This document shows positions 1 to 64,000 of a stretch of 64,000 bases of DNA, in pieces. Under the pieces are notes generated by a model that was not told the DNA's origin, did not search any database, and saw only the letters and a list, made by a program, of their open reading frames with translations. This DNA is from Sphaerolaimus hirsutus (taxonomy: Eukaryota; Nematoda; Chromadorea; Monhysterida; Sphaerolaimidae). Every line of letters begins with the position of its first letter. Within the stretch, counting starts at the first letter, position 1. A program made the position numbers and the translations under genes. Location: positions 19,295,832 through 19,359,831 of the forward strand of contig OZ038458.1 of assembly GCA_964036195.1 (NCBI GenBank). The letters are read 5' to 3'.

Positions 1-763
1 CGGGGAGATATTTATGCTAGGGCGGCGGAAAAGTATTTTTTGGACTGCGACTTGTCACTTGGGGCGTTATCAGAAGCTGTTCCTACCACCCACCGATACT
101 AGATGACGCACGACAATCTAGTCAACATGGGGAGGAACGCAGAACAGTGTTTTTGTATTTTTTGAGTGAAATTCATTGTTCCTGGCTTCCGGTCGCCACC
201 TACCTATCAGCCGTCAGTCTCCGCCTCTGCCCAAAGATAAGTAAAGGGTAGAATGTGCTTCAGACCGCCCAGAGAGTCACAACAGTGTGCCGGCAAGCCC
301 AAAGGCGGCCACACGCCGCGCCGCGGCATTTCAAAGTGAAAAATGTGAAATTCCCCTCTCACCTTATGCCATGTGGAATGCAGTTACACCTAAGCTAGAC
401 ATAACCTAGCCAACTTGACTTAAATAGATTTGGCGCACAAAATAGTAATTAAAATGGGGGGTAAGGGAACGAAATTGTGCAGAGCACTACAACCACTAGA
501 AAACATGGCGAACTCGGTCAGCCCATGTAGCGGCGTCGATCTTGCGATGCAGTGCTCTGACGGGGTACTGCGCAGCCCACTGCAGGGCTGTGCATGCCGT
601 GCAGTCCCCGTTGCCGTCGAAAAGCCGTCGCAATGTCTGAGAAAGTTTGCCCAAATTTAGTTTACAAAATACATAGTAGTTTACGTTCCGTGAATTATTA
701 TTGCATTTGTTTGTCTAAAATTTTGTGGGGTGGTGTTTTTCCCCTCGTAAAAACGCTCTTACA
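1..763 (-). repeat. Element A downstream (3') LTR, partial
   Basis: Matches 21432-22194 base for base except four transitions, with constant offset 21431. Similarity stops at 763. Read on the minus strand the LTR starts TGTAAGAGCG, with the canonical TG. It is preceded in sense by a short G-rich stretch (GGTGGGT), a plausible polypurine tract. The small reading frames inside the LTR are chance frames and occur identically in both LTRs. Confidence 0.9.
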
Positions 764-1364
764 ACCCACCAGCCATTGCGGTTTACCTCCTGGCTAAACT
801 ATTGAGGTGTGACCGGTGATTATTTTTACGATCGCATGCACAAAATTTTTCGTTAAATATAAAAGTTGTTCATCTTTTCGAAATTTTCAAAAGTGGTTAT
901 TTGCATGCAAAAATGGCTTGCGTGCATTTCACAGTCGAAAATCAAATTCGGGAACGTGGCTGGCAATTACAAAAATGCAATAATAAGCTGAGAACGGTAT
1001 GGGAGTTAATCAACTGCCCTGCCTTTTGCAGTCGGGACTTTATAATGGAGTTGCCAATTGGATTCTTGAGGTATTTCCATTTTCAAAATTATTTTACTCT
1101 TTTCAAATTTACAAAAACTTGTTGTTTTTTTTCTCCAGAAAAGTGCCAATTTTGGACGGTCAACTGGGGGCGGCGGTTACGTTTGTCAACTCGGGGGGAA
1201 TAAACTTGGCCATTCGGTGCCGCAGCGAACGTCTTGGAAACTATTTGGTGTGTGATTTCGAGATACTTAGTTAATTGTTTTGTTTGTTTCACTGTTGTTT
1301 ATAGTTTCCATTACGTTATCGGTTTCCAAAAGAAACTTTCAAAACAAAAATGTCCTGGGTTTAC
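764..1364 (-). other. Element A 3' untranslated region
   Basis: AT-rich sequence between the helicase stop codon and the downstream LTR. It holds no convincing coding frame. The end next to the LTR is G-rich in the sense direction, as expected for a polypurine tract. Confidence 0.5.
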
Positions 1365-2498
1365 TCAAACTCCCTCGTTAGTGCCCTCCATCAGCACATC
1401 TTCTTCGGTAGCAACCTCGGGCTGCATGTCGTCCTCTTTTGCCGGCGCCGGCGCTGGCGCAGCGACCGCCACGGGTTCGTCGGGCTCGATGTCGCTGCCG
1501 GGGGCTAGCAGCGCCTCCTCTTCCAGCGCGGAGAATGTGGCGTCGTCGCCATCGCCATCGGAGGTGCTGGCGATGTCCTCGACCTCGTCCGTAGGGTCGT
1601 ACGGCAGCGGCTCGTCCGCCGGCTGGGGCGCGTTTTGTACGTCCACGGGCTCGTCCATATTGACGTCCGGCTGGGCGAGCTCAGTCTGGGCGGCTTCGTT
1701 GTCGTCGTACTGGTGCTCGGGGCAGTGGGCCTGTGGCCTCCAATCGGGCGACCAGGTCCATATCCTGGATCCCCAGATTTTCTCTGCGTGATACTGGTAA
1801 AGACCAGCCGAAGCGAATTCATACGAAAAGAAAATGTGGAAGAAGTCAGACCACAGCAAGGTCTCCACGTTGGCCACTACGACTCTGGCGCAATGCGAGC
1901 GGGAGGTGGCCACGTTTCCACGCTCCAGCTGAGCCACAAAGCCGACTCGAGTGGTCTGCTGAGAATACTGGGTGGTCAACCTGTCGCGCGCGGGCGGCTC
2001 GCTGCTGCGCACACATGACACGATGGTCACCTCAGCTTCTCTAGCTTGCGCTTTGTCGGCGGTGAGCACTCGAGTCGCCCAGAACTCTCGCCCGTAGTGC
2101 TTCAACGACGGGTCGGTTGCCAATTTGTCAATCAGCGCGCGCTGCTGCGCCGCATAAAAAGTGACCACCAAAATGGCATCCGCCCGACTCAAGTCACTCC
2201 AGGGCACGCCGCCTTGGGCCGCCAATTCCACAAAATGTTTAACCAACTGCACTACGATGAGCTGCTCGGGTACGTTGACGGTCGACGTACCCTCCTTGGT
2301 CTCCAGTCCGGTGTGGTTGATGACCGTGGACAGCGGGATCGGGACATGGTCGCCCTGCATGCGCGGCAAGTTGTCATCCCTGCACGGCGATGTCTGATGA
2401 TAGGGGCGGAGCCGGCCTTCGTACGCCGCGTGCGAGTTGGCGTTGATCAACTGGGGGTGCCCGCGGAAAACCGTTTCCAGCCGCAGCAGGGGGCACAT
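1365..2498 (-). CDS. Element A helicase, C-terminal part (Upf1-like SF1 RecA2 domain)
   Basis: This frame continues the 2514-5372 frame, from which it is separated by one in-frame TGA at 2514-2516. Visible SF1 features in order are a Upf1-type segment around VFRGHPQLINANSHAAYEG (equivalent to the Q-Y-R-x-H-P...F-Y-x-G-x-L region that opens the second RecA domain), VVTFYAAQQRAL, a motif V-like stretch ADKAQAREAEVTIVSCVRS, and motif VI-like RGNVATSRS with its arginine. The last 110 residues are acidic and low in complexity and end at a TGA at 1365-1367. The frame is uninterrupted and keeps motif order, so the gene was recently under selection. Upf1-like enzymes are ATP-driven RNA or DNA unwinding motors; the role in this element is unknown. 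Confidence 0.8.
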   Translation of the reverse strand: MCPLLRLETVFRGHPQLINANSHAAYEGRLRPYHQTSPCRDDNLPRMQGDHVPIPLSTVINHTGLETKEGTSTVNVPEQLIVVQLVKHFVELAAQGGVPWSDLSRADAILVVTFYAAQQRALIDKLATDPSLKHYGREFWATRVLTADKAQAREAEVTIVSCVRSSEPPARDRLTTQYSQQTTRVGFVAQLERGNVATSRSHCARVVVANVETLLWSDFFHIFFSYEFASAGLYQYHAEKIWGSRIWTWSPDWRPQAHCPEHQYDDNEAAQTELAQPDVNMDEPVDVQNAPQPADEPLPYDPTDEVEDIASTSDGDGDDATFSALEEEALLAPGSDIEPDEPVAVAAPAPAPAKEDDMQPEVATEEDVLMEGTNEGV

Positions 2499-2513
2499 TT
2501 TGGACGCTGTGAG

Positions 2514-5372
2514 TCAATCAATCAAAGATGGAGAGGGATTAAGGAAGGGTTCAACCCATCGCTGGGTCTGAACTTTGCGGGTGAGTTGCTTGCTGTTGCC
2601 GAACAGCAAGACTAAGCCGTTGTGGGGGAGCGACACGGGGTTCAACGCTGTGACCATGGAGATGTTCGTGACAAGCGACGCCTCGTCCACTATCATGGCA
2701 CAGTACCTGATGTGCTTGATGCGCACATCATGTGTCGAATCGACAGTCACGTGGATCTGACCCGGCTGCAACAAATCCAGAACATACTTGTGCAGCTTGA
2801 CGGTGCCCTTAGAGTACCTCCTGGCGGCCCGGCGCAGCACGCGGCCCCAGTCCGTGTCCTCGAGGTCCGGGTCGTTCACATCGACGCCCGTGCGACCCAC
2901 TACGACCTCGTCGTCGTCGTCGTCCCATTCTTCATCGTCGTCTTCGCCAGTGACGACTAGGTGCGGCACCTGCTCCATTAGCGCCTTCATCACCTGCTGG
3001 GGGGTTTGGTTGGGACCTGCGACGATGGAGTGCACGGTCTCGTACTCAGTTTTCACCGCCCAGTACTGGTCTACCAGCTCTACCCACTGGGCGTCGGCCC
3101 GTGCGACCGAGAATGGGGTATCCTGCGCTATTTTGTGTAACGCGGGCAGGTCGTCTACAGCGAGGTCGCTGTACACCTCCTGGGTTTCCAACAGGGGGCT
3201 CAGCACCCTTACAGCGAACGCCGCTCTCAATTTCAAATATTCAACGTACCCTGGCACTTGCAGCATGTCCTTGACTTGCGCGGCGGGCAGTTCGGACCAC
3301 TGCTTGCGGCCCAGCAGCAGGCGACGCACGGCCTCGTGCACGCCGTCGCAGCCGGTGCGCCGCATGTTTTGCACAGCGCGCCTAGCGCTCTCGTCCGTTG
3401 CCGAGTTGACGGTGCACGTGACGATGGTGGAGTGGTATTTGGCGTTGGAAGTGATGTCGGAGGAAAGGGTGGAATTACTGTCTGGGAATGGGCGACCATT
3501 AAACTGGTTGACGTACAACGAGCACATGTACGCCACCTGGTTCTGCACAGTGGTCTTGCCAGTGCCGAACAGGGAGTTGCACATGAGCAACAGCGGCCAC
3601 GCCAGCTTCAAGGCGGCTAAAACGGCCGCCAGGGTTTTCGCCTGGCCGCCCAGCGGCTTGAACTCGCCGGGCTCACTCACCAGCAGCGCTTCGGACGTGC
3701 CCTGACGGATTTCGTCTTCTAGGGGCGCGGCCGTGGCGCGGATGTGCGACCACTGGGTGAACGTGTCGGACAACCGGTCATCATACACAATGGCAATGGC
3801 GATCTGGTCACCCAGTTTTAGGACATTGCCCGAGCGTATGTTGGACAGTCTCCAACCTTCGTTCAGGCGCTCGATAGCGCCTTGCAAGGAACGCATGGTT
3901 CGCACATAGTTGGGCGACTCATTGGTGGTGCGCACCATGTAGTCGCCGTTCTCGAGCTCGGCCGGGAGCGCCGCCTGGCTCAACTTCAAGTCCAAATTGC
4001 CCACAATTACAGCCCGCTCCGGACTTGCCTCTAAGGTGGCCACTCGCAGTTGCAACTTTGGCTGCGTCGGGTCGGGCCTGTCGTCGTCGGGCATGGCCTT
4101 GGTCAACGTCAGCACCGACATCGGTCCGGCGCCGACCAGCAGCTGGGGTAGAGCGTTGATTTGCGCATTTGCGCGTCTCTGCCGCTCGTCCATCTGCTCT
4201 TGCTCGTCGTTGACGGCATCGGCCAGGTCCGGCCTGTTGATCGTGATGCATGCCTTGGTACCTGCTTCGGTCGCTTCCCACTCAATTAGCGCGCGCACCG
4301 CCGTGGCGCGTGCCGCTCGGAAACGCAACAAAGACTTGTGGTACATGTATGCTGCGGCCAGCATCACGTACTTGGTGCGCAGGTGCGGCGGGTGCACCCG
4401 GTTCAATGACACCTCGTGGGGGTCGTGGAAGTAAAAATCTTCCAGCGCCGATTTTTCGAGCAAGAAAACGCCATACGCATGTGCGTAATAGACGTTGTCA
4501 AACACGTCGTTGTTCAGGTCGTGAAACTCGACGTGCGCAATCCCCAACATACCTGCACTCGGGATCGGGTTGCCGGGCATGGTGTATTTGCGGTGCGCGA
4601 ACGCCAAGCGCTCCGGGCCGCAATCGTTGCGCTCGCCCGCGCCCAACTCCGGCAGCTCCTTGTAGCGACGGGGCGTGAACGCAACTCGCAGCCGTAGCGA
4701 GCGCCAGTTCGTTGAGTAGCGTTGGTAGCCGACCTCGTCGCGCTGCGCGTCATACTCATGGTCGGCCGGGGCGCGTCCCTGTACAGTTACGACGACGGGC
4801 ACTGCCACCAATAGGGGGCTAGCGCTTTTGTTCATGTCCAATTTAATGTCAAAGAACTCCCAGTAGTCGGGTTTAGCAGTGCAACGCTGCACATACCTGG
4901 CCGTAAACTTCATACCGTGTCTGACGAGCGGCAAGTGCAGCTCCAGGCCGTACTTCTCGTTGATGTTTGCGTACTGCGCCACCACAACCGACGTGCGGTG
5001 GTCGCGGGCGCTGCGCGCGATGTTGGTCGAGTAGGTGAAGAACGGGTACACGTTGTCGGCGTCGTTCCACTCGTCGTTCTCGGCCAGCTCGGCCAGCGCA
5101 TCGTCGTGAAGTCGCACGTGGGCTTGGTAGTATTCCCGGTCTGCAGTGTCGTGTCTCCAGTAGACACGGTCCACCCAGCCAGCGAACATCCGCTTCGCGT
5201 AGACGGGCGGCGGGGGCAGCTGGTTCTCACCCCACTGGTGATCTACCTTGGGGGGCGGTATGGTGGCGCCCGGCTCGCCACGTTGGGTGGTGGCTTTCGT
5301 GAAGCCCGAGCCCGCGGCGCTAGCCCGCCGGCCGTTATGCTGCCTTTTGGCGCCCATGCTCCTTCCGGCCAT
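2514..5372 (-). CDS. Element A helicase, N-terminal part (Upf1-like SF1 RecA1 domain)
   Basis: A 952-residue frame starting at an ATG at 5372, 221 bases after the integrase stop. About 590 N-terminal residues match nothing I recognise. A Walker A P-loop follows (FGTGKTT, G603 onward), then an acidic insert near residue 840 (EDDDEEWDDDDDE), a DEAS Walker B/motif II (D896, E897) and a motif III-like GNSKQL near 928. Spacing and motif forms fit the Upf1/DNA2/MOV10 branch of SF1. The frame ends at TGA 2514-2516 and homology resumes immediately in the same frame, so this is either readthrough or a nonsense mutation. The gene occupies the place where retroviruses and errantiviruses carry env. In sense, an AG lies two bases before the start codon (AACGTAGCATGG), so expression from a spliced mRNA is possible but unproven. 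Confidence 0.85.
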   Translation of the reverse strand: MAGRSMGAKRQHNGRRASAAGSGFTKATTQRGEPGATIPPPKVDHQWGENQLPPPPVYAKRMFAGWVDRVYWRHDTADREYYQAHVRLHDDALAELAENDEWNDADNVYPFFTYSTNIARSARDHRTSVVVAQYANINEKYGLELHLPLVRHGMKFTARYVQRCTAKPDYWEFFDIKLDMNKSASPLLVAVPVVVTVQGRAPADHEYDAQRDEVGYQRYSTNWRSLRLRVAFTPRRYKELPELGAGERNDCGPERLAFAHRKYTMPGNPIPSAGMLGIAHVEFHDLNNDVFDNVYYAHAYGVFLLEKSALEDFYFHDPHEVSLNRVHPPHLRTKYVMLAAAYMYHKSLLRFRAARATAVRALIEWEATEAGTKACITINRPDLADAVNDEQEQMDERQRRANAQINALPQLLVGAGPMSVLTLTKAMPDDDRPDPTQPKLQLRVATLEASPERAVIVGNLDLKLSQAALPAELENGDYMVRTTNESPNYVRTMRSLQGAIERLNEGWRLSNIRSGNVLKLGDQIAIAIVYDDRLSDTFTQWSHIRATAAPLEDEIRQGTSEALLVSEPGEFKPLGGQAKTLAAVLAALKLAWPLLLMCNSLFGTGKTTVQNQVAYMCSLYVNQFNGRPFPDSNSTLSSDITSNAKYHSTIVTCTVNSATDESARRAVQNMRRTGCDGVHEAVRRLLLGRKQWSELPAAQVKDMLQVPGYVEYLKLRAAFAVRVLSPLLETQEVYSDLAVDDLPALHKIAQDTPFSVARADAQWVELVDQYWAVKTEYETVHSIVAGPNQTPQQVMKALMEQVPHLVVTGEDDDEEWDDDDDEVVVGRTGVDVNDPDLEDTDWGRVLRRAARRYSKGTVKLHKYVLDLLQPGQIHVTVDSTHDVRIKHIRYCAMIVDEASLVTNISMVTALNPVSLPHNGLVLLFGNSKQLTRKVQTQRWVEPFLNPSPSLID

Positions 5373-5593
5373 GCTACGTTTTTAGGTTTTAAGGAAGAGT
5401 GCAATTAATCACAATCAATCACCGGCACTGCAGTGGACTCTCGAAGCCCACTAGTGTACCAGCGAATTTACAACCGCACTCACACACACACGAACACACA
5501 GTCACACACACTTGGGATCACAAGTTTATCAAACTTACGTGATGGGGGAATTATTCGAATTACGGGAACACAATTAATTAATTTATTCAGTGG
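5373..5593 (-). other. Spacer between integrase stop and helicase start
   Basis: The 221 bases include a CA-rich microsatellite (near 5476-5510). The integrase frame ends with TAG at 5594-5596. No conserved frame joins the two genes, so the helicase probably needs its own mRNA or internal initiation. Confidence 0.5.
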
Positions 5594-7903
5594 CTACGTC
5601 GATAGCCACTTAAGGGCTTTACCGCAATGAGAGTAAGTAGGGCCAAGATTCTGCGTACATGTGGGGATAATGTTTTCAAGCATTGGTTTACAGCGGTCCG
5701 CATGCACTACATAAATCTTATCATTAGTATCATTATAAATAGTTACAAGCGGATGTGCATAGCGAATGCATTTGTAGGGGCCTAAAAAGAAAGCAGCAAA
5801 TTTTTTACAAGGGCCGGTCTGATCGGTCAAGCGCGGAGTGAAAATACGGACCGCTTGGCCCGGCTTCAAATTCAAATGGCGGGCGCGGCGATTGGCGTAG
5901 TATTGCTCTTTCAATTGAGCATTCCTAAGTGCGGTATGCGCCGCATTGCGCGCCGCCGAGAGACGCTGCGCGAGCTCGGTAGGTTCGCCGTGCTTATCTG
6001 TCGACTCGGGTAGCATTGCGCCAGGCGCGGGGGGCGTCAACATTCTTTCCCATAGCGACGCGGCTGGGCGCCCGAACAAAAGTGCGTATGGCATGGTGCC
6101 CATTGCCGGGTGTTTCGACGTATTATACGCGTGCACTGCAGCGCCTAAGTGGTAATCCCAATCGGAATGAGTTTGGTTCACGTAATGGGACACGATTTCC
6201 ATCAGAACACCGTTTCGGCGCTCCACCATTCCGTTGCCTTTTGGCATATACGCAAATGAACGATGCTGAAGGGTATTGAAATACAATAACAATCTTTTGA
6301 ATGCCCCTTCGACAAAGCTTGGCGCGTTATCGCTCAAAATGGCGCCGGGTACGCTAAATATGGGAAGAATGTGTAGCAAGAATGCAAACGCTACAGTATC
6401 CTGCCGGATATCGGGTACCGGCACGGCGATACCAAATCGCGTGCACTGGTCAACGAAAACCAACACGTGTTTATGCCCGCGCCGCGTGCGTGGCAGCGGG
6501 CCAACGGCGTCGACTGTGATGACATCGCCGGGAGATCGCGCGATTTTCCGGCACGCCATCAAAGTCTGCATCGACTGCCTGAGTCCTTTTCGCGCACAAC
6601 ACAAAGGGCACGTGGCGACCCAATGCGCGCTTTCGGGGCGCATATTTGGGAACCACGCAAATTCCTGTAATCTTTCAAAAGTTTTCATTATTCCCAGATG
6701 TCCCGCTGTAGGGTGATTGTGCGCTAGTTCGAATACTAGCGGGCACAATGAGGCTGGAATACACACGGGATCATACAACTTGATCCCCGGTACTATTGAA
6801 GCCTCAGCCCTTTTTCGCATGATTCCATATTGATCAATGAAAAACGGTGGCACACATTGTCCAGGTGCATCCTTACAAACTTCCATCAAATTCACTATAT
6901 ACGCTTCTTGCATTTGCAAGCGCTTTAATTCAATTATGGGGACAAACGGGGGCAAAACGTGATCTGTGTGAAAACCGTTGACGCGCACTTCGGTAGCCGC
7001 GGGGCCACCAGCCATTGTTTGTGGACCTACGGTAGTGAGTCCGGTAATTGGCTCCACCCCATTGTTCGCCGGCTGTCGCGTGTCCATTGTCCCAGGGTTG
7101 TGGTCACGCGCCGCAGACTCCGCCCTCGCACGCGCGCGTGTCCTCATTGGTTCCTTGGTGGGCGCGCGGCTGGAAACAGTAGCTACCGTATCCCACGGGT
7201 CGATTGCGGTCTGCGTCGCGACAGTTTTATTGTGCGATATTTTAATGAGTGCAAATTGCTCAAATGCCTCGTCAAGTTCTAATTTCTCGTCGAAAGTTAT
7301 TGGCGCATCGCGCCTTCGGGACAGAGCATCTGCAAGCTCATTGCACTTTCCTTTCAAGTGCTTGAATGTAATTTGATACGGGGCAATGGCCAACGCAAAC
7401 TTATGCAATGCAGCGTGTGGTGTAGCTTCCGAATTGGGGTTCTTCACCCAAGGGATACTTTTGGCATCAGTCCACACTTCAAAGGGGCGTCCCGCCAGGT
7501 AGCAATGCCAATTTCGAACGCTCTCAAAAATTGCGTAGGCCTCTAGGGTGATGGCGGGCCATCTGCTCTGAACCTCAGTCAACTTCTGGCTGTAGAAAGC
7601 GCACGCATGCAGTCCAGATTTTTCGTCGGCGCGCTGCACCAGCACTCCGGCGACCGCAATTTGTGATGTGTCTGTAATTACGATGAATGTTTTATTTGGG
7701 TTCGGGTATTGCAAGCAGGGGCTGTGTAATAAAATTTCGTTTAATTGGAAGAAGGCTCTCAGAGCCTCAGGGTTATCGTTGAGATCTACCGGCGCATTTC
7801 CATCGTAGTTCTCGCGCGGGCCAGTGCGTGTCAAATTCGATAGCGGCACTGCTATTTCGGCGCACCTGTGTATCATGCGTCTGAAAACCCCCACTGCTCC
7901 CAA
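5594..7903 (-). CDS. Element A RNase H and integrase (pol 3' part)
   Basis: An open frame of 769 codons whose first codon is internal to pol (7903 is TTG; the true frame enters from RT through a frameshift). RNase H acidic residues are seen at D78 (VITDTS), E121 and D146. The integrase zinc finger is H397-x4-H402...C432-x2-C435. The catalytic core has D465 (VDAVGPL), D525 (LSDNAPSF) and E561 (GMVERRNG), an exact D-x35-E. A GPY/F-like module (FLGPYKCI) lies near the C-terminus and there is no obvious chromodomain. It is intact apart from the entry frameshift. In the intact element it degrades the RNA of hybrids and inserts the cDNA into chromosomes. Confidence 0.9.
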   Translation of the reverse strand: MGAVGVFRRMIHRCAEIAVPLSNLTRTGPRENYDGNAPVDLNDNPEALRAFFQLNEILLHSPCLQYPNPNKTFIVITDTSQIAVAGVLVQRADEKSGLHACAFYSQKLTEVQSRWPAITLEAYAIFESVRNWHCYLAGRPFEVWTDAKSIPWVKNPNSEATPHAALHKFALAIAPYQITFKHLKGKCNELADALSRRRDAPITFDEKLELDEAFEQFALIKISHNKTVATQTAIDPWDTVATVSSRAPTKEPMRTRARARAESAARDHNPGTMDTRQPANNGVEPITGLTTVGPQTMAGGPAATEVRVNGFHTDHVLPPFVPIIELKRLQMQEAYIVNLMEVCKDAPGQCVPPFFIDQYGIMRKRAEASIVPGIKLYDPVCIPASLCPLVFELAHNHPTAGHLGIMKTFERLQEFAWFPNMRPESAHWVATCPLCCARKGLRQSMQTLMACRKIARSPGDVITVDAVGPLPRTRRGHKHVLVFVDQCTRFGIAVPVPDIRQDTVAFAFLLHILPIFSVPGAILSDNAPSFVEGAFKRLLLYFNTLQHRSFAYMPKGNGMVERRNGVLMEIVSHYVNQTHSDWDYHLGAAVHAYNTSKHPAMGTMPYALLFGRPAASLWERMLTPPAPGAMLPESTDKHGEPTELAQRLSAARNAAHTALRNAQLKEQYYANRRARHLNLKPGQAVRIFTPRLTDQTGPCKKFAAFFLGPYKCIRYAHPLVTIYNDTNDKIYVVHADRCKPMLENIIPTCTQNLGPTYSHCGKALKWLST

Positions 7904-8399
7904 AAACAGTTTTCGGGAGGGGCCATTCTGAGATAATATTGCGTTTGTCCATGGGAATGCAAATGCCCTTGCGGCCGATCATAAAGCCCAGAAATTTTAC
8001 CGCAGTGATGCGTGCGAAAAAACACTTACGGGGACTAATTTTGAAATTGTTTTTGATCAGTCGATCCAAAATTTGGCCAATGTCACTTAAATGGGTTTTC
8101 CAGTCCTGACTGTAAATTAACAAGTCGTCAATGTACAATAGCACATTGCGATGAATCAATCCCGCCATTGCAAGCTCAAAACACCTTTGTGCCAAACTTG
8201 GTGAGCATTTTAATCCCATAGGTAATCTCTTTAATTGGAATTGACCAAAAATATTACGGAATGAAGTGATGTGTCTGTCGTCGGGATGCAGTGCAATATT
8301 ATAGAAGGCCTGATTAATATCGGCGCTGCTAAAAAAACTTGCAGTTGCTGAGTGCATCCACGGTGTCATCCAGCCTCGGCAATGGGAATTGCGGCGCAT
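7773..8399 (-). pseudogene. Element A reverse transcriptase, palm region (frameshifted)
   Basis: This frame carries the RT palm: SADINQAFYNIALH, PMGLKCSPSLAQ and the YIDD catalytic box (residues 89-92), followed by the thumb-side FLGFMIG. It overlaps the next frame, with homology switching near 7890-7905, where several residues usual in gypsy RTs before the RNase H also seem to be missing. At the other end homology enters from the 8577 frame near a run of seven A (plus strand, about 8333-8339). Homopolymer errors in the assembly could mimic these frameshifts. Confidence 0.85.
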
Positions 8400-8577
8400 G
8401 CAAAACCAAATTTAATCGCCTGTAATCAATGACCATGCGTTTAGAACCATCAGGTTTAGAAACGACTAATGTGGGAGCGCAATATGGGCTTGTACTTGTT
8501 TCAATTATGTCGTGTTCAATTAGACAGCGCAGGTGCTTTTCTAAGTACTGTTGGTCATCCAGGCTCAACCGATACAT
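8329..8577 (-). pseudogene. Element A reverse transcriptase, fingers region (after element B)
   Basis: Encodes the RT fingers: YRLSLDDQQYLEKHL, then CAPTLVVSKPDGSKRMVIDYRR, a standard gypsy RT block. The frame continues upstream past the ATG at 8577 to the edge of the element B insertion at 8620 and picks up on the other side of element B in the protease frame (13934 onward). It is lost at the A-run near 8335, where homology shifts to the 8399 frame. Confidence 0.85.
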
Positions 8578-8620
8578 GCGGCACGCAATTGGTTTTCGAT
8601 CGGTTAATTGCAGTCGATAA

Positions 8621-8815
8621 AGTTAGCAGTGACTTCTAGTGATAAAAATGATCCTAGGCATAAAGCATTGAATCAACAAAAAGTTCATCTAGTGATATGT
8701 GTGTGATCCTCTTTCCCATTTCATTGTTTAAATAGTTGATAGCTGAGCCCCACAAGGCATCAGCCAGCACCCGAGCAGCCAATGAACCAGCAACCAACAA
8801 CCAGCTTCGCCAACT
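8621..8815 (+). repeat. Element B 5' LTR
   Basis: 195 bases, starting AGTTAGCAGTG and ending GCCAACT. It matches 13735-13929 with constant offset 5114. Confidence 0.95.
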
Positions 8816-8831
8816 GGTGCCGCGACCGGGC
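8815..8831 (+). promoter_or_regulatory. Element B primer binding site
   Basis: TGGTGCCGCGACCGGG at the LTR border is the complement of a tRNA 3' end finishing in CACCA, the expected minus-strand primer site. I cannot tell which tRNA without a tRNA set. The T at 8815 belongs either to the LTR or to the site. Confidence 0.75.
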
Positions 8832-9064
8832 TGCCTTCAGACTGCACTACCTTCAGCCTCAGCTGACTCCCTACTGGGCTGTCATTCTGTTGACTGAGTA
8901 GTCTGTCTGCTAGACAGCTGTAATTGAGCCATCACTGGCTGACTAAAAGTGAGAGCCTTAATTGGCCGACTATTTTGTGCACAAAGTGTACAATTGGCAG
9001 CTCCATGAGAGCAAGCCGACTATTGTGGACCACTTTATGGTGTGTATCACTGGCATCCATTGAG

Positions 9065-12000
9065 ATGACCGACAATCAGGGCACTGCCCCTGCTGACAAT
9101 ACTCGCTCAAAAGCGAGTGGCACCCAGCAAAGGGTTGCCAATAATGCCACAGGCCTCAGTGCCACTGGCTCAAATGGAAATGGCTCCAATGCCATGTCTG
9201 CACAGAACAGTGACACATCGAATAGTGCCACTACAAGTGCAAACACAGAATCACTTGATATGGTGACACACATGTGCACATTCATGCAAAACATACTCAA
9301 ACAGCAAGAGCGCATGGCAGATAAGCAAACAAATGCCATGGACAGAATGATGGACAAACAGAATCAAATGATGGAATTATTGACAGAAAAGTTGTCCATC
9401 AAGCACACTGGAACTGTGCCAAGCACTGTACATGATTTGACCAGTGATGCAAGGTACACATCAGAGCAGCGGCGACTGTGGACGCCACTGCTAAATGACA
9501 AATTTTCCACCTTTGATGGTGAAGATCCACTGAAATTTGAATTGTGGATGGGTGATTTAAAGGCCCGGATCAAGCTCACTGAAGTGCCAGATGAGTTTGC
9601 AGTGATCCATGTGCGCAAATGCCTGAGTGGCAGAGCGCTGCGCCAATTTGAGCACCTGTCACATGAGGACAGAATGACCTTTGAACAGGTCTGTGCATTT
9701 TTGGAGTCACAGTATGGTGACCATTTTGCAGCACAAAATGCAATGAATAAACTGATCACCACAAAACAATCAGCTAAGGAACAAGTCAGGGATTTTGGCT
9801 TGTTGATTGAGAGCTTGGTGCGCAAAGCGCTGCCAAACACAGACCCAACAGCTCTCAAAGTGCAATTGAAGCACTATTTCATGTCTGGCTTGCAGAATCA
9901 GACACTGCAAAATGCACTGTATGCATTGCCAACATTTGAGCTCATGACATTCAAGGAGCTGGTTGAAAATGCTGAAAGGCTCGAATTTGCTGGAAAGCGA
10001 GTGAAAATGCATGCACCAAATGCACAGAAATATTGTGCTGTGCATGAAAGTCACACACATTCAACTGAGGAATGTGAAACTGTGAGCCAGGCCAAGCGAA
10101 TTGCAAACGGCAAGCTGGCAAGGCAAAATGGCAAACCTGGAGTGAATCGCTTCAGTAAGCCCAGGCAGTGGAATGCCAATCGCTTCCCGCCTAAAGTGCA
10201 GCAGCATGCTGCAGGTGCTGAAAACAGCCCAATGCACCAGAAAAAGTGGTGCAATTTCCACAAGTCTGTCACTCATGACACACAGGACTGCTTCTTGTCC
10301 AGAAGAGACAATTTCAACAAGCAACCTGTGAAAAAGGAATGGACAAGGTCCAAGGTGCACAACATTGATTGTGACCAGGAGGGTGAACCTCCCAACGCTG
10401 TGAATCGCGTGCAGCATGTGGCACAGCCACAAAAAGTGCAAATGAAGCCAAAAATTGGCTCAAAAGTCAATCAGCCATGTGCCTATTTGAATGGCACACA
10501 ATTTGACACTTGTCGCCCTGACAGTGGTGCTGATGTGACTGTGGTGACCAAAAATGTGGTCAAAAAGCTTGGCTTGATGCCAAGGCCCACCAAGCACAAA
10601 CTGCTTGCTGCCAATCAGACGCCGATTGACACAAAAGGGTGTGTAGACATCCAAATTGATTATGCAGGTGGCACAGCCATGCATACATGTCAGATTTCAA
10701 ATGACATTGACTATGATGTCCTGTTGGGACAGGATGTGATGCCAAAGCTGGGCATTTACATGAGAGCAGCAGATGGCAGTAATTTGTTGCCAGAGGCCAA
10801 AAATGTGCCTGTTACCAATGCTATACAAAGGCAGTTGATCAAACACTGCAACTTGGGCAGTGATGACCAGTCAGCACTGGTCATATTTTCTGACAAACAG
10901 GGCCAGCCAATGCATGCTGCCCATGTGCCACTGCACAAAAATGAGCCCCCAACTGAAGTGCTCATAGGCCAAGTGCAAAATTTGGACAAAAGTGAATGGG
11001 CAAAAATGCTCAACATTGGCAACTGCTCAAATGCAGAGAAAGCCAACTTAGTTGATGCACTGTTTGAGCTGCGCCATGCATTCAGCTCAATGTACAAAAC
11101 AGATGCATGCCAAAATGTGGATGAAATTGGGTGCACAGATGTGGAACATGAAATTGTCACAGGTGACACCCTGCCATTTAGAGTTCCACCAAGGCGCATT
11201 CCACTTAGACTGCGCCCAGAAGTAGAAAAAATGCTCAAGGATTTGCTTGACCAAGGGTGCATTGTGCCATCAAACAGCAATTACAGCAGTGCTTTTGTGC
11301 TTGTAAAAAAGAAAGATGGCTCATGGAGATTCTGTGTGGATTTCCGCCAATTGAATTTGAACACAAAGCGGGACAGCGATCCATTGCCCCGCATGGATGA
11401 CCTGCTGGATCTGTGGGCTGGGAGGAAATTTTTCTCCACCATGGATATAAAATGTGGATATTACAACATCCGCATCAAAAAAGAAGATCAGCATAAAACT
11501 GCATTTACTGCATTGGATCAGTTGTTTGAGTGGAAGCGCATGCCATTTGGGCTTCACTCGGCTCCGGCTACTTTTCAAAGAGCCATCAACAACATGCTGA
11601 TTGAACATAAAGGCTACTGCAGAGCCTACTTAGATGACATCATTGTGGCATCCACCACACTTGAGGAGCACATTGCTCACCTGAAGGCAGTGATTGCAAC
11701 AACATGCAAAGCTGGATTGAGACTGAATCCACGCAAGTGCCATTTTCTGAAAAACAAAATTCAGTATTTAGGGCATGTGATCAGTGGTGATGGAATCCAT
11801 GTGGATCCAGACAAAGCCACAGCCATTCAAAATTACCCATTGCCTGCCACCAAGAAGGAAGGCATTTCATTCATGGGACTCGTCAGCTACATGCGGCGTT
11901 TTCACCACAACCTGTCCCATAGGTTGGCGCCTTTGCGTAAATTTTTCCAAGCTGCTGAGAGCAGTAAGGCACAATTGAAATGGACACCTGAATTGGAGAA

Positions 12001-13624
12001 ATTATTCAGGCAAATTTGCACTGAGATGGGTGATCCAAGGGCATTAGCAATGCCTGTGCCAGGAAATGACTATGTGATAACCACTGATGCTAGTGCTGAT
12101 GGATTAGGCGCTATGCTAGAGCAGAAAAATGAGCAAGGCAAATTGCAGCCAATTGCTTTTGCTAGTCGTGTGACTGCACCTGCAGAGAAGCGCTATTGTG
12201 CCACTGAGTTGGAAGCGCGTGCAGTTATTTATGCACTTGAAACTTTCAGACCATACATCACTGGAGAAAAAGTGACAGTGTTTACTGATCACCACCCCTT
12301 GACACAGCTGTTTCAGAAAAACAGCCCATCGCATAGGCTCTACCGCTGGTGTCTGGTGTTACAGCAGTTTGATGTAAAATTATGCTACAAACCAGGCATC
12401 AAAAACCTGGTAGCTGATGCTCTGTCCAGGGCACCTGCTGGCACAATTCCAGTTCGCATGGAGGAAAATGACTCCATTGACCAGCCAGAAGTCACACTTG
12501 ATACAGTGTGCAACATCAATTTCATCAGTGTGTCACACATGTTAGCCAAATTGGCTACACCAAAGGTAAGTGATGTGCACAACATTGCATTAGCAAGTGA
12601 CAAAGAGCGCATGGAAATGTTGCGCTGGCATCATGAAGGGCGCTGGGCAGCACATGCAAGTGCCCAGAAAACATACCAGCGCCTGAGACCGTTCTATGGC
12701 CATGGAACATGGCCCACACTTGCAGCAGATGTGCAAGAATATTGCAAAAATTGCAACACATGCAAGCAGCGATCAAATCGCTATGAGGTGCTGCCACTGA
12801 TTCCAAGGCCACCTCCTGACCAGCCACGTCGTCGCTGGCACATGGATTTTTCTACGTTCATGCCAAACAGCTACAAAGGGCCAAAATATTGCCTTGTTGC
12901 AATTGATGCCATGTCCCGCTTTGTTGAGGCTAGGTACTGCAATGCAACTGATGCAAAAAGTGCAGTCAAACTGTACAGTGAAATTGTTGCTAGGCATGGG
13001 GTTCCAGAAGAAATTGTGACTGATAGTGGGACCCATTTTAAGTGCCGCGAATTTGAATCTGCTTTGCAGAAGCACCTGACACTTCTGCATGTGACAACAC
13101 CTGGTTCCAAAACCAGCAATGGCATCTGTGAAAGAGCCATACGCACACTGCAAGATGTGCTGTCCAAGAAAAGAGCTGATGACCACCGAGCCTGGCACCT
13201 GATCCTGCCTGATGCAGTGGCTGCCTACAATGCTACAGAGCATTCTGCTACAGGTGTGTCACCATTTGAAGCTCATTATGGCTCAAAGCGTACAACAACT
13301 GGGCATGAGTTTGAAGTTGCACCACCACTTGTCAAATTTTGGCAGATGATCAATGAAAAAGTGGCAAATGCCCAAAAGAAAGCAGCAAGCTCTGCTTATG
13401 TCACAAATCCCACAACCAAGTTCAAAATAGGTGATACCATTTTTGTGAAGGACACACCTGCCATGGGAAGTCGCAAAGCAAAATTGGACTTGCCCAATTC
13501 CAAAGAAGGTGAAATCATTTCATTCCCATCACCTAAGGCTGCAACCATAAAATTTAGCAATGGTAAAGTGCGTGTAGTCCCCATTAACATGCTGCAGCCC
13601 CGTTCTTTAGATTCAGGTACTTAG
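9065..13624 (+). CDS. Element B gag-pol polyprotein
   Basis: One frame of 1519 codons from the ATG at 9065, which has G at -3; an in-frame ATG at 9005 is an alternative and the frame is open back to about 8924. Gag has a capsid-like helical region (about residues 140-330) followed by two unusual C/H clusters (CAVHESHTHSTEEC and CNFHKSVTHDTQDC) in place of a classical CCHC knuckle. The protease has DSGAD at D486. RT has the VDFRQLN block and YLDD near 855. RNase H has TTDAS at D1008. Integrase has an HHCC finger from H1189 and D1261, D1320, E1356 (D-x35-E). Gag and pol are fused without stop or shift. It encodes everything needed for copy-and-paste transposition except env. Confidence 0.95.
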   Translation: MTDNQGTAPADNTRSKASGTQQRVANNATGLSATGSNGNGSNAMSAQNSDTSNSATTSANTESLDMVTHMCTFMQNILKQQERMADKQTNAMDRMMDKQNQMMELLTEKLSIKHTGTVPSTVHDLTSDARYTSEQRRLWTPLLNDKFSTFDGEDPLKFELWMGDLKARIKLTEVPDEFAVIHVRKCLSGRALRQFEHLSHEDRMTFEQVCAFLESQYGDHFAAQNAMNKLITTKQSAKEQVRDFGLLIESLVRKALPNTDPTALKVQLKHYFMSGLQNQTLQNALYALPTFELMTFKELVENAERLEFAGKRVKMHAPNAQKYCAVHESHTHSTEECETVSQAKRIANGKLARQNGKPGVNRFSKPRQWNANRFPPKVQQHAAGAENSPMHQKKWCNFHKSVTHDTQDCFLSRRDNFNKQPVKKEWTRSKVHNIDCDQEGEPPNAVNRVQHVAQPQKVQMKPKIGSKVNQPCAYLNGTQFDTCRPDSGADVTVVTKNVVKKLGLMPRPTKHKLLAANQTPIDTKGCVDIQIDYAGGTAMHTCQISNDIDYDVLLGQDVMPKLGIYMRAADGSNLLPEAKNVPVTNAIQRQLIKHCNLGSDDQSALVIFSDKQGQPMHAAHVPLHKNEPPTEVLIGQVQNLDKSEWAKMLNIGNCSNAEKANLVDALFELRHAFSSMYKTDACQNVDEIGCTDVEHEIVTGDTLPFRVPPRRIPLRLRPEVEKMLKDLLDQGCIVPSNSNYSSAFVLVKKKDGSWRFCVDFRQLNLNTKRDSDPLPRMDDLLDLWAGRKFFSTMDIKCGYYNIRIKKEDQHKTAFTALDQLFEWKRMPFGLHSAPATFQRAINNMLIEHKGYCRAYLDDIIVASTTLEEHIAHLKAVIATTCKAGLRLNPRKCHFLKNKIQYLGHVISGDGIHVDPDKATAIQNYPLPATKKEGISFMGLVSYMRRFHHNLSHRLAPLRKFFQAAESSKAQLKWTPELEKLFRQICTEMGDPRALAMPVPGNDYVITTDASADGLGAMLEQKNEQGKLQPIAFASRVTAPAEKRYCATELEARAVIYALETFRPYITGEKVTVFTDHHPLTQLFQKNSPSHRLYRWCLVLQQFDVKLCYKPGIKNLVADALSRAPAGTIPVRMEENDSIDQPEVTLDTVCNINFISVSHMLAKLATPKVSDVHNIALASDKERMEMLRWHHEGRWAAHASAQKTYQRLRPFYGHGTWPTLAADVQEYCKNCNTCKQRSNRYEVLPLIPRPPPDQPRRRWHMDFSTFMPNSYKGPKYCLVAIDAMSRFVEARYCNATDAKSAVKLYSEIVARHGVPEEIVTDSGTHFKCREFESALQKHLTLLHVTTPGSKTSNGICERAIRTLQDVLSKKRADDHRAWHLILPDAVAAYNATEHSATGVSPFEAHYGSKRTTTGHEFEVAPPLVKFWQMINEKVANAQKKAASSAYVTNPTTKFKIGDTIFVKDTPAMGSRKAKLDLPNSKEGEIISFPSPKAATIKFSNGKVRVVPINMLQPRSLDSGT

Positions 13625-13734
13625 GAGAGGATCAACAGGAGACCAGTCCAGGAACTTTAGGATCAAAACAGGTGATTTAGTGATTTAATGTAGTTTAGGT
13701 ATTTGAGGCCAAATACTTCCTGCACCCCCCGAGG
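13625..13734 (+). other. Element B 3' untranslated region with polypurine tract
   Basis: A short stretch between the gag-pol stop and the 3' LTR. GAGG immediately before the LTR at 13731-13734 is the only purine run available for plus-strand priming, and it is short. Confidence 0.5.
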
Positions 13735-13929
13735 AGTTAGCAGTGACTTCTAGTGATAAAAATGATCCTAGGCATAAAGCATTGAATCAACAAAAAGTTC
13801 ATCTAGTGATATGTGTGTGATCCTCTTTCCCATTTCATTGTTTAAATAGTTGATAGCTGAGCCCCACAAGGCATCAGCCAGCACCCGAGCAGCCAATGAA
13901 CCAGCAACCAACAACCAGCTTCGCCAACT
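13735..13929 (+). repeat. Element B 3' LTR
   Basis: Second copy of the 195-base LTR with no difference seen from the first. It is followed directly by the ATAA target duplication and then by element A protease/RT sequence. Confidence 0.95.
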
Positions 13930-13933
13930 ATAA

Positions 13934-15732
13934 TCAACCAATTCGCTGTACCCTATGTCGTACTTGTGTCTTGCAAAAGCGCTTTTGTGCTTCAAAAGTA
14001 CGGCTGCAAGTTCCTTGCGCTCATTTTCCGACAATGTTTGGGGCACAGAAAATTCCATTTCGTGTCCATCTGGACATTTCACATGCAATGGCTCACCTAA
14101 TTGGTCTTCAATTACCTTTTCTGGAACGCTTGAAGATACCGGCTCTGTCGCTTCGTTGGCGCGGCACTGCCGTATCCATTCCTCAGGGGGGTCGCCGGCT
14201 TTGACTTTCAGAACACAATCGACGGGCTCAACCAAACCGATTTTTTGTTCCATCTGCAAAGTAACCGGTTGATCACGCACATTTGCGACCCTCATTAGAA
14301 ACACCTCGTCACTTGTTTCATATGCTGCAGATGCGGCGACTACCCCATCCTTCAAATTTACGGATTCCAGCCCAGTGACAGTAAATGTACGATAGCTAAC
14401 TGGAGCTGATAGGCGCACCGGCACCATTGCTTCATGCCTTGCCTTGATTTCGGTAGCCGCTGTGACTAATGCAAACACTGCACGGATCTGCACGTCCGGC
14501 TTGTGGTTATCAAATGGAATGCTGACGCCTACTGAGGGGATTTTTAAGAGGCGTGCGGGCATATCAATTATCATGTGCCGCAGCACATCCGCGCCCAAAA
14601 TTAGATTGTCAACCAGGCCATTGATGGCTTGAAAAACGACACAAAATGTGTGTCCCCCAATTTCAATGGGCATTTCCAACTGACCAATTATCATTAGCTT
14701 GGAATCCGCAGCGCATCGCATGTGGGAAATGGGAGAAGTTTCTTCAACGGCGTCGTGTCCATGTCGATGCTCCTGGAACACATCTCTGCTGCATAACGAG
14801 CGCATGGCGCCAGTGTCCAGCAAACATCTGTGGTACATGATGCCGTCCATGCACACGGGCACTGCAGGACTGTAGTAGACATGCACAGGCCCGTTCCGCC
14901 TCGCGACGACAGACTTTATATTTTCCTGTTCATCTTTTGATAGCGTAATCATTCTGATTCTCTCCACCGATGGGCTCATGGAAATTTCCGCCATTTCTAA
15001 TTGGTGATTATATTCAATTGATGGAAACATCTGTACCGTTACCGTGTCATCTGGTGCACACTCGGACGCACCTGTTGTCGGATTCAACACGGTCAGTCGG
15101 CCGTCATAGCTTTTCATAAAGCTACGCTTACCTGCGTCTCTGTGTCTGGTAATTAGCGGCCTTGACTCCCGTCGCAGTCGTCGGTGCGCTCGTTCAATTA
15201 GCGTCGTAGCTGCCGGGGGTGCGGCGGCTAACAAAGCTGCTAATAAATACTGGCAAGTTACTACGGCGCACACCAGGTAAATCCATATCTGCAGCCATGA
15301 CCTCACGGCGTCAAAATCCCAAAATCCCACGCTCACCATTGACCTGGCCATTAATCGATGCGATTGTAAACTGCCATCAACTGCATGCGTCGGCATTCCA
15401 TGCACGCGCCGCACAATCGCGTATGAGTGCCACACGTCGTTCAGCGTGGTGGTCGGCAGCAGCTCAGACAAATTGTACATTGTCGTTGCGGCAAAGATCT
15501 GATGGTGCACATCCGTCGGTCGTTCGAGCTGCCACCTGTGTGGGAAACTGTGGGTGTTGTAAACGGGGATATGTTCCAGGGCGCCTTTCTCAGGTAAATA
15601 CTTATACCACTGCCCATGCAATTTCAACACGCGGTTGTGGCGATTTGTGCACGTTCCCATAACCGGCTGGAACAGAAGGGCATTTGTAATTGTATCCAAA
15701 TGTAAGGTCACGTTCTGTCCATGTAATTTCAT
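13934..15732 (-). CDS. Element A: end of env-like glycoprotein, aspartic protease and start of RT
   Basis: This frame follows directly on the TGA at 15733-15735 in the same frame as gag. About the first 200 residues look like the C-terminal part of a membrane glycoprotein: several Cys, possible N-glycosylation sites (NVT, NLS), then a strong membrane span near residues 150-175 (IWIYLVCAVVTCQYLLAALL) and a basic tail. A retroviral-type aspartic protease follows with CLLDTGAMRSLCS (catalytic D306) and later LILGADVL. The end (HKYDIGYSEL) is the usual entry to gypsy RT, where element B interrupts it at 13930. Translation beyond 13934 is element B LTR and is not part of the protein. Confidence 0.85.
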
Positions 15733-18700
15733 TCAAATTGGGACCGTAGCGTGGCACGCGCCTTTACCTGTTTCGGTGCCCAACTGATAAGTCTTTACTG
15801 CAAAACACTTATGCACTAGAAATCCGTCTGGCGCCGCCTTGGCCAAAATCTCATTGTCGCACATGTACCAGCGCGCTGTGGTCGTCGGGTGCTCGGTCAT
15901 AGCTAGGCGGAGAAGTTCCTGGAAATGTTGCACATGCCTACAAGTAGACACGGCCTGCGCGCGCATAGTTTGCTCAGATGTCTCGTACACCGCTTGCATC
16001 GCTGCGGCCAAGTGACCGGTGTCCACTACGCCAAATCCGGGGCGTGCTGCGCGACGCTTCTCCCGCACATACCTAATTGGGGGGATTTCAAACGGTGCCA
16101 CAACAATATCCTGGTCTGATTTCCATAATTTTTTACCACATGAAATGATCTCTTCTTTTGCTCGAAATGACAGTGCCAAAGTGTGATCACGCGCGAGCCA
16201 AATATCTTGTCTAATTAGCCCAGCTATTTCTTGCCATTTCTCATAGGGGCATTCAGCCTTTGGATTTGGTTTCCAGACTAATTGGCTACCGTCGGGCAGG
16301 GTACAGGTGCCCTCCTCGTAATTACACTTTGACACTTCTCCTAGTGTACTTTGCATGACCTTGGCGCCGTAGCGCATGCGTACATCTCCCTTGAACAACC
16401 CACACTGCGGGGTTTTGGTAATTAACCAGCTGCAACAGTACAGCCCGTGCCCCGAGTAACTCACATTTGTCGGGTGTTGAGTGTCCCATGCGTTGCTCAG
16501 CTCGTCCACTGGCTGGAGCGCGCCGTCGTTGCACTTATGGTACTTCATCATGCTCTCACACTCCAAGGGATCTACCGCACGCGGCTGCGAGTCAAAATGT
16601 TCCAAAGTGACGTCACCCCAAAAGTTCTGGTATGTATGAGCCGACCGCGTGGCCGCTACACATCGGTACGCAGTGGCACGATATTCTACCATATTGCGTT
16701 TGTAAATAGTGAGTTTCAGGGGAACCGGTTTAGTCAACGACACAGCAGAATCGACTAACGCGGTGCAGTTAGGCAAGTCGGGGTAGGTGTACAAGTCATA
16801 ATGATCGGTCAAGTCGCTGCACAGCAGTGGCGTGTCCGGCATCGTCGAGGCCGCCGCCAAAGGCATCAAGCTCAAGCACGCCATCACCGCGGCGATGGTG
16901 AACACGGTAAATAAGGCGCCAAAGACTTGATTATTATACGGTGGTTCAGAATAAGCTCGCTGGCGAGGCACTGCGGACGTTTTGTCTCTAAATTCGGCCA
17001 TTTTATCAACGCATGTGCTCGAGAACGTACGTGGGGACAAAATCATAGGGGGCTCATTTAGGAATGGGTCTAATGGGGCGTCACGCAAAACCCTCCACTC
17101 GATTCTGGTGAGCGTATCATTGTGGTCGTCATGCGGGCAACAGTCTGGGAGCACCACACAATCTTCATCCTTCAGATCATGCATTGCAGTGCGCCTCAGA
17201 TAATCTAACCAACTGGTACGAAATAGGATTGACGTGGCTTCGCGCTGATACGCCCAGTGGCTAATCCACTGTTCCCGATCTACCATGAGCGCATGCATTT
17301 TACACTGAAGACTAGCTACAGGTTGCTCCTCCATCTCCTCCTCCTCTTCAGGGGCTTCCGGTTCCAGCCCTTGCAATGTCAATAGTTGATCATGATGGAA
17401 GAGAATTCTAGCGTAAGACGGCGATGACTCGGTCACAGCCTTGTAAGTGCATTCACCCACCTGTGTCACTGTCGTCGGGTTCAGCAGCGGCACGCTGCTG
17501 CTCTGGCCTTGCTGCGATTCCAACGGCCGTTGCGCCGGTTGTGGCTGCGGGTGCCATCCGATGGCCGCGGGCTGCTGGCTCTGGACGTACACAGGCTGCA
17601 ACATCTGCGAGGAAGGCACGGTCATAGGTTGACTTAATTGCATCGGTACCCATCCACCTGGATACCCAAAGTTTTGTGGATATTGTCCTCCCTGTCCACG
17701 GCCTCGCCCTCGGCCGCCACCTCTACCGCGCGCACGAAAGTCGCCTCCGCGGCCACGCTGATTGCTATCGTTGCCAGCAGATGGCTCGGGAGGGGGCTTA
17801 TTTGGACATTGATAGCGAAAGTGATCAGGAGATCCACATTCCCAACATCCATTTTCAAACCTCTTGGGCGGTAACTCACGCCTCGGGCGCGGTGCGCCCA
17901 TCATCTTAGCTTCCTGGGCGTCGAGTTTTTTCTGTCGTTCGTCGAGCGCCCGTTCCTTGGCCTTGAGCTTCGCATTCTCAGCACTCTCGGCCTCCATCGA
18001 CTGGACCGAGGGGTGCAGGTTCATGGCCATGATGAGCTCCATGACCTGGTTCGACGTCTCGGCGACGATCTCGCTGGCCGACTTCGCATGTTCCTTCTGA
18101 ACGGTTTCAAGATTTTTGTAGCTTTCTTGCATGTGCGCATTATCAACTAATTCCTTCCAACTTATATTGGCGTGCACCGCCAGATTGTGCCTAATGTCCT
18201 TGTCCAACCCCTGGTGAAACTTAGTGATGCACATGCCTTCCCTTTGGGCGAAATGCAGCATTGGGTATGCGCGCTTTACCACACGTTCCAATCTAGTTGC
18301 CCAGTCCAACACAGATTCAGTGGGACTTTGAGTTGATTCAATAAACTCGCGCTGTGCATGATGCTGAGCGTTCGGATTTGCAAACAATTCTTCCAAACGA
18401 TCCATCATGGCTTTGTAATCAAGTGCGCGCAGTTCCCGCCTTCTAGCTACAAAAATAGAATTAGCATTCTTTTGTAAAAAGATAGGCAGCAACTTTTGCC
18501 TAGAGCGCATTGAAACACCTAGCGCATCACACAAAATATCCCACTTACGTCTCCAGTCCTTGAAACTCTTGTCAGCCCTTCCTGTGAATGCATCGCACTG
18601 CGTAGCCAGGGCGGTCAGCGTAGCAGCCGTGCCGTGCGGCACCTGGTGCTGCGCCAGATAGTCTGGATCCGTAGGATTAGGTGCAGGTGAAATCGATCCT

Positions 18701-20154
18701 GACGATCCTGGGGAGGAGGGACCCGGCTGTCCCGCCAAATTGATTACACTGGTAGCTGGTTGAGCCGTAGCGTTTGCAGGCGCAGGCGCCGCTCCACTGC
18801 CGCCCTCTGATCCGCTTACACTCGCCGGCGGGGGCACAGTCTGCGCGGTTATGTTCCCAGGGGCCGTTCCCGCGCCTAAGGTAGCATTAGCTGCCGATGC
18901 AATGGGTGGAATTAATCCCCTGTTAGAACAAAACGCCAAAAATTGAGTGGTGGCCTGCTCCAGCGTGCTGGGGTTACCTACGCTGGTGTACATACTCAAG
19001 CCTAGCCTAATGGCCTGTAGCTTATTTTTATCTGCTGTGGAAGCATTAACTGAAATCGCCGCTGGTCCCGCGCGAGTAAGTTCCCCAGACCACTGGTGCA
19101 ATAGTTGTATCATGCCCGGGAAGGTCCAACCTTCTCTAGTGTACCCAGTGGTTTCCCTGCCCGGGTCCGCCACAGTCGCCGCCGTCAAGATCTGGCCCGG
19201 CGTCACTTGGTTGGCCGCCGCCGCCGGGGTAGTCGTCACCGTGGTGAGCGTGCCCGGCGTGGTCGTCACACTCGAACCTGGGGGCGGGGTGCTAGTCATT
19301 CTACTTTGATTTATGGGAGACGGTCCTACGATTCTACGCCGTGCTCTATTCGAAGAGACACAGCTTTCAATCGAGCCTTGCGCGGACGCAAGCTCACGTG
19401 GTGTGGAAGAACTTCGCGGGGCACTTAATTGAAGCTCCCCCAATGAATTTTCCGCCTCTTCGAGCTCTTCGGCTAACGAGGGAAATTCAATATTTATATC
19501 TGGGATCGCTACTGGGGTATCAATTAGATTTACGGAAGTCTCACCACTTCTACGCTGGTATGCAGACGAACTCACGGGCTCGTCTTCACCAGCGTACCCT
19601 GCTGAATCAGCCTGTGATCCAGACCCTGTCGACACCGGGGAGCTACGGCCGCTTTTTCCCCACGGTCGTCGAAATAAACCCCACTTACTTGATTTCCGCT
19701 GCTCTCGCCCGGGCTCGGCACTTACTGGCCTGTCGGGTCGCAGGAGCGGACTATCTGGTGGGCGTTCTGTTTCTGTGCCTCCACTGGACGCTCGTCGAGC
19801 CGCCCCAGTCGGTAGCGCACCTGGCGCGCAAGCCGGCGTATCCCAACGGCTGCCGCCTGTTCCTGCACGTGCAATTCCAAATTGCAGCACTGGCCGGACA
19901 ACGGGAGTGCTATCCTCTGTGCGTCTGGTCCAAGTCGCTGCTTCCTGTGCGCGCTCGGCTTCCGCTTCCGCTTCCTGCGCACCTGCTTCAACTCTTACCT
20001 GTTCAACCTCAGCGTCCTGCGCGTCCGCAGTCTGCTGTGCCCTGCGCAAAGCCGCCTCTTGGCGCGTGCGCTTCTGTAGCTGTTCTGCAGCTCTCCACAC
20101 TTCCTCAACTGACCCTGGGATCGACGCTGGCCCTCCTGACCGCAGCGTTTCCAC
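15733..20154 (-). CDS. Element A Gag fused to env-like glycoprotein ectodomain
   Basis: An open frame of about 1473 codons. The codon at 20154 is GTG and the first ATG is about residue 286, so the start is uncertain (non-AUG start, splicing, or start at 286). The N-terminus is rich in Ala, Glu and Arg. A gypsy-type capsid spans about residues 520-720 (DWRRKWDILCDALG onward). A CCHC zinc knuckle (CWECGSPDHFRYQC, 770-783) and an RG-rich RNA-binding stretch follow. From about 1076 there is a signal-peptide-like hydrophobic segment (ALFTVFTIAAVMACLSLMPL), then a Cys-rich segment with N-glycosylation sites (NCT, NVS) and a furin-type REKR at 1364-1367. TGA at 15733-15735 ends the frame inside the glycoprotein region, which continues in the next frame. 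I do not recognise the glycoprotein family. Confidence 0.85.
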   Translation of the reverse strand: METLRSGGPASIPGSVEEVWRAAEQLQKRTRQEAALRRAQQTADAQDAEVEQVRVEAGAQEAEAEAERAQEAATWTRRTEDSTPVVRPVLQFGIARAGTGGSRWDTPACAPGALPTGAARRASSGGTETERPPDSPLLRPDRPVSAEPGREQRKSSKWGLFRRPWGKSGRSSPVSTGSGSQADSAGYAGEDEPVSSSAYQRRSGETSVNLIDTPVAIPDINIEFPSLAEELEEAENSLGELQLSAPRSSSTPRELASAQGSIESCVSSNRARRRIVGPSPINQSRMTSTPPPGSSVTTTPGTLTTVTTTPAAAANQVTPGQILTAATVADPGRETTGYTREGWTFPGMIQLLHQWSGELTRAGPAAISVNASTADKNKLQAIRLGLSMYTSVGNPSTLEQATTQFLAFCSNRGLIPPIASAANATLGAGTAPGNITAQTVPPPASVSGSEGGSGAAPAPANATAQPATSVINLAGQPGPSSPGSSGSISPAPNPTDPDYLAQHQVPHGTAATLTALATQCDAFTGRADKSFKDWRRKWDILCDALGVSMRSRQKLLPIFLQKNANSIFVARRRELRALDYKAMMDRLEELFANPNAQHHAQREFIESTQSPTESVLDWATRLERVVKRAYPMLHFAQREGMCITKFHQGLDKDIRHNLAVHANISWKELVDNAHMQESYKNLETVQKEHAKSASEIVAETSNQVMELIMAMNLHPSVQSMEAESAENAKLKAKERALDERQKKLDAQEAKMMGAPRPRRELPPKRFENGCWECGSPDHFRYQCPNKPPPEPSAGNDSNQRGRGGDFRARGRGGGRGRGRGQGGQYPQNFGYPGGWVPMQLSQPMTVPSSQMLQPVYVQSQQPAAIGWHPQPQPAQRPLESQQGQSSSVPLLNPTTVTQVGECTYKAVTESSPSYARILFHHDQLLTLQGLEPEAPEEEEEMEEQPVASLQCKMHALMVDREQWISHWAYQREATSILFRTSWLDYLRRTAMHDLKDEDCVVLPDCCPHDDHNDTLTRIEWRVLRDAPLDPFLNEPPMILSPRTFSSTCVDKMAEFRDKTSAVPRQRAYSEPPYNNQVFGALFTVFTIAAVMACLSLMPLAAASTMPDTPLLCSDLTDHYDLYTYPDLPNCTALVDSAVSLTKPVPLKLTIYKRNMVEYRATAYRCVAATRSAHTYQNFWGDVTLEHFDSQPRAVDPLECESMMKYHKCNDGALQPVDELSNAWDTQHPTNVSYSGHGLYCCSWLITKTPQCGLFKGDVRMRYGAKVMQSTLGEVSKCNYEEGTCTLPDGSQLVWKPNPKAECPYEKWQEIAGLIRQDIWLARDHTLALSFRAKEEIISCGKKLWKSDQDIVVAPFEIPPIRYVREKRRAARPGFGVVDTGHLAAAMQAVYETSEQTMRAQAVSTCRHVQHFQELLRLAMTEHPTTTARWYMCDNEILAKAAPDGFLVHKCFAVKTYQLGTETGKGACHATVPI

Positions 20155-21431
20155 CCGGCGCGACAGATCGTTTGTTACTTATCACTTAACGGCTTGGCGT
20201 TGATCAGGCGCCGCACCGTTCACTGAAGTGAATTAAGCAAACCACTCGCGTCTGCTACCAAGTTGTCATGAATCCGTGTATTCAGCTGTTTTTCGACTAC
20301 ACGATTCACGAGGTTTTTTACCGCACTTTTCCCTCTATTCCCACTTCACCGGCCGCTTGCCGCTGCAGTGCACTGCGCTGGGCCCGGAGGTCCAGGTTAT
20401 AAATGTGTGTTGTAAATTTTAAGGAAACGTGTCCGAAGACGGTAGGTTTTTCAGAACGTGCGATGAACCACTCGGTGGCTCACGCTGTTCCGTTTCCCGC
20501 AGCACGCACAGCACTTACACTCAGCATAAGCAGCGCGGCAATTAGAGCAGTTGTTAATTAGCTAACTAAGGGAAAACAGTTAGTACTTAGTGCTAATACA
20601 AAAAAAGGGGGTCCGAGTTGGGTTGAGAAGAGAGTTTATTTTTAGGGCAATGGAAGAACAGTAGCGGCAGAGTAGAAGCAAAATCAGTTTTCGTCGCATC
20701 GACAAAGTTGGGGGGAAAAAACAATTTCAGCTACTTATAAGGTAATCAAGGCTACCATAATCGACGTGAATAAAAAGCTTAAAAAAACATAAAACGGCAA
20801 GGTTACAAAATCACTTCCAAATCACATAAGCTCTGATGTAAGCACTTAGTAAAATCGTATGTAACACAGCTGCTTATGAAAAGAGTACTAATTAATATCA
20901 GCTAACAACGGTAATTAAAAGCTTCATGCGACATGGGGCTTAATCTATAATTTACAAGTTTACTTGGGGCGGCAATTATTTACTTCCATAATTACCTACA
21001 AATCCCTACTTAATCTAGTGCGATAAAAAAAAGATAACAATGCAGTGCAATGCATATTCATCAAAAATGGAACGAACAACGTATGTACAAAGGCAATCAC
21101 GACATCAAAATCTAATACAGCAATTTAAGCTAACAAGTAATTAGACAGCTAATACAAGCTTACAACTAATGTTAATTAATTAAGATACAAAACGATTAAT
21201 TAAGCTTGTGGAAATGAAAGGCATTGGCGGGAAACGATATGTACAACAATTTCTACATGTCACATGGAAACTTTGTTTGGGGGTTTTGTATTCATAAGTT
21301 ACGGTAGCTAGAAAGTGCTCGCGGGCGCGAAATGCTTATCACCTCCAACCCCGCGACCCACTATTGTGACTATCCGGTCAGCTAGCGCCCGTGAGAAAGG
21401 TTTCAGCCCGATGGCCACACCCTTCCGAGCG
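20155..21431 (-). other. Element A leader and inner part of the upstream LTR
   Basis: Non-coding, AT-rich in its outer half. It must hold the inner LTR border and primer binding site, but the matching left LTR portion is outside the window, so I cannot place the border. I looked for a tRNA-3'-end-like sequence ending in CCA next to TG and found none convincing. A run AAAAAAAGGGGG lies near 20601-20612. Confidence 0.4.
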
Positions 21432-22194
21432 CGGGGAGATATTTATGCTAGGGCGGCGGAAAAGTATTTTTTGGACTGCGACTTGTCACTTGGGGCGTTA
21501 TCAGAAGCTGTTCCTACCACCCACCGATACTAGATGACGCACGACAATCTAGTCAACATGGGGAGGAACGCGGAACAGTGTTTTTGTATTTTTTGAGTGA
21601 AATTCATTGTTCCTGGCTTCCGGTCGCCACCTACCTATCAGCTGTCAGTCTCCGCCTCTGCCCAAAGATAAGTAAAGGGTAGAATGTGCTTCAGACCGCC
21701 CAGAGAGTCACAACAGTGTGCCGGCGAGCCCAAAGGCGGCCACACGCCGCGCCGCGGCATTTCAAAGTGAAAAATGTGAAATTCCCCTCTCACCTTATGC
21801 CATGTGGAATGCAGTTACACCTAAGCTAGACATAACCTAGCCAACTTGACTTAAATAGATTTGGCGCACAAAACAGTAATTAAAATGGGGGGTAAGGGAA
21901 CGAAATTGTGCAGAGCACTACAACCACTAGAAAACATGGCGAACTCGGTCAGCCCATGTAGCGGCGTCGATCTTGCGATGCAGTGCTCTGACGGGGTACT
22001 GCGCAGCCCACTGCAGGGCTGTGCATGCCGTGCAGTCCCCGTTGCCGTCGAAAAGCCGTCGCAATGTCTGAGAAAGTTTGCCCAAATTTAGTTTACAAAA
22101 TACATAGTAGTTTACGTTCCGTGAATTATTATTGCATTTGTTTGTCTAAAATTTTGTGGGGTGGTGTTTTTCCCCTCGTAAAAACGCTCTTACA
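21432..22194 (-). repeat. Element A upstream (5') LTR, comparable part
   Basis: 99.5 percent identical to 1-763 (four transitions). It ends at 22194 and host-like sequence follows. The LTR probably extends further left than 21432. In the sense direction it starts TGTAAGAGCG. Confidence 0.9.
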
Positions 22195-23376
22195 TATTCA
22201 TGTTTCAGTTTATTTTATTTTATTCTGAAATGTCATTAATAAAATAAAATGAAACGATTTTACAAAAATTTTACAAATATTTTACAAAATTTTTACAAAA
22301 AATCGGAAATCTTGGATGCAAGGACATAAAACAATGTGCATGCTAGAAGCATGCAGATGAATACAAATTTTTTTTATGTAAACTATTGACACAGGTTTGT
22401 GAGGTAGGCATTTTGTATTTTGACAATCAGGAGGTCCTGGATATATGCATCTAATTGCTCCTCCCAAGGGAAGATACCTAAAATTTGGTTGTTTTTTTTG
22501 GGTGGGAGGAGGGCTTGCGGGGTTCAATATATAGGTTTTTTCAAGGTATGGAACAAAGAAAATGGGAAACAAATCACATAAATTAGTGATCTTTAAGGTG
22601 AAAATATTTTTAAAAATGTGAAAATTTGCAATTTTGAGCAACGATATGTTTCAATCACAACAATGAAAGATACAACAAGGCACTAGTTCTGCAAATTAGC
22701 AGCTAGGAACTTAAGCAATATGATAGAAAACTTTCTAAAGAATTTAACAGACACTCGAAAAAATTTGAATTTTAGTAAAATTGTATTTTTATTTTATTAA
22801 TTTTTCATTTTATTTTATTTTATTTTATTCTCTAATTTTCCATTTTATTTTTATTTTATTTTTATTTTTTTCTGAGATTTTGCCAACCCTGCGCGTAAAT
22901 ACGTTTACGTTTTTGAAAGTATGCGAGTACAGGAAACGTAATTCCAAAAAAAATAATGGGGTGCAAAACAAACAAAAACTATTCAAACGAATTGAAGTAG
23001 CTGTGAAAATCGCAGCGGCAATGATCAAAGTTGCGACGTGTAGAGAAAGCGATGACTTCCACGTTTGCTCTACTCACCTTTATGTTTTTCTGTGTACAAA
23101 ACTGATAAAAGACTAGCTTTTACGTTTTCACTAAGTAAAAATACTGGTATTTACGTTTACTCACGCTTTACGCAGCGTAAAAGTATTTTAAAAATACTTT
23201 ACGTTTTCTGTACTTAGGGTTGAGTAAAAATAAAATACTTTACGTTCACGTTTACTTTGAAAAAAGTTCAGTATTTTTAACAACTCTGCACTCAACCACT
23301 CAACAACTCAATCAATTTTGATTTTTTTTAGGTATTTGATTTGATTCAATCAAAATCAAATCAAATCAAATCAAAC
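22195..23376. other. Gene-free repeat-derived spacer
   Basis: AT-rich. It contains a decayed end of the CAGGGTTGG...CCAACCCTG hAT-like family (about 22766-22892) with long TTTTATTTTATT runs, then TTTACG-rich palindromic sequence related to the 30996-32233 element and ending AACAACTCTG near 23287, then a TCAAA microsatellite (about 23341-23378). No coding frame is supported. Confidence 0.6.
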
Positions 23377-26300
23377 TCAATCAATCTTTTTCACATCATC
23401 CTCAACCCACGCCCTGCCATCCAATCCACAAACTTTTACCAAAATCGACGCGGCCAGTGAAGCAAGGGAAGCTGCGGTAAAAAGCCACCTGCCAGGGGTC
23501 ATTGCCAGCGGCCACCAATAGAGCCAGACGAAAAACAAACTGAGCACATTTCGGATTAGCTCGAATTTGCTCAGCCAGGTGCTGATGGGGGAGTGGGGTT
23601 GAAGGGTGAAGGATATTGTAGAGGTATGATATTTGTGGTGTGGACAAGGATCCTGTATGGCCCTGCAAGTAAACTTGCTCTGCAAATAGTAGCAGCCTGC
23701 AAGTAATCACGACCGCAATACAAGTGTGCCCTAGGGTAGTGATGGAATAAACGCCATAACTTTGGCGCCAAGCGCCAAAAGCGCCATGGCGCTTTTTGGA
23801 ACCCCAGCGCCAAGAGCCAATGGCGCCAGTGCAAAATGGCGCCAAGCGCCAGAAGCGCCACGGCGCTTGTTCCTTTGGCGCTAGCGACACGCTTTAGCGC
23901 CATGATGCGTTTCCCTCACTACTTAAGGGTGTCAAAAAGTTTTTACGGAAAACGGAAAGGTAAACATTTTTCACTTAGCGGAAAACGGAAAATGAAAAGG
24001 TAAAAAAATTTCTGCCTTGAAAACGGAAAACATAAAGGTAACAAATTCAAATTTTCACTTGACGGAAAACGGAAAAGTAAAAAACTTTTTAGCTGCCGGA
24101 AAACAGAAAGTGAAAAGGTAAAGAAACTGCATACCTACTTGAAAAGCGAGCACACTTGCAATAAAGCGGTTGTAATTACTTGCAGACCACCACTACTGGC
24201 ACAACAAGCATGGCACCGCCATATGCAATCACATGTAAATAGATTGGGAACCTGGATTGGATATGAAATGGTATAGGAGGTTTGGCCATTTTTTAATTAG
24301 GGTAGAAGGTAGTGTTAAGGGCATTGCCGTCGCAGCATGCAGCCCCTAATAGTGACGAGTCCAGCCGCCTCTGTAGTCTAGTGGTTAGGGCACTCGTGTT
24401 CTATACGAGAGGTGCGGGTTCGATTCCCGTCTGAGGCAATTTTGCACTCTTTCTGTAGAAGCAATCAGTTTAAATCTGATAAACTTGATAGGTATCATCT
24501 TTTTATCTGTATTCATACTAAATTTAAAGCATATAAGCTCACCGGTTATCGAAAACGGCGCTCACAGTTTGAAAACTGGCCACTGAATGCGCTATGAACG
24601 CCCAGAATAACAGCCGGTCTCCATCAGTTTTATCCTTTAAAATTTCGTCATATTTAAATGAACGCTGTAAAAGCCAATAAGCATATACCGTATTACCTCG
24701 AAATAACCCCATGGGGGTTTATTATTTCGCCAGCAAAATTTGAGGGGGGGTTAATTCGGGGGGGTTTATTATTTCGTCAGAACTTTTCGTAAGGATCGTA
24801 GTAAATAGTAGGCACTTGCATACCCAAAACAGGTAATAAATGTGTCCAAACAGGATATATTTGGACATAAAAACGTAGATAGCTACACAAACTACACGCA
24901 ATGCAAATTAACAGTAATATACACCATGTACATTGCATACATGACGTATTTATTAAACTCGGCAGACATGAAAGGAATCAGTGATTCGGCCCTTACGTAC
25001 CAATTTTAAATTTCGTTAAAATTGTTAAGTTAATTTTGAATTTGAATGAATGCATTAGAATCGATTCATGGTAATTCTTATTCAATCCGACGTTTTATGC
25101 GAGAACAGGATAAACTGGACACGCATATTGTCATATGAAAGCAGATAACAAGGTATTTAGTTGTAACAGCCCGGACAAATTCCAACAAAAAAGTACGTAT
25201 GTGTGCGTGCGATAGAACAAGGGAAGAACGACCCTGTACACTGTACACCACTAGCGAAATCTGGATCCTTTTGAAAATCTAAAAATTGCTCTGAATAACA
25301 TAAAATGCTCACTATGTCCGAAATAATAAGAAATTATCGTATATTTATCAAGTGTAGATCTTAAATTCAAATTTCGACGGTGACGTTCACTTATCTAATT
25401 GAAAAATTTGTTGATGGTCATCCCTACGCATGAAATATGAGTGTCAATAACAATAAAATTGGGTTAGAATGGCACTTGTACAAAAATTCGTTAGACCATT
25501 GACTCGCATAATGTCTGCCGAGTTTATGTACATGACGTACATCATTCCGAAGGGGGGGTATTTCGAGGGGGGGTTATTATTTCCCCAGCCCATTTTGAGG
25601 GGGGGTTAATTCGAGGGGGGGTTAATTCAAGGGGGGATAATTCGAGGTAATACGGTGGTAATAATTTTTTTCTGGCAAACCAGGAAAATGGGCAAGGCGG
25701 CCGCATAAATGATGGTCGATGAGAAAAATGTCCACGCGGCAAAAACGTGGGCCCATGATGCCATTTTCGGATCGTACGGAACTACCTTGGCAGCTTCGAT
25801 CTGAAAAATGGTTTTCACCGACTTAGAAAATGAAATATGGCAAGCAAATTTCACATGCATAGGTAGTTATATACCTTTGGAATACCCTCTTCAGTGTCAG
25901 CGAGCCTGTACCACCAGAGGAAAGGCTTGAGCTTGGGCTCGGCGCCCTGGGGGCTGCACTGGGCGGGCAGCCAGGCGGGCGGCAGCAGCGGCGCCTTGAG
26001 CGTGTCCAGCCACGTCGGCATGGCCGCCGGCTTGCGGCACGCAAAGGTCACCAGAGGGCAGTCCCAGACCATGTAAAGTGTTGAGTAAAGTGTCAAATGT
26101 CATGCAAAAAGTCAATAAAAACAAAAAAGAACAGATTTTATTACTGAACTTGACTTTTGACACTTTAATTTACACTTTAAAGAGTCTGGGATTGGCACCA
26201 GGTGGTCGTGCTGCAGGTACAGCTGATCGAACGTCCGCTCGGGGGTGACCGAGGGTCAATTCCGCAAGTGGAGAAGTAAAAAAAACGATTTTGCAGTTGG

Positions 26301-29300
26301 AAGTAAAAAGTTAAATGAAAAATAAGTTTTAAGTAAAACGACTAAAACTTTTTACTTTTCACTTCAATATTGGTTCTTTTAAACACTTTTGCACTTGCGG
26401 AACTGGCACCAGGCCGTAGGCGATGGGCTCGTCGGCGCGCTCCTCGGCGTAGGTGCCCAGGAGGCGGTCCCAGATGATGAACGTGCCCGCGTAGTTCTTG
26501 TCGATGCAGTACGCGTTGCGGCCGTGGTGCACCCGGTGTGCAGACGGAGTGTTCAGCACCCACTCCAGCGGACCCAGGTGCGGAATGAGCTGAATGCACC
26601 GGGATATATTCACAGCGATGAAAAGTTTACCAGAATTTGGACGTTGTCAAATTTGATGGCACAAAACAAAGTGACATTTCTATGCCGCTTCACAAAATCG
26701 AATGTTCCACGGTTTTTGGAAGAAATAGTAGTAGAATACCTACTCATTTATACCCACCACTCATCTATTTCTACCCGATACTCGTGTATACTCACTACTC
26801 ATCTATACCCACTACCCATCTATCCCCACTACTCATCTGTACCCACTACTCATCTATACCGACCATTCATGTATACCCTTCACTCACCTTTTTCTACTCG
26901 ATACCCATCTATACCCACTACTCATCTATACCCACCACACATTTATACCCACTACTCATCTAAACCCACCACTCATCTATTTCTAATCTATACTCATCTA
27001 CACCCACTACTCATCTAAACCCACTACTCATCTATTTATACCCTATATTCATCTACACCCATTACTCATCTATACCCACCACTCATCTATACTCACCACT
27101 CATCTATTTCTACCAGATACACATCTATACCCACTTCTCATCTATACCCTTATTTGGGAGGGGGTGTAGATGAGAATCAGGACCCACAGTATATATACAA
27201 TCTGCCTTATTTACACCTACCATGCAGGCAGGCAGGCAAACACAATGATTCACCAGCATGGTGACACCTGGAAACAAGCTTTTGACAAGGCATTCTTTCA
27301 ATGTTGTTTCTAAATGTCATAATGTTGTTTCCTTGGATGGGTTTCACATGCCTCACTATCTACATGCATCAAGATGCTTTAGAACAATTTGTCCCCACAC
27401 TTCACATTGTGTCACCACGATGTTTATGAATTGTGGGAAGTTGTGCTCCAACATTGTTTCATATTATGGGCTATGTGTCCCAATGTTGTTTTGCAGGTGT
27501 GCTATCACCCACAGTGATAGTGTTACTGTTAGCACATCTGCAAATGACTGTGGAGCTGATACCATCATCTTTGTAATTCAACCTGACAAAACAAATGAGA
27601 GCAGCATGTGTCTGCATGCGGTATACATGAGTATTGGGTAGAAATAGATTATTAGTGGGTAGAAATAGATAACTAGTGGGTCTCGATAAGTAGCGAATCT
27701 AGATGAGTAGTGGATCTCTAGATGTGTAGCTGGTGAAAACAGATGAGTGACGGGTCTAGATGAGTAGTGGGTTTCTAGATTACTACCAGGACATGGTTGC
27801 CTGTAACAACCACACAAACCTCAGTGTGCAGCCAAAACTGGTTGATGAGTGCGAGCGCCTTGTGCGTGAGCACGACTTGAGGCGGGGCGAACAGGGCCAG
27901 GAAGGGGTCGAAGAGCAGCGTGGCCAGGTCCTGCAGGTACGACTGCCGCAGCGCCGTCGACAGGTTGTAGTACTCGCTGCTGTGGTGCATCTGGTGGAAG
28001 GCCCACAGGATCCCTACTTCTGTTTGTGGGGTAGGGAGTCAGTTGGAAGTCGGTTTAGAATCTGTGGACAGATGCCAAAAATGTCAACTTATGAACAGCA
28101 TACGGTGACTGGTGAATAAATGTCTACAAGGAGACGCCATTTCAGTTGTAGGTAATTATAAATTATAGGCTTGCGGAGAAATTATATACGACTCTTTAGG
28201 TGATTTTATTTAACTATTTACCTTGTCGTTAGTTATAAAGATTCATGAACATTCAAGTGCATGCCATACAATACCCAATTCATTTTACCATCACACCCCT
28301 AGTAAAACCGACCATGGCTGGCACGGTGCCAAAGGTAGTAGGTGAAATCACAGCCAAGGAAGCCAATCAGCCAGGTGTAGGGTGAGTCCCAGGGAAGGTC
28401 CACCAGCCGGTAGTGTTCGTGCACGTAGCTGAATGTCGTCACGTAAATCATGGGACGCATCTGTCTGTGTATTTTTTGAACACGGCATATTTTAAAAAAG
28501 TGGTTTTTGGCTAATACTGCGAACAAATGGGCATTTTCGTTTTTGAAAAACAAATCAAACATGATTGAATAGAGCACCAGGGGCCAGTCCGCAAGTGGTA
28601 AAGTAAAAATAAAAACGATTCGCCTCACTTTTCACGTGACTCTTTACTCTACTCTTTACTTTTTACTACACTCTTTAATTCTCCACTTGTGGAACCAGCA
28701 CCAGGGAGCAGTCCAAAAGTGCCAACTGTGTATCCAAATCTTACTATCAAACGTAAGATTTGGGTACAAAAACATAAGATTTGGATACACAGTTGACACT
28801 TTGGGGCTGCCCCCCCTCGTGCTCGTTCCACAAGTGGAAAATTAAAGAGTAAAGTAAAAAGTAAAGAGTAAAGAGTAAAGTGAAGAGTGAAGCGCAAAGT
28901 TTTTCTTTTTACTTTACGACTTGCGGAACTAGCCCCAGCACCGCACCAAAAAGTGCAGAGGCTCCCTCCCAGTGCCAATTTCACCTGCAGAGCATGCTAA
29001 ACCTGCCGCCGTTGATCGAGGTGACCGTGTCCGGCCCCGACCAGCCCCGACCGGTGTATTTGCCATTGATCTTGCGACCCAACTCCAGAATAATGATTTC
29101 GGCCACAATCAGAGCCACGAACCAGTTGCTTGACTGTAAACGGGGGGGGGGGGGGGTGAAGGACAACTAAGGTTCCACTGATATTCAACTGTTTCTTGGA
29201 GGAATGAAGGTCGACGTGTTGGCAATTTCTAATGCTTTGTGTACACCTGTACGTCGTCAGAAAACAGCGATAAAAATCTCCCGAGGTTTTTGAAACGCTA

Positions 29301-30885
29301 GTTGCAAATGGCGAATCCAGGGTGCACTCCCAGATCCTGTAAAAAACCCTGTAAATTTTCAAATGTCATGTAATAGACCGTGTAAAGTGTAATGTGTATC
29401 CAAATCTCATTTTTATCGTATCCAAATCTTATGCTTTTGTATCCCAATCTTATGTCAAAAAGGGTCTTTTACAATGGTATATGACATTTTACATTTTAAA
29501 ATGGTATATGACATTTTACAGGATCTTTTATATGACACGTGCCATTTTACAGGGTCTTTTACACTTTAGAGGGTCTTTTACAGGGTTTGTGAGTGGCACC
29601 ATAAGCGACTCATTAATGACGGAGCACGCTTTGCGCAGAATGTAGCCACACAAGCTAGTTTTCAAGGTTCCATTTTGAAAACTCGTCCAAAAACTGAATG
29701 GCGACGCGGACGCTGATTGACGCTTCCACCATTTTGTAACTGACCGCTTAGACCCAGCACACTAGTATGCAAATTATTAGTTTACAGAAATGATCAGTCT
29801 ATGAACTAGTGTTGAAGGAGATCGACAAGATTTCGATCGAGTTTTCAAATTGAAATTGTGAAAACTAGCTTTTGTTGCGCAAATGTCACCATATTTTGAA
29901 TAAACTCATCTGAAAAATTTTATACTGTAAATGATTTATGTTCCATAAAAGCGGAAATTATTGCGAGAAGCAAATATTATTTATATTGTTTATCATTCCT
30001 ATATTGAGGGTTTAGTGATGGTATGGCGCCATTGCCCCCCCCCCCCGGTGCCTGGCGCCTTTGTTTCAAATGGCGCCATGGTGCCATGTTCACTGGCATA
30101 GTAGATTTACTTTTTACGTTTTACTTTTACAGTAGATTACAAAGCAAAATGTACAGTCGGTTGACCAAATAAGAATTCATTTCTATCAGAAACCACGAAC
30201 CTCGTAATAATAATTGGGCACATCTTTCACCGAGGCAAAACTCGTTTCAGCCGGCGTAACCAGGGACAAAATTTAATAAGCCCCACACATTAAAATGGAA
30301 GCCCGAGCCCGATTAATCCCATTTGAAATTCACATTCAAAGTGGCTCAAATTGATTATCGGAAACATGTGAATAGGTCAGAGTCAGGGTTGGTTTTAGTA
30401 AAATTCTTTTTACTAAAATTGTATTTTATTTTTATTAAAATTGTATTTTATTTTTATTTTATTCTTCAATTTTCCATTTTATTTTTATTTTATTCTTCAA
30501 TTTTTCATTTTATTTTTATTTTATTTTTATTTTTTATTTGAGTTTGTGACCAGGATTCATTTAAGTAAAATTCTTTTTACTAAAATTGTATTTTATTTTT
30601 ATTAAAATTGTATTTTATTTTAATTTTATTCTTCAATTTTACATTTTATTTTTATTTTATTCTTTAATTTTCTATTTTATTTTTATTTTATTTTTATTTT
30701 TTTCTGAGATTTTGCCAACCCTGGTCAGAGTATTTCAAATATCAGATAGAAGGAATCGGGTTTCCCGAAAAACGCGTATGACTGATTAAACTTTGCACCA
30801 GATAAAGCAAGTGTCTCAGATGCCATAGGCTAAGCTTTTTCGCAAAAGGTTCACCAAAAACTTCCGCTGAAACGTTTGAGGACAT
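23377..30885 (-). CDS. AGMO: Alkylglycerol monooxygenase, copy 1
   Basis: A spliced gene of 490 codons in eleven exon pieces: 30885-30799, 30260-30201, 29133-28985, 28464-28313, 28019-27820, 26589-26410, 26249-26199, 26051-25875, 25800-25681, 24634-24543, 23581-23377. The product is an ER multi-span membrane enzyme of the fatty-acid-hydroxylase family; AGMO cleaves the ether bond of alkylglycerols using tetrahydrobiopterin and a di-iron centre. The His boxes are HRASHE, HQMHHSS and HRVHHGRN, and NLSTALRQS is conserved. Seven introns are GT...AG. Three gaps are transposon insertions: 30798-30261 and 26198-26052 leave the frame intact only if cut as GT...TG, and 26409-26250 is shared with copy 2. 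Exon lengths match copy 2 exactly where comparable (51+177=228; 200; 180; 120). All frames are open, so it may be functional if those insertions are spliced. Confidence 0.88.
23737..23921. mobile_element. Degenerate GGCGCC-rich hAT-like MITE
   Basis: TAGTGATGG...CTCACTA ends around repeated GGCGCC/AGCGCCATGGCGCT palindromes. Flanks CCCTAGGG and CTTAAGGG are a weak 8-bp duplication. It lies in the last intron of AGMO copy 1. Confidence 0.6.
24367..24438 (+). tRNA. tRNA-Arg (TCT), predicted
   Basis: A 72-base cloverleaf. The acceptor stem is GCCTCTG with CTGAGGC (one T-T mismatch at the sixth pair). The D arm includes AGTGGTTAGG. The anticodon stem is CTCGT/ACGAG with a 7-base loop GTTCTAT, giving anticodon TCT after U33. 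The T arm is GCGGG-TTCGATT-CCCGT and the discriminator base is A. A TTTT Pol III terminator follows within a few bases. It lies in the last intron of AGMO copy 1, on the opposite strand. The acceptor mismatch leaves open a tRNA-derived copy. Confidence 0.8.
24688..25655. mobile_element. CCGTATTACC-type MITE, large copy
   Basis: Ends CCGTATTACCTCGAA... and ...TTCGAGGTAATACGG in inverted orientation, with TA on the left side and TG on the right. Subterminal poly-G/poly-C blocks (TTTATTATTTCGCCAG, TTCGAGGGGGG) repeat in inverted copies. It is inserted in the AGMO copy 1 intron, 25 bases past the exon 7 splice donor. Confidence 0.75.
26055..26198 (-). mobile_element. Introner family 1, splitting exon 6 of AGMO copy 1
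   Basis: A 144-base element with inverted ends (sense GTGCCAATCCCAGACTC... and ...GGTCTGGGACTGCCCT). It is flanked by the 3-bp duplication CAG (plus strand, 26052-26054 and 26199-26201; CTG in sense). Exon pieces on either side add up to exactly the 228 bases of the uninterrupted exon 6 of copy 2. The resulting intron would be 26198-26052, GT...TG, with no AG at the required position. Confidence 0.85.
26253..26409 (-). mobile_element. Introner family 2, AGMO copy 1 exon 5/6 junction
   Basis: Inverted ends in sense CCAGTTCCGCAAGTG and CACTTGCGGAATTGACC. The equivalent element sits at the same codon boundary in copy 2, so it predates the duplication. Removing GTGCCAG...CCCTCG restores an ungapped match to human AGMO length. 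A canonical alternative exists (CAA|GTGCAA to CCCGAG|CGG) that stays in frame and adds one net residue. Confidence 0.75.
26735..27160. repeat. Minisatellite ACTCATCTATACCC
   Basis: About 25-30 imperfect units of 14-18 bases (ACTCATCTATACCCACC and variants) in intron 4 of AGMO copy 1. An inverted, shorter array of the same motif lies at 27632-27780, so the pair may be the arms of one transposon whose centre is 27161-27631. Confidence 0.8.
27632..27780. repeat. Inverted array of the same minisatellite
   Basis: Units GTGGGTAGAAATAGAT and GGGTCTAGATGAGTAGT are reverse complements of the 26.7-27.2 kb array. They lie just before the exon 4 donor of AGMO copy 1. Confidence 0.7.
28581..28701. mobile_element. 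Introner-type element, family 2, in AGMO copy 1 intron 2
   Basis: Inverted ends GGGCCAGTCCGCAAGTGG and CCACTTGTGGAACCAGCAC, with a CAG duplication on both sides (28578-28580 and 28702-28704). The interior is GTAAAG/CTTTAC repeats. Two more palindromic elements follow at about 28705-28806 (ends GCAGTCCAAAAGTGCC, interior TGTATCCAAATCTTA) and 28810-28940 (TTCCACAAGTGG...CTTGCGGAA), so intron 2 consists mostly of such elements. Confidence 0.7.
29321..29597. mobile_element. Introner family 1 copy in AGMO copy 1 intron 1
   Basis: Ends GGTGCACTCCCAGATCCTG and CAGGGTTTGTGAGTGGCAC in inverted orientation, flanked by CAG (left) and CAT (right). It holds a TGTATCCAAATCTTA stretch seen also at 28.7 and 39.4 kb. 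It sits inside an existing intron and has no coding effect. Confidence 0.65.
30264..30798 (-). mobile_element. Introner-type element splitting exon 1 of AGMO copy 1
   Basis: Flanked by CAG duplications (30261-30263 and 30799-30801). Inverted ends are GTGCAAAGTTTAATCAG and (reverse) GGACAAAATTTAATAAG. It separates codons for LRHLLYL and VTPAETSF, which are contiguous in copy 2. Without the 340-base hAT-like element nested at 30384-30723 it would be about 187 bases, like the other introners. As an intron it would be GT...TG. Confidence 0.75.
30384..30723. mobile_element. hAT-like MITE CAGGGTTGG...CCAACCCTG
   Basis: A perfect 8-bp duplication GTCAGAGT (30376-30383 and 30724-30731) and 9-bp inverted ends. 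The interior is almost only TTTTATTTTTATT and TAAAATT runs, with an internal half-duplication near 30550. It is nested in the exon 1 introner. Confidence 0.85.
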
Positions 30886-30995
30886 TCTGATGATAGTTTT
30901 TTTACTAAAATAACATAATGATTTTAGAACTTTTCGCCACTGCAATGTTAATAGGGCACAGGTACAGGGTTACGCAGCTTTTTCGGTGTTTGCAC

Positions 30996-32233
30996 CAGAG
31001 TTGTTAAAATACCGGTATTTTTGGAAAGCGTAAGCGTAAGCGTAAATACACTTTCCAGATTTTGAGTATGGATACTAAAAGCGTAAGGTATTTTTAAAAT
31101 ACCTAGGAAAGCGTAAAAAAAAGCGTAAGCGTAAATTTTTTTTTGAAAGTGCTCTTGCTTGTTGAGCATGGGAAAAACGCGTGCTTTTACATTTACCGTA
31201 TTTCCTCGAAATACCCCCCGGGGGGTGATTGTTTCATAGTGGTCCCGAGAGGGGGGGGGGTTAAACGAGGGGGGGTATTTCGAGGGGGGGGGGGGGTTAT
31301 TATTTCACAAGAAAATTTTTCAAATCCCAGTACGAAATTGTCGTCTGAAACGTACGCAGACGTCGAAAAATACAACAAAAACCGCCATTTATTAGGTTAT
31401 GTAGACTAATATTAGTACGTATATGGTATAAACACTGTTCTAACGTGATTCCGACATTGTTTTAACGTGTGTTCTGCACTACACAGAAAACAAACTGCAG
31501 TATTTGTCATGTAGGTTCCCTTTACACTCAATCTGGGGGGGGTATTTCGAGGGGGGGTGATTGTTTCATAGTGGTCTCGAGAGGGGGGGGGGTCAAACGA
31601 GGGGGGGGGGGGTATTTCGAGGGGGGGGGGTATTTCGAGGGGGGGGGGTATTTCGAGGAAATACGGTAGATGTATTTATTTATCATATCCATTCATAATT
31701 TCAATTTTTTCTCATCAACACAAGCTTTCAGCAAGATTTTTCCGATGCCCACTTAGTAGTCTGCTCTTAGATGTCGATGGCAATTCATTGACAGTGACAC
31801 TTAATCCATCTTCTAACTCGGAGTTAGCGATGTCGACGGCGATAACATTGTCGTCAGAATCCATTGTTGGTTAAAAAAATTTTTAATCTAAACCTTTGCT
31901 AGACAACACAATTAAAGCCAGACGTTCGTATTTCGACACCTTTGTATTTACATGTGCCGCTATGTACAGTACGCTACTGCACACATGCAGTCATTTATTT
32001 TTGGTACACCTCATTCTCTTCTCGTTCACTTTTTTTGTGGTTTTACGCTTTTTCAAAAACGTACAACTGGACCGTATGAAAAGTCTTTTTACGCTTTTAG
32101 TACCCGGGTATTTCAGCCAGGAAAGCGTAATAAAGCGTACGGGTATTTTACAAAAGCGTAAGCGTAAGCGTAAATATAAATACCCATTTACCCGGGTATT
32201 TCGGGTAAGCGTAAATACGCTTTCGCAACTCTG
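30996..32233. mobile_element. hAT-like element CAGAGTTG...CAACTCTG
   Basis: A perfect 8-bp duplication GTTTGCAC (30988-30995 and 32234-32241). Subterminal GTAAGCGTAAATA repeats face each other from both ends. The middle carries a nested CCGTATTT element (31196-31666). It starts about 110 bases upstream of the AGMO copy 1 start codon, so it could carry or disrupt that promoter. No transposase frame is seen. Confidence 0.85.
31196..31666. mobile_element. CCGTATTTCC-type MITE with TA duplication
   Basis: Ends CCGTATTTCCTCGAAATACC and its inverse, with TA on both sides. Interior G-runs of 8-13 bases alternate with TATTTCGAGG. An inverted near-copy is at 36889-37350. Confidence 0.85.
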
Positions 32234-34228
32234 GTTTGCACAACAAAACATCACAATTATTATCATTAAGTAAATACAAATACTCGGCGGACGTAACTTT
32301 TCGTATGGAAACCTACCATAACCCATCTGAATAATGAAACAAAAATTATACAGGTTTTTCATCATAATATTTCTTTTTTTGCTAAGGAATAATTAATTAC
32401 TAAATTTATCCCAAGATTTTATTTATTAAATTATGGTAGGATTCTGCGCAAAGTATGCGCTCCACTCGGTATACACGTGAGCATGCTCGCTGTATTTACA
32501 CAACTAGCAGTTCACCACGTCTGTTGCTTCGGGTCGGTAACAATGTCAAATTAAAAACATGTTTTACAGTCACCCGGGTTATTATGAGCCATGCTTATCC
32601 GACATCTAAACCCATCCCACATCTAGACCCCCCATAGATGTGGGATGGGCTTAGATGTGCAATGGGTTTAGATGTCAGATGGGTTAGGTATTAGCAGCTG
32701 GGTATTATCAATGAGAAAATATTCATCTTACTGTGTATGATTACGCTAAATATTAAAAAAAATTGTTCTGATCAAAAAAGGTTGATCTAGATGTAGATGT
32801 CCGACACAACAAATATTTGATTTTCATGACATGAAAGCCAAAAAATCTGGTCGACACACGTGAGTGTGTAAACGCTGCTTTAGGTAAGTTTGTAGTAGTA
32901 AAGTTGTAGTTTAGACAACAATGGAAAAACACAGAAATTGAACACAGAAACTCATTGAGTTTCTGTGTTTTTGTTTTACACAGTAACATGGAAACTCACA
33001 AATTTTGAAACACTCAAAACTCAAATGAGTTTTTTTTGGAGAACACAGAAACACAGAAACACGGAAACACATAAAAGTTTTTTGAGTTTTTGAGTTTTTT
33101 TCAGCGAAGTGGTTGTGGTTGAACACATTTTCAGAATACACATGAATTCAGTTAAACTAAACAAGATAAGATATGCATGTAAAGCATGTAAATATGTACA
33201 TATAGTATTCATATTTTATGATGGAACAAAAAATAAATTAAAGATGGTATGCACATCTCCTGGTGGACATGTTTAAATATATTTAGTTGTAGTTCAAATC
33301 AATTCTGTAGTCTTCCATACAGTGCACATCCATTGAAGATTTTAGGAGTACTGCGTAAATTGTCCTTTGTGAGCATTTTGTTGATGCTGGTGTTGTGATG
33401 TGGGTGGATGTCCTCATTGAGGACATTTTTATGGACTTTTTCGACACTTGAATGAATACACATATGTTATGTGGGGTTAAAACATGTGCAAAACCAATAT
33501 TTTATAAGAAAACTGCTGTTTCCACATCAAAATGCTGTAAATCAGAATTTTTTTGGGGAAAACTCAAGTTTTTTTACCAAAAACTTGAGTTTTTTAGAAA
33601 GAAACTCAAAAAACTCGAGTTTTAACAAAAAAGACAGAAATAAAAACAGAGTTACTCAAGTTTTTTTTCGATAAAAAAACTCAAAACACAGGTATTCATT
33701 TTTGAAAAACTCAAAACACAGAAAGTGTTTTTTTTTGGAGAACTTACCCATCGTTGAGTTTAGATGGCAATGTGAATTGAAACCAAAATGTATAGTCGAT
33801 ACCAGTTTGCGGGAAAAAATTTAACAAAGAGTTTCTGTTGGAAATCATTAGTTCTTTAAAAAAAAGTGTCAGCAGTGACTGCTTTAGAGTATATTATCCG
33901 TGATCACCGTTGAAGACTTTTTGGTTGATCTGATTTGAAAGTTTGTACATTATTTGCCGTGAATAGGCCCGAATAGTTGAACATTCCAGAGCATCTAAAG
34001 AGTTAATAAATACATTTCGGTGTGTTTGCTGACACGCGCCCACCCATCCGATATCTAAACCCATCGCACATCCAAGCCCATCCCACATCTATGGGGGGTT
34101 TAGATGTGGGATGGGTTTAGATGTGGGATGGGTAGAATTAGAATGTGCGTTCGGGTTAGATGTGGGATGGGTTTAGATGTCGGATGGGTTTAGATGTCGG
34201 ATGGCACGGGCTGTTATTATGTTTAGTA
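32234..34228. other. Gene-free interval with assorted repeats
   Basis: 32279-32485 is an interspersed repeat copied at 63771-63975. 32590-32690 and 34040-34205 are palindromic runs of CCCATCCCACATCTA and its complement. 32735-32885 is a repeat also at 41785-41895 (inverted) and 45567-45726. 32900-33090 and 33540-33760 are rich in AACACAGAAACTC and ACTCAAGTTTTTT hairpins. No coding frame is supported. Confidence 0.55.
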
Positions 34229-34667
34229 CCGTATTACCCCTAATATAAGGTATACCTCATATTAATTTCGTCAGTTTTTTTCCGGCGTTTTGGTATACCT
34301 TATATTAGAGGGTACCTTATATTAGAGGTATACCTTATATTTATTTTGTCATGTTCAAAAAGGCAAAAAGGTATACCAAAAGGTATCAGCAATTCGAATT
34401 TTCTCTTCGAGTGAATAGTGCCGCGGTAGCTTGACGCATTCGGAGTCAGTTGTCTGAGTGCCCTTCGGCACCATTTTCCTCATTTCCCGCCATGTTTGAC
34501 AATGGTTTTACGATTTTACGCGTTTTGGCATACAGCCAGCTGTGCCTTATATAAGTGGTATACCTTATATTAGAGGTATGCCTTAGGTATTTTTTTTTTC
34601 GTCATGTTCAAAAAGGCCAAAAGGAATACCTTATATTAGAGGGTACCTTATATTGGAGGTAATACGG
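34229..34667. mobile_element. CCGTATTACC-type MITE with AATATAAGGTATACC repeats
   Basis: TA duplications (34227-34228 and 34668-34669) and inverted ends CCGTATTACC. The interior is repeated TATACCTTATATTAGAGG units rather than G-runs, so it is a separate subfamily with the same ends. Confidence 0.85.
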
Positions 34668-35032
34668 TAATTCACGCGTATTCGGCCACACACATCCCTG
34701 AAATGCTGATGCAGACATGTCATACAAAAGGGCATTCTGTGCACACAAATCAAGTGTACAAAAGCCATTCTGCAGGAAGGTGCATTATGTAATCTGTCAG
34801 TGGTGTGCGCCAAGCAAACAACCATACCGATATACCTGAAACCATTGTACAAAATAAAAATTCTGTTTGTTAGAAAAATTACACCGGATAAAACCAAATA
34901 AATTCCACCATTTCGGAATCATGCGTGCTATGCTAAATAACATTTCGTTAATCGACCATTTCCACCGTGTTTTTTTATGTTTTATTTTAAGTTGAAGATT
35001 TGGATTTTTTCCATTTTGAGTTAGCGGCCGTA

Positions 35033-35235
35033 TTGCGCGTGCACACGCTAGTTTACCGTCAGATTTTGGTAAACTCATAAATCGGCTTTGCATGCTTTTG
35101 AGTTTACTGGAATGAGTTATTCAGGATCCCCAGCGACTGCAGTTGACAGATACGTCATTCTGGTAAACTCAAATGCGTTCACAGCCGATTTATGAGTTTA
35201 CCAAAATCTGACGGTAAACTAGCGTGCGCAGCGCC
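35033..35235. repeat. Inverted-repeat element TAGTTTACCGTCAG
   Basis: About 65-base inverted arms (CTAGTTTACCGTCAGATTTT and complement) around a short loop. Related, decayed copies begin or end with AGTTTACCA near 41940, 55389-55552 and 60260-60440. Confidence 0.7.
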
Positions 35236-35359
35236 ATTTGGTGGCTTTCTACTTTTTTGCATAATATAAAAAGTTGGTGCTGTGTTAAGTGCTAGTCAGT
35301 CGTTACTATGAGTGGCGACAATTGTTGTTAAGTGATGTGCACTTGGCAACACTTGACAC

Positions 35360-36151
35360 TAGTGATGGAATGGCGCCATGGCGCTGGCGCCATTTTATGG
35401 CGCCAAAGGGCGCCAGCGCCATGGCGCCATTGGCGCTTGGTGCCCTTTTCTGTGGCGCCATCTGGCGCCTGGCGCCATTATTTCGAATGGCGCCATGGCG
35501 CCCTTGGCGCTTGGCGCCATTTTCGCTGGCGCCAATTTGGCGCCCGGCGCCATTGTTTTGGATGGCGCCGGAAATGGCGCCAAGATACTGGGATGAATGG
35601 TCACATTTGGTCGTATTTAACTGTCTTTCCTGCTGAATACCTTTGTAATTTTTTGCTAGCGTTCAAGTTTGGGTTCATGTTGATTGTTTTTGACCATATA
35701 AACGGCAAATCTTCAAATATGAGAATTGGAAATTTTTTTACCTATTTACAATGGACTGTATGTCCATGAAATACATACCCTCCGGGGGGGGGATTCATTA
35801 TTTCCTCAGCTTGCTCAGATCTGGGGGTATTTCGAGGGCGGTTTATCCGAGGAAACACAGTAGTTAACATTAGGATAGGTGAGTTTTATGGCTTGAGTCA
35901 TCATCACAAAAATGGTACAGCACGTCCCTCTCCTATAAATGCTTTCGTGATGATATATAGGCTGAAATATTGAATTTTGTTGTTGGCGCCATTTTAGCGC
36001 CTGGTGACATTGTTTCTGGCGCCCTTTGGCGCCCGGCGCCATCTTTTCAGATGGCGCCATGGCGCCATTTTCTCTGGCGCCCTTTGGCGCCCGGCGCCAA
36101 TTTTTTGAATGGCGCCATGGCGCCATTTTTCCTGACGCTTTTCCATCACTA
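35360..36151. mobile_element. GGCGCC-rich hAT-like MITE
   Basis: Ends TAGTGATGGAATGGCGCC and GACGCTTTTCCATCACTA. The 8-bp flanks CTTGACAC/CTTGACAT match at 7 of 8 positions. Both arms are built from GGCGCCATGGCGCC palindromes. A decayed CCGTATT-type piece lies inside (about 35775-35863). Confidence 0.8.
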
Positions 36152-36888
36152 CTTGACATGCGTTTGCAGATGGCCCAACAGTAAGACCATGCCACTCCTA
36201 CACCATTCACGAAAAGATAAAATGATTACAATTAGTGCATTTTTGCAAAAGAAACATTTTAAGTTAATTCTTTGTCGATGAAAGGGCTGTATAAACGGCA
36301 TGGTGCTCGCAAGGAAACCTTTCAAAAAAAAATTCTTTCCCACCACTAATTGCACTCAAAATTAAAAGCATTTATCGGGTAGATTCTGTAAGCGGGAAAA
36401 AATAACTCACCCTCGAAAAACTCCCCCTCTTTTATCGATGACAAAGACATTCATGTATGAAAGACGTTTTTATTTATGTTTTCTTCAAAAGCCATGTATT
36501 TTTTGCAGCTAATGTTCACTAGCATTGATTTCATTGCTTGAATTATGGAATTTTAACCCTTTTCATAGAATATATTGATCATGCATGTTACTTAATATTC
36601 TGACGAAAAAATAACTCACCCTCGAAAAACTCCCCCACCTCGAATAAGTATCCCCTCAAAAAGTTCTGACGAAAAAATAACTCCCCGGGGGACTTATTCG
36701 AGGATATACGGTATTTCGGTATACCGTATTTCCTCCAAATACCCCCGGGGGTGATTGTTGCAGAGTGAGAATTTTGAGGGGGGGGGGGGTTAAACGAGGG
36801 GGGGTATTTAGAGGGGGGCTAATTATTTCGCCAGATTTTTTTTTAACTCCCGCTACTAATTTGTTAAGCTAATTTGTATAAGAGTCTA
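36152..36888. other. Gene-free interval with decayed CCGTATT-type pieces
   Basis: 36400-36720 holds AAAAAATAACTCACCCTCGAA and related stretches, ending in a TTCGAGGATATACGG terminus. A second CCGTATTTCC end starts at 36724. No gene seen. Confidence 0.5.
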
Positions 36889-37350
36889 CCGTATTTCCTC
36901 GAAATACCCCCCCCTTGAAATACCCCCCCCCCTCGTTTGACCCCCCCCCCCCTCTCGAGACCACTATGAAACAATCACCCCCCCCCCCCCTCGAAATACC
37001 CCCCCCCCCCAAATTGAGTGTAAAGAGAACGTACATGACAAATACGGCAGTTTATGTTCTGCGTAGTGCAGAACACACGTTAAAACAATGTCGGAATCAC
37101 GTTAGAACAGTGTTTATACCATCTACGTACTAATATTAGTCTACAGAACCTTCTAAATGGCAGTTTTTGTTGCATTTTTCGACGTATGCGTACGTTTCAG
37201 ACGACAATTTCGTACTTGGTTTTCAAAAATTTTCTTGTGAAATAATAACCCCCCCCCCCTCGAAATACCCCCCCCTCGTTTAACCCCCCCCCCCCTCTCG
37301 GGACCACTATGAAACAATCACCCCCCGGGGGGTATTTCGAGGAAATACGG
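36889..37350. mobile_element. CCGTATTTCC-type MITE, inverted relative of 31196-31666
   Basis: TA on both sides (36887-36888, 37351-37352), complete inverted ends and C-runs of 8-13 bases. The internal stretch including AGTACGAAATTGTCGTCTG on one strand matches the 31.3 kb copy. Confidence 0.85.
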
Positions 37351-37422
37351 TATACACTTATTTAACTACCGTATATACTCGAAACCGTGTTCTATCGTAA
37401 CACGGGCATTGTTTTTAACGTA

Positions 37423-37870
37423 CCGTATTTCCTCGAAATACCCCCGGGGGGTTTATTGTTTCAGAGTGAGAATTTTGAGGGGGGGTTAAACGAGGGGGGG
37501 GGGTATTTCGAGGGGGGGGTTAATTATTTCGCCAGAAATTTTTTGAAAACCAAGTACTAAATTGTCGGCTGAAACGTACGCAGACGTCGAAAATGCAACA
37601 AAAATCGCCATTTATAAGACTCTAAAGACTTGTATAAGTGTGTAGACGTATAATCACTGTTCTCACATAATAGAGTCATCGTTTTTAACGTGTGTATTGC
37701 ATTACCCAGATGACAAACCGCAGCCTTTGTCATTTACGTTCTCTATACACTAAATTTGGGGGGGGGGGTATTTCGAGGGGGGGGTTTATAAGTTCATAGT
37801 GTCCATTTTGAGGGGGGGTATTTCGAGGGGGGGGGGTATTTCGAGGGGGGGGTATTTCGAGGAAATACGG
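37423..37870. mobile_element. CCGTATTTCC-type MITE
   Basis: TA on both sides (37421-37422, 37871-37872). It is followed directly by a partial copy to 38046. The interior resembles the 31 and 37 kb copies. Confidence 0.85.
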
Positions 37871-38078
37871 TATGTTTTGTATTGCCCGGATCAGAAACCG
37901 CAGCTTTTGTTATTTATGTTCCCTTTACATCCAATTTGGACGGGGGGTATTTCGAGGGGTGGGTGATTATTTCATAGTGGCCATTTTGAGGGGGTATTTC
38001 GAGAGGGGGAGTATTTCAAGGGGGGGGGTATTTCGAGGAAATATGGTAGATGTACATCTGTACACAAATTAGCGTGTA

Positions 38079-38299
38079 CCGTATTTCTTCTAATAGAATG
38101 GAATACCTCCAATAGAACGGCACCTCCAATAGAACAGCAGGTTTTGGCACGTTTTTGCAGTCATGAAAACAATAGAACGGCACCCTCCAATAGAACGGCA
38201 CCTCCAGTAGAACGGCACCTCCAATATAACGGCAGGTAAAAAAGTTGACGAAAAAATATAACGGCGCTCTTCTATTAGAATAAATACGAAGAAATACGG
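38079..38299. mobile_element. CCGTATTTCTTC-type MITE with AATAGAACGGCACC repeats
   Basis: TA duplications on both sides and inverted ends CCGTATTTCTTC. The interior consists of CCAATAGAACGGCACCT units. It is a third subfamily sharing the CCGTATT terminus. Confidence 0.85.
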
Positions 38300-39130
38300 T
38301 AATACGTGTATCTGCGATGGAAACTAGCATCATGTACATTGCATAAATACATGATGTAAAAAAATTACATCATTAGAGACGGAGGGGGGTTTATTCTTTG
38401 CTCAGCTCGAAAACACCTGGAGGTATTTCGTGGGAGGTTAATTCAAGGGGGGTATTTCGAGGAAATACGGTATCGGTATGAGAAATCTTCACTGTTGCCC
38501 AATCAAACAACTCCAGTAATCTCCTCAAACATTTCAAGCATTGTGCCCGCTAACAGCACTGCTACATTCAAGATTTCAAAATATACCACACTTGCTTGAA
38601 TAACCCCCTTGAACAATTTACCCCTGTGAGACGAGTGGAGAAAAATAATTCCCCCTTGAATAAATAATTCTGCCCCCCGCTCTTTAAGGCAAATGACCAA
38701 CTTGTGATGTCTAATTTTCACAAAAATGGCATGTTTTTGTGTTAATAAAGGATATTTTTTTGAATGGCTTGATAGAAACATGCTTGAAAATTTTAACGAA
38801 ATAATAACCTCTCCCTTTGGATAATCCCCCCTTTGAATAATTCCCCTCCTCGAATAGTTCCACCCTCATAAAAGTCCGACGAAAAAATAATTCCAGGGGG
38901 AATTTTTCTAGCAAATACGGTTCATCTGCACACATTCTTGTGGGAATATAAGTTTGGCTTATTCATGCTTGTGCATTGGAAAATAGACTCTTTTTGGCAC
39001 GATGCCAATGCGTGCTTAAGGTGGCACGATGCCAACACACTGTAACGTTGTATATTGAAATGGTAAAAAGCTTAAAAGAATTCTACCAACTATTTTCTAG
39101 GAAAATTCACTATTTTGGGCTTAAGCTTAG
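38300..39130. other. Gene-free interval, decayed CCGTATT-type sequence
   Basis: Pieces with GGTATTTCGAGGAAATACGG (ending near 38471) and a longer decayed copy about 38600-38920 ending AGCAAATACGG. Nothing coding. Confidence 0.5.
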
Positions 39131-39139
39131 GCTTGGGCT

Positions 39140-39310
39140 TAGGTAAAAAATTGACCCTACTAACCATTTTAAGCTTAGCCCTACTAACCATTTTAAGCTT
39201 AGCCCTACTAACCATTTTAAGCTTAGCCCTACTAACCATTTTAAGCTTAGCCTACTAACCATTTTAAGCTTAGCCCTACTAACCATTTTAAGCTTAGGGC
39301 AATGAACCAT
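39140..39310. repeat. Tandem repeat CCTACTAACCATTTTAAGCTTAG
   Basis: Six to seven head-to-tail units of about 24-25 bases containing AACCATTTTAAGCTTAGCCC. Confidence 0.9.
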
Positions 39311-39335
39311 TTTAAAAATGGCTTAAATAGGTAGT

Positions 39336-39735
39336 GGTAAAGTCAAATGTCAAATGTCAAATGTAAAGTGAAGTGTCAAATGTAAAGTGAAGTGTCAAAT
39401 GTAAAGTAAAGTGTCAATTGTGTATCCAAATCTTTTTTTTTGTATCCAAATCTTATGTTTTTGTATCCAAATCTTACTTTTCAAATAAGATTTGGACACA
39501 AAAACATAAGATTTCGATACAAAAAATAAGATTTGGATACACAATTGACACTTTACATTTGACTTTACATTTAACACGCTACTTTACATTTGACTTTGCA
39601 TTTGACTTTACATTTGACACTTTTCTTTACATTTCATGTTTGACTTTACATTTGACACTTACCTCTTTACTTTACATTTCACATTTGACTTTGCATTTGA
39701 CCTTCCATTTGACACTTTACTTTCACTTTAATGGG
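39336..39735. mobile_element. Palindromic MITE GTAAAGTCAAATG...
   Basis: Left arm AAATGTAAAGTGAAGTGTC repeats face right-arm complements. The centre (39418-39550) is an inverted repeat of TGTATCCAAATCTTA, the same core as in introner-type elements at 28.7 and 29.4 kb. Confidence 0.65.
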
Positions 39736-39743
39736 CTTGGGAT

Positions 39744-40037
39744 TGCTACCAGGTTGCTTTTACCCAACTGTATCAAGGTAACTACCACAGTGGTGATAAA
39801 TAATATCACCACTATGGTAGTTACCTTGATACAGTTGGGCAAAAACCATGTTGCCAAACCCGCGAGGTTCATGTTTCATCTCAAACATTGGGATTGCTAC
39901 CAGGTTGTTTTTACCCAACTGTATCAAGGTAACTACCACAGTGGTGACAAATATCACCACTATGGTAGTTACCTTGATACAGTTGGGCAAAAACCAATGT
40001 TGCCAAACCCGCGAGGTTGATGTTTCATCTCAAACAT
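39744..40037. repeat. Duplicated 145-base unit, each with a perfect long hairpin
   Basis: Two tandem units share GGGATTGCTACCAGGTTG. Each has near-perfect arms CCCAACTGTATCAAGGTAAC and complement around a loop of a few bases (39769-39838 and 39913-39988). Confidence 0.8.
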
Positions 40038-40290
40038 AGGTCAGTGGCAAAAACGTCTCTCACTAGGCTTGCCGCACGGCGACCTGGTTTTACTATGGGC
40101 ATGTTCCATAAGCGACCAGCCGTGGTCGTGTGTCCAATTTTTTGGTCACATGATTGCGACAGTGGTTGCGCGTTTTGTCTTCTAGATAAAACGCGCAAAA
40201 TAGTCGCTTTTGGCAAAACGCCCAGCAGTAATAAACAGAAAAAGCATACAAGCATGAAATAGCCTATAAGTTCAAATTGTGTCTCTTCTC

Positions 40291-40617
40291 CAGGGTTGGT
40301 TTTATAAAAATTCATTTTAGTAAAATTGTATAAAAATTGTACAAAAATTTTATTTTATTATTATTTTATTCTTCAATTTTCTATTTTATTTTTATTTTAT
40401 TCTTCAATTTTCCATTTTATTTTTATTTCATTTTTATTTTTTTTTTTAGTTCCAGACCAGGATTGGTTTTTGTAAAATTCATTTGACTAAAATTGTAGTA
40501 AAATTGTATAAAAATTGTATTTTATTTTTTTTATTCATGTTTCGATTTTTTTTTTCTTCAATTTCCAGTTTATTTTTACTTTTTTTATATTTTTTTTCTG
40601 AGATTTTGCCAACCCTG
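40291..40617. mobile_element. hAT-like MITE CAGGGTTGG...CCAACCCTG
   Basis: Same family as 30384-30723. Flanks CTCTTCTC and CTCGTCAC agree at 6 of 8 positions. The interior is T-rich with an internal half-duplication. Confidence 0.75.
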
Positions 40618-41070
40618 CTCGTCACCACTCTACGAGCATCTGGGGTTCCGTTCCAAAAGTTCACAAGCGCCAAATCCAGAAAAATCGAATTAAGCGTGGA
40701 TTTGACCTCCACGTATAGTTTTTAACATTTTAGAAAAAAATCAGTGTTATAGTCCATTTCGTTCCCGAGATACAGTGGTACCGATTTTCAAAAAAATTGC
40801 AATTTTCACATCGAAAGTTCACATATTCATGACCAGTCCCCTTGAAAAACAGGACTTTCACATCGAAAATGCATAAATCCATCTCAGACCGCCGGAGTTT
40901 CATATCGAAAATGCACATATCCAAAAAATAGTTTCATTTCCAAAAATGCACTCGTGCTTCGGAGCGGCCGCGAAGAGCTGGCCGGAATTTCCATACAAAA
41001 TAAGTTTCATTTCCGAAAATGCATACGTGAATTTCCAAATCTATTTTGCACTATAAATCAAATATGCATA
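40618..41070. other. Gene-free interval
   Basis: Contains repeats with TTTCACATCGAAAATGCA, related to the 53.4-54.2 kb element. No gene seen. Confidence 0.4.
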
Positions 41071-41475
41071 CTGTATTACCTCGAATTATCCCCCCTTGAA
41101 TTAACCCCCCTCCCCCTCGAATAAACCCCCCCCTCGTAATACCCCCCCTTCGGAATGATGTACGTCATGTACATAATAAATACGTCATGTATGCAATGTA
41201 CATGATGTATATTACTGTTAATTTGCATTGCAGCTACACATAGACTAGTTTGTGTAGCTATCTACGCTTTTATGTCCAAATATATCCTGTTTGGACACAT
41301 TTATTACCTGTTTTGGGTATGCAAATGCCTACTATTTACTACGATCCTTACGAAAATTTCTGACGAAATAATAAAACCCACCCTCGAATAACCCCCCCCC
41401 CCTCGAATTAACCCCCCCCTCAAATTTTGCTGGCGAAATAACAAACCCCCATGGGGGTATTTCGAGGTAATACGG
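41071..41475. mobile_element. CCGTATTACC-type MITE
   Basis: TA duplications (41069-41070, 41476-41477); left end CTGTATTACC, right end GGTAATACGG. Close relatives are at 43134-43531 and 46427-46828, and the interior matches part of 24688-25655. Confidence 0.85.
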
Positions 41476-43133
41476 TATTTATATTGATCAGAAAATTTAG
41501 GTAGAGGTACTTTTAGACACGGACTTTGCAGTAGTGTAATTCGTTTTTGCCTGTGATGCACCGTTAAGAAGTTATTCAACATTTAATAATAAATTTTCAA
41601 ATGATTATTGCACTGTGAAAAACACGCAAAATCGTTTTACTAGTTTCAATTTTCAAAAACATTTTCAATTTTCTTTGTCGAAAGATCAAATCAAATCAAA
41701 TCAACTTGATTACAATTCTGCCGGCGCGCGTCAGACGGTTTAAAAAAATATTTTACAATAAATTAAAATCGCATACACACACAGCTGCGTTTACACCGTC
41801 AGATCACGTGTCCCGATAATCTTTTTTTTGGCTTTCATGTCATGAACATCGAATATTTGTCGTGTCGGGCACCTAGACTTCGACCACCATTTTTGCCTAG
41901 GACACACATAAATTTTCATATAATGACATAATCCACACTAGTTTACCAGCATTTTCAGTTTACCAGAGGTAAACTGAATTAATTCAGTTAACTTTTTTTG
42001 TTTCACGGATTGTATGAGTGGGTGGAGCTTAGGCCGCCATCTTTATTTTTTCTAGTTTGCCAAAGCAGTGATTATTCCCTGTAAACATGAATTTTCAATT
42101 TCTAAAATTGTGTAAGAACAGAGAATTGTTCATGTAATTTTTTGTTGCATCATGTACAGTACATCCTGTAGATGTTGTCCAAATTTTCAAAATATTTTTA
42201 AGTGTAAATTTGTTTTTTTAAATCAAATTTATTTATTTTCGGCAGAAAAAATTAATATAAAATCAACCGTTTTGTTTTTTTTCTGTTTATTTAATGGATG
42301 GAAATGATCAGTTTTCATTCAGCTATCGAACATTACAAATGAAAATTGGATTTTTTATGAATTTTTTTTCATAAAAATACATTTTAATGAATAACAATTC
42401 AATGGAATGCATGAATCAGACAAAAATTGGACACATGAAAGACAACCATAACATGCACAGATAACACAATTTTTTCAGTGTAAAATGAAAGACTTTTCAA
42501 CTTATGATTTTTCATTTTTCTAACTAAAGAAGTCCATAAAAGATTAAAAAATGACAAAAACTTGTCAATGAAATGACAGTTTGTTCGCCTTTGACCATTG
42601 TAACTAATTGCACTTGAAAAATCAAATGTAAGTGTGGCAGATAGCATGCAAATGATTTTTTAATATTTTTCATTTAAGTTTAACATGAGTATGTGACTGA
42701 ATTCCAAACTGCTATTTTTACAGCAATTTTTTAATTTGATTTTAACATGAATCATAGCTGTAAATTCAACAGTCCCAGGATTCACCCATGCAACACAACC
42801 AGCAGGAGTAAGCATCCAATTCTTGATCATTCCCCTCATGTGGCGAGCTTCTCTCTTGTCAATGTACCTTTGTATAATGCACTGGAGGAACATCATCAAG
42901 CTGAGTCAATTTGAGTCAGAAGATGCAGATATATACAAAATCATTAATTAATACTGCTTGTAGTACTAGTACATCGTTCCACTTTGCCTAATATTCTCAT
43001 AATAATAATAAAAAATCTAATTTCTAATAAAATCGCCTAATAATAAAATTTCTCACATTATAAGCTGTTTGTTACAAACATCTTATATGTATTCCTTTTT
43101 TAAGTTTACTATATGTATGAATTTTTACATGTA
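41476..43133. other. Gene-free, AT-rich interval
   Basis: Carries an inverted copy of the 32.8 kb repeat (41785-41895) and a short AGTTTACCA repeat near 41940. I see no convincing frame, tRNA or other element. Confidence 0.4.
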
Positions 43134-43531
43134 CCGTATTACCTTGAATTATCCCCCCCCCTTGAATTAACCCCCCCTCGAATTGACCCCCCCTCAAAAT
43201 GGGCTGGGGAAATAATAACCCCCCCCTTGAAATACCCCCCTCCGGAATGATGAACATCATGTATGCAATGTACATGATGTATTTATTACTACTTATTTGC
43301 ATCGCAGCTACTTTTATATGCTCATTTGTGTACAGATGTACATCTTCAGCACCAATATAACCTATATTCTCACATTTATTACCATTTTTGTGTAAGAAAT
43401 AGCGTATTCTTTACTATGAATTCCACAAAATTTTCTGGCGAAATAATAAAACCCCCCCCTCGAATTAACCCCCCCTCAAATTTTGCTGGCGAAATAATAA
43501 ACCCCCATGGGGGTATTTTGAGGTAATACGG
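43134..43531. mobile_element. CCGTATTACC-type MITE
   Basis: TA duplications (43132-43133, 43532-43533) and complete CCGTATTACC inverted ends. Confidence 0.85.
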
Positions 43532-44215
43532 TATTCCTTTTTTTACATTTACTATATGTATGAATTTTTACATTTTTTTGTGTCACCACAATTTATGACA
43601 AAAATTAAAAAAATCATAATATTTTTTGAAAAGGTTTTAGGGCTTGTACAGACCACCATTAAAACCGCGATTTTTTTCTGTACATGTCAGTGAAAAAATG
43701 ACTCAAATCCGACCTACATTTGACAAATAAACTTCGCAATGATTTACAAGGTTTAATTCAAAGTAACACAGTAGAAGTAAACTGGTGACGCGTCACCTTT
43801 TTGTAATTTGGCAGGGTTACAGTAGCGTCGCAAACATCGTCAGTTTGCCTGTGCATTTCATGCGACCAGCTTACTGTAAAAGTGAAAAAATAACAACTTT
43901 ATGAGCAGAATGCTAAGTAACTGTCATTATAAGCACCAAAATAAGATATAAATGCTATAACAATCACAAATTTCTTGATACAGATGAAATTCAAAAAAAA
44001 GTAGTTTACATCTTATGTGCGACACTTTCTGCATCACCAGCGTAGCGTTGCCAAAAATTGCATTCAGTTTGCCCATATTGTTTCACATATAAAACAATCT
44101 GGCAATGCGTTGCATTTCTGTGACTTGCCGAAACCACTAACCCCAGAACGCGAAACACAAAAATAAACTAATGTTGACACGTTGACATTTTTGCTTGACA
44201 CATTGTTAAACTAGC
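43532..44215. other. Gene-free, AT-rich interval
   Basis: No coding frame and no clear repeat recognised. Confidence 0.4.
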
Positions 44216-44223
44216 GTGTACAC

Positions 44224-45558
44224 TAGGGCTCGAACTCGACTCGACTCGACTCGACTCGACTCGTGACTCGAGGGTAAAATGGGGTGCTGACTCGACTCGA
44301 CTGACTCGACCGGAAACATATGGCCCCGACTCGAGACTCGAGGTTTTTGCCCGACTCGACTCGAAAATTCAGCAAATTTCGAGTCGGGGTTTCCCATTGA
44401 ATCATATCAAAAATATCAAGTTTATTATGACTTTTAAACATATTTTTCAAAAATTTTGCGCGCAAGCGCACCGCATGCAGCATATATAATTGCTTGTCAT
44501 ATCTATTCAATGATGTCTAAAGTCAAGTTTTTCAACTCAAGTTGCTATACAATTCTACAGAATGAAACACACACCACGTCAAATAGATTCCACAATGTTG
44601 GCACTGACCCAAAAAGAAGTAATGTACCATATTTCCTCGAAATACCACCCCTATCGAAATACCCCGACTCGAAATACCCCCCTCAAAATGGGCACTATGA
44701 ACTTATAACCCCCCCCCCCTATTTACTGTTTAGAGAACGTAATGCGGTTTGTCATCCGGGAAACGCAGAACACATGTTAAAAACAATGACTGTGTTATGT
44801 TAGAACCGGTTATATCCGCGTACATATGTAAGTCCATAGAGTGTTTTTGTTGCATTTTTCGACATTTGTGTAAGTTGCAAACAACAATTTAGTACTGGGA
44901 TTTCAATTTTTTTTAGTGAAATAATAAACCCCCCCCCCTCGTTTAACCCCCCCCCCCCCCACCCCTCAAAATTCCCACTCTGGAAAGATAAACCCCCCGG
45001 GGGCCGGGGGGTAATTTCACTATTGGATTGGAATGAATGAATGAATATGAATACAACAATGTCTAGGCAGTATGTGTCTTTGTCACCTTCTCTCGACACT
45101 GTGCATGACAGGGCATTTTACAGGGTCACCATCCTCTGTAAACAAACACTCCCATTAAAATAGGTATAACTGGAAAAAACTTCTGCCATTAAAAAACCAG
45201 GTCATTTAAAGATGTTGTTTTCCATCCCCAGGCTGGCTTCATTTTTGTTTGTGGCAACATCAAGAAAGTGAACATGTGTGACAAAATGTTAAAGTTTTGC
45301 TTTATATTGATATTAAAATCAACCGTTGGCATTAGAGTGTGTAAAAACATTGGTTGAAGAACCAGTAAACCAGGTTGAAATTTCTGCAAGTATTATGTGA
45401 AAAAGTAACGCATCCGACTCGACTCGAGACTTGAAATTTTTGCCTGACTCGACTCGATTTTTCACTGACTCGCCTGACTCGACTCGCCGACTCGACCGGA
45501 AAAATTTTGGGGTTGAGACTCGAACTCGAGTTTGAAAAAAATCGAGTTTCGAGCCCTA
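44224..45558. mobile_element. hAT-like element TAGGGCTCGA... with ACTCG microsatellite ends
   Basis: A perfect 8-bp duplication GTGTACAC (44216-44223, 45559-45566); ends TAGGGCTCGA/CGAGCCCTA. Both subterminal regions are runs of GACTCGACTCGA. A decayed CCGTATT-type MITE (about 44627-45020) is nested inside. No transposase frame. Confidence 0.85.
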
Positions 45559-45729
45559 GTGTACACGCCCATTGTGTATGATTACATCATACATGAAAAT
45601 TTATGATTGTCTTAGGTAAAAAGGGCGATCGAGATCTAGGTGTCAGACACAACAAATATTCAATTTTCATGACATGAAAGCCAAAAAAATTTGTCAGCAC
45701 ACGTGACAGTGTAAACGCTGCTCTGTAGG

Positions 45730-46082
45730 AAAGTACCCTATTCCTGGGACTGGAGTATTCAAATAAATCCCACAAAAAGCTTTGTACTAAAATGGTGCAA
45801 AAAAGCGGATATAATCAGGAAATGGCGCCTGGGTTTGCACGCAAGAATGTGCCGACATTTATTACAGAAACAGACAAAATCAAATATTTAGGTGTGTGGT
45901 TTACAAGCTGTAAAGATACATTTGCGGCGCGTAGAGACAAAACGATGGACAAAGTGAAAAGTTTACAAGGGATGATTGTGCGCTGCAGCAGGAAAAGCCA
46001 CAGACCCTTATGGTACGCGAACCACATATGGAAAACATATATGCTGAAAGTGCGATTTTATACGGGTTAGATGTGGTAGGGA
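45730..46082 (+). pseudogene. LINE (non-LTR) reverse transcriptase fragment, 5' part
   Basis: Encodes the RT thumb side: a segment including DKIKYLGVWFTSCKD (the KYLG motif of LINE RTs) and ARRDKTMDKVKSLQGMI. A frameshift near 46030 moves homology to the frame reading ESAILYGLDVVG, which reaches the insertion at 46083. It is 5'-truncated, as is usual for LINE copies. Confidence 0.75.
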
Positions 46083-47305
46083 TAGTGATGTAAAAAGCGT
46101 CAGACTTTTGGCGCCAAGCGCCAAAAGCGCCATGGCGCTTTTCCGGAACTAGCGCCAAGCGCCAATGGCGCCACAGCAAAATGGCGCCAAGCGCCAAAAG
46201 CGCCATGGCGCTTTTCTGGACCTTAGCGCCAAGCGCCAAAGGCGCCAGGGGACATGGCGCCAAGCGCCAATGGCGCCAGCGCCAAAATGATATTGCCTTT
46301 AATGATACAGGTGAGACAAAGTACTATTTTCTTCACTTTCAATAACTTGTATTGCCTCCAAAAACACAAAAATGGTCAAATAATGGAAATCCATAAGTTT
46401 TCTTGCTCAACATCCAACTGTAACTACCGTATTACCTCGAATTATCCCCCCTTGAATTGACCCCCCCCATCGAATTAACCCCCCCCCCTCAATATGGGCT
46501 GGAAAAATAATAACCCCCCCTCGAAATACCCCCCCTCCGGAATGATGTACATCATGTATGCAATGTACATGATGTATTTACGACTACTAATTTGCATTGC
46601 AGCTGCACTGATACACTCATTTGTGTACAGTTATACATCTTTAACCCCAATAAAACCTATTTTCTCACATTTATTACGTTTTTGTGTATGAAAAACCGTA
46701 TTCTTTACTATGAATTTCACAAAAATTTCTGACGAAATAAAAACGCCACCCCTCGAATTAACCCCCCCCACCTAAAATTTTGCTGGCGAAAAAATAAACC
46801 CCCATGGGGGTATTTCGAGGTAATACGGTAAGACTGGTCCAAATAGATAGCAAATTGCCCCTCTGAAGTGGTGGAAGCTGAAAGATTGTCTGGTGGTTGG
46901 GGGTTGCAGAGTTTCGATCTATTAGATATTTCAAGATTTAAAGTGCAAACTGTGAGATAACAGGGTAAAAATAGCTAAATTACATATCTGAGTAAAATAC
47001 CTATGTAAAATAATTAAATACATGGCCAAAAATTGCTGAAAATGGGAATAAGGCACATGAACACCGCGGCGCAATTATCACTCCCTGGCACTTTTTTGGC
47101 GCTTTAAAAAATGGTAGCGCCAAGCGCCAATGGCGCCACTGGAAACTAGCGCCAAGCGCCAAAAGCGCCATGGCGCTTTTCGGAAACACAGCGCCAAGCG
47201 CCAATGGCGCCGCAGCATTTTAGTGCCAAGCGCCAAAAGCGCCATGGCGCTTTTTGCTTTGGCGCTAGCGCCAGGCGCCAGCGCCATGGCGCTTTCACAT
47301 CACTA
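46083..47305. mobile_element. GGCGCC-rich hAT-like element inside a LINE
   Basis: A perfect 8-bp duplication GGTAGGGA (46075-46082, 47306-47313) and ends TAGTGATGTAAAAAGCG and AGCGCTTTCACATCACTA type. Both arms are AGCGCCATGGCGCT palindromes and the middle holds a CCGTATTACC MITE (46427-46828). Confidence 0.85.
46427..46828. mobile_element. CCGTATTACC-type MITE nested in hAT-like element
   Basis: TA duplications (46425-46426, 46829-46830) and full inverted ends; the same subfamily as 43134-43531. Confidence 0.85.
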
Positions 47306-48142
47306 GGTAGGGATGCGCCAAAAACATGTTGATTTCATGGATCGAATCTATCTGCAAACTATGAAAATGGCCAGTAGGCTGCCAAAAACGTGTTGCAACG
47401 ACGCTTTGTGGCAAGAATTAGGTGGCATGCGACCGTCCGATAGGCTACAACGGCACACAATGAATTACGACAGGTACTTGAATACGACTTCTAAAATTCT
47501 ACTTTCTTCAGCATATGCATATATATGCAAAAATACAGACGCGAAGAGTACAAAAACACGACAAATGGGGGGTTCGATTTATGGTCGGGTACTTCAATTC
47601 GTGAAAAATTTCCGTCTGACGGCTTCTATGAGTCGGTCCATGTCAAAAGCCAACCTGAAACAGAGTACAGCCCGAGTGTGCAATAGAAACAGTGATGCTA
47701 CATTATTGCAGCACTCGAGTCAAAAGTTGCGTTTTGATACGGCAACAGGAGATAGGCTCGATTTAAGAACGCTATCTGGCAAATACTGGCTATGGTTACA
47801 GGCGCGCTACAATTGTCTGCAATACCCGAAAAACGAGATGCTTTACTGCAACGCATGCAGCACAAAGGGGGTTAGAATACCACTAACCCTGTCACACATT
47901 TTTGGTGACGCATGCGGGCAGGCTGCGTCAAAAAAACGGCTGAGTGATTTGAAATGACGGGAAACTGTGACTGCGAATCTATAAAATCGGATGCGAGCGG
48001 CCAGCTTCTGATAAAATGGCTAATATCATCTAAAAGATGGCAATCGCATAGAGCGAAGGTGCATGAACACATAAAAAAATTGTTTAGACAGATGCTCCAT
48101 CGTGCAACATTGGCGGGCAATGTTCTCCACAACATTGGATGA
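47306..48142 (+). pseudogene. LINE fragment, 3' part with CCHC-type end
   Basis: Resumes the LINE reading frame after the hAT-like insertion (MDRIYLQTMKMASRLP...). Near the end it has CNACSTKGVRIPLTLSHIFG followed by DAC, a C-x2-C...H...C cluster typical of LINE C-termini. The frame stops near 47957 and related residues continue one frame over to 48142. Possible LINE 3' UTR continues to about 48330. Confidence 0.75.
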
Positions 48143-49001
48143 TGTGTGGATGTAAAACTGTGGAAAAAAGAGGCGAGAAAACAATGCTCAAAGAGCTATC
48201 ACCATCACCGTGCCGGCAGCCTTGCAGCTCTCCTCGCGGACACGGCAGTCACCATGACGGCCGGATAAGATACGACACTTTGACAGACTTCTATGCGTAG
48301 GCCGCAGAGTTGTGATATTAATTTTAGACATTTTACATGCGACGTAATGTGTGCATTAATGGACGTGTTATTTTACAAAAACAACCTCATGTCGACTCAT
48401 CACAGCGGCAGTGTTCATTGAGTGCTGGCGTGAAGTCACGATATGACAATACTATAAACTTCAATAAAAAAAACCCAATATCAATATGGGAAAGAGATCA
48501 TTTGGATTGTTTGCTGCACCAAAAATACATAGATTTGTGAGTTGAAAAATGGTTTTACTGAAATGAAGCTTTAGTGTTGAAGTAAATATTGCGGTATATG
48601 TGTATAGCGTATGTCCTCGAACCCCCCCCCCCCCCTCAAAATAACCCCCTTCAAAATTCTCACTTTGAAAAAAACCCCGGGGGGGGGGGGGTATTTCGAA
48701 TACGGCACCTACAATAATGCGCAATGTTACTCGTGTCGTCAGCAAGCTTTGAATTGGGATCGCAACTAGTTGACATTCGGTGTCATTACAAACTAGTGTG
48801 TGTAGGCGCTATAATTCAATTCAGTGTGTTTAATTTTATTGAGTAAATAATACATTTTTTTAGATAGGTACATGCGTCAAACCAATGATCATGAACTCAT
48901 TATGTCTGATGTCGTTTTTATTGTCACCGGTTTTAGGTTTTTCTTGTAGTTTGTTACACTGAGTCTACAGCAACTTTGTGTGGTTATCCATCACTCGCGA
49001 A
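48143..49001. other. Gene-free interval
   Basis: Probable LINE 3' UTR, then a decayed CCGTATT-type element with C- and G-runs (about 48607-48712). No gene recognised. Confidence 0.45.
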
Positions 49002-49160
49002 TAGTGATTGAAAGGCACCGGGGCACCAGTGCCTGCCCCGGTGCTGGGGACCGAAGGGCACCAGCACCGGTGCTGGTGCGGTGCGGTGCGGTGCCACACT
49101 GCCGGTGCGGTGCGACCGTGCAGTGCGGTACTATTTTTTCCGGTGCCTTTTCGATCCCTA
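49002..49160. mobile_element. GGCACCGG-rich hAT-like MITE, short copy
   Basis: Ends TAGTGATTGAAAGGCACCGG and CCGGTGCCTTTTCGATCCCTA. Flanks CTCGCGAA/CTGGCGGA agree at 6 of 8 positions. Confidence 0.7.
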
Positions 49161-49729
49161 CTGGCGGAGCGAATTGCGATGTTTTAAATGAAAAATGAAA
49201 TGAATAAAATCAATGGAAAAGGAATGAACGAACCCTTTTGTGCTCATTCACGCATGAATAATAAAAAGGGAACATATTAAATACCTAATCCGACCATGAA
49301 CTTGGCATCAGAGATTAGGTCAAAACGTAGAAATTTTGTTAAAATGCATTTTTGAATCATTTGCGATTTTTTCCGCTTTAAAACTACATACCTATTTTAA
49401 AAAATGCTGACGCTTTACATACGCCCCTGTTATGCTGTTACGTGAGCGAGTGAAATTTACCATTTTTAGTGGGATTGAACATTTGTAAAGCCCACAAAAT
49501 CTAAGAATTATTCAAAATTGGCGAGAGAAAAAAAATCGAAAATGCAAGAATCCAGTGGAAAAGATTCGAAAATTGAAAAAATACTCCAAAGATCCGAAAA
49601 CTATTTTCGTACGGTAATTTAAAAAAATGTAAATTTGTGCGCACACCCCCAACGAGAACAATGAGTTCATGTAAAGAGTGGCGGATAATCTGACTAGGTA
49701 GGTCTTTATTATGTGTCTCGTGTGTCTTC

Positions 49730-50664
49730 TAGTGATGTTAAAGGCACCGGAAAAAATGGCACCGCACCGCACCGGCACCTTTGCCAACGCATGAAAAGGG
49801 CACCTGGCACCCTGGGGCACCGGTCAGAAAATGGCACCGCACCGCACCGGCACCGGTGCCTTTTGGAAAAAATGGCACCGGCACCGAAGGGCACCGGCGG
49901 GTTGCCGGTGCTAGCACCGAAAAGCACCGCACCGGGCTGGAATTTCTGAAGTAAATATCGGGCAGTTTCTCAGTGGTTTCACCTTTGGAAGTGCATATTT
50001 CCAGGAATTTTCAACCGATTTTGATGGTTGAGCACTTAAAATGATCAGAATGATGTGGCAATCACTTTTATGAAGCAATTACAATGATTACAAATGAAAG
50101 ATAAAATATTTAATTTACTACAATGTCCATAGCCACTATTGTCTACTGATCGGAGTCGTTGCTGTACAGAGAATGGAACTATCTCTGTCATAAACTGACA
50201 ACAAATTTTGAACAAAAAAGTAAGATAAATATAAAATATAAAAATGATAAAACTTCAACAAAATTTTAGATTCGCTCATCAGATCATGTATCGGGTATAA
50301 TGGATTTCACAGTAGGTATATTTTTTTGATGGGAGGTTTACAAAATAGGCAAAAACGGTTGGGTAAATATATCGCTGTTTTTTGAAATATGGATAAGCAC
50401 ATACTAAGGACAAAATTGCACAGCACATGAAGCCTTGGCCGGTGCCTTTCCCGGTGCCTTTTACTTTGCCCTGGTGCTAGCACCTTTGGCACCGGCAAAA
50501 AAATGGCACTGCACCGCACCGGCACCGGTGCTGTTCTGAAAAACATGGCACCGGCACCGGCATGGCACCCCTGAAGATTGCAATGGCACCGCACCAGCAC
50601 CGGTGCTGGTGCCCTTCGGTGCCCAGCACCGGGGCACCGGTGCCCCGGTGCCTTTACATCACTA
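49730..50664. mobile_element. GGCACCGGTGCC-rich hAT-like element, full copy 1
   Basis: 935 bases with a perfect 8-bp duplication GTGTCTTC (49722-49729, 50665-50672) and ends TAGTGATGTTAAAGGCACCGG-like. Two arms of GGTGCC/GGCACC repeats flank a unique AT-rich core with no obvious transposase. The orientation is opposite to the copies at 57.6 and 62.4 kb. Confidence 0.9.
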
Positions 50665-50923
50665 GTGTCTTCTATGCCACAAAAGTTTTTATTTGTTTTC
50701 ATTTGCCAGCGTCAAAGTTTTTTGAATTCAATTATCACTCTGCGAATCATATCGAATTTATTGTCCAACTGGAGATTTGCAGAATGATCTCCGGACTATG
50801 GCACAAACATACATAAAATGATCATACATAAAAACTCATCTCAATGTAAGCGTCGAAGCTTGTACAAAAGCGGTAAAATCAAGTAGAGTCAACCGATACA
50901 ATCAAAATGGAAACATTGAAATA

Positions 50924-51256
50924 CCGTATTTCCTCGAAATGCCACTCGGGGTTTGATTGTTTCAGGGCAAGAATTTTGAGGACGTTAAATGAAGGGGGTA
51001 TTTCGAGGGGGCTTATTATTTCGCCAGAAACTTTTTTAACTCCCAGTACTAATTTGTTGTTTGTAACGTACACAGACAGAAAAATGGGTTCTAACGTATG
51101 TAACACAGTACATGTAACATGTGTTCTGCATTGACCAGATCACAATCCGCAGCTTTGGTCATTTACATTCTCTTTACACTCAATTGGGGGGGGGGTATTT
51201 CGAGGGGGTAACAATTCAAAGTGACCATTTTGAGGGGGTATATCGAGGAAATACGC
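50924..51256. mobile_element. CCGTATTTCC-type MITE next to AGMO copy 2 stop codon
   Basis: TA duplications (50922-50923, 51257-51258) and inverted CCGTATT/AATACGC ends. It lies 8 bases beyond the AGMO copy 2 stop, so it probably forms part of the 3' UTR and may supply the polyadenylation region. Confidence 0.8.
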
Positions 51257-51264
51257 TACACCAA

Positions 51265-54200
51265 TCACTCATCCTTCCCTCGTCTCAACCTTTGTTCTCT
51301 ATCCTCCTTCACCCAATCCCGTGTCCACTGTTTTCCATTCAACCCCTTAGCAATCACAACGCAACAAATGCACACGGATGCAAACGAGGCGCAGAGAAAC
51401 AGCCAGCGGCCGGGCGTCATGATGCCGAGCAGCATGAAGTAGACGCAGAAAAACAGGGCGCCCAAGTGCCGCGACAATTCGCCGTAGATGAACCACGATC
51501 TGAGATGGGGGATTGTTTGAGGTGATTGAGCGATAGCCAATCTGTTTTCGATAGAGTCGGCTGGAATTTTTTAAAGGAAAAGGTGGTTAATTTTAAAATG
51601 AATGTTAAAACATAAAAGTAAAGGTTTTAAAGTAAAGTGATAAACATAGACATCAAAAGTTCAAAATTACAGCAAATATCAGGCCTTCATGAGTGAATGC
51701 CGCCAGTGAGGTTTTACCTGTATTTTTATTTTTCGAGGAAATATGATAATTTTCATAGAATAAAAGCAATAGATCCACCTGTTATCAAGCAGTGCACCGA
51801 CTGTTTGCAAACCAAGCAGTTGATAAACCATATGCGACCAGAAAATCACACCACTGGCACCGGAACCCTGAAAACGGTGAACTTCACAGATTTTCATCAA
51901 ATGTGTGCAGTATAGTGATGTAAAAGCGCCATGGCGCTGGCGCCTGGCGCTAGCACCAACGGAAAAAGTGCCATGGCGCTATGGCGCTATTTTGCTCTGG
52001 CGCCATGCCCATGGAAAGCGCCATGGCGCTTTTGTCGTTTGGCGCCAGAGTCATGGCGCTTTTCACATCACTAGTGCAGTAGAATATACACCCGGAATAA
52101 CTACTCGGACTGAACGGTACGCACAAAGTGTTACCATATTTCGATGAATACAGTAATTTTTTGCGAAATTTTTTAAATGTTTTTTATTCAGACATACGGT
52201 GGATTACATTGTAAAAAGCATTGGAAATAGCAACCAAAAAAAACAGATAAAAATTATGCAATACTGTAGACCGTAGACGGTAGTGGCATAAGTTTAGCTC
52301 CGTTTGGAAATTGCAACTATGATGTCCCTTTGGACTTGTGGTTTAACTAAATATGATGGCCCTTTGGAAATTGCAAAAAAGTACCACCTACCTGGAAATT
52401 TGGCTGGCTTGTAATGTACACATTTAGAGAAAACAAATGCGACCACCAAGCCAAACACATTGCCCACTTCTCAAATTGTGGGTTATAAGGTTTCTCCTTG
52501 CTGCCGTCGATCTGTGTGTAAATGGAGAATGGAAGCAGTGCTATGAAAAATATCAAAATTAATATAAGTAGCGCTTTTTGGAGGAGCCAATGGCGCCAGC
52601 ACCACCAATCCTGGCACCTTTTTCGCACTATTTCTCGCAACCGAAAAAGTATCGCTCACATAAGGGATGCCGTGTTCAGTGTCAGCGAGCCTGTACCACC
52701 AGAGGAAGGTCTTTAGCTTGGGCTCGGTGACCTGGGGGCTGCACTGGGCGGGCAGCCAGCCGGGCGGCAGCAGCGGCGCCTTGAGCGCGTCCAGCCACGT
52801 CGGCATGGCCGCCGGCTTGCGGCACGCAAAGTGCACCAGGTGGTCGTGCTGCAGGTGCAGCTGGTCGAACGTCCGCTCCGGGGTCACCGGGGGGCAATTC
52901 CCCGAGTGGACAAGTAAAACACCGATTTTGCACTGACAAGTAAACAGTTAAAAGAAAAGTTAATTTATAAGTTAAAAGTTACCCCCTTGAATTACCCGCC
53001 TCGAAATACCCCTCATAATTTTCACTCTGACGAAATGAACCCCCGAGGATATACGGTACTTTTCTATAAACTTTTCACTTCACACTTCAAAATCGGTATT
53101 TTCAATACTTTCCACTTGCGGAAGTGGCACCAGGCCGTAGGCGATGGGCTCGTCGGGTCGCTCCTCGGCGTAGGTGCCCAGGAGGCGGTCCCAGATGATG
53201 AACGTGCCCGCGTAGTTCTTGTCGATGCAGTACGCGTTGCGGCCGTGGTGCACCCGGTGTGCAGACGGAGTGTTCAGCACCCACTCCAGCGGACCCAGGT
53301 GCGGAATGAGCTGAAAAGTTTTTTATAGTGGTTGCCAGGGACGTACGCAGGATTTTTTTATCAAACTCACCCATTTTTAATGCCAGCTGTGGTGCACACT
53401 TGCAGGGTGAGCGCACTTGAAGAGTTTCGTTCCAAAAGTGCATATCTCCACCAATTTTTCAAAATCGCATTTTAAAGTTTAGTGGTGACCCGACAACGCC
53501 ATGTTTGAGCCACAGAGATTGCCCCGAACTTTTCAGATACCTTAGACTATTGCCTACATTTTCTAAAGAATGATTTTTTTCGCCGTACAGTCTATGTGGA
53601 GTTATGTCCAGATTTGTCGGCCATTTTTTCAGGAACAAAATGGACAATCTACGATTAAAAGTAAAACTACTTATGAATGGTGCGACCCAGAAAAACAACA
53701 ACTGCACCATTGAATAGCCTGTCTCGAAAAATGGCCCGACCTAAATTTTAGACTTATAAATACGTACATCCGTATCCAAGTTTTAGCTCTGGACATGTTT
53801 GGAAATGCACAACGCACTTTTGGAATGAAACATTTTGTATGGCAGTTCTGACCGGCTCTTCAGGAGCACGGACTCACTTTTGGAATGAAACTTTTTTGGA
53901 GATACGCACTTTTGAAGTGGATTTTCGGTGGTCAGAGGGTGGAGAATCTCCAAAATCTCCACTGGAGATACGCACTTTCGATGTGAAAGTGCCATTTTTC
54001 TTGGTGGAGATACGCACTTTCGATGTGAAAATCATGCTTTTTTGAAAATCGGTACCAATGTATCTCCAGAATGACATGGACTATAACACTAATTTTATTG
54101 CTAAAATGTACAAACATATATGTGGATGTCTAATCCACGCTAAACTCGATTTTTGCGATTTTGGAGCTTACGCTTTTATGGAATGAAACTCTTCACTTGC

Positions 54201-56365
54201 CGGGCAGCCATAAACACATACTTGCAGGTTGTAACTACTTGCAGAGCGAGCTTACATGCAGAGAGAGTTCGGGCAGTCAAAAAACACAGACCTCAGTATG
54301 AATCCAATGTTGGTTAATAAGTGTGAGCGCCTTGTGTGTGAGCAGGACTTGGGGCGGGGCGAACAGTGCCAGAAAGGGGTCGAAGAGCAGCGTGGCCAGG
54401 TCCTGCAGGTACGACTGCCGCAGCGCCGTCGACAGGTTGTAGTACTCGCTGCTGTGGTGCATCTGGGGGCACTCCCAGACCCTTAAAAAGCCCAGTAAAA
54501 TTTAAAATGTCATGCAAAGTGTCAAAAGTCATGGAAAATGCCCTGACACTTTCCATGACTTTCCCTGGGCATTTTCCATGACTTTTGACACTTTGCGTGA
54601 CATTTGACATTTTACAGGGCTTTTACAGGGTCTGGGATTGGCACCTGGTGGAAGGCCCACAAGAATGATACCTCTGCGATTTTTACGAATAACTACTGAT
54701 GAATGTATTTATGTGGGTAGTCTTTTTATAGTGACGAAACTCTTCGACTGTATTCATTTGAAACCAAAATGGGTTACATTATTTTTAAAAAATTACGAAA
54801 ACAAGATGGCGTGCAATTTAGGTAACAAACCACCCGAACCAGACTTTACTACCCGAACCCCAACCTGATACCCGACACTAACACCCAAACCCACACTCAA
54901 TACCCATAAGAAATATTCCCGACAGTCCAATCTTTCATGCAGTTCAGGGGCACAAAAATGTTGAAATTCCCACCCCTACCGACCATGGCTGGCACGATGC
55001 CAAAGGTAGTAGGTGAAATCGCAGCCAAGGAAGCCGATCAGCCAGGTGAAGGGCGAGTCCCAGGGAAGGTCCACCAGCCGGTAGTGCTCGTGCACGTAGG
55101 TGAATGTGGAAACGAACACCATTGGGCGAAGCTGTCTGAGGTTCGGGGAAATCGTCATTAAACATATAAGTAAAAAAATAAAATGATACTTTACTGATAC
55201 ACCCATTCCTTTTAGTACACAGAAAACCGCAAACAAAACAAATCAATTGTAAAAAATTGTTTTGCTGTTCATCGAAATTTATCAAGATTTTTTCGAGTTA
55301 CCTAGTCAGGTACCGAAGTATCTCACGCACCCCGAAACGAACCTGTACCTACAGCTTACTGTGTACATTCTCAATAGCATAATTATGTGTCCACACACAC
55401 GAGTTTACCAATGTTCCACCATTTTACTAAACTGTTTCACAAAACAGTACGAAACACGGGTACAACTCTGTACATTGCTTTGTACTGTTTTGTGCAAACA
55501 GTTGACCAAAATGGTCGAACATTTCATAATGGTAAACTAGTGTGTGTGGACCCAATACTTCAAAACACATGCCCTGCTAAACCTACCTAGAAAGCAGTGA
55601 AAAGATGCCAGCATTCACATTGGTGATATTATCGGCGGCGGACCAGCCGCGCTCGCCCGGCTTCTCCCCGCGTTTGTAGCGCCGCGCCTCGAGCAGCACC
55701 ATCTCCAACAGGATCGACGCGATGAACCACGATGACGACTGGGCAAGGGGGGGATTACAATTTTGGCAGTTTGGAATATTTTTTTGAGCATTTTTAACTG
55801 TCACATTTTTGTCGTAACTAATTGTTATTGTCCGCCCTGTTAGAAGTGGGGGAAAAAATCTCCGTCGAATAATACCTATCTTGAGGCAAATGATAAGCTT
55901 GTTGGGTAACCATTTGAACGAAAAATTGCATGTTATGTTTCGTATAAAGCATATTTCATGAAATGAGTTGACACAAACATGCTTGAAAATTTTGAGGAAA
56001 TGATAATTCCCCCTGAACTATCCCCCCCCCCTCGAATGGTCCCCCAGTTTCCCGGGGGAATTATTCGAGTGAATATGGTAATTTCTGCGCAATTTGGCCG
56101 CATTTACTGCAAATAACTGTCTGTACATTACACATGGAACATATTGAAATCCCGCTATTATCGAAAGAAACAACCCACCCAAAACCCCCCAACCAACCTC
56201 ATTATAAAAATCTGGCACCTGATCTACACTCTCAAAAGTAGTCTCATTAGGCGTGACCAAGTATAGCAGGTGTCGCAGGTGAGACAAGCTCAAACGGCGC
56301 ACAATGTGCCCGCCATAGATCGAGTTCAGGACGGGCAGCACGCCGGACGTGATGTTGGACGCCAT
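51265..56365 (-). CDS. AGMO: Alkylglycerol monooxygenase, copy 2
   Basis: A spliced gene of 507 codons with exons 56365-56198, 55738-55587, 55135-54984, 54673-54645, 54462-54292, 53310-53131, 52887-52660, 52511-52392, 51867-51779, 51499-51265. The first codon is ATG (MASNITSG) and the stop is TGA. It is an ER membrane di-iron oxygenase using tetrahydrobiopterin to cleave alkylglycerol ethers. The three His boxes are HRASHE (from residue 153), HQMHH (166-170) and HRVHH (242-246). Exon 4 is split between Q167 and M168 by a 179-base transposon with perfect GT...AG borders; copy 1 has no intron there. The 53130-52888 intron is a shared introner with ambiguous borders; all other introns are GT...AG. 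Copies 1 and 2 are tandem, in the same orientation and clearly diverged. Confidence 0.9.
51913..52073. mobile_element. GGCGCC-rich hAT-like MITE, short perfect copy
   Basis: 161 bases with a perfect 8-bp duplication GTGCAGTA (51905-51912, 52074-52081). Almost the whole element is GCGCCATGGCGC palindromes between TAGTGATGTAAAAG and CTTTTCACATCACTA. It is in an AGMO copy 2 intron. Confidence 0.9.
52888..53130 (-). mobile_element. Introner family 2 at the AGMO copy 2 exon 5/6 junction
   Basis: Same site and ends as 26253-26409 in copy 1 (sense GTGCCACTTCCGCAAGTGG...). It is longer because of a CCGTATT-type fragment (about 52980-53057). Exact removal of GTGCCAC...CCCCCCG gives the ungapped protein but lacks an AG. 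A canonical in-frame alternative is CAA|GTGGAA to CCGGAG|CGG. Confidence 0.75.
53411..54197. mobile_element. Inverted-repeat element GAAGAGTTTCGTTCCA
   Basis: Ends GAAGAGTTTCGTTCCA and TGGAATGAAACTCTTC, flanked by ACTT on both sides. The interior has repeated GAGATACGCACTTTCGATGTG. It lies in an AGMO copy 2 intron. The superfamily is unclear. Confidence 0.65.
54466..54644 (-). mobile_element. Introner family 1, creating a GT...AG intron in exon 4 of AGMO copy 2
   Basis: A 179-base palindromic element (sense GTGCCAATCCCAGACCCTG... to ...GGGTCTGGGAGTGCCCC) with a 3-bp duplication CAG in sense (54645-54647 and 54463-54465). The 5' CAG ends the exon and the element supplies GT. The 3' CAG supplies the AG acceptor. 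Exon pieces of 29 and 171 bases sum to the uninterrupted 200-base exon of copy 1. Confidence 0.9.
55389..55552. repeat. Inverted-repeat element GTCCACACACACGAGTTTACC
   Basis: Ends GTCCACACACACGAGTTTAC and GTAAACTAGTGTGTGTGGAC in inverted orientation, in an AGMO copy 2 intron. Confidence 0.7.
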
Positions 56366-57355
56366 GTTGGATTAGGCTGGAGGTTCGTTAGGGGTATGGT
56401 TGTGTTGTGAGCGAGGGGTTTCTTCATTGCGACTGTTGACCGTTGGTCACCAGACCAGCCGTCAACTGGAAAATTATGTTCTAAACACATTTGTTCAATA
56501 TGTATTGATGGAAATCTACATACATAACTCTGGGCTATTAGTCGACATAAATAAATACGTATAATATTTAAGTTACACGAGGCAGCTAAACGTAAATATG
56601 CGATACCAATATGCAGAAATCAACATTCAGTGATTAAATTTAAAAATGATAACATTTGATTCACATTCTGCGATATTTTACATGTATACTGTGGTCGTCA
56701 AGAGTGAAATCACGCAAAAATATTGTATTACGTTCAAACTGCATAATTTTTAGCTAGGTATTTATTAATCACTTGAACTAGACAACAAACTTCTCTATTT
56801 GCATGCGACAAATAAACACAACACTGCACACGCAACTTTCTGAAAGTGAAAAATAAAATCCGAGAAGATAAATACATAAATATTACAGTATGCATTGTAC
56901 AGATTAGGTACGTCAGATTATTAGAATTGGGGGTTCATTAGAGGGTATTATATTGTTCTTATATTAGGGGGCATGTCTACCTCATTGTTCACGCGGAAAT
57001 AGACTATTTTTTTCAAAAACAGCACGGAGCAATTTATTAATGAATTACCTTGGGCAGTTCAGCAACTCTTAAAGTGTAAAGGAAAGTGCCGAATGTTATA
57101 TGATACAAATATAATTTTATTTTGATTTATACAACAATCAAAAACAAGATTTGATTACTGAACTTTTGACATTTTGCATGACGTTTAACACTTTACTTTA
57201 TTTACACTTGACAGGGCGCGAGACTGCCAACATTAAATGAATCAAGATCTACATAGATTAAATCAAGGAAGCAGTATTATATGTACAAAACACAGAGTAT
57301 TTAGTACAGAACGGATGCAGTTCAGAAAACTGATACGCAAGAGAAGAGATAAATA
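56366..57355. other. Upstream region of AGMO copy 2
   Basis: AT-rich. A half copy of introner family 1 (TTTTGCATGACGTTTAACAC... to GGCGCGAGACTGCC) lies near 57160-57230. A promoter must be somewhere here, but I cannot place one. No other gene seen. Confidence 0.4.
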
Positions 57356-57515
57356 CCGTATTTATTATCGGTTTTGGTTACTTAAAAGCATATTCTTTAA
57401 CTTGAATTTCACGAACATTTTGGTCGAAATATCCCCCGCCTCGATTAAAACCCCCTCATAATTTGCAGTATTTTATGAAAAAAATAAACCCTCGAGGGGG
57501 CTTCGAGGAAATACG
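57356..57515. mobile_element. CCGTATTT-type MITE, short copy
   Basis: TA duplications (57354-57355, 57516-57517); ends CCGTATTT and GAGGAAATACGG. Confidence 0.75.
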
Positions 57516-57583
57516 GTATGTATCGGTGTGTGTAAATATTTGCTCATACGATACCGAACGAACGGTTAAAACTAGTTTATGCG

Positions 57584-58527
57584 TAGTGATGTAAAGGCAC
57601 CGGTGCACCGGTGCCCCGGTGCTCGGCACCGAAGGGCACCAGCACCGGTGCTGGTGCGGTGCCATTGCAATCTTCAGGGGTGCCATACCGGTGCCGGTGC
57701 CATTTTTTTCAGAATAGCACCGGTGCCGGTGCGGTGCGGTGCCATTTTTTTGCCGGTGCCAAAGGTGCTAGCACCAGGGCCAAAGTAAAAGGCACCGGGA
57801 AAGGCACCGGCCAAGGCTTCATGTGCTGTGCAATTTTGTCCATAGTATGTGCTTATTCATATTTAAAACAAACAGCGATATATTTACCCAACCGTTTTTG
57901 CCTATTTTGTAAACCTCCCATCAAATAAATATACCTACTGTGAAATCCATTATACCCGATACGGTATCTGATGAGCGAATCTAAAATTTTGTTGAATTTT
58001 AAATCATTTTTATATTTTATATTTATCTTACTTGTTTGTTCAAAATTTGTTGTCAGTTTATGACTGAGATAGTTTCATTCTCTGTACAGCAACGACTCCG
58101 ATCAGTAGACAATAGTGGCTATGGACATTGCAGTGAATTAAATATTTTATCTTTCATTTGTAATCATTGTAATTGCTTCATAAAAGTGATTGCCACATCA
58201 TTCTGATCATTTTGAGTGCTCAACCATCAAAATCGGTGAAAATTCGGTTGAAAATTCATGGAAATATGCACTTCCAAAGGTGAGACCACTGAGAAACTGC
58301 CCGATATTTACTTCAGAAATTCCAGCCCGGTGCCTTTCGGTGCTAGCACCGGCAACCCGCCGGTGCCCTTCGGTGCCGGTGCCATTTTTTCCAAAAGGCA
58401 CCGGTGCCGGTGCGGTGCGGTGCCATTTTCTGGCCGGTGCCCCAGGGTGCCAGGTGCCCTTTTCATGCGTTGGCAAAGGTGCCGGTGCGGTGCGGTGCCA
58501 TTTTTCCCGGTGCCTTTAACATCACTA
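57584..58527. mobile_element. GGCACCGGTGCC-rich hAT-like element, full copy 2
   Basis: 944 bases with a perfect 8-bp duplication TTTATGCG (57576-57583, 58528-58535) and ends TAGTGATGTAAAGGCACCGG and CCTTTAACATCACTA. The core matches the 49.7 kb copy (inverted) and the 62.4 kb copy (same orientation). Confidence 0.9.
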
Positions 58528-58600
58528 TTTATGCGTCGCAATTTATTTTTCATAAACGACATCGCATAAATATGCCACATAAATAAAAAAGTCTACTGAT

Positions 58601-58817
58601 TAGTGACGTACAAATGCCAGGAGTTTGGCGCGAAGCGCCAGGAGCTTTTGTACTTACTGAGCGTCACTGCAAATTAGCGCCAACAGGCAAAAGCGTATTG
58701 GCGTTTCTAGTAATAAGTATGGCACTAAGCGCCAAGGGGACACACAAAACAGCGCCAAACGCCATTTGCTTTGGGGCTAGCGCCAGGCGCCAGCGCCATG
58801 GCGCTTTTACATCACTA
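58601..58817. mobile_element. GGCGCC-rich hAT-like MITE, decayed
   Basis: TAGTGACGTACAAATGCCAG to GCGCTTTTACATCACTA. Flanks CTACTGAT/CTTCAGAT agree at 6 of 8. Confidence 0.65.
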
Positions 58818-59161
58818 CTTCAGATCAGTATTAATTTTTAGCAGTTGTAATTATTGGTTTGAACGAGCCCACTGTAAACAAAAATGATGAAAACATTGAC
58901 AATGAGTAACGTATGCAAACAATTTTAACAGCAGAAACCAAAGTTGTGAAAACATTATTACGTTGATCCGGAATACACGGGTATTTCAAGTATTTATACC
59001 TGAAAATATCTAAAATAGGTAAAAAAATAGTTGTTACATTTTTCTGGCAAAATTACCCGGGTACAAAACACCAGAGAAAATCGTATGGAAAAAGTACATA
59101 AAACTGGACACTAGAATTTTTTTCCATTATTTTGGGTACAACATGCTTTTGCATACCTAAA
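58818..59161. other. Gene-free spacer
   Basis: AT-rich sequence with no supported feature. Confidence 0.4.
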
Positions 59162-59331
59162 TAGTGATGTAAAAGTGCCATGGCGCTGGCGCCTGGCGCT
59201 AGCGCCAAAGCAAAAAAACGCCATGGCGCTTGGCGCCATTTTGCTGTGGCGCCATTGGCGCGTGGCGCTAGGCGTCGGAAAAGCGCCATGGCGCTTTTGG
59301 CGCCAAAGCCGTGGCGCTTTTCATATCACTA
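59162..59331. mobile_element. GGCGCC-rich hAT-like MITE, short copy
   Basis: 170 bases. Flanks TACCTAAA/AACCTAAA match at 7 of 8; ends TAGTGATGTAAAAG and CTTTTCATATCACTA. Confidence 0.8.
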
Positions 59332-59902
59332 AACCTAAATACGAAGGCATATTGATTGGACTTACAGTAATGCAAATTAGAAATGCAGCTTGCATCTTTA
59401 ATGGTGAGAGGGATTATTTGGTATATAATTACACATATGTATTTACATTACATTCACTGGGTAGCAACTTTCAAAGCGCCAATGGCGCTGGCGCTCTTTT
59501 ACGTTGGCGCGCCAGCGCCATTCCATCACTACTTGAATGCTAGAATAATGAGATTATTTGCTGCGGAATTAGCTAAGAGGTACTTAAACAGATTTGGCTG
59601 AACGCCAGTAAAGGTTTTACTACACCGTAGGGTATTTTATGTGCGTGTTTAAAATTCACGTGAAAGACTGTGCACAAACTGACTGACCCACATTGAGTGC
59701 AACACCTTTCACGATGAGACAAAATTTTTATGAGTGGTATACGCACAGAGTGAATTATCTCTGCGTCTAAGAACTCGAATATCGTATTTATAAAAACGCA
59801 ACCCACCAATCTGCCCATCATGATCTAATTACAGAGGCACTCTCCAAGGTTATCATCATAAAATCTACCTGCGGGTCGCTATGCGAACACGCAACTCACC
59901 TG
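59332..59902. other. Gene-free spacer
   Basis: Contains a half copy of the GGCGCC family (about 59476-59531, ending CCATTCCATCACTA). No gene seen. Confidence 0.4.
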
Positions 59903-60068
59903 GTGCCAATCCCTGGCGCTGTAAAATGTCAAATGTCATGCAAAGTGTCAAAAGTCATGGAAAATGCCCTGCAAAATGAACAACTCGCTTGTCATTTTGC
60001 AGGGCATTTTCCATGACTTTCGACACTTTGCATGACATTTCACATTTTACAGGGTCTGGGAGTGCTCC
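59903..60068. mobile_element. Introner family 1 copy outside AGMO coding exons
   Basis: 166 bases with CTG on both sides (59900-59902, 60069-60071) and ends GTGCCAATCCC and GGGTCTGGGAGTGCTCC. On the minus strand the pre-insertion site reads GTGCAG|GTGAGT, a strong splice-donor consensus. That hints at an unannotated exon, perhaps a 5' exon of AGMO copy 2. Confidence 0.75.
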
Positions 60069-60858
60069 CTGCACTTATCAGAGAACAAAAATGGTTGCAT
60101 AAAATAGTACACCTATTGTATTTTGATTATTAAAGGCATGTCATATCATAATTACTTTGCTAAACAATCCCACGGTGAAAGTAATTCATTGTGACGAAAA
60201 TTCTTCAAATGAAAATCAGGTTGGATAAGGTTATTTCAGTTAACAGTCGACAGAATGGCGCTGCGCACACCAGAACTCAACCGAAATTTGGGAACCTTAT
60301 AAATCTGTTTTGCAAAATCACATTTTTTCCACATTCCTTGTTTTCCAATCTGTTTGACAGCGATCAACTATTATTCATTCCGGTAAACTCAAATGTACTC
60401 AAAACAGATTTATGAGTCTCCCAACTTTCGATGGTGTACTAGTGTCCGTGGCCGCAGGGACGTATCCATGGGGGGGGGGCTGCAGCCCCCCCCCTTTCCG
60501 GGGTCAGACTGGAAAAACACCAGGAAATGCAACTTTTGGGATCAAATTTTTTACCTTTGCGCAAACATTTTGCACCCAAGCGTGCATTTCACCCCTAGGC
60601 ACGTTATATTTTCTTTAGATCAGTCCCCATGAACACAAATAAATGAAAATGCACTCAAACATGTGTCTGTCGCTGTATATGTAAAAAACGTATACATTTT
60701 TATGAATTTAATTATTAGTTATGTACGTTTACACATATACAACAGTATCTGACGCCAGAGCCAACTCCATTGGCGCCATGGCATGGCGCCTACGAATGCC
60801 AGCGCTAGCGCCATGGCGTCATTCCGTCACTTTTAAGGCCAATTTTGTTTTGGGCGGG
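60069..60858. other. Gene-free interval with TE fragments
   Basis: Decayed AGTTTACC-type inverted repeat (60260-60440), a G-run/C-run palindrome CTGCAG near 60468-60500, and a small GGCGCCATGGC piece (60751-60832). Confidence 0.45.
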
Positions 60859-61905
60859 TAGCATTGAAAAAATCTCTGGGATATTTATATTTTAAAAATC
60901 TCAGAACATCTCAGAAAATATAATATTTTCTGCGATTTATATTTTTTCCATGATTTTCCAGAGAGACTTAATTATATTTTCTCATGATTGAGAAAATCTC
61001 TCGAGAAAATCTCTCTCTTTTTGCTAATTTTCACCTTCAAATTCACTAGTTCATGTGCTTTTTTACCAATTTTCATCTATTTTTAACTATATTTGCTTAT
61101 ATTTATACCCATTTTTGGCTATTTTCCCCTATTTGTATTTTTTCCTCCCCTATTGCTATTCTATGGCATGAAAGAGCCAAAAAAAAGTTATCTGAAATAC
61201 ATTTTATGTACTCAAGTACTTTCAAGAAGTATACATAAAAGAGTGAGTGCTGGCACTTTTTCAGAGGAAATTTAGATTTTTGAGTAAACGTAAATATGTT
61301 TTAACCCTTGAACCATACTGAACCCCTGCAGTATTGTTGTATTGCTAAGCACCACATCTACATTGGGACCATGGTCTACACTGGATGTTGCTACTTGTGC
61401 AATGGGTAAACTTATGCACTGGGTTCTAGCTGTTTCAACAATTAAAGAGTTGACCGCATGCTTTGGAAATATAGTTATTTTTCCAAATTTTGGTGAAAAA
61501 GTCATCTGATAAATTCTATGGAGATCATCACATGTGAAAGTAATGTATTCTACTATGAGGAAAAATGTGCCTAAACCACATTTTTGTTCATTATTCAGAT
61601 ACTAAATACATGGTAGTACAAAGTGTGCCAGCAGTAGACATGTTATCATATGAAATTGTGAATGAAAAGGTTTAACAACACATAATGTGCATAATATCAA
61701 TGGTTCAAACACCTTGAAATATTGATTAAATCATACTATAAGTTGAGAGATTTTATGAGATTTTTTGAACTGCAAGAGATTTTCTCAAAGATTTAATTAT
61801 ATTTTCGAAAATGACCCAAGAGATTTAAGTATATTTTTTCTTGAAAGATTTTCTGAGATAATATTTAATTTTATTTTCTCAAAATTGGTCGTTTTTTCAA
61901 TGCTA
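60859..61905. mobile_element. Possible hAT-like element TAGCATTGAAAAAA...TTTTTTCAATGCTA
   Basis: 14-base inverted ends, subterminal GAGATTTTCTC repeats on both sides and a length of 1047 bases. Flanking 8-mers do not match well, so the duplication is lost or the borders are off by a few bases. Confidence 0.65.
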
Positions 61906-62408
61906 GGGGGGACAGCTGAGTCCCCTCCCCGTTCTCTTCGGCTCCGTAAACAAACCCCCCCCCCGCTCAAAAATCCTGGATCCTGTGTGGCCGCAATATT
62001 CACTCATACCTTTTTAAATAAAATGATTGAAATACAGTGAACATGTGTGTCCACATATTTGTTTAAAACGTATTTATAATTGTATACATCAACCACGCAT
62101 ACGTTAATTAATTATGAGACCACCCAGGAAAATGGAAATGGAAACCCAGCGATGTCAAAACAACGGTCACTAGTGGTAGAAAAGTGCTCGGAAAAGCGAA
62201 TCTACGGCGCAATTCTGAAAGAGTGGAACACGCAAAAAATGGCTCCACCATTGTACCTTTCAAAAATGGTGCCAACGCCAACGTTTCTGGCGTCATTTTT
62301 AACGAGACCAAAGAAAAAAGATGCCATCGCGCCTTGCAAAAATCGGGCCACGCGTCGTAGGATGGCGCAGATATGGGCGCCAATGGCGACTTCAAACGGT
62401 GTCATGGC
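61906..62408. other. Gene-free spacer
   Basis: A frame from 62080 continues into the next transposon and has no recognisable domain, so I treat it as chance. Confidence 0.4.
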
Positions 62409-63337
62409 TAGTGATGTAAAGGCACCGGGGCACCGGTGCCCCGGTGCTGGGCACCGAAGGGCACCAGCACCGGTGCTGGTGCGGTGCCATTGCAATCTTC
62501 TGGGGTGCCATGCCGGTGCTGGTGCCATTTTTTTCAGAATAGCACCGGTGCTGGTGCGGTGCGGTGCCATTTTTTTGCCGGTGCCAAAGGTGCTAGCACC
62601 AGGGCCGAAGTAAAAGGCACCGGCCAAGGCTTCATCTGCTGTGCAATTTTGTCCATAGTAAATATGTGCTTATTCATATTTCAAAAAACAGCGATATATT
62701 TACCCAACCGTTTTTCCCTATTTTGTAAACCTCCCATCAAATAAATATACCTACTGTGAAATCCATTATACCCGATACGTGATCTGATGTGCAAATATAA
62801 AATTTTGTTGAATTTTAAATCATTTTTATATTTTATATTTATACTACTTTTTTGTTCAAAATTTGTTGTCAGTTTATGACAGAGATAGTTCCATTCTCTG
62901 TAGAGCAACGACTCCGATCAGTAGACAATAGTGGCTATGGACATTGTAGTGAATTAAATATTTTATCTTTCATTGGTAATCATTGTAATTGCTTCATAAA
63001 AGTGATTGCCACATCATTCTGATCATTTTAAGTGCTCAACCATCAAAATCGGTTGAAAATTCATGGAAATATGCACTTCTAAATGTGAGACCACTGAGAA
63101 ATTGCCCGATATTTACTTCAGAAATTCCAGCCCGGTGCGGTGCCTTTCGGTGCTAGCACCGGCAACCCGCCGGTGCCCTTCGGTGCCGGTGCCATTTTTT
63201 CCAAAAGGCACCGGTGCCGGTGCGGTGCGGTGCCATTTTCTGGCCGGTGCCCCAGGGTGCCAGGTGCCCTTTTCATGCGTTGGCAAAGGTGCCGGTGCGG
63301 TGCGGTGCCATTTTTCCCGGTGCCTTTAACATCACTA
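62409..63337. mobile_element. GGCACCGGTGCC-rich hAT-like element, full copy 3
   Basis: 929 bases with a perfect 8-bp duplication GTCATGGC (62401-62408, 63338-63345). Same ends and core as the 57.6 kb copy. Confidence 0.9.
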
Positions 63338-63345
63338 GTCATGGC

Positions 63346-64000
63346 ATGACGCCATTCCATCACTAACGGGAACACATTTGGAAAACAGAAACGTGATGAG
63401 AAAGTGATCCAAGGTCTTTTTGGAAAATTGCACAAAATCAAATTTCATATACCTACACGAAAGCATTCCCCAGGTGAAGATCACACGAAATTTAAAAATC
63501 ATTCGAAAAAAATGAAGAACGTCTCGATAGCCGGGGCCGATCATTGTGCTATTGTGCTGTCACTTACTACATTTTCGAGGAAATGCCAATTCCAAAATCA
63601 AAATATCACACAGATGCGTGCATCTAGGCATTCTTTGTGTTTACAAATGTCGCATCATAACTCGATAGATCAAATTTGCGCGCGCTACACAATACAATGC
63701 GCCATGTGACTAAGTTCCGAGATCAAATCCACTGGAGTAATCGAATTTTCAAATCCGAAAAAATATGTATACTCGGCGGACATCACACTTGGTATGGAAA
63801 ACTACCATAACCCATCTGAATAATGAACCAAAAATTATACAGTTTTTTATCATAATATTTCGTTTGTATTTACGATGGAATAATTAATTACGAAATTTAT
63901 CACATGATTTTATTCATTCAATTTATGGTAGGATTCTGCGCATACTTTGCGGCCCGCTGAGTATACACTCACATGCATTTACTATGTACAATGACCGAAT
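63346..64000. other. Gene-free interval with interspersed repeat
   Basis: 63771-63975 is a diverged copy of 32279-32485 (both contain CATAACCCATCTGAATAATG and GGTAGGATTCTGCGCA). No gene seen. Confidence 0.5.

Follow-up and report, generated by a model that had tools for sequence, protein, structure and literature searches.

Exon 4 of the second copy in a tandem pair of genes for the lipid enzyme AGMO is split by a 179-bp hairpin MITE that, judging from the DNA, very probably acts as an introner. We read it as a non-autonomous, CWG-duplicating, NuwaI-like element that would have inserted after the tandem duplication and that would supply the GT donor itself, with the duplicated CAG serving as acceptor. 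Introners are an established class of non-autonomous DNA elements that make introns when they insert into exons, and the part of the survey covered here places them in two animal groups only (Gozashti et al. 2022, PMC9860276). The window, meaning the whole stretch of 64,000 nucleotides that was analyzed, belongs to a 348-Mb genome in 762 contigs, all of which was scanned for relatives of the element.

A hairpin element with a duplicated CAG splits exon 4 of AGMO copy 2

The two AGMO genes lie in tandem on the minus strand, copy 1 at about 23.4–30.9 kb and copy 2 at about 51.3–56.4 kb of the window. In exon 4 of copy 2, the element occupies positions 54466–54644 (minus strand), has the ends GTGCCAATCCCAG...GGGAGTGCCCC, and is bordered on each side by CAG (CTG on the plus strand). 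One CAG, at 54645–54647, lies on the exon side directly 5' of the GT donor, and the other, at 54463–54465, lies on the acceptor side, where it would form the 3' splice site CAG|ATG. Read on the minus strand, the junctions are ...CTTCCACCAG|GTGCCAATCCCAGACCC...GGGTCTGGGAGTGCCCC|CAG|ATGCACCAC. The first exon piece is 29 nt long (54645–54673, with the codons VSFLWAFHQ at 54645–54671) and the second is 171 nt long (54292–54462, reading MHHSSEYYNL...), both on the minus strand. When the element and one CAG are taken out, WAFHQ|MHHSSEYY is left intact, and canonical GT...AG is present at the exact excision ends. An earlier note on this DNA had described a 179-base palindrome with a CAG duplication, an exon divided into 29 + 171 nt, and a cut between Q167 and M168; its coordinates, these lengths, and the place of the cut all match our own gene model.

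The element consists of a single long inverted repeat, whose 84-nt arms (54460–54543 and 54567–54650) are 87% complementary. Its predicted RNA folds into one hairpin of –113.9 kcal/mol (z = –15.1), a value equaled by 0 of 200 shuffled sequences. The usual donor is GTRAGT, and the GTGCCA of this element is far from it, which counts against the introner reading.

In copy 1, the codons of exon 4 run unbroken through the insertion site (27820–28017, minus strand), which thus represents the empty site, as the earlier note had stated. Its description of copy 1 as a clean "before" state holds for this exon and fails for the gene as a whole, whose exons 1 and 6 carry other insertions. A paralog pair alone gives no polarity, and the same comparison could be read as an intron lost from copy 1 instead of gained in copy 2. 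However, the inverted-repeat ends, the target duplication, and the very many sister copies elsewhere point to transposon insertion, and copy 1 has one target CAG where copy 2 has two; we consider loss highly improbable. In a tree of 49 AGMO sequences, including 47 of the 120 homologues listed, both copies adjoin nematodes and one metagenome protein, with modest support (85/61).

The element belongs to a large family that duplicates CWG

The exact left junction, CWG followed by GTGCCAATCCCAGA (CWGGTGCCAATCCCAGA), was found 1547 times genome-wide and the exact right junction, TCTGGGACTGCCCC followed by CAG, 1218 times, both counts including some repeats of one locus; the reversed controls gave 0 in each case. 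The 5' triplet of the 1547 left junctions is CAG in 704 and hence CTG in 843. The CAG duplication reported at copy 2 exon 4 is therefore real at that site but is not a rule of the family: insertion is at CWG, and CAG results in only about half of the cases.

A separate element search yielded 680 first-look candidates, 40 of which were scored. The sample studied comprises these 40 places and 98 of the 100 that head the list of 1547 (the latter all on contig C1), to which the window was added, besides these 138 loci. A right end carrying the same triplet was lacking in 47 of 95 exact-junction copies, and this led to a wider search; its 164 raw matches gave 120 complete copies once mirrored and overlapping detections were dropped, ends with more than 4 summed changes being left uncounted. 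The 5'..3' triplets of these copies are CAG..CAG in 43, CTG..CTG in 21, CTG..CAG in 18, CAG..CTG in 6, and other combinations in 32.

The family consensus, built from 114 copies, is a near-perfect hairpin of 189 bp, from which copies diverge by a median of 9.3% and a minimum of 3.0%, the element in copy 2 exon 4 lying 11% away. The left end starts with GT in 108 of 114 copies, a figure that is biased because most copies were picked by their left-end pattern, and the right end starts with GG in 84 of 114. Right ends starting with GT instead of GG were seen at L075 and L024. The target site is near-palindromic and weakly resembles ACCWGGT. At four loci (L002, L005, L054, and L076), paired insertions lie close together, apparently in one gene each.

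Copies called exonic are enriched and lie mostly in one orientation

Coding calls were made by scoring the joined flanks on both strands with a home-made codon-usage model (22 fragments, 3783 nt, some of them from the loci under study). For contig C1, the score called 32 of 74 sampled copies exonic, compared with 106 of 840 random CWG sites at the same loci (Fisher p = 8e-10). This enrichment by itself could have another cause in a preference for inserting into GC-rich DNA. The exonic copies are also strongly oriented: among kept copies outside the window, 42 have the GT end first and 5 are reversed, with 2 undecided (p = 2.5e-8), whereas control sites give 54:46. The 42 include both L034 and L058, which look like one duplicated locus, and leave out the element in exon 6 of AGMO copy 1, with which the ratio becomes 43:5. 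Because the target is near-palindromic, target preference does not account for this bias. The earlier note had named the lack of any genome-wide tie between the element and intron positions as a refutation of its reading, and in our sample such a tie is present. The class of non-coding calls still holds true exons, namely L030, L053, L131, and the second element of L054.

The five reverse calls were inspected singly. L075 lies in CTR9, with a PDB match of 2.5e-22 across the site, and has GT at the 5' end and CAG at the 3' end in the gene sense; its right end starts with GT, so that an antisense insertion receives a GT donor in the sense of the gene. The second element of L038 shows the same GT/CAG arrangement by codon score alone and had no Pfam match. 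L104 looks to be in the sense orientation by eye, likewise with no Pfam match, and L055 and L121 are undecided. L124, in an AAA gene (4.8e-10 across the site) and classed among the non-coding calls, is an antisense insertion that lacks GT at its exact end and so counts against the introner reading.

Homology supports the coding calls for about ten insertions. Matches run across the insertion site in genes for M14 carboxypeptidase, CHGN, AMPK gamma (4e-34), a class-B GPCR (9e-4), acetyl-CoA carboxylase (2.4e-22), guanylate cyclase, CTR9, and AAA, and cover one or both flanks in a cadherin (two insertions, L054) and an LRR gene. Removal of the element leaves the reading frame whole, for example, in M14 carboxypeptidase, acetyl-CoA carboxylase, CTR9, and guanylate cyclase. 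For many other joined-flank peptides, no Pfam match passed the cut-off, and a match of L026 to PF10379 (0.0029), below the cut-off, was taken as chance. AMPK gamma provides a second filled and empty pair: its exon carries an insert on C1 (L043, CTG/CTG) and is unbroken on C2 (L140, C2:25184455–25184679), the paralogous exons being 79% identical. As the paralogous exon there is unbroken, loss of the interrupted one could be buffered.

In AGMO, the transposon might simply break copy 2 while copy 1 covers its function: a paralog exists, and some members of the family are young, as little as 3% from the consensus; the element in copy 2 stands at 11%. However, exonic enrichment and a one-way orientation are unexpected for insertions that simply disrupt genes. 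Moreover, the two AGMO copies differ by a dN of 0.038–0.044 and a dS of 0.18–0.30 over 242 codons, which makes a long-dead copy unlikely. Simple breakage of copy 2 is thus, in our view, an unlikely account. Intron gain by an introner, as first put forward in the earlier note, is the best reading of the exonic enrichment, the orientation bias, and the frame-preserving insertions taken together. The insertion, its target duplication, the empty site in the paralog, the size of the family, and, in the sample, the enrichment and the orientation bias can be read from the sequence itself; the splicing step and movement by a NuwaI-type transposase are what we infer.

Exonic copies differ in their 3' triplet from non-coding copies

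As the target is CWG, only CAG can place an AG acceptor exactly at the end of the element. Among exonic sense calls, 6 of the 15 copies with a 5' CTG have CAG on the 3' side, and 0 of the 23 with a 5' CAG have CTG there (p = 0.0018; the test omits rows with another 3' triplet, 2 and 3, respectively, five in all). The corresponding figures for non-coding calls are 8 of 19 and 6 of 22 (p = 0.35), where L010, L040, L048, and L063, which represent one larger repeat, were collapsed by hand into one for the Fisher test (11 to 8). The CTG-to-CAG rate is thus no higher in exonic than in non-coding calls, and what distinguishes the exons is the missing CAG-to-CTG class (0 of 23 versus 6 of 22, p = 0.009), from which the 3' AG appears to be retained in exons. 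The mismatch occurs both ways in non-coding calls, so the flip alone is no proof of selection. Over all sampled copies, the excess of CAG at the 3' end is a trend only (60:48 at the 5' end, 58:26 at the 3' end, p = 0.07). Duplications differing by T or A (CTG versus CAG) were also common among non-coding calls, for example, at L012, L018, L036, L116, and L117.

One could imagine that the elements are removed from the DNA by a precise, programmed excision instead of from RNA by splicing. A perfect duplication around a hairpin fits such a process, which would also handle CTG copies. However, excision of DNA should be indifferent to orientation, yet the exonic copies are 42:5 GT-first, and it would not explain why a 5' CAG never accompanies a 3' CTG in them. 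We judge it most improbable and retain splicing as the likely route of removal.

Nine exonic copies, including the one in exon 6 of AGMO copy 1, have CTG on both sides and so lack GT...AG at their exact ends. They are no different in divergence from the consensus than CAG/CAG copies (median 7.4 versus 7.3%, p = 0.97), and they may be tolerated through TG splicing or by other routes. Two further loci, L103 and L131, had been counted in this class; a 3' CAG four bases earlier restores the frame in both and makes them CTG/CAG, as supported at L103 by a better Pfam score (placing the junction at the 3' CAG takes the guanylate cyclase match from 57.5 to 63.2 bits) and judged by eye at L131, which had no Pfam match. 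We had taken the CTG class as a clear sign of GT–TG splicing and dropped that view once the CTG/CAG copies emerged.

It is plausible, if somewhat short of probable, that CTG-flanked exonic copies are spliced not at TG but at a cryptic AG that lies 9 or 18 nt into the element or farther along the exon. An in-frame AG does lie 4–35 nt upstream in 4 of the 9 CTG/CTG copies, as in AMPK gamma, which has TTTTACAG 18 nt upstream. However, such an AG also occurs in 10 of 23 exonic CAG/CAG copies and in 7 of 11 non-coding CTG/CTG copies, and this absence of enrichment gives no hint of selection for a cryptic AG. The remaining 5 of 9, among them AGMO copy 1 exon 6, have no upstream in-frame AG, while downstream in-frame AGs exist. 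Alternatively, CTG insertions might also be spliced at CTG|, a proposal we hold only tentatively. One family would then have made many GT–TG introns beside GT–AG introns, perhaps aided by the hairpin; a later 3' T-to-A change would upgrade some of them to GT–AG, and intron 5 of AGMO would be an old example.

Comparison with known elements and proposed mechanism

The family resembles introners, as described in the covered part of the survey (PMC9860276), in its target duplications and/or inverted repeats, its insertion into exons, the 5' splice site that it would carry, and its enrichment in genes; some of the families described there bring a 5' site of their own and recruit the 3' site. Here too, many similar copies occupy independent sites, the positions in AGMO and AMPK gamma are unbroken in a homolog, and copies called exonic by the codon score mostly lie in the splice-competent orientation. 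Unlike the introners surveyed in that part, the present candidates reside in an animal of the nematode branch, duplicate CWG so that AG is supplied in about half of the cases, and form a near-perfect 189-bp hairpin. CWG duplications and animal hosts are shared with the NuwaI group of PHIS (PIF/Harbinger-like) transposons (Han et al. 2015, PMC4482050, covered in part), whose inverted repeats usually start with GGG. The right end of the present element, GGGGCA, resembles this start, whereas the left end begins with GTG and creates the donor; the part of PMC4482050 covered contains no mention of intron formation by NuwaI. In the literature covered in part, by title and the beginning of the abstract, neither a CWG-duplicating or NuwaI introner nor a nematode introner was found, and the covered portion of an article about introns in nematodes refers to introners in general terms only (PMC9169325).

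We propose that, once the AGMO genes had been duplicated in tandem, a NuwaI-type transposase would have mobilized the element and placed it by cut-and-paste at CCACCAG|ATG in copy 2. The GT at the left end of the element would become the 5' splice site and the CAG of the 3-bp target duplication would become the 3' one, both intron ends could be drawn together by the hairpin, and the spliceosome would remove the whole as a GT–AG intron, leaving codons 167|168 unchanged.

Introns outside GT/AG are known on a large scale in Fritillaria, where the covered text reports non-canonical introns with YAY triplets and AG/AC + AG/AT termini (Soo et al. 2026, PMC13326754). The present genome would share with it such introns in an animal, here with GT and either CAG or CTG. 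Precedent for a TG 3' end comes from the GT–TG introns of GNAS and other genes, single cases as far as the covered source goes (PMC4176328), whereas the sequences described here may represent a transposon-made class. The system bears on whether a newborn intron must already have AG or gains it by later mutation. It amounts to a natural experiment on intron birth in an animal, in which, for the same element in the same gene pair, an A or T in the target decides whether there is an AG acceptor.

Other insertions in the AGMO genes and the window

The two AGMO genes carry reciprocal insertions, one with CAG in exon 4 of copy 2 and one with CTG in exon 6 of copy 1, each site being empty in the other copy. 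The sister element in copy 1 exon 6 (26055–26198, minus strand) belongs to the same family, is 26% off the consensus, and has CTG on both flanks and GT...TG with no AG at the exact end; exon 6 of copy 2 (52660–52887, minus strand) is unbroken. In addition, a different element of 535 bp splits exon 1 of copy 1 (30264–30798, minus strand). It has CTG on both flanks, starts with GT, and carries the short terminal inverted repeats GTGCAAAGTTTAAT / GGACAAAATTTAAT; only copy 1 is split in this way, exon 1 of copy 2 (56198–56365, minus strand) being unbroken.

Related elements appear to make up intron 5 of both genes, at 52891–53130 in copy 2 (CTG|GTGCCACTTCC...|CCG) and at 26253–26409 in copy 1 (CTG|GTGCCAGTTCC...|TCG), both on the minus strand. 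Since the intron 5 element is common to the two copies, it would be older than the duplication. Its exact ends, CCG in copy 2 and TCG in copy 1, have no AG. Exact removal would give YGLVTPERTFDQL, with the same spacing as in the homologues that yielded the motif (88 of 120), and an alternative junction nearby, with donor CAA|GTG and acceptor GAG|CGG, would give one residue more. Several other AGMO introns appear to be GT–AG by eye.

A further family copy, at 59903–60068 on the plus strand, has CTG on both flanks and was not called coding. Elsewhere in the window, long open reading frames at 2514–8411, 8924–13624, and 13768–20178 appear retroelement-like by eye, one of them helicase-like, and a GC-rich repeat of the GGCGCCAGCGCCATGGCGC type is common to 23574–23915, 46077–46289, 47081–47334, 58765–58823, and 59158–59303.
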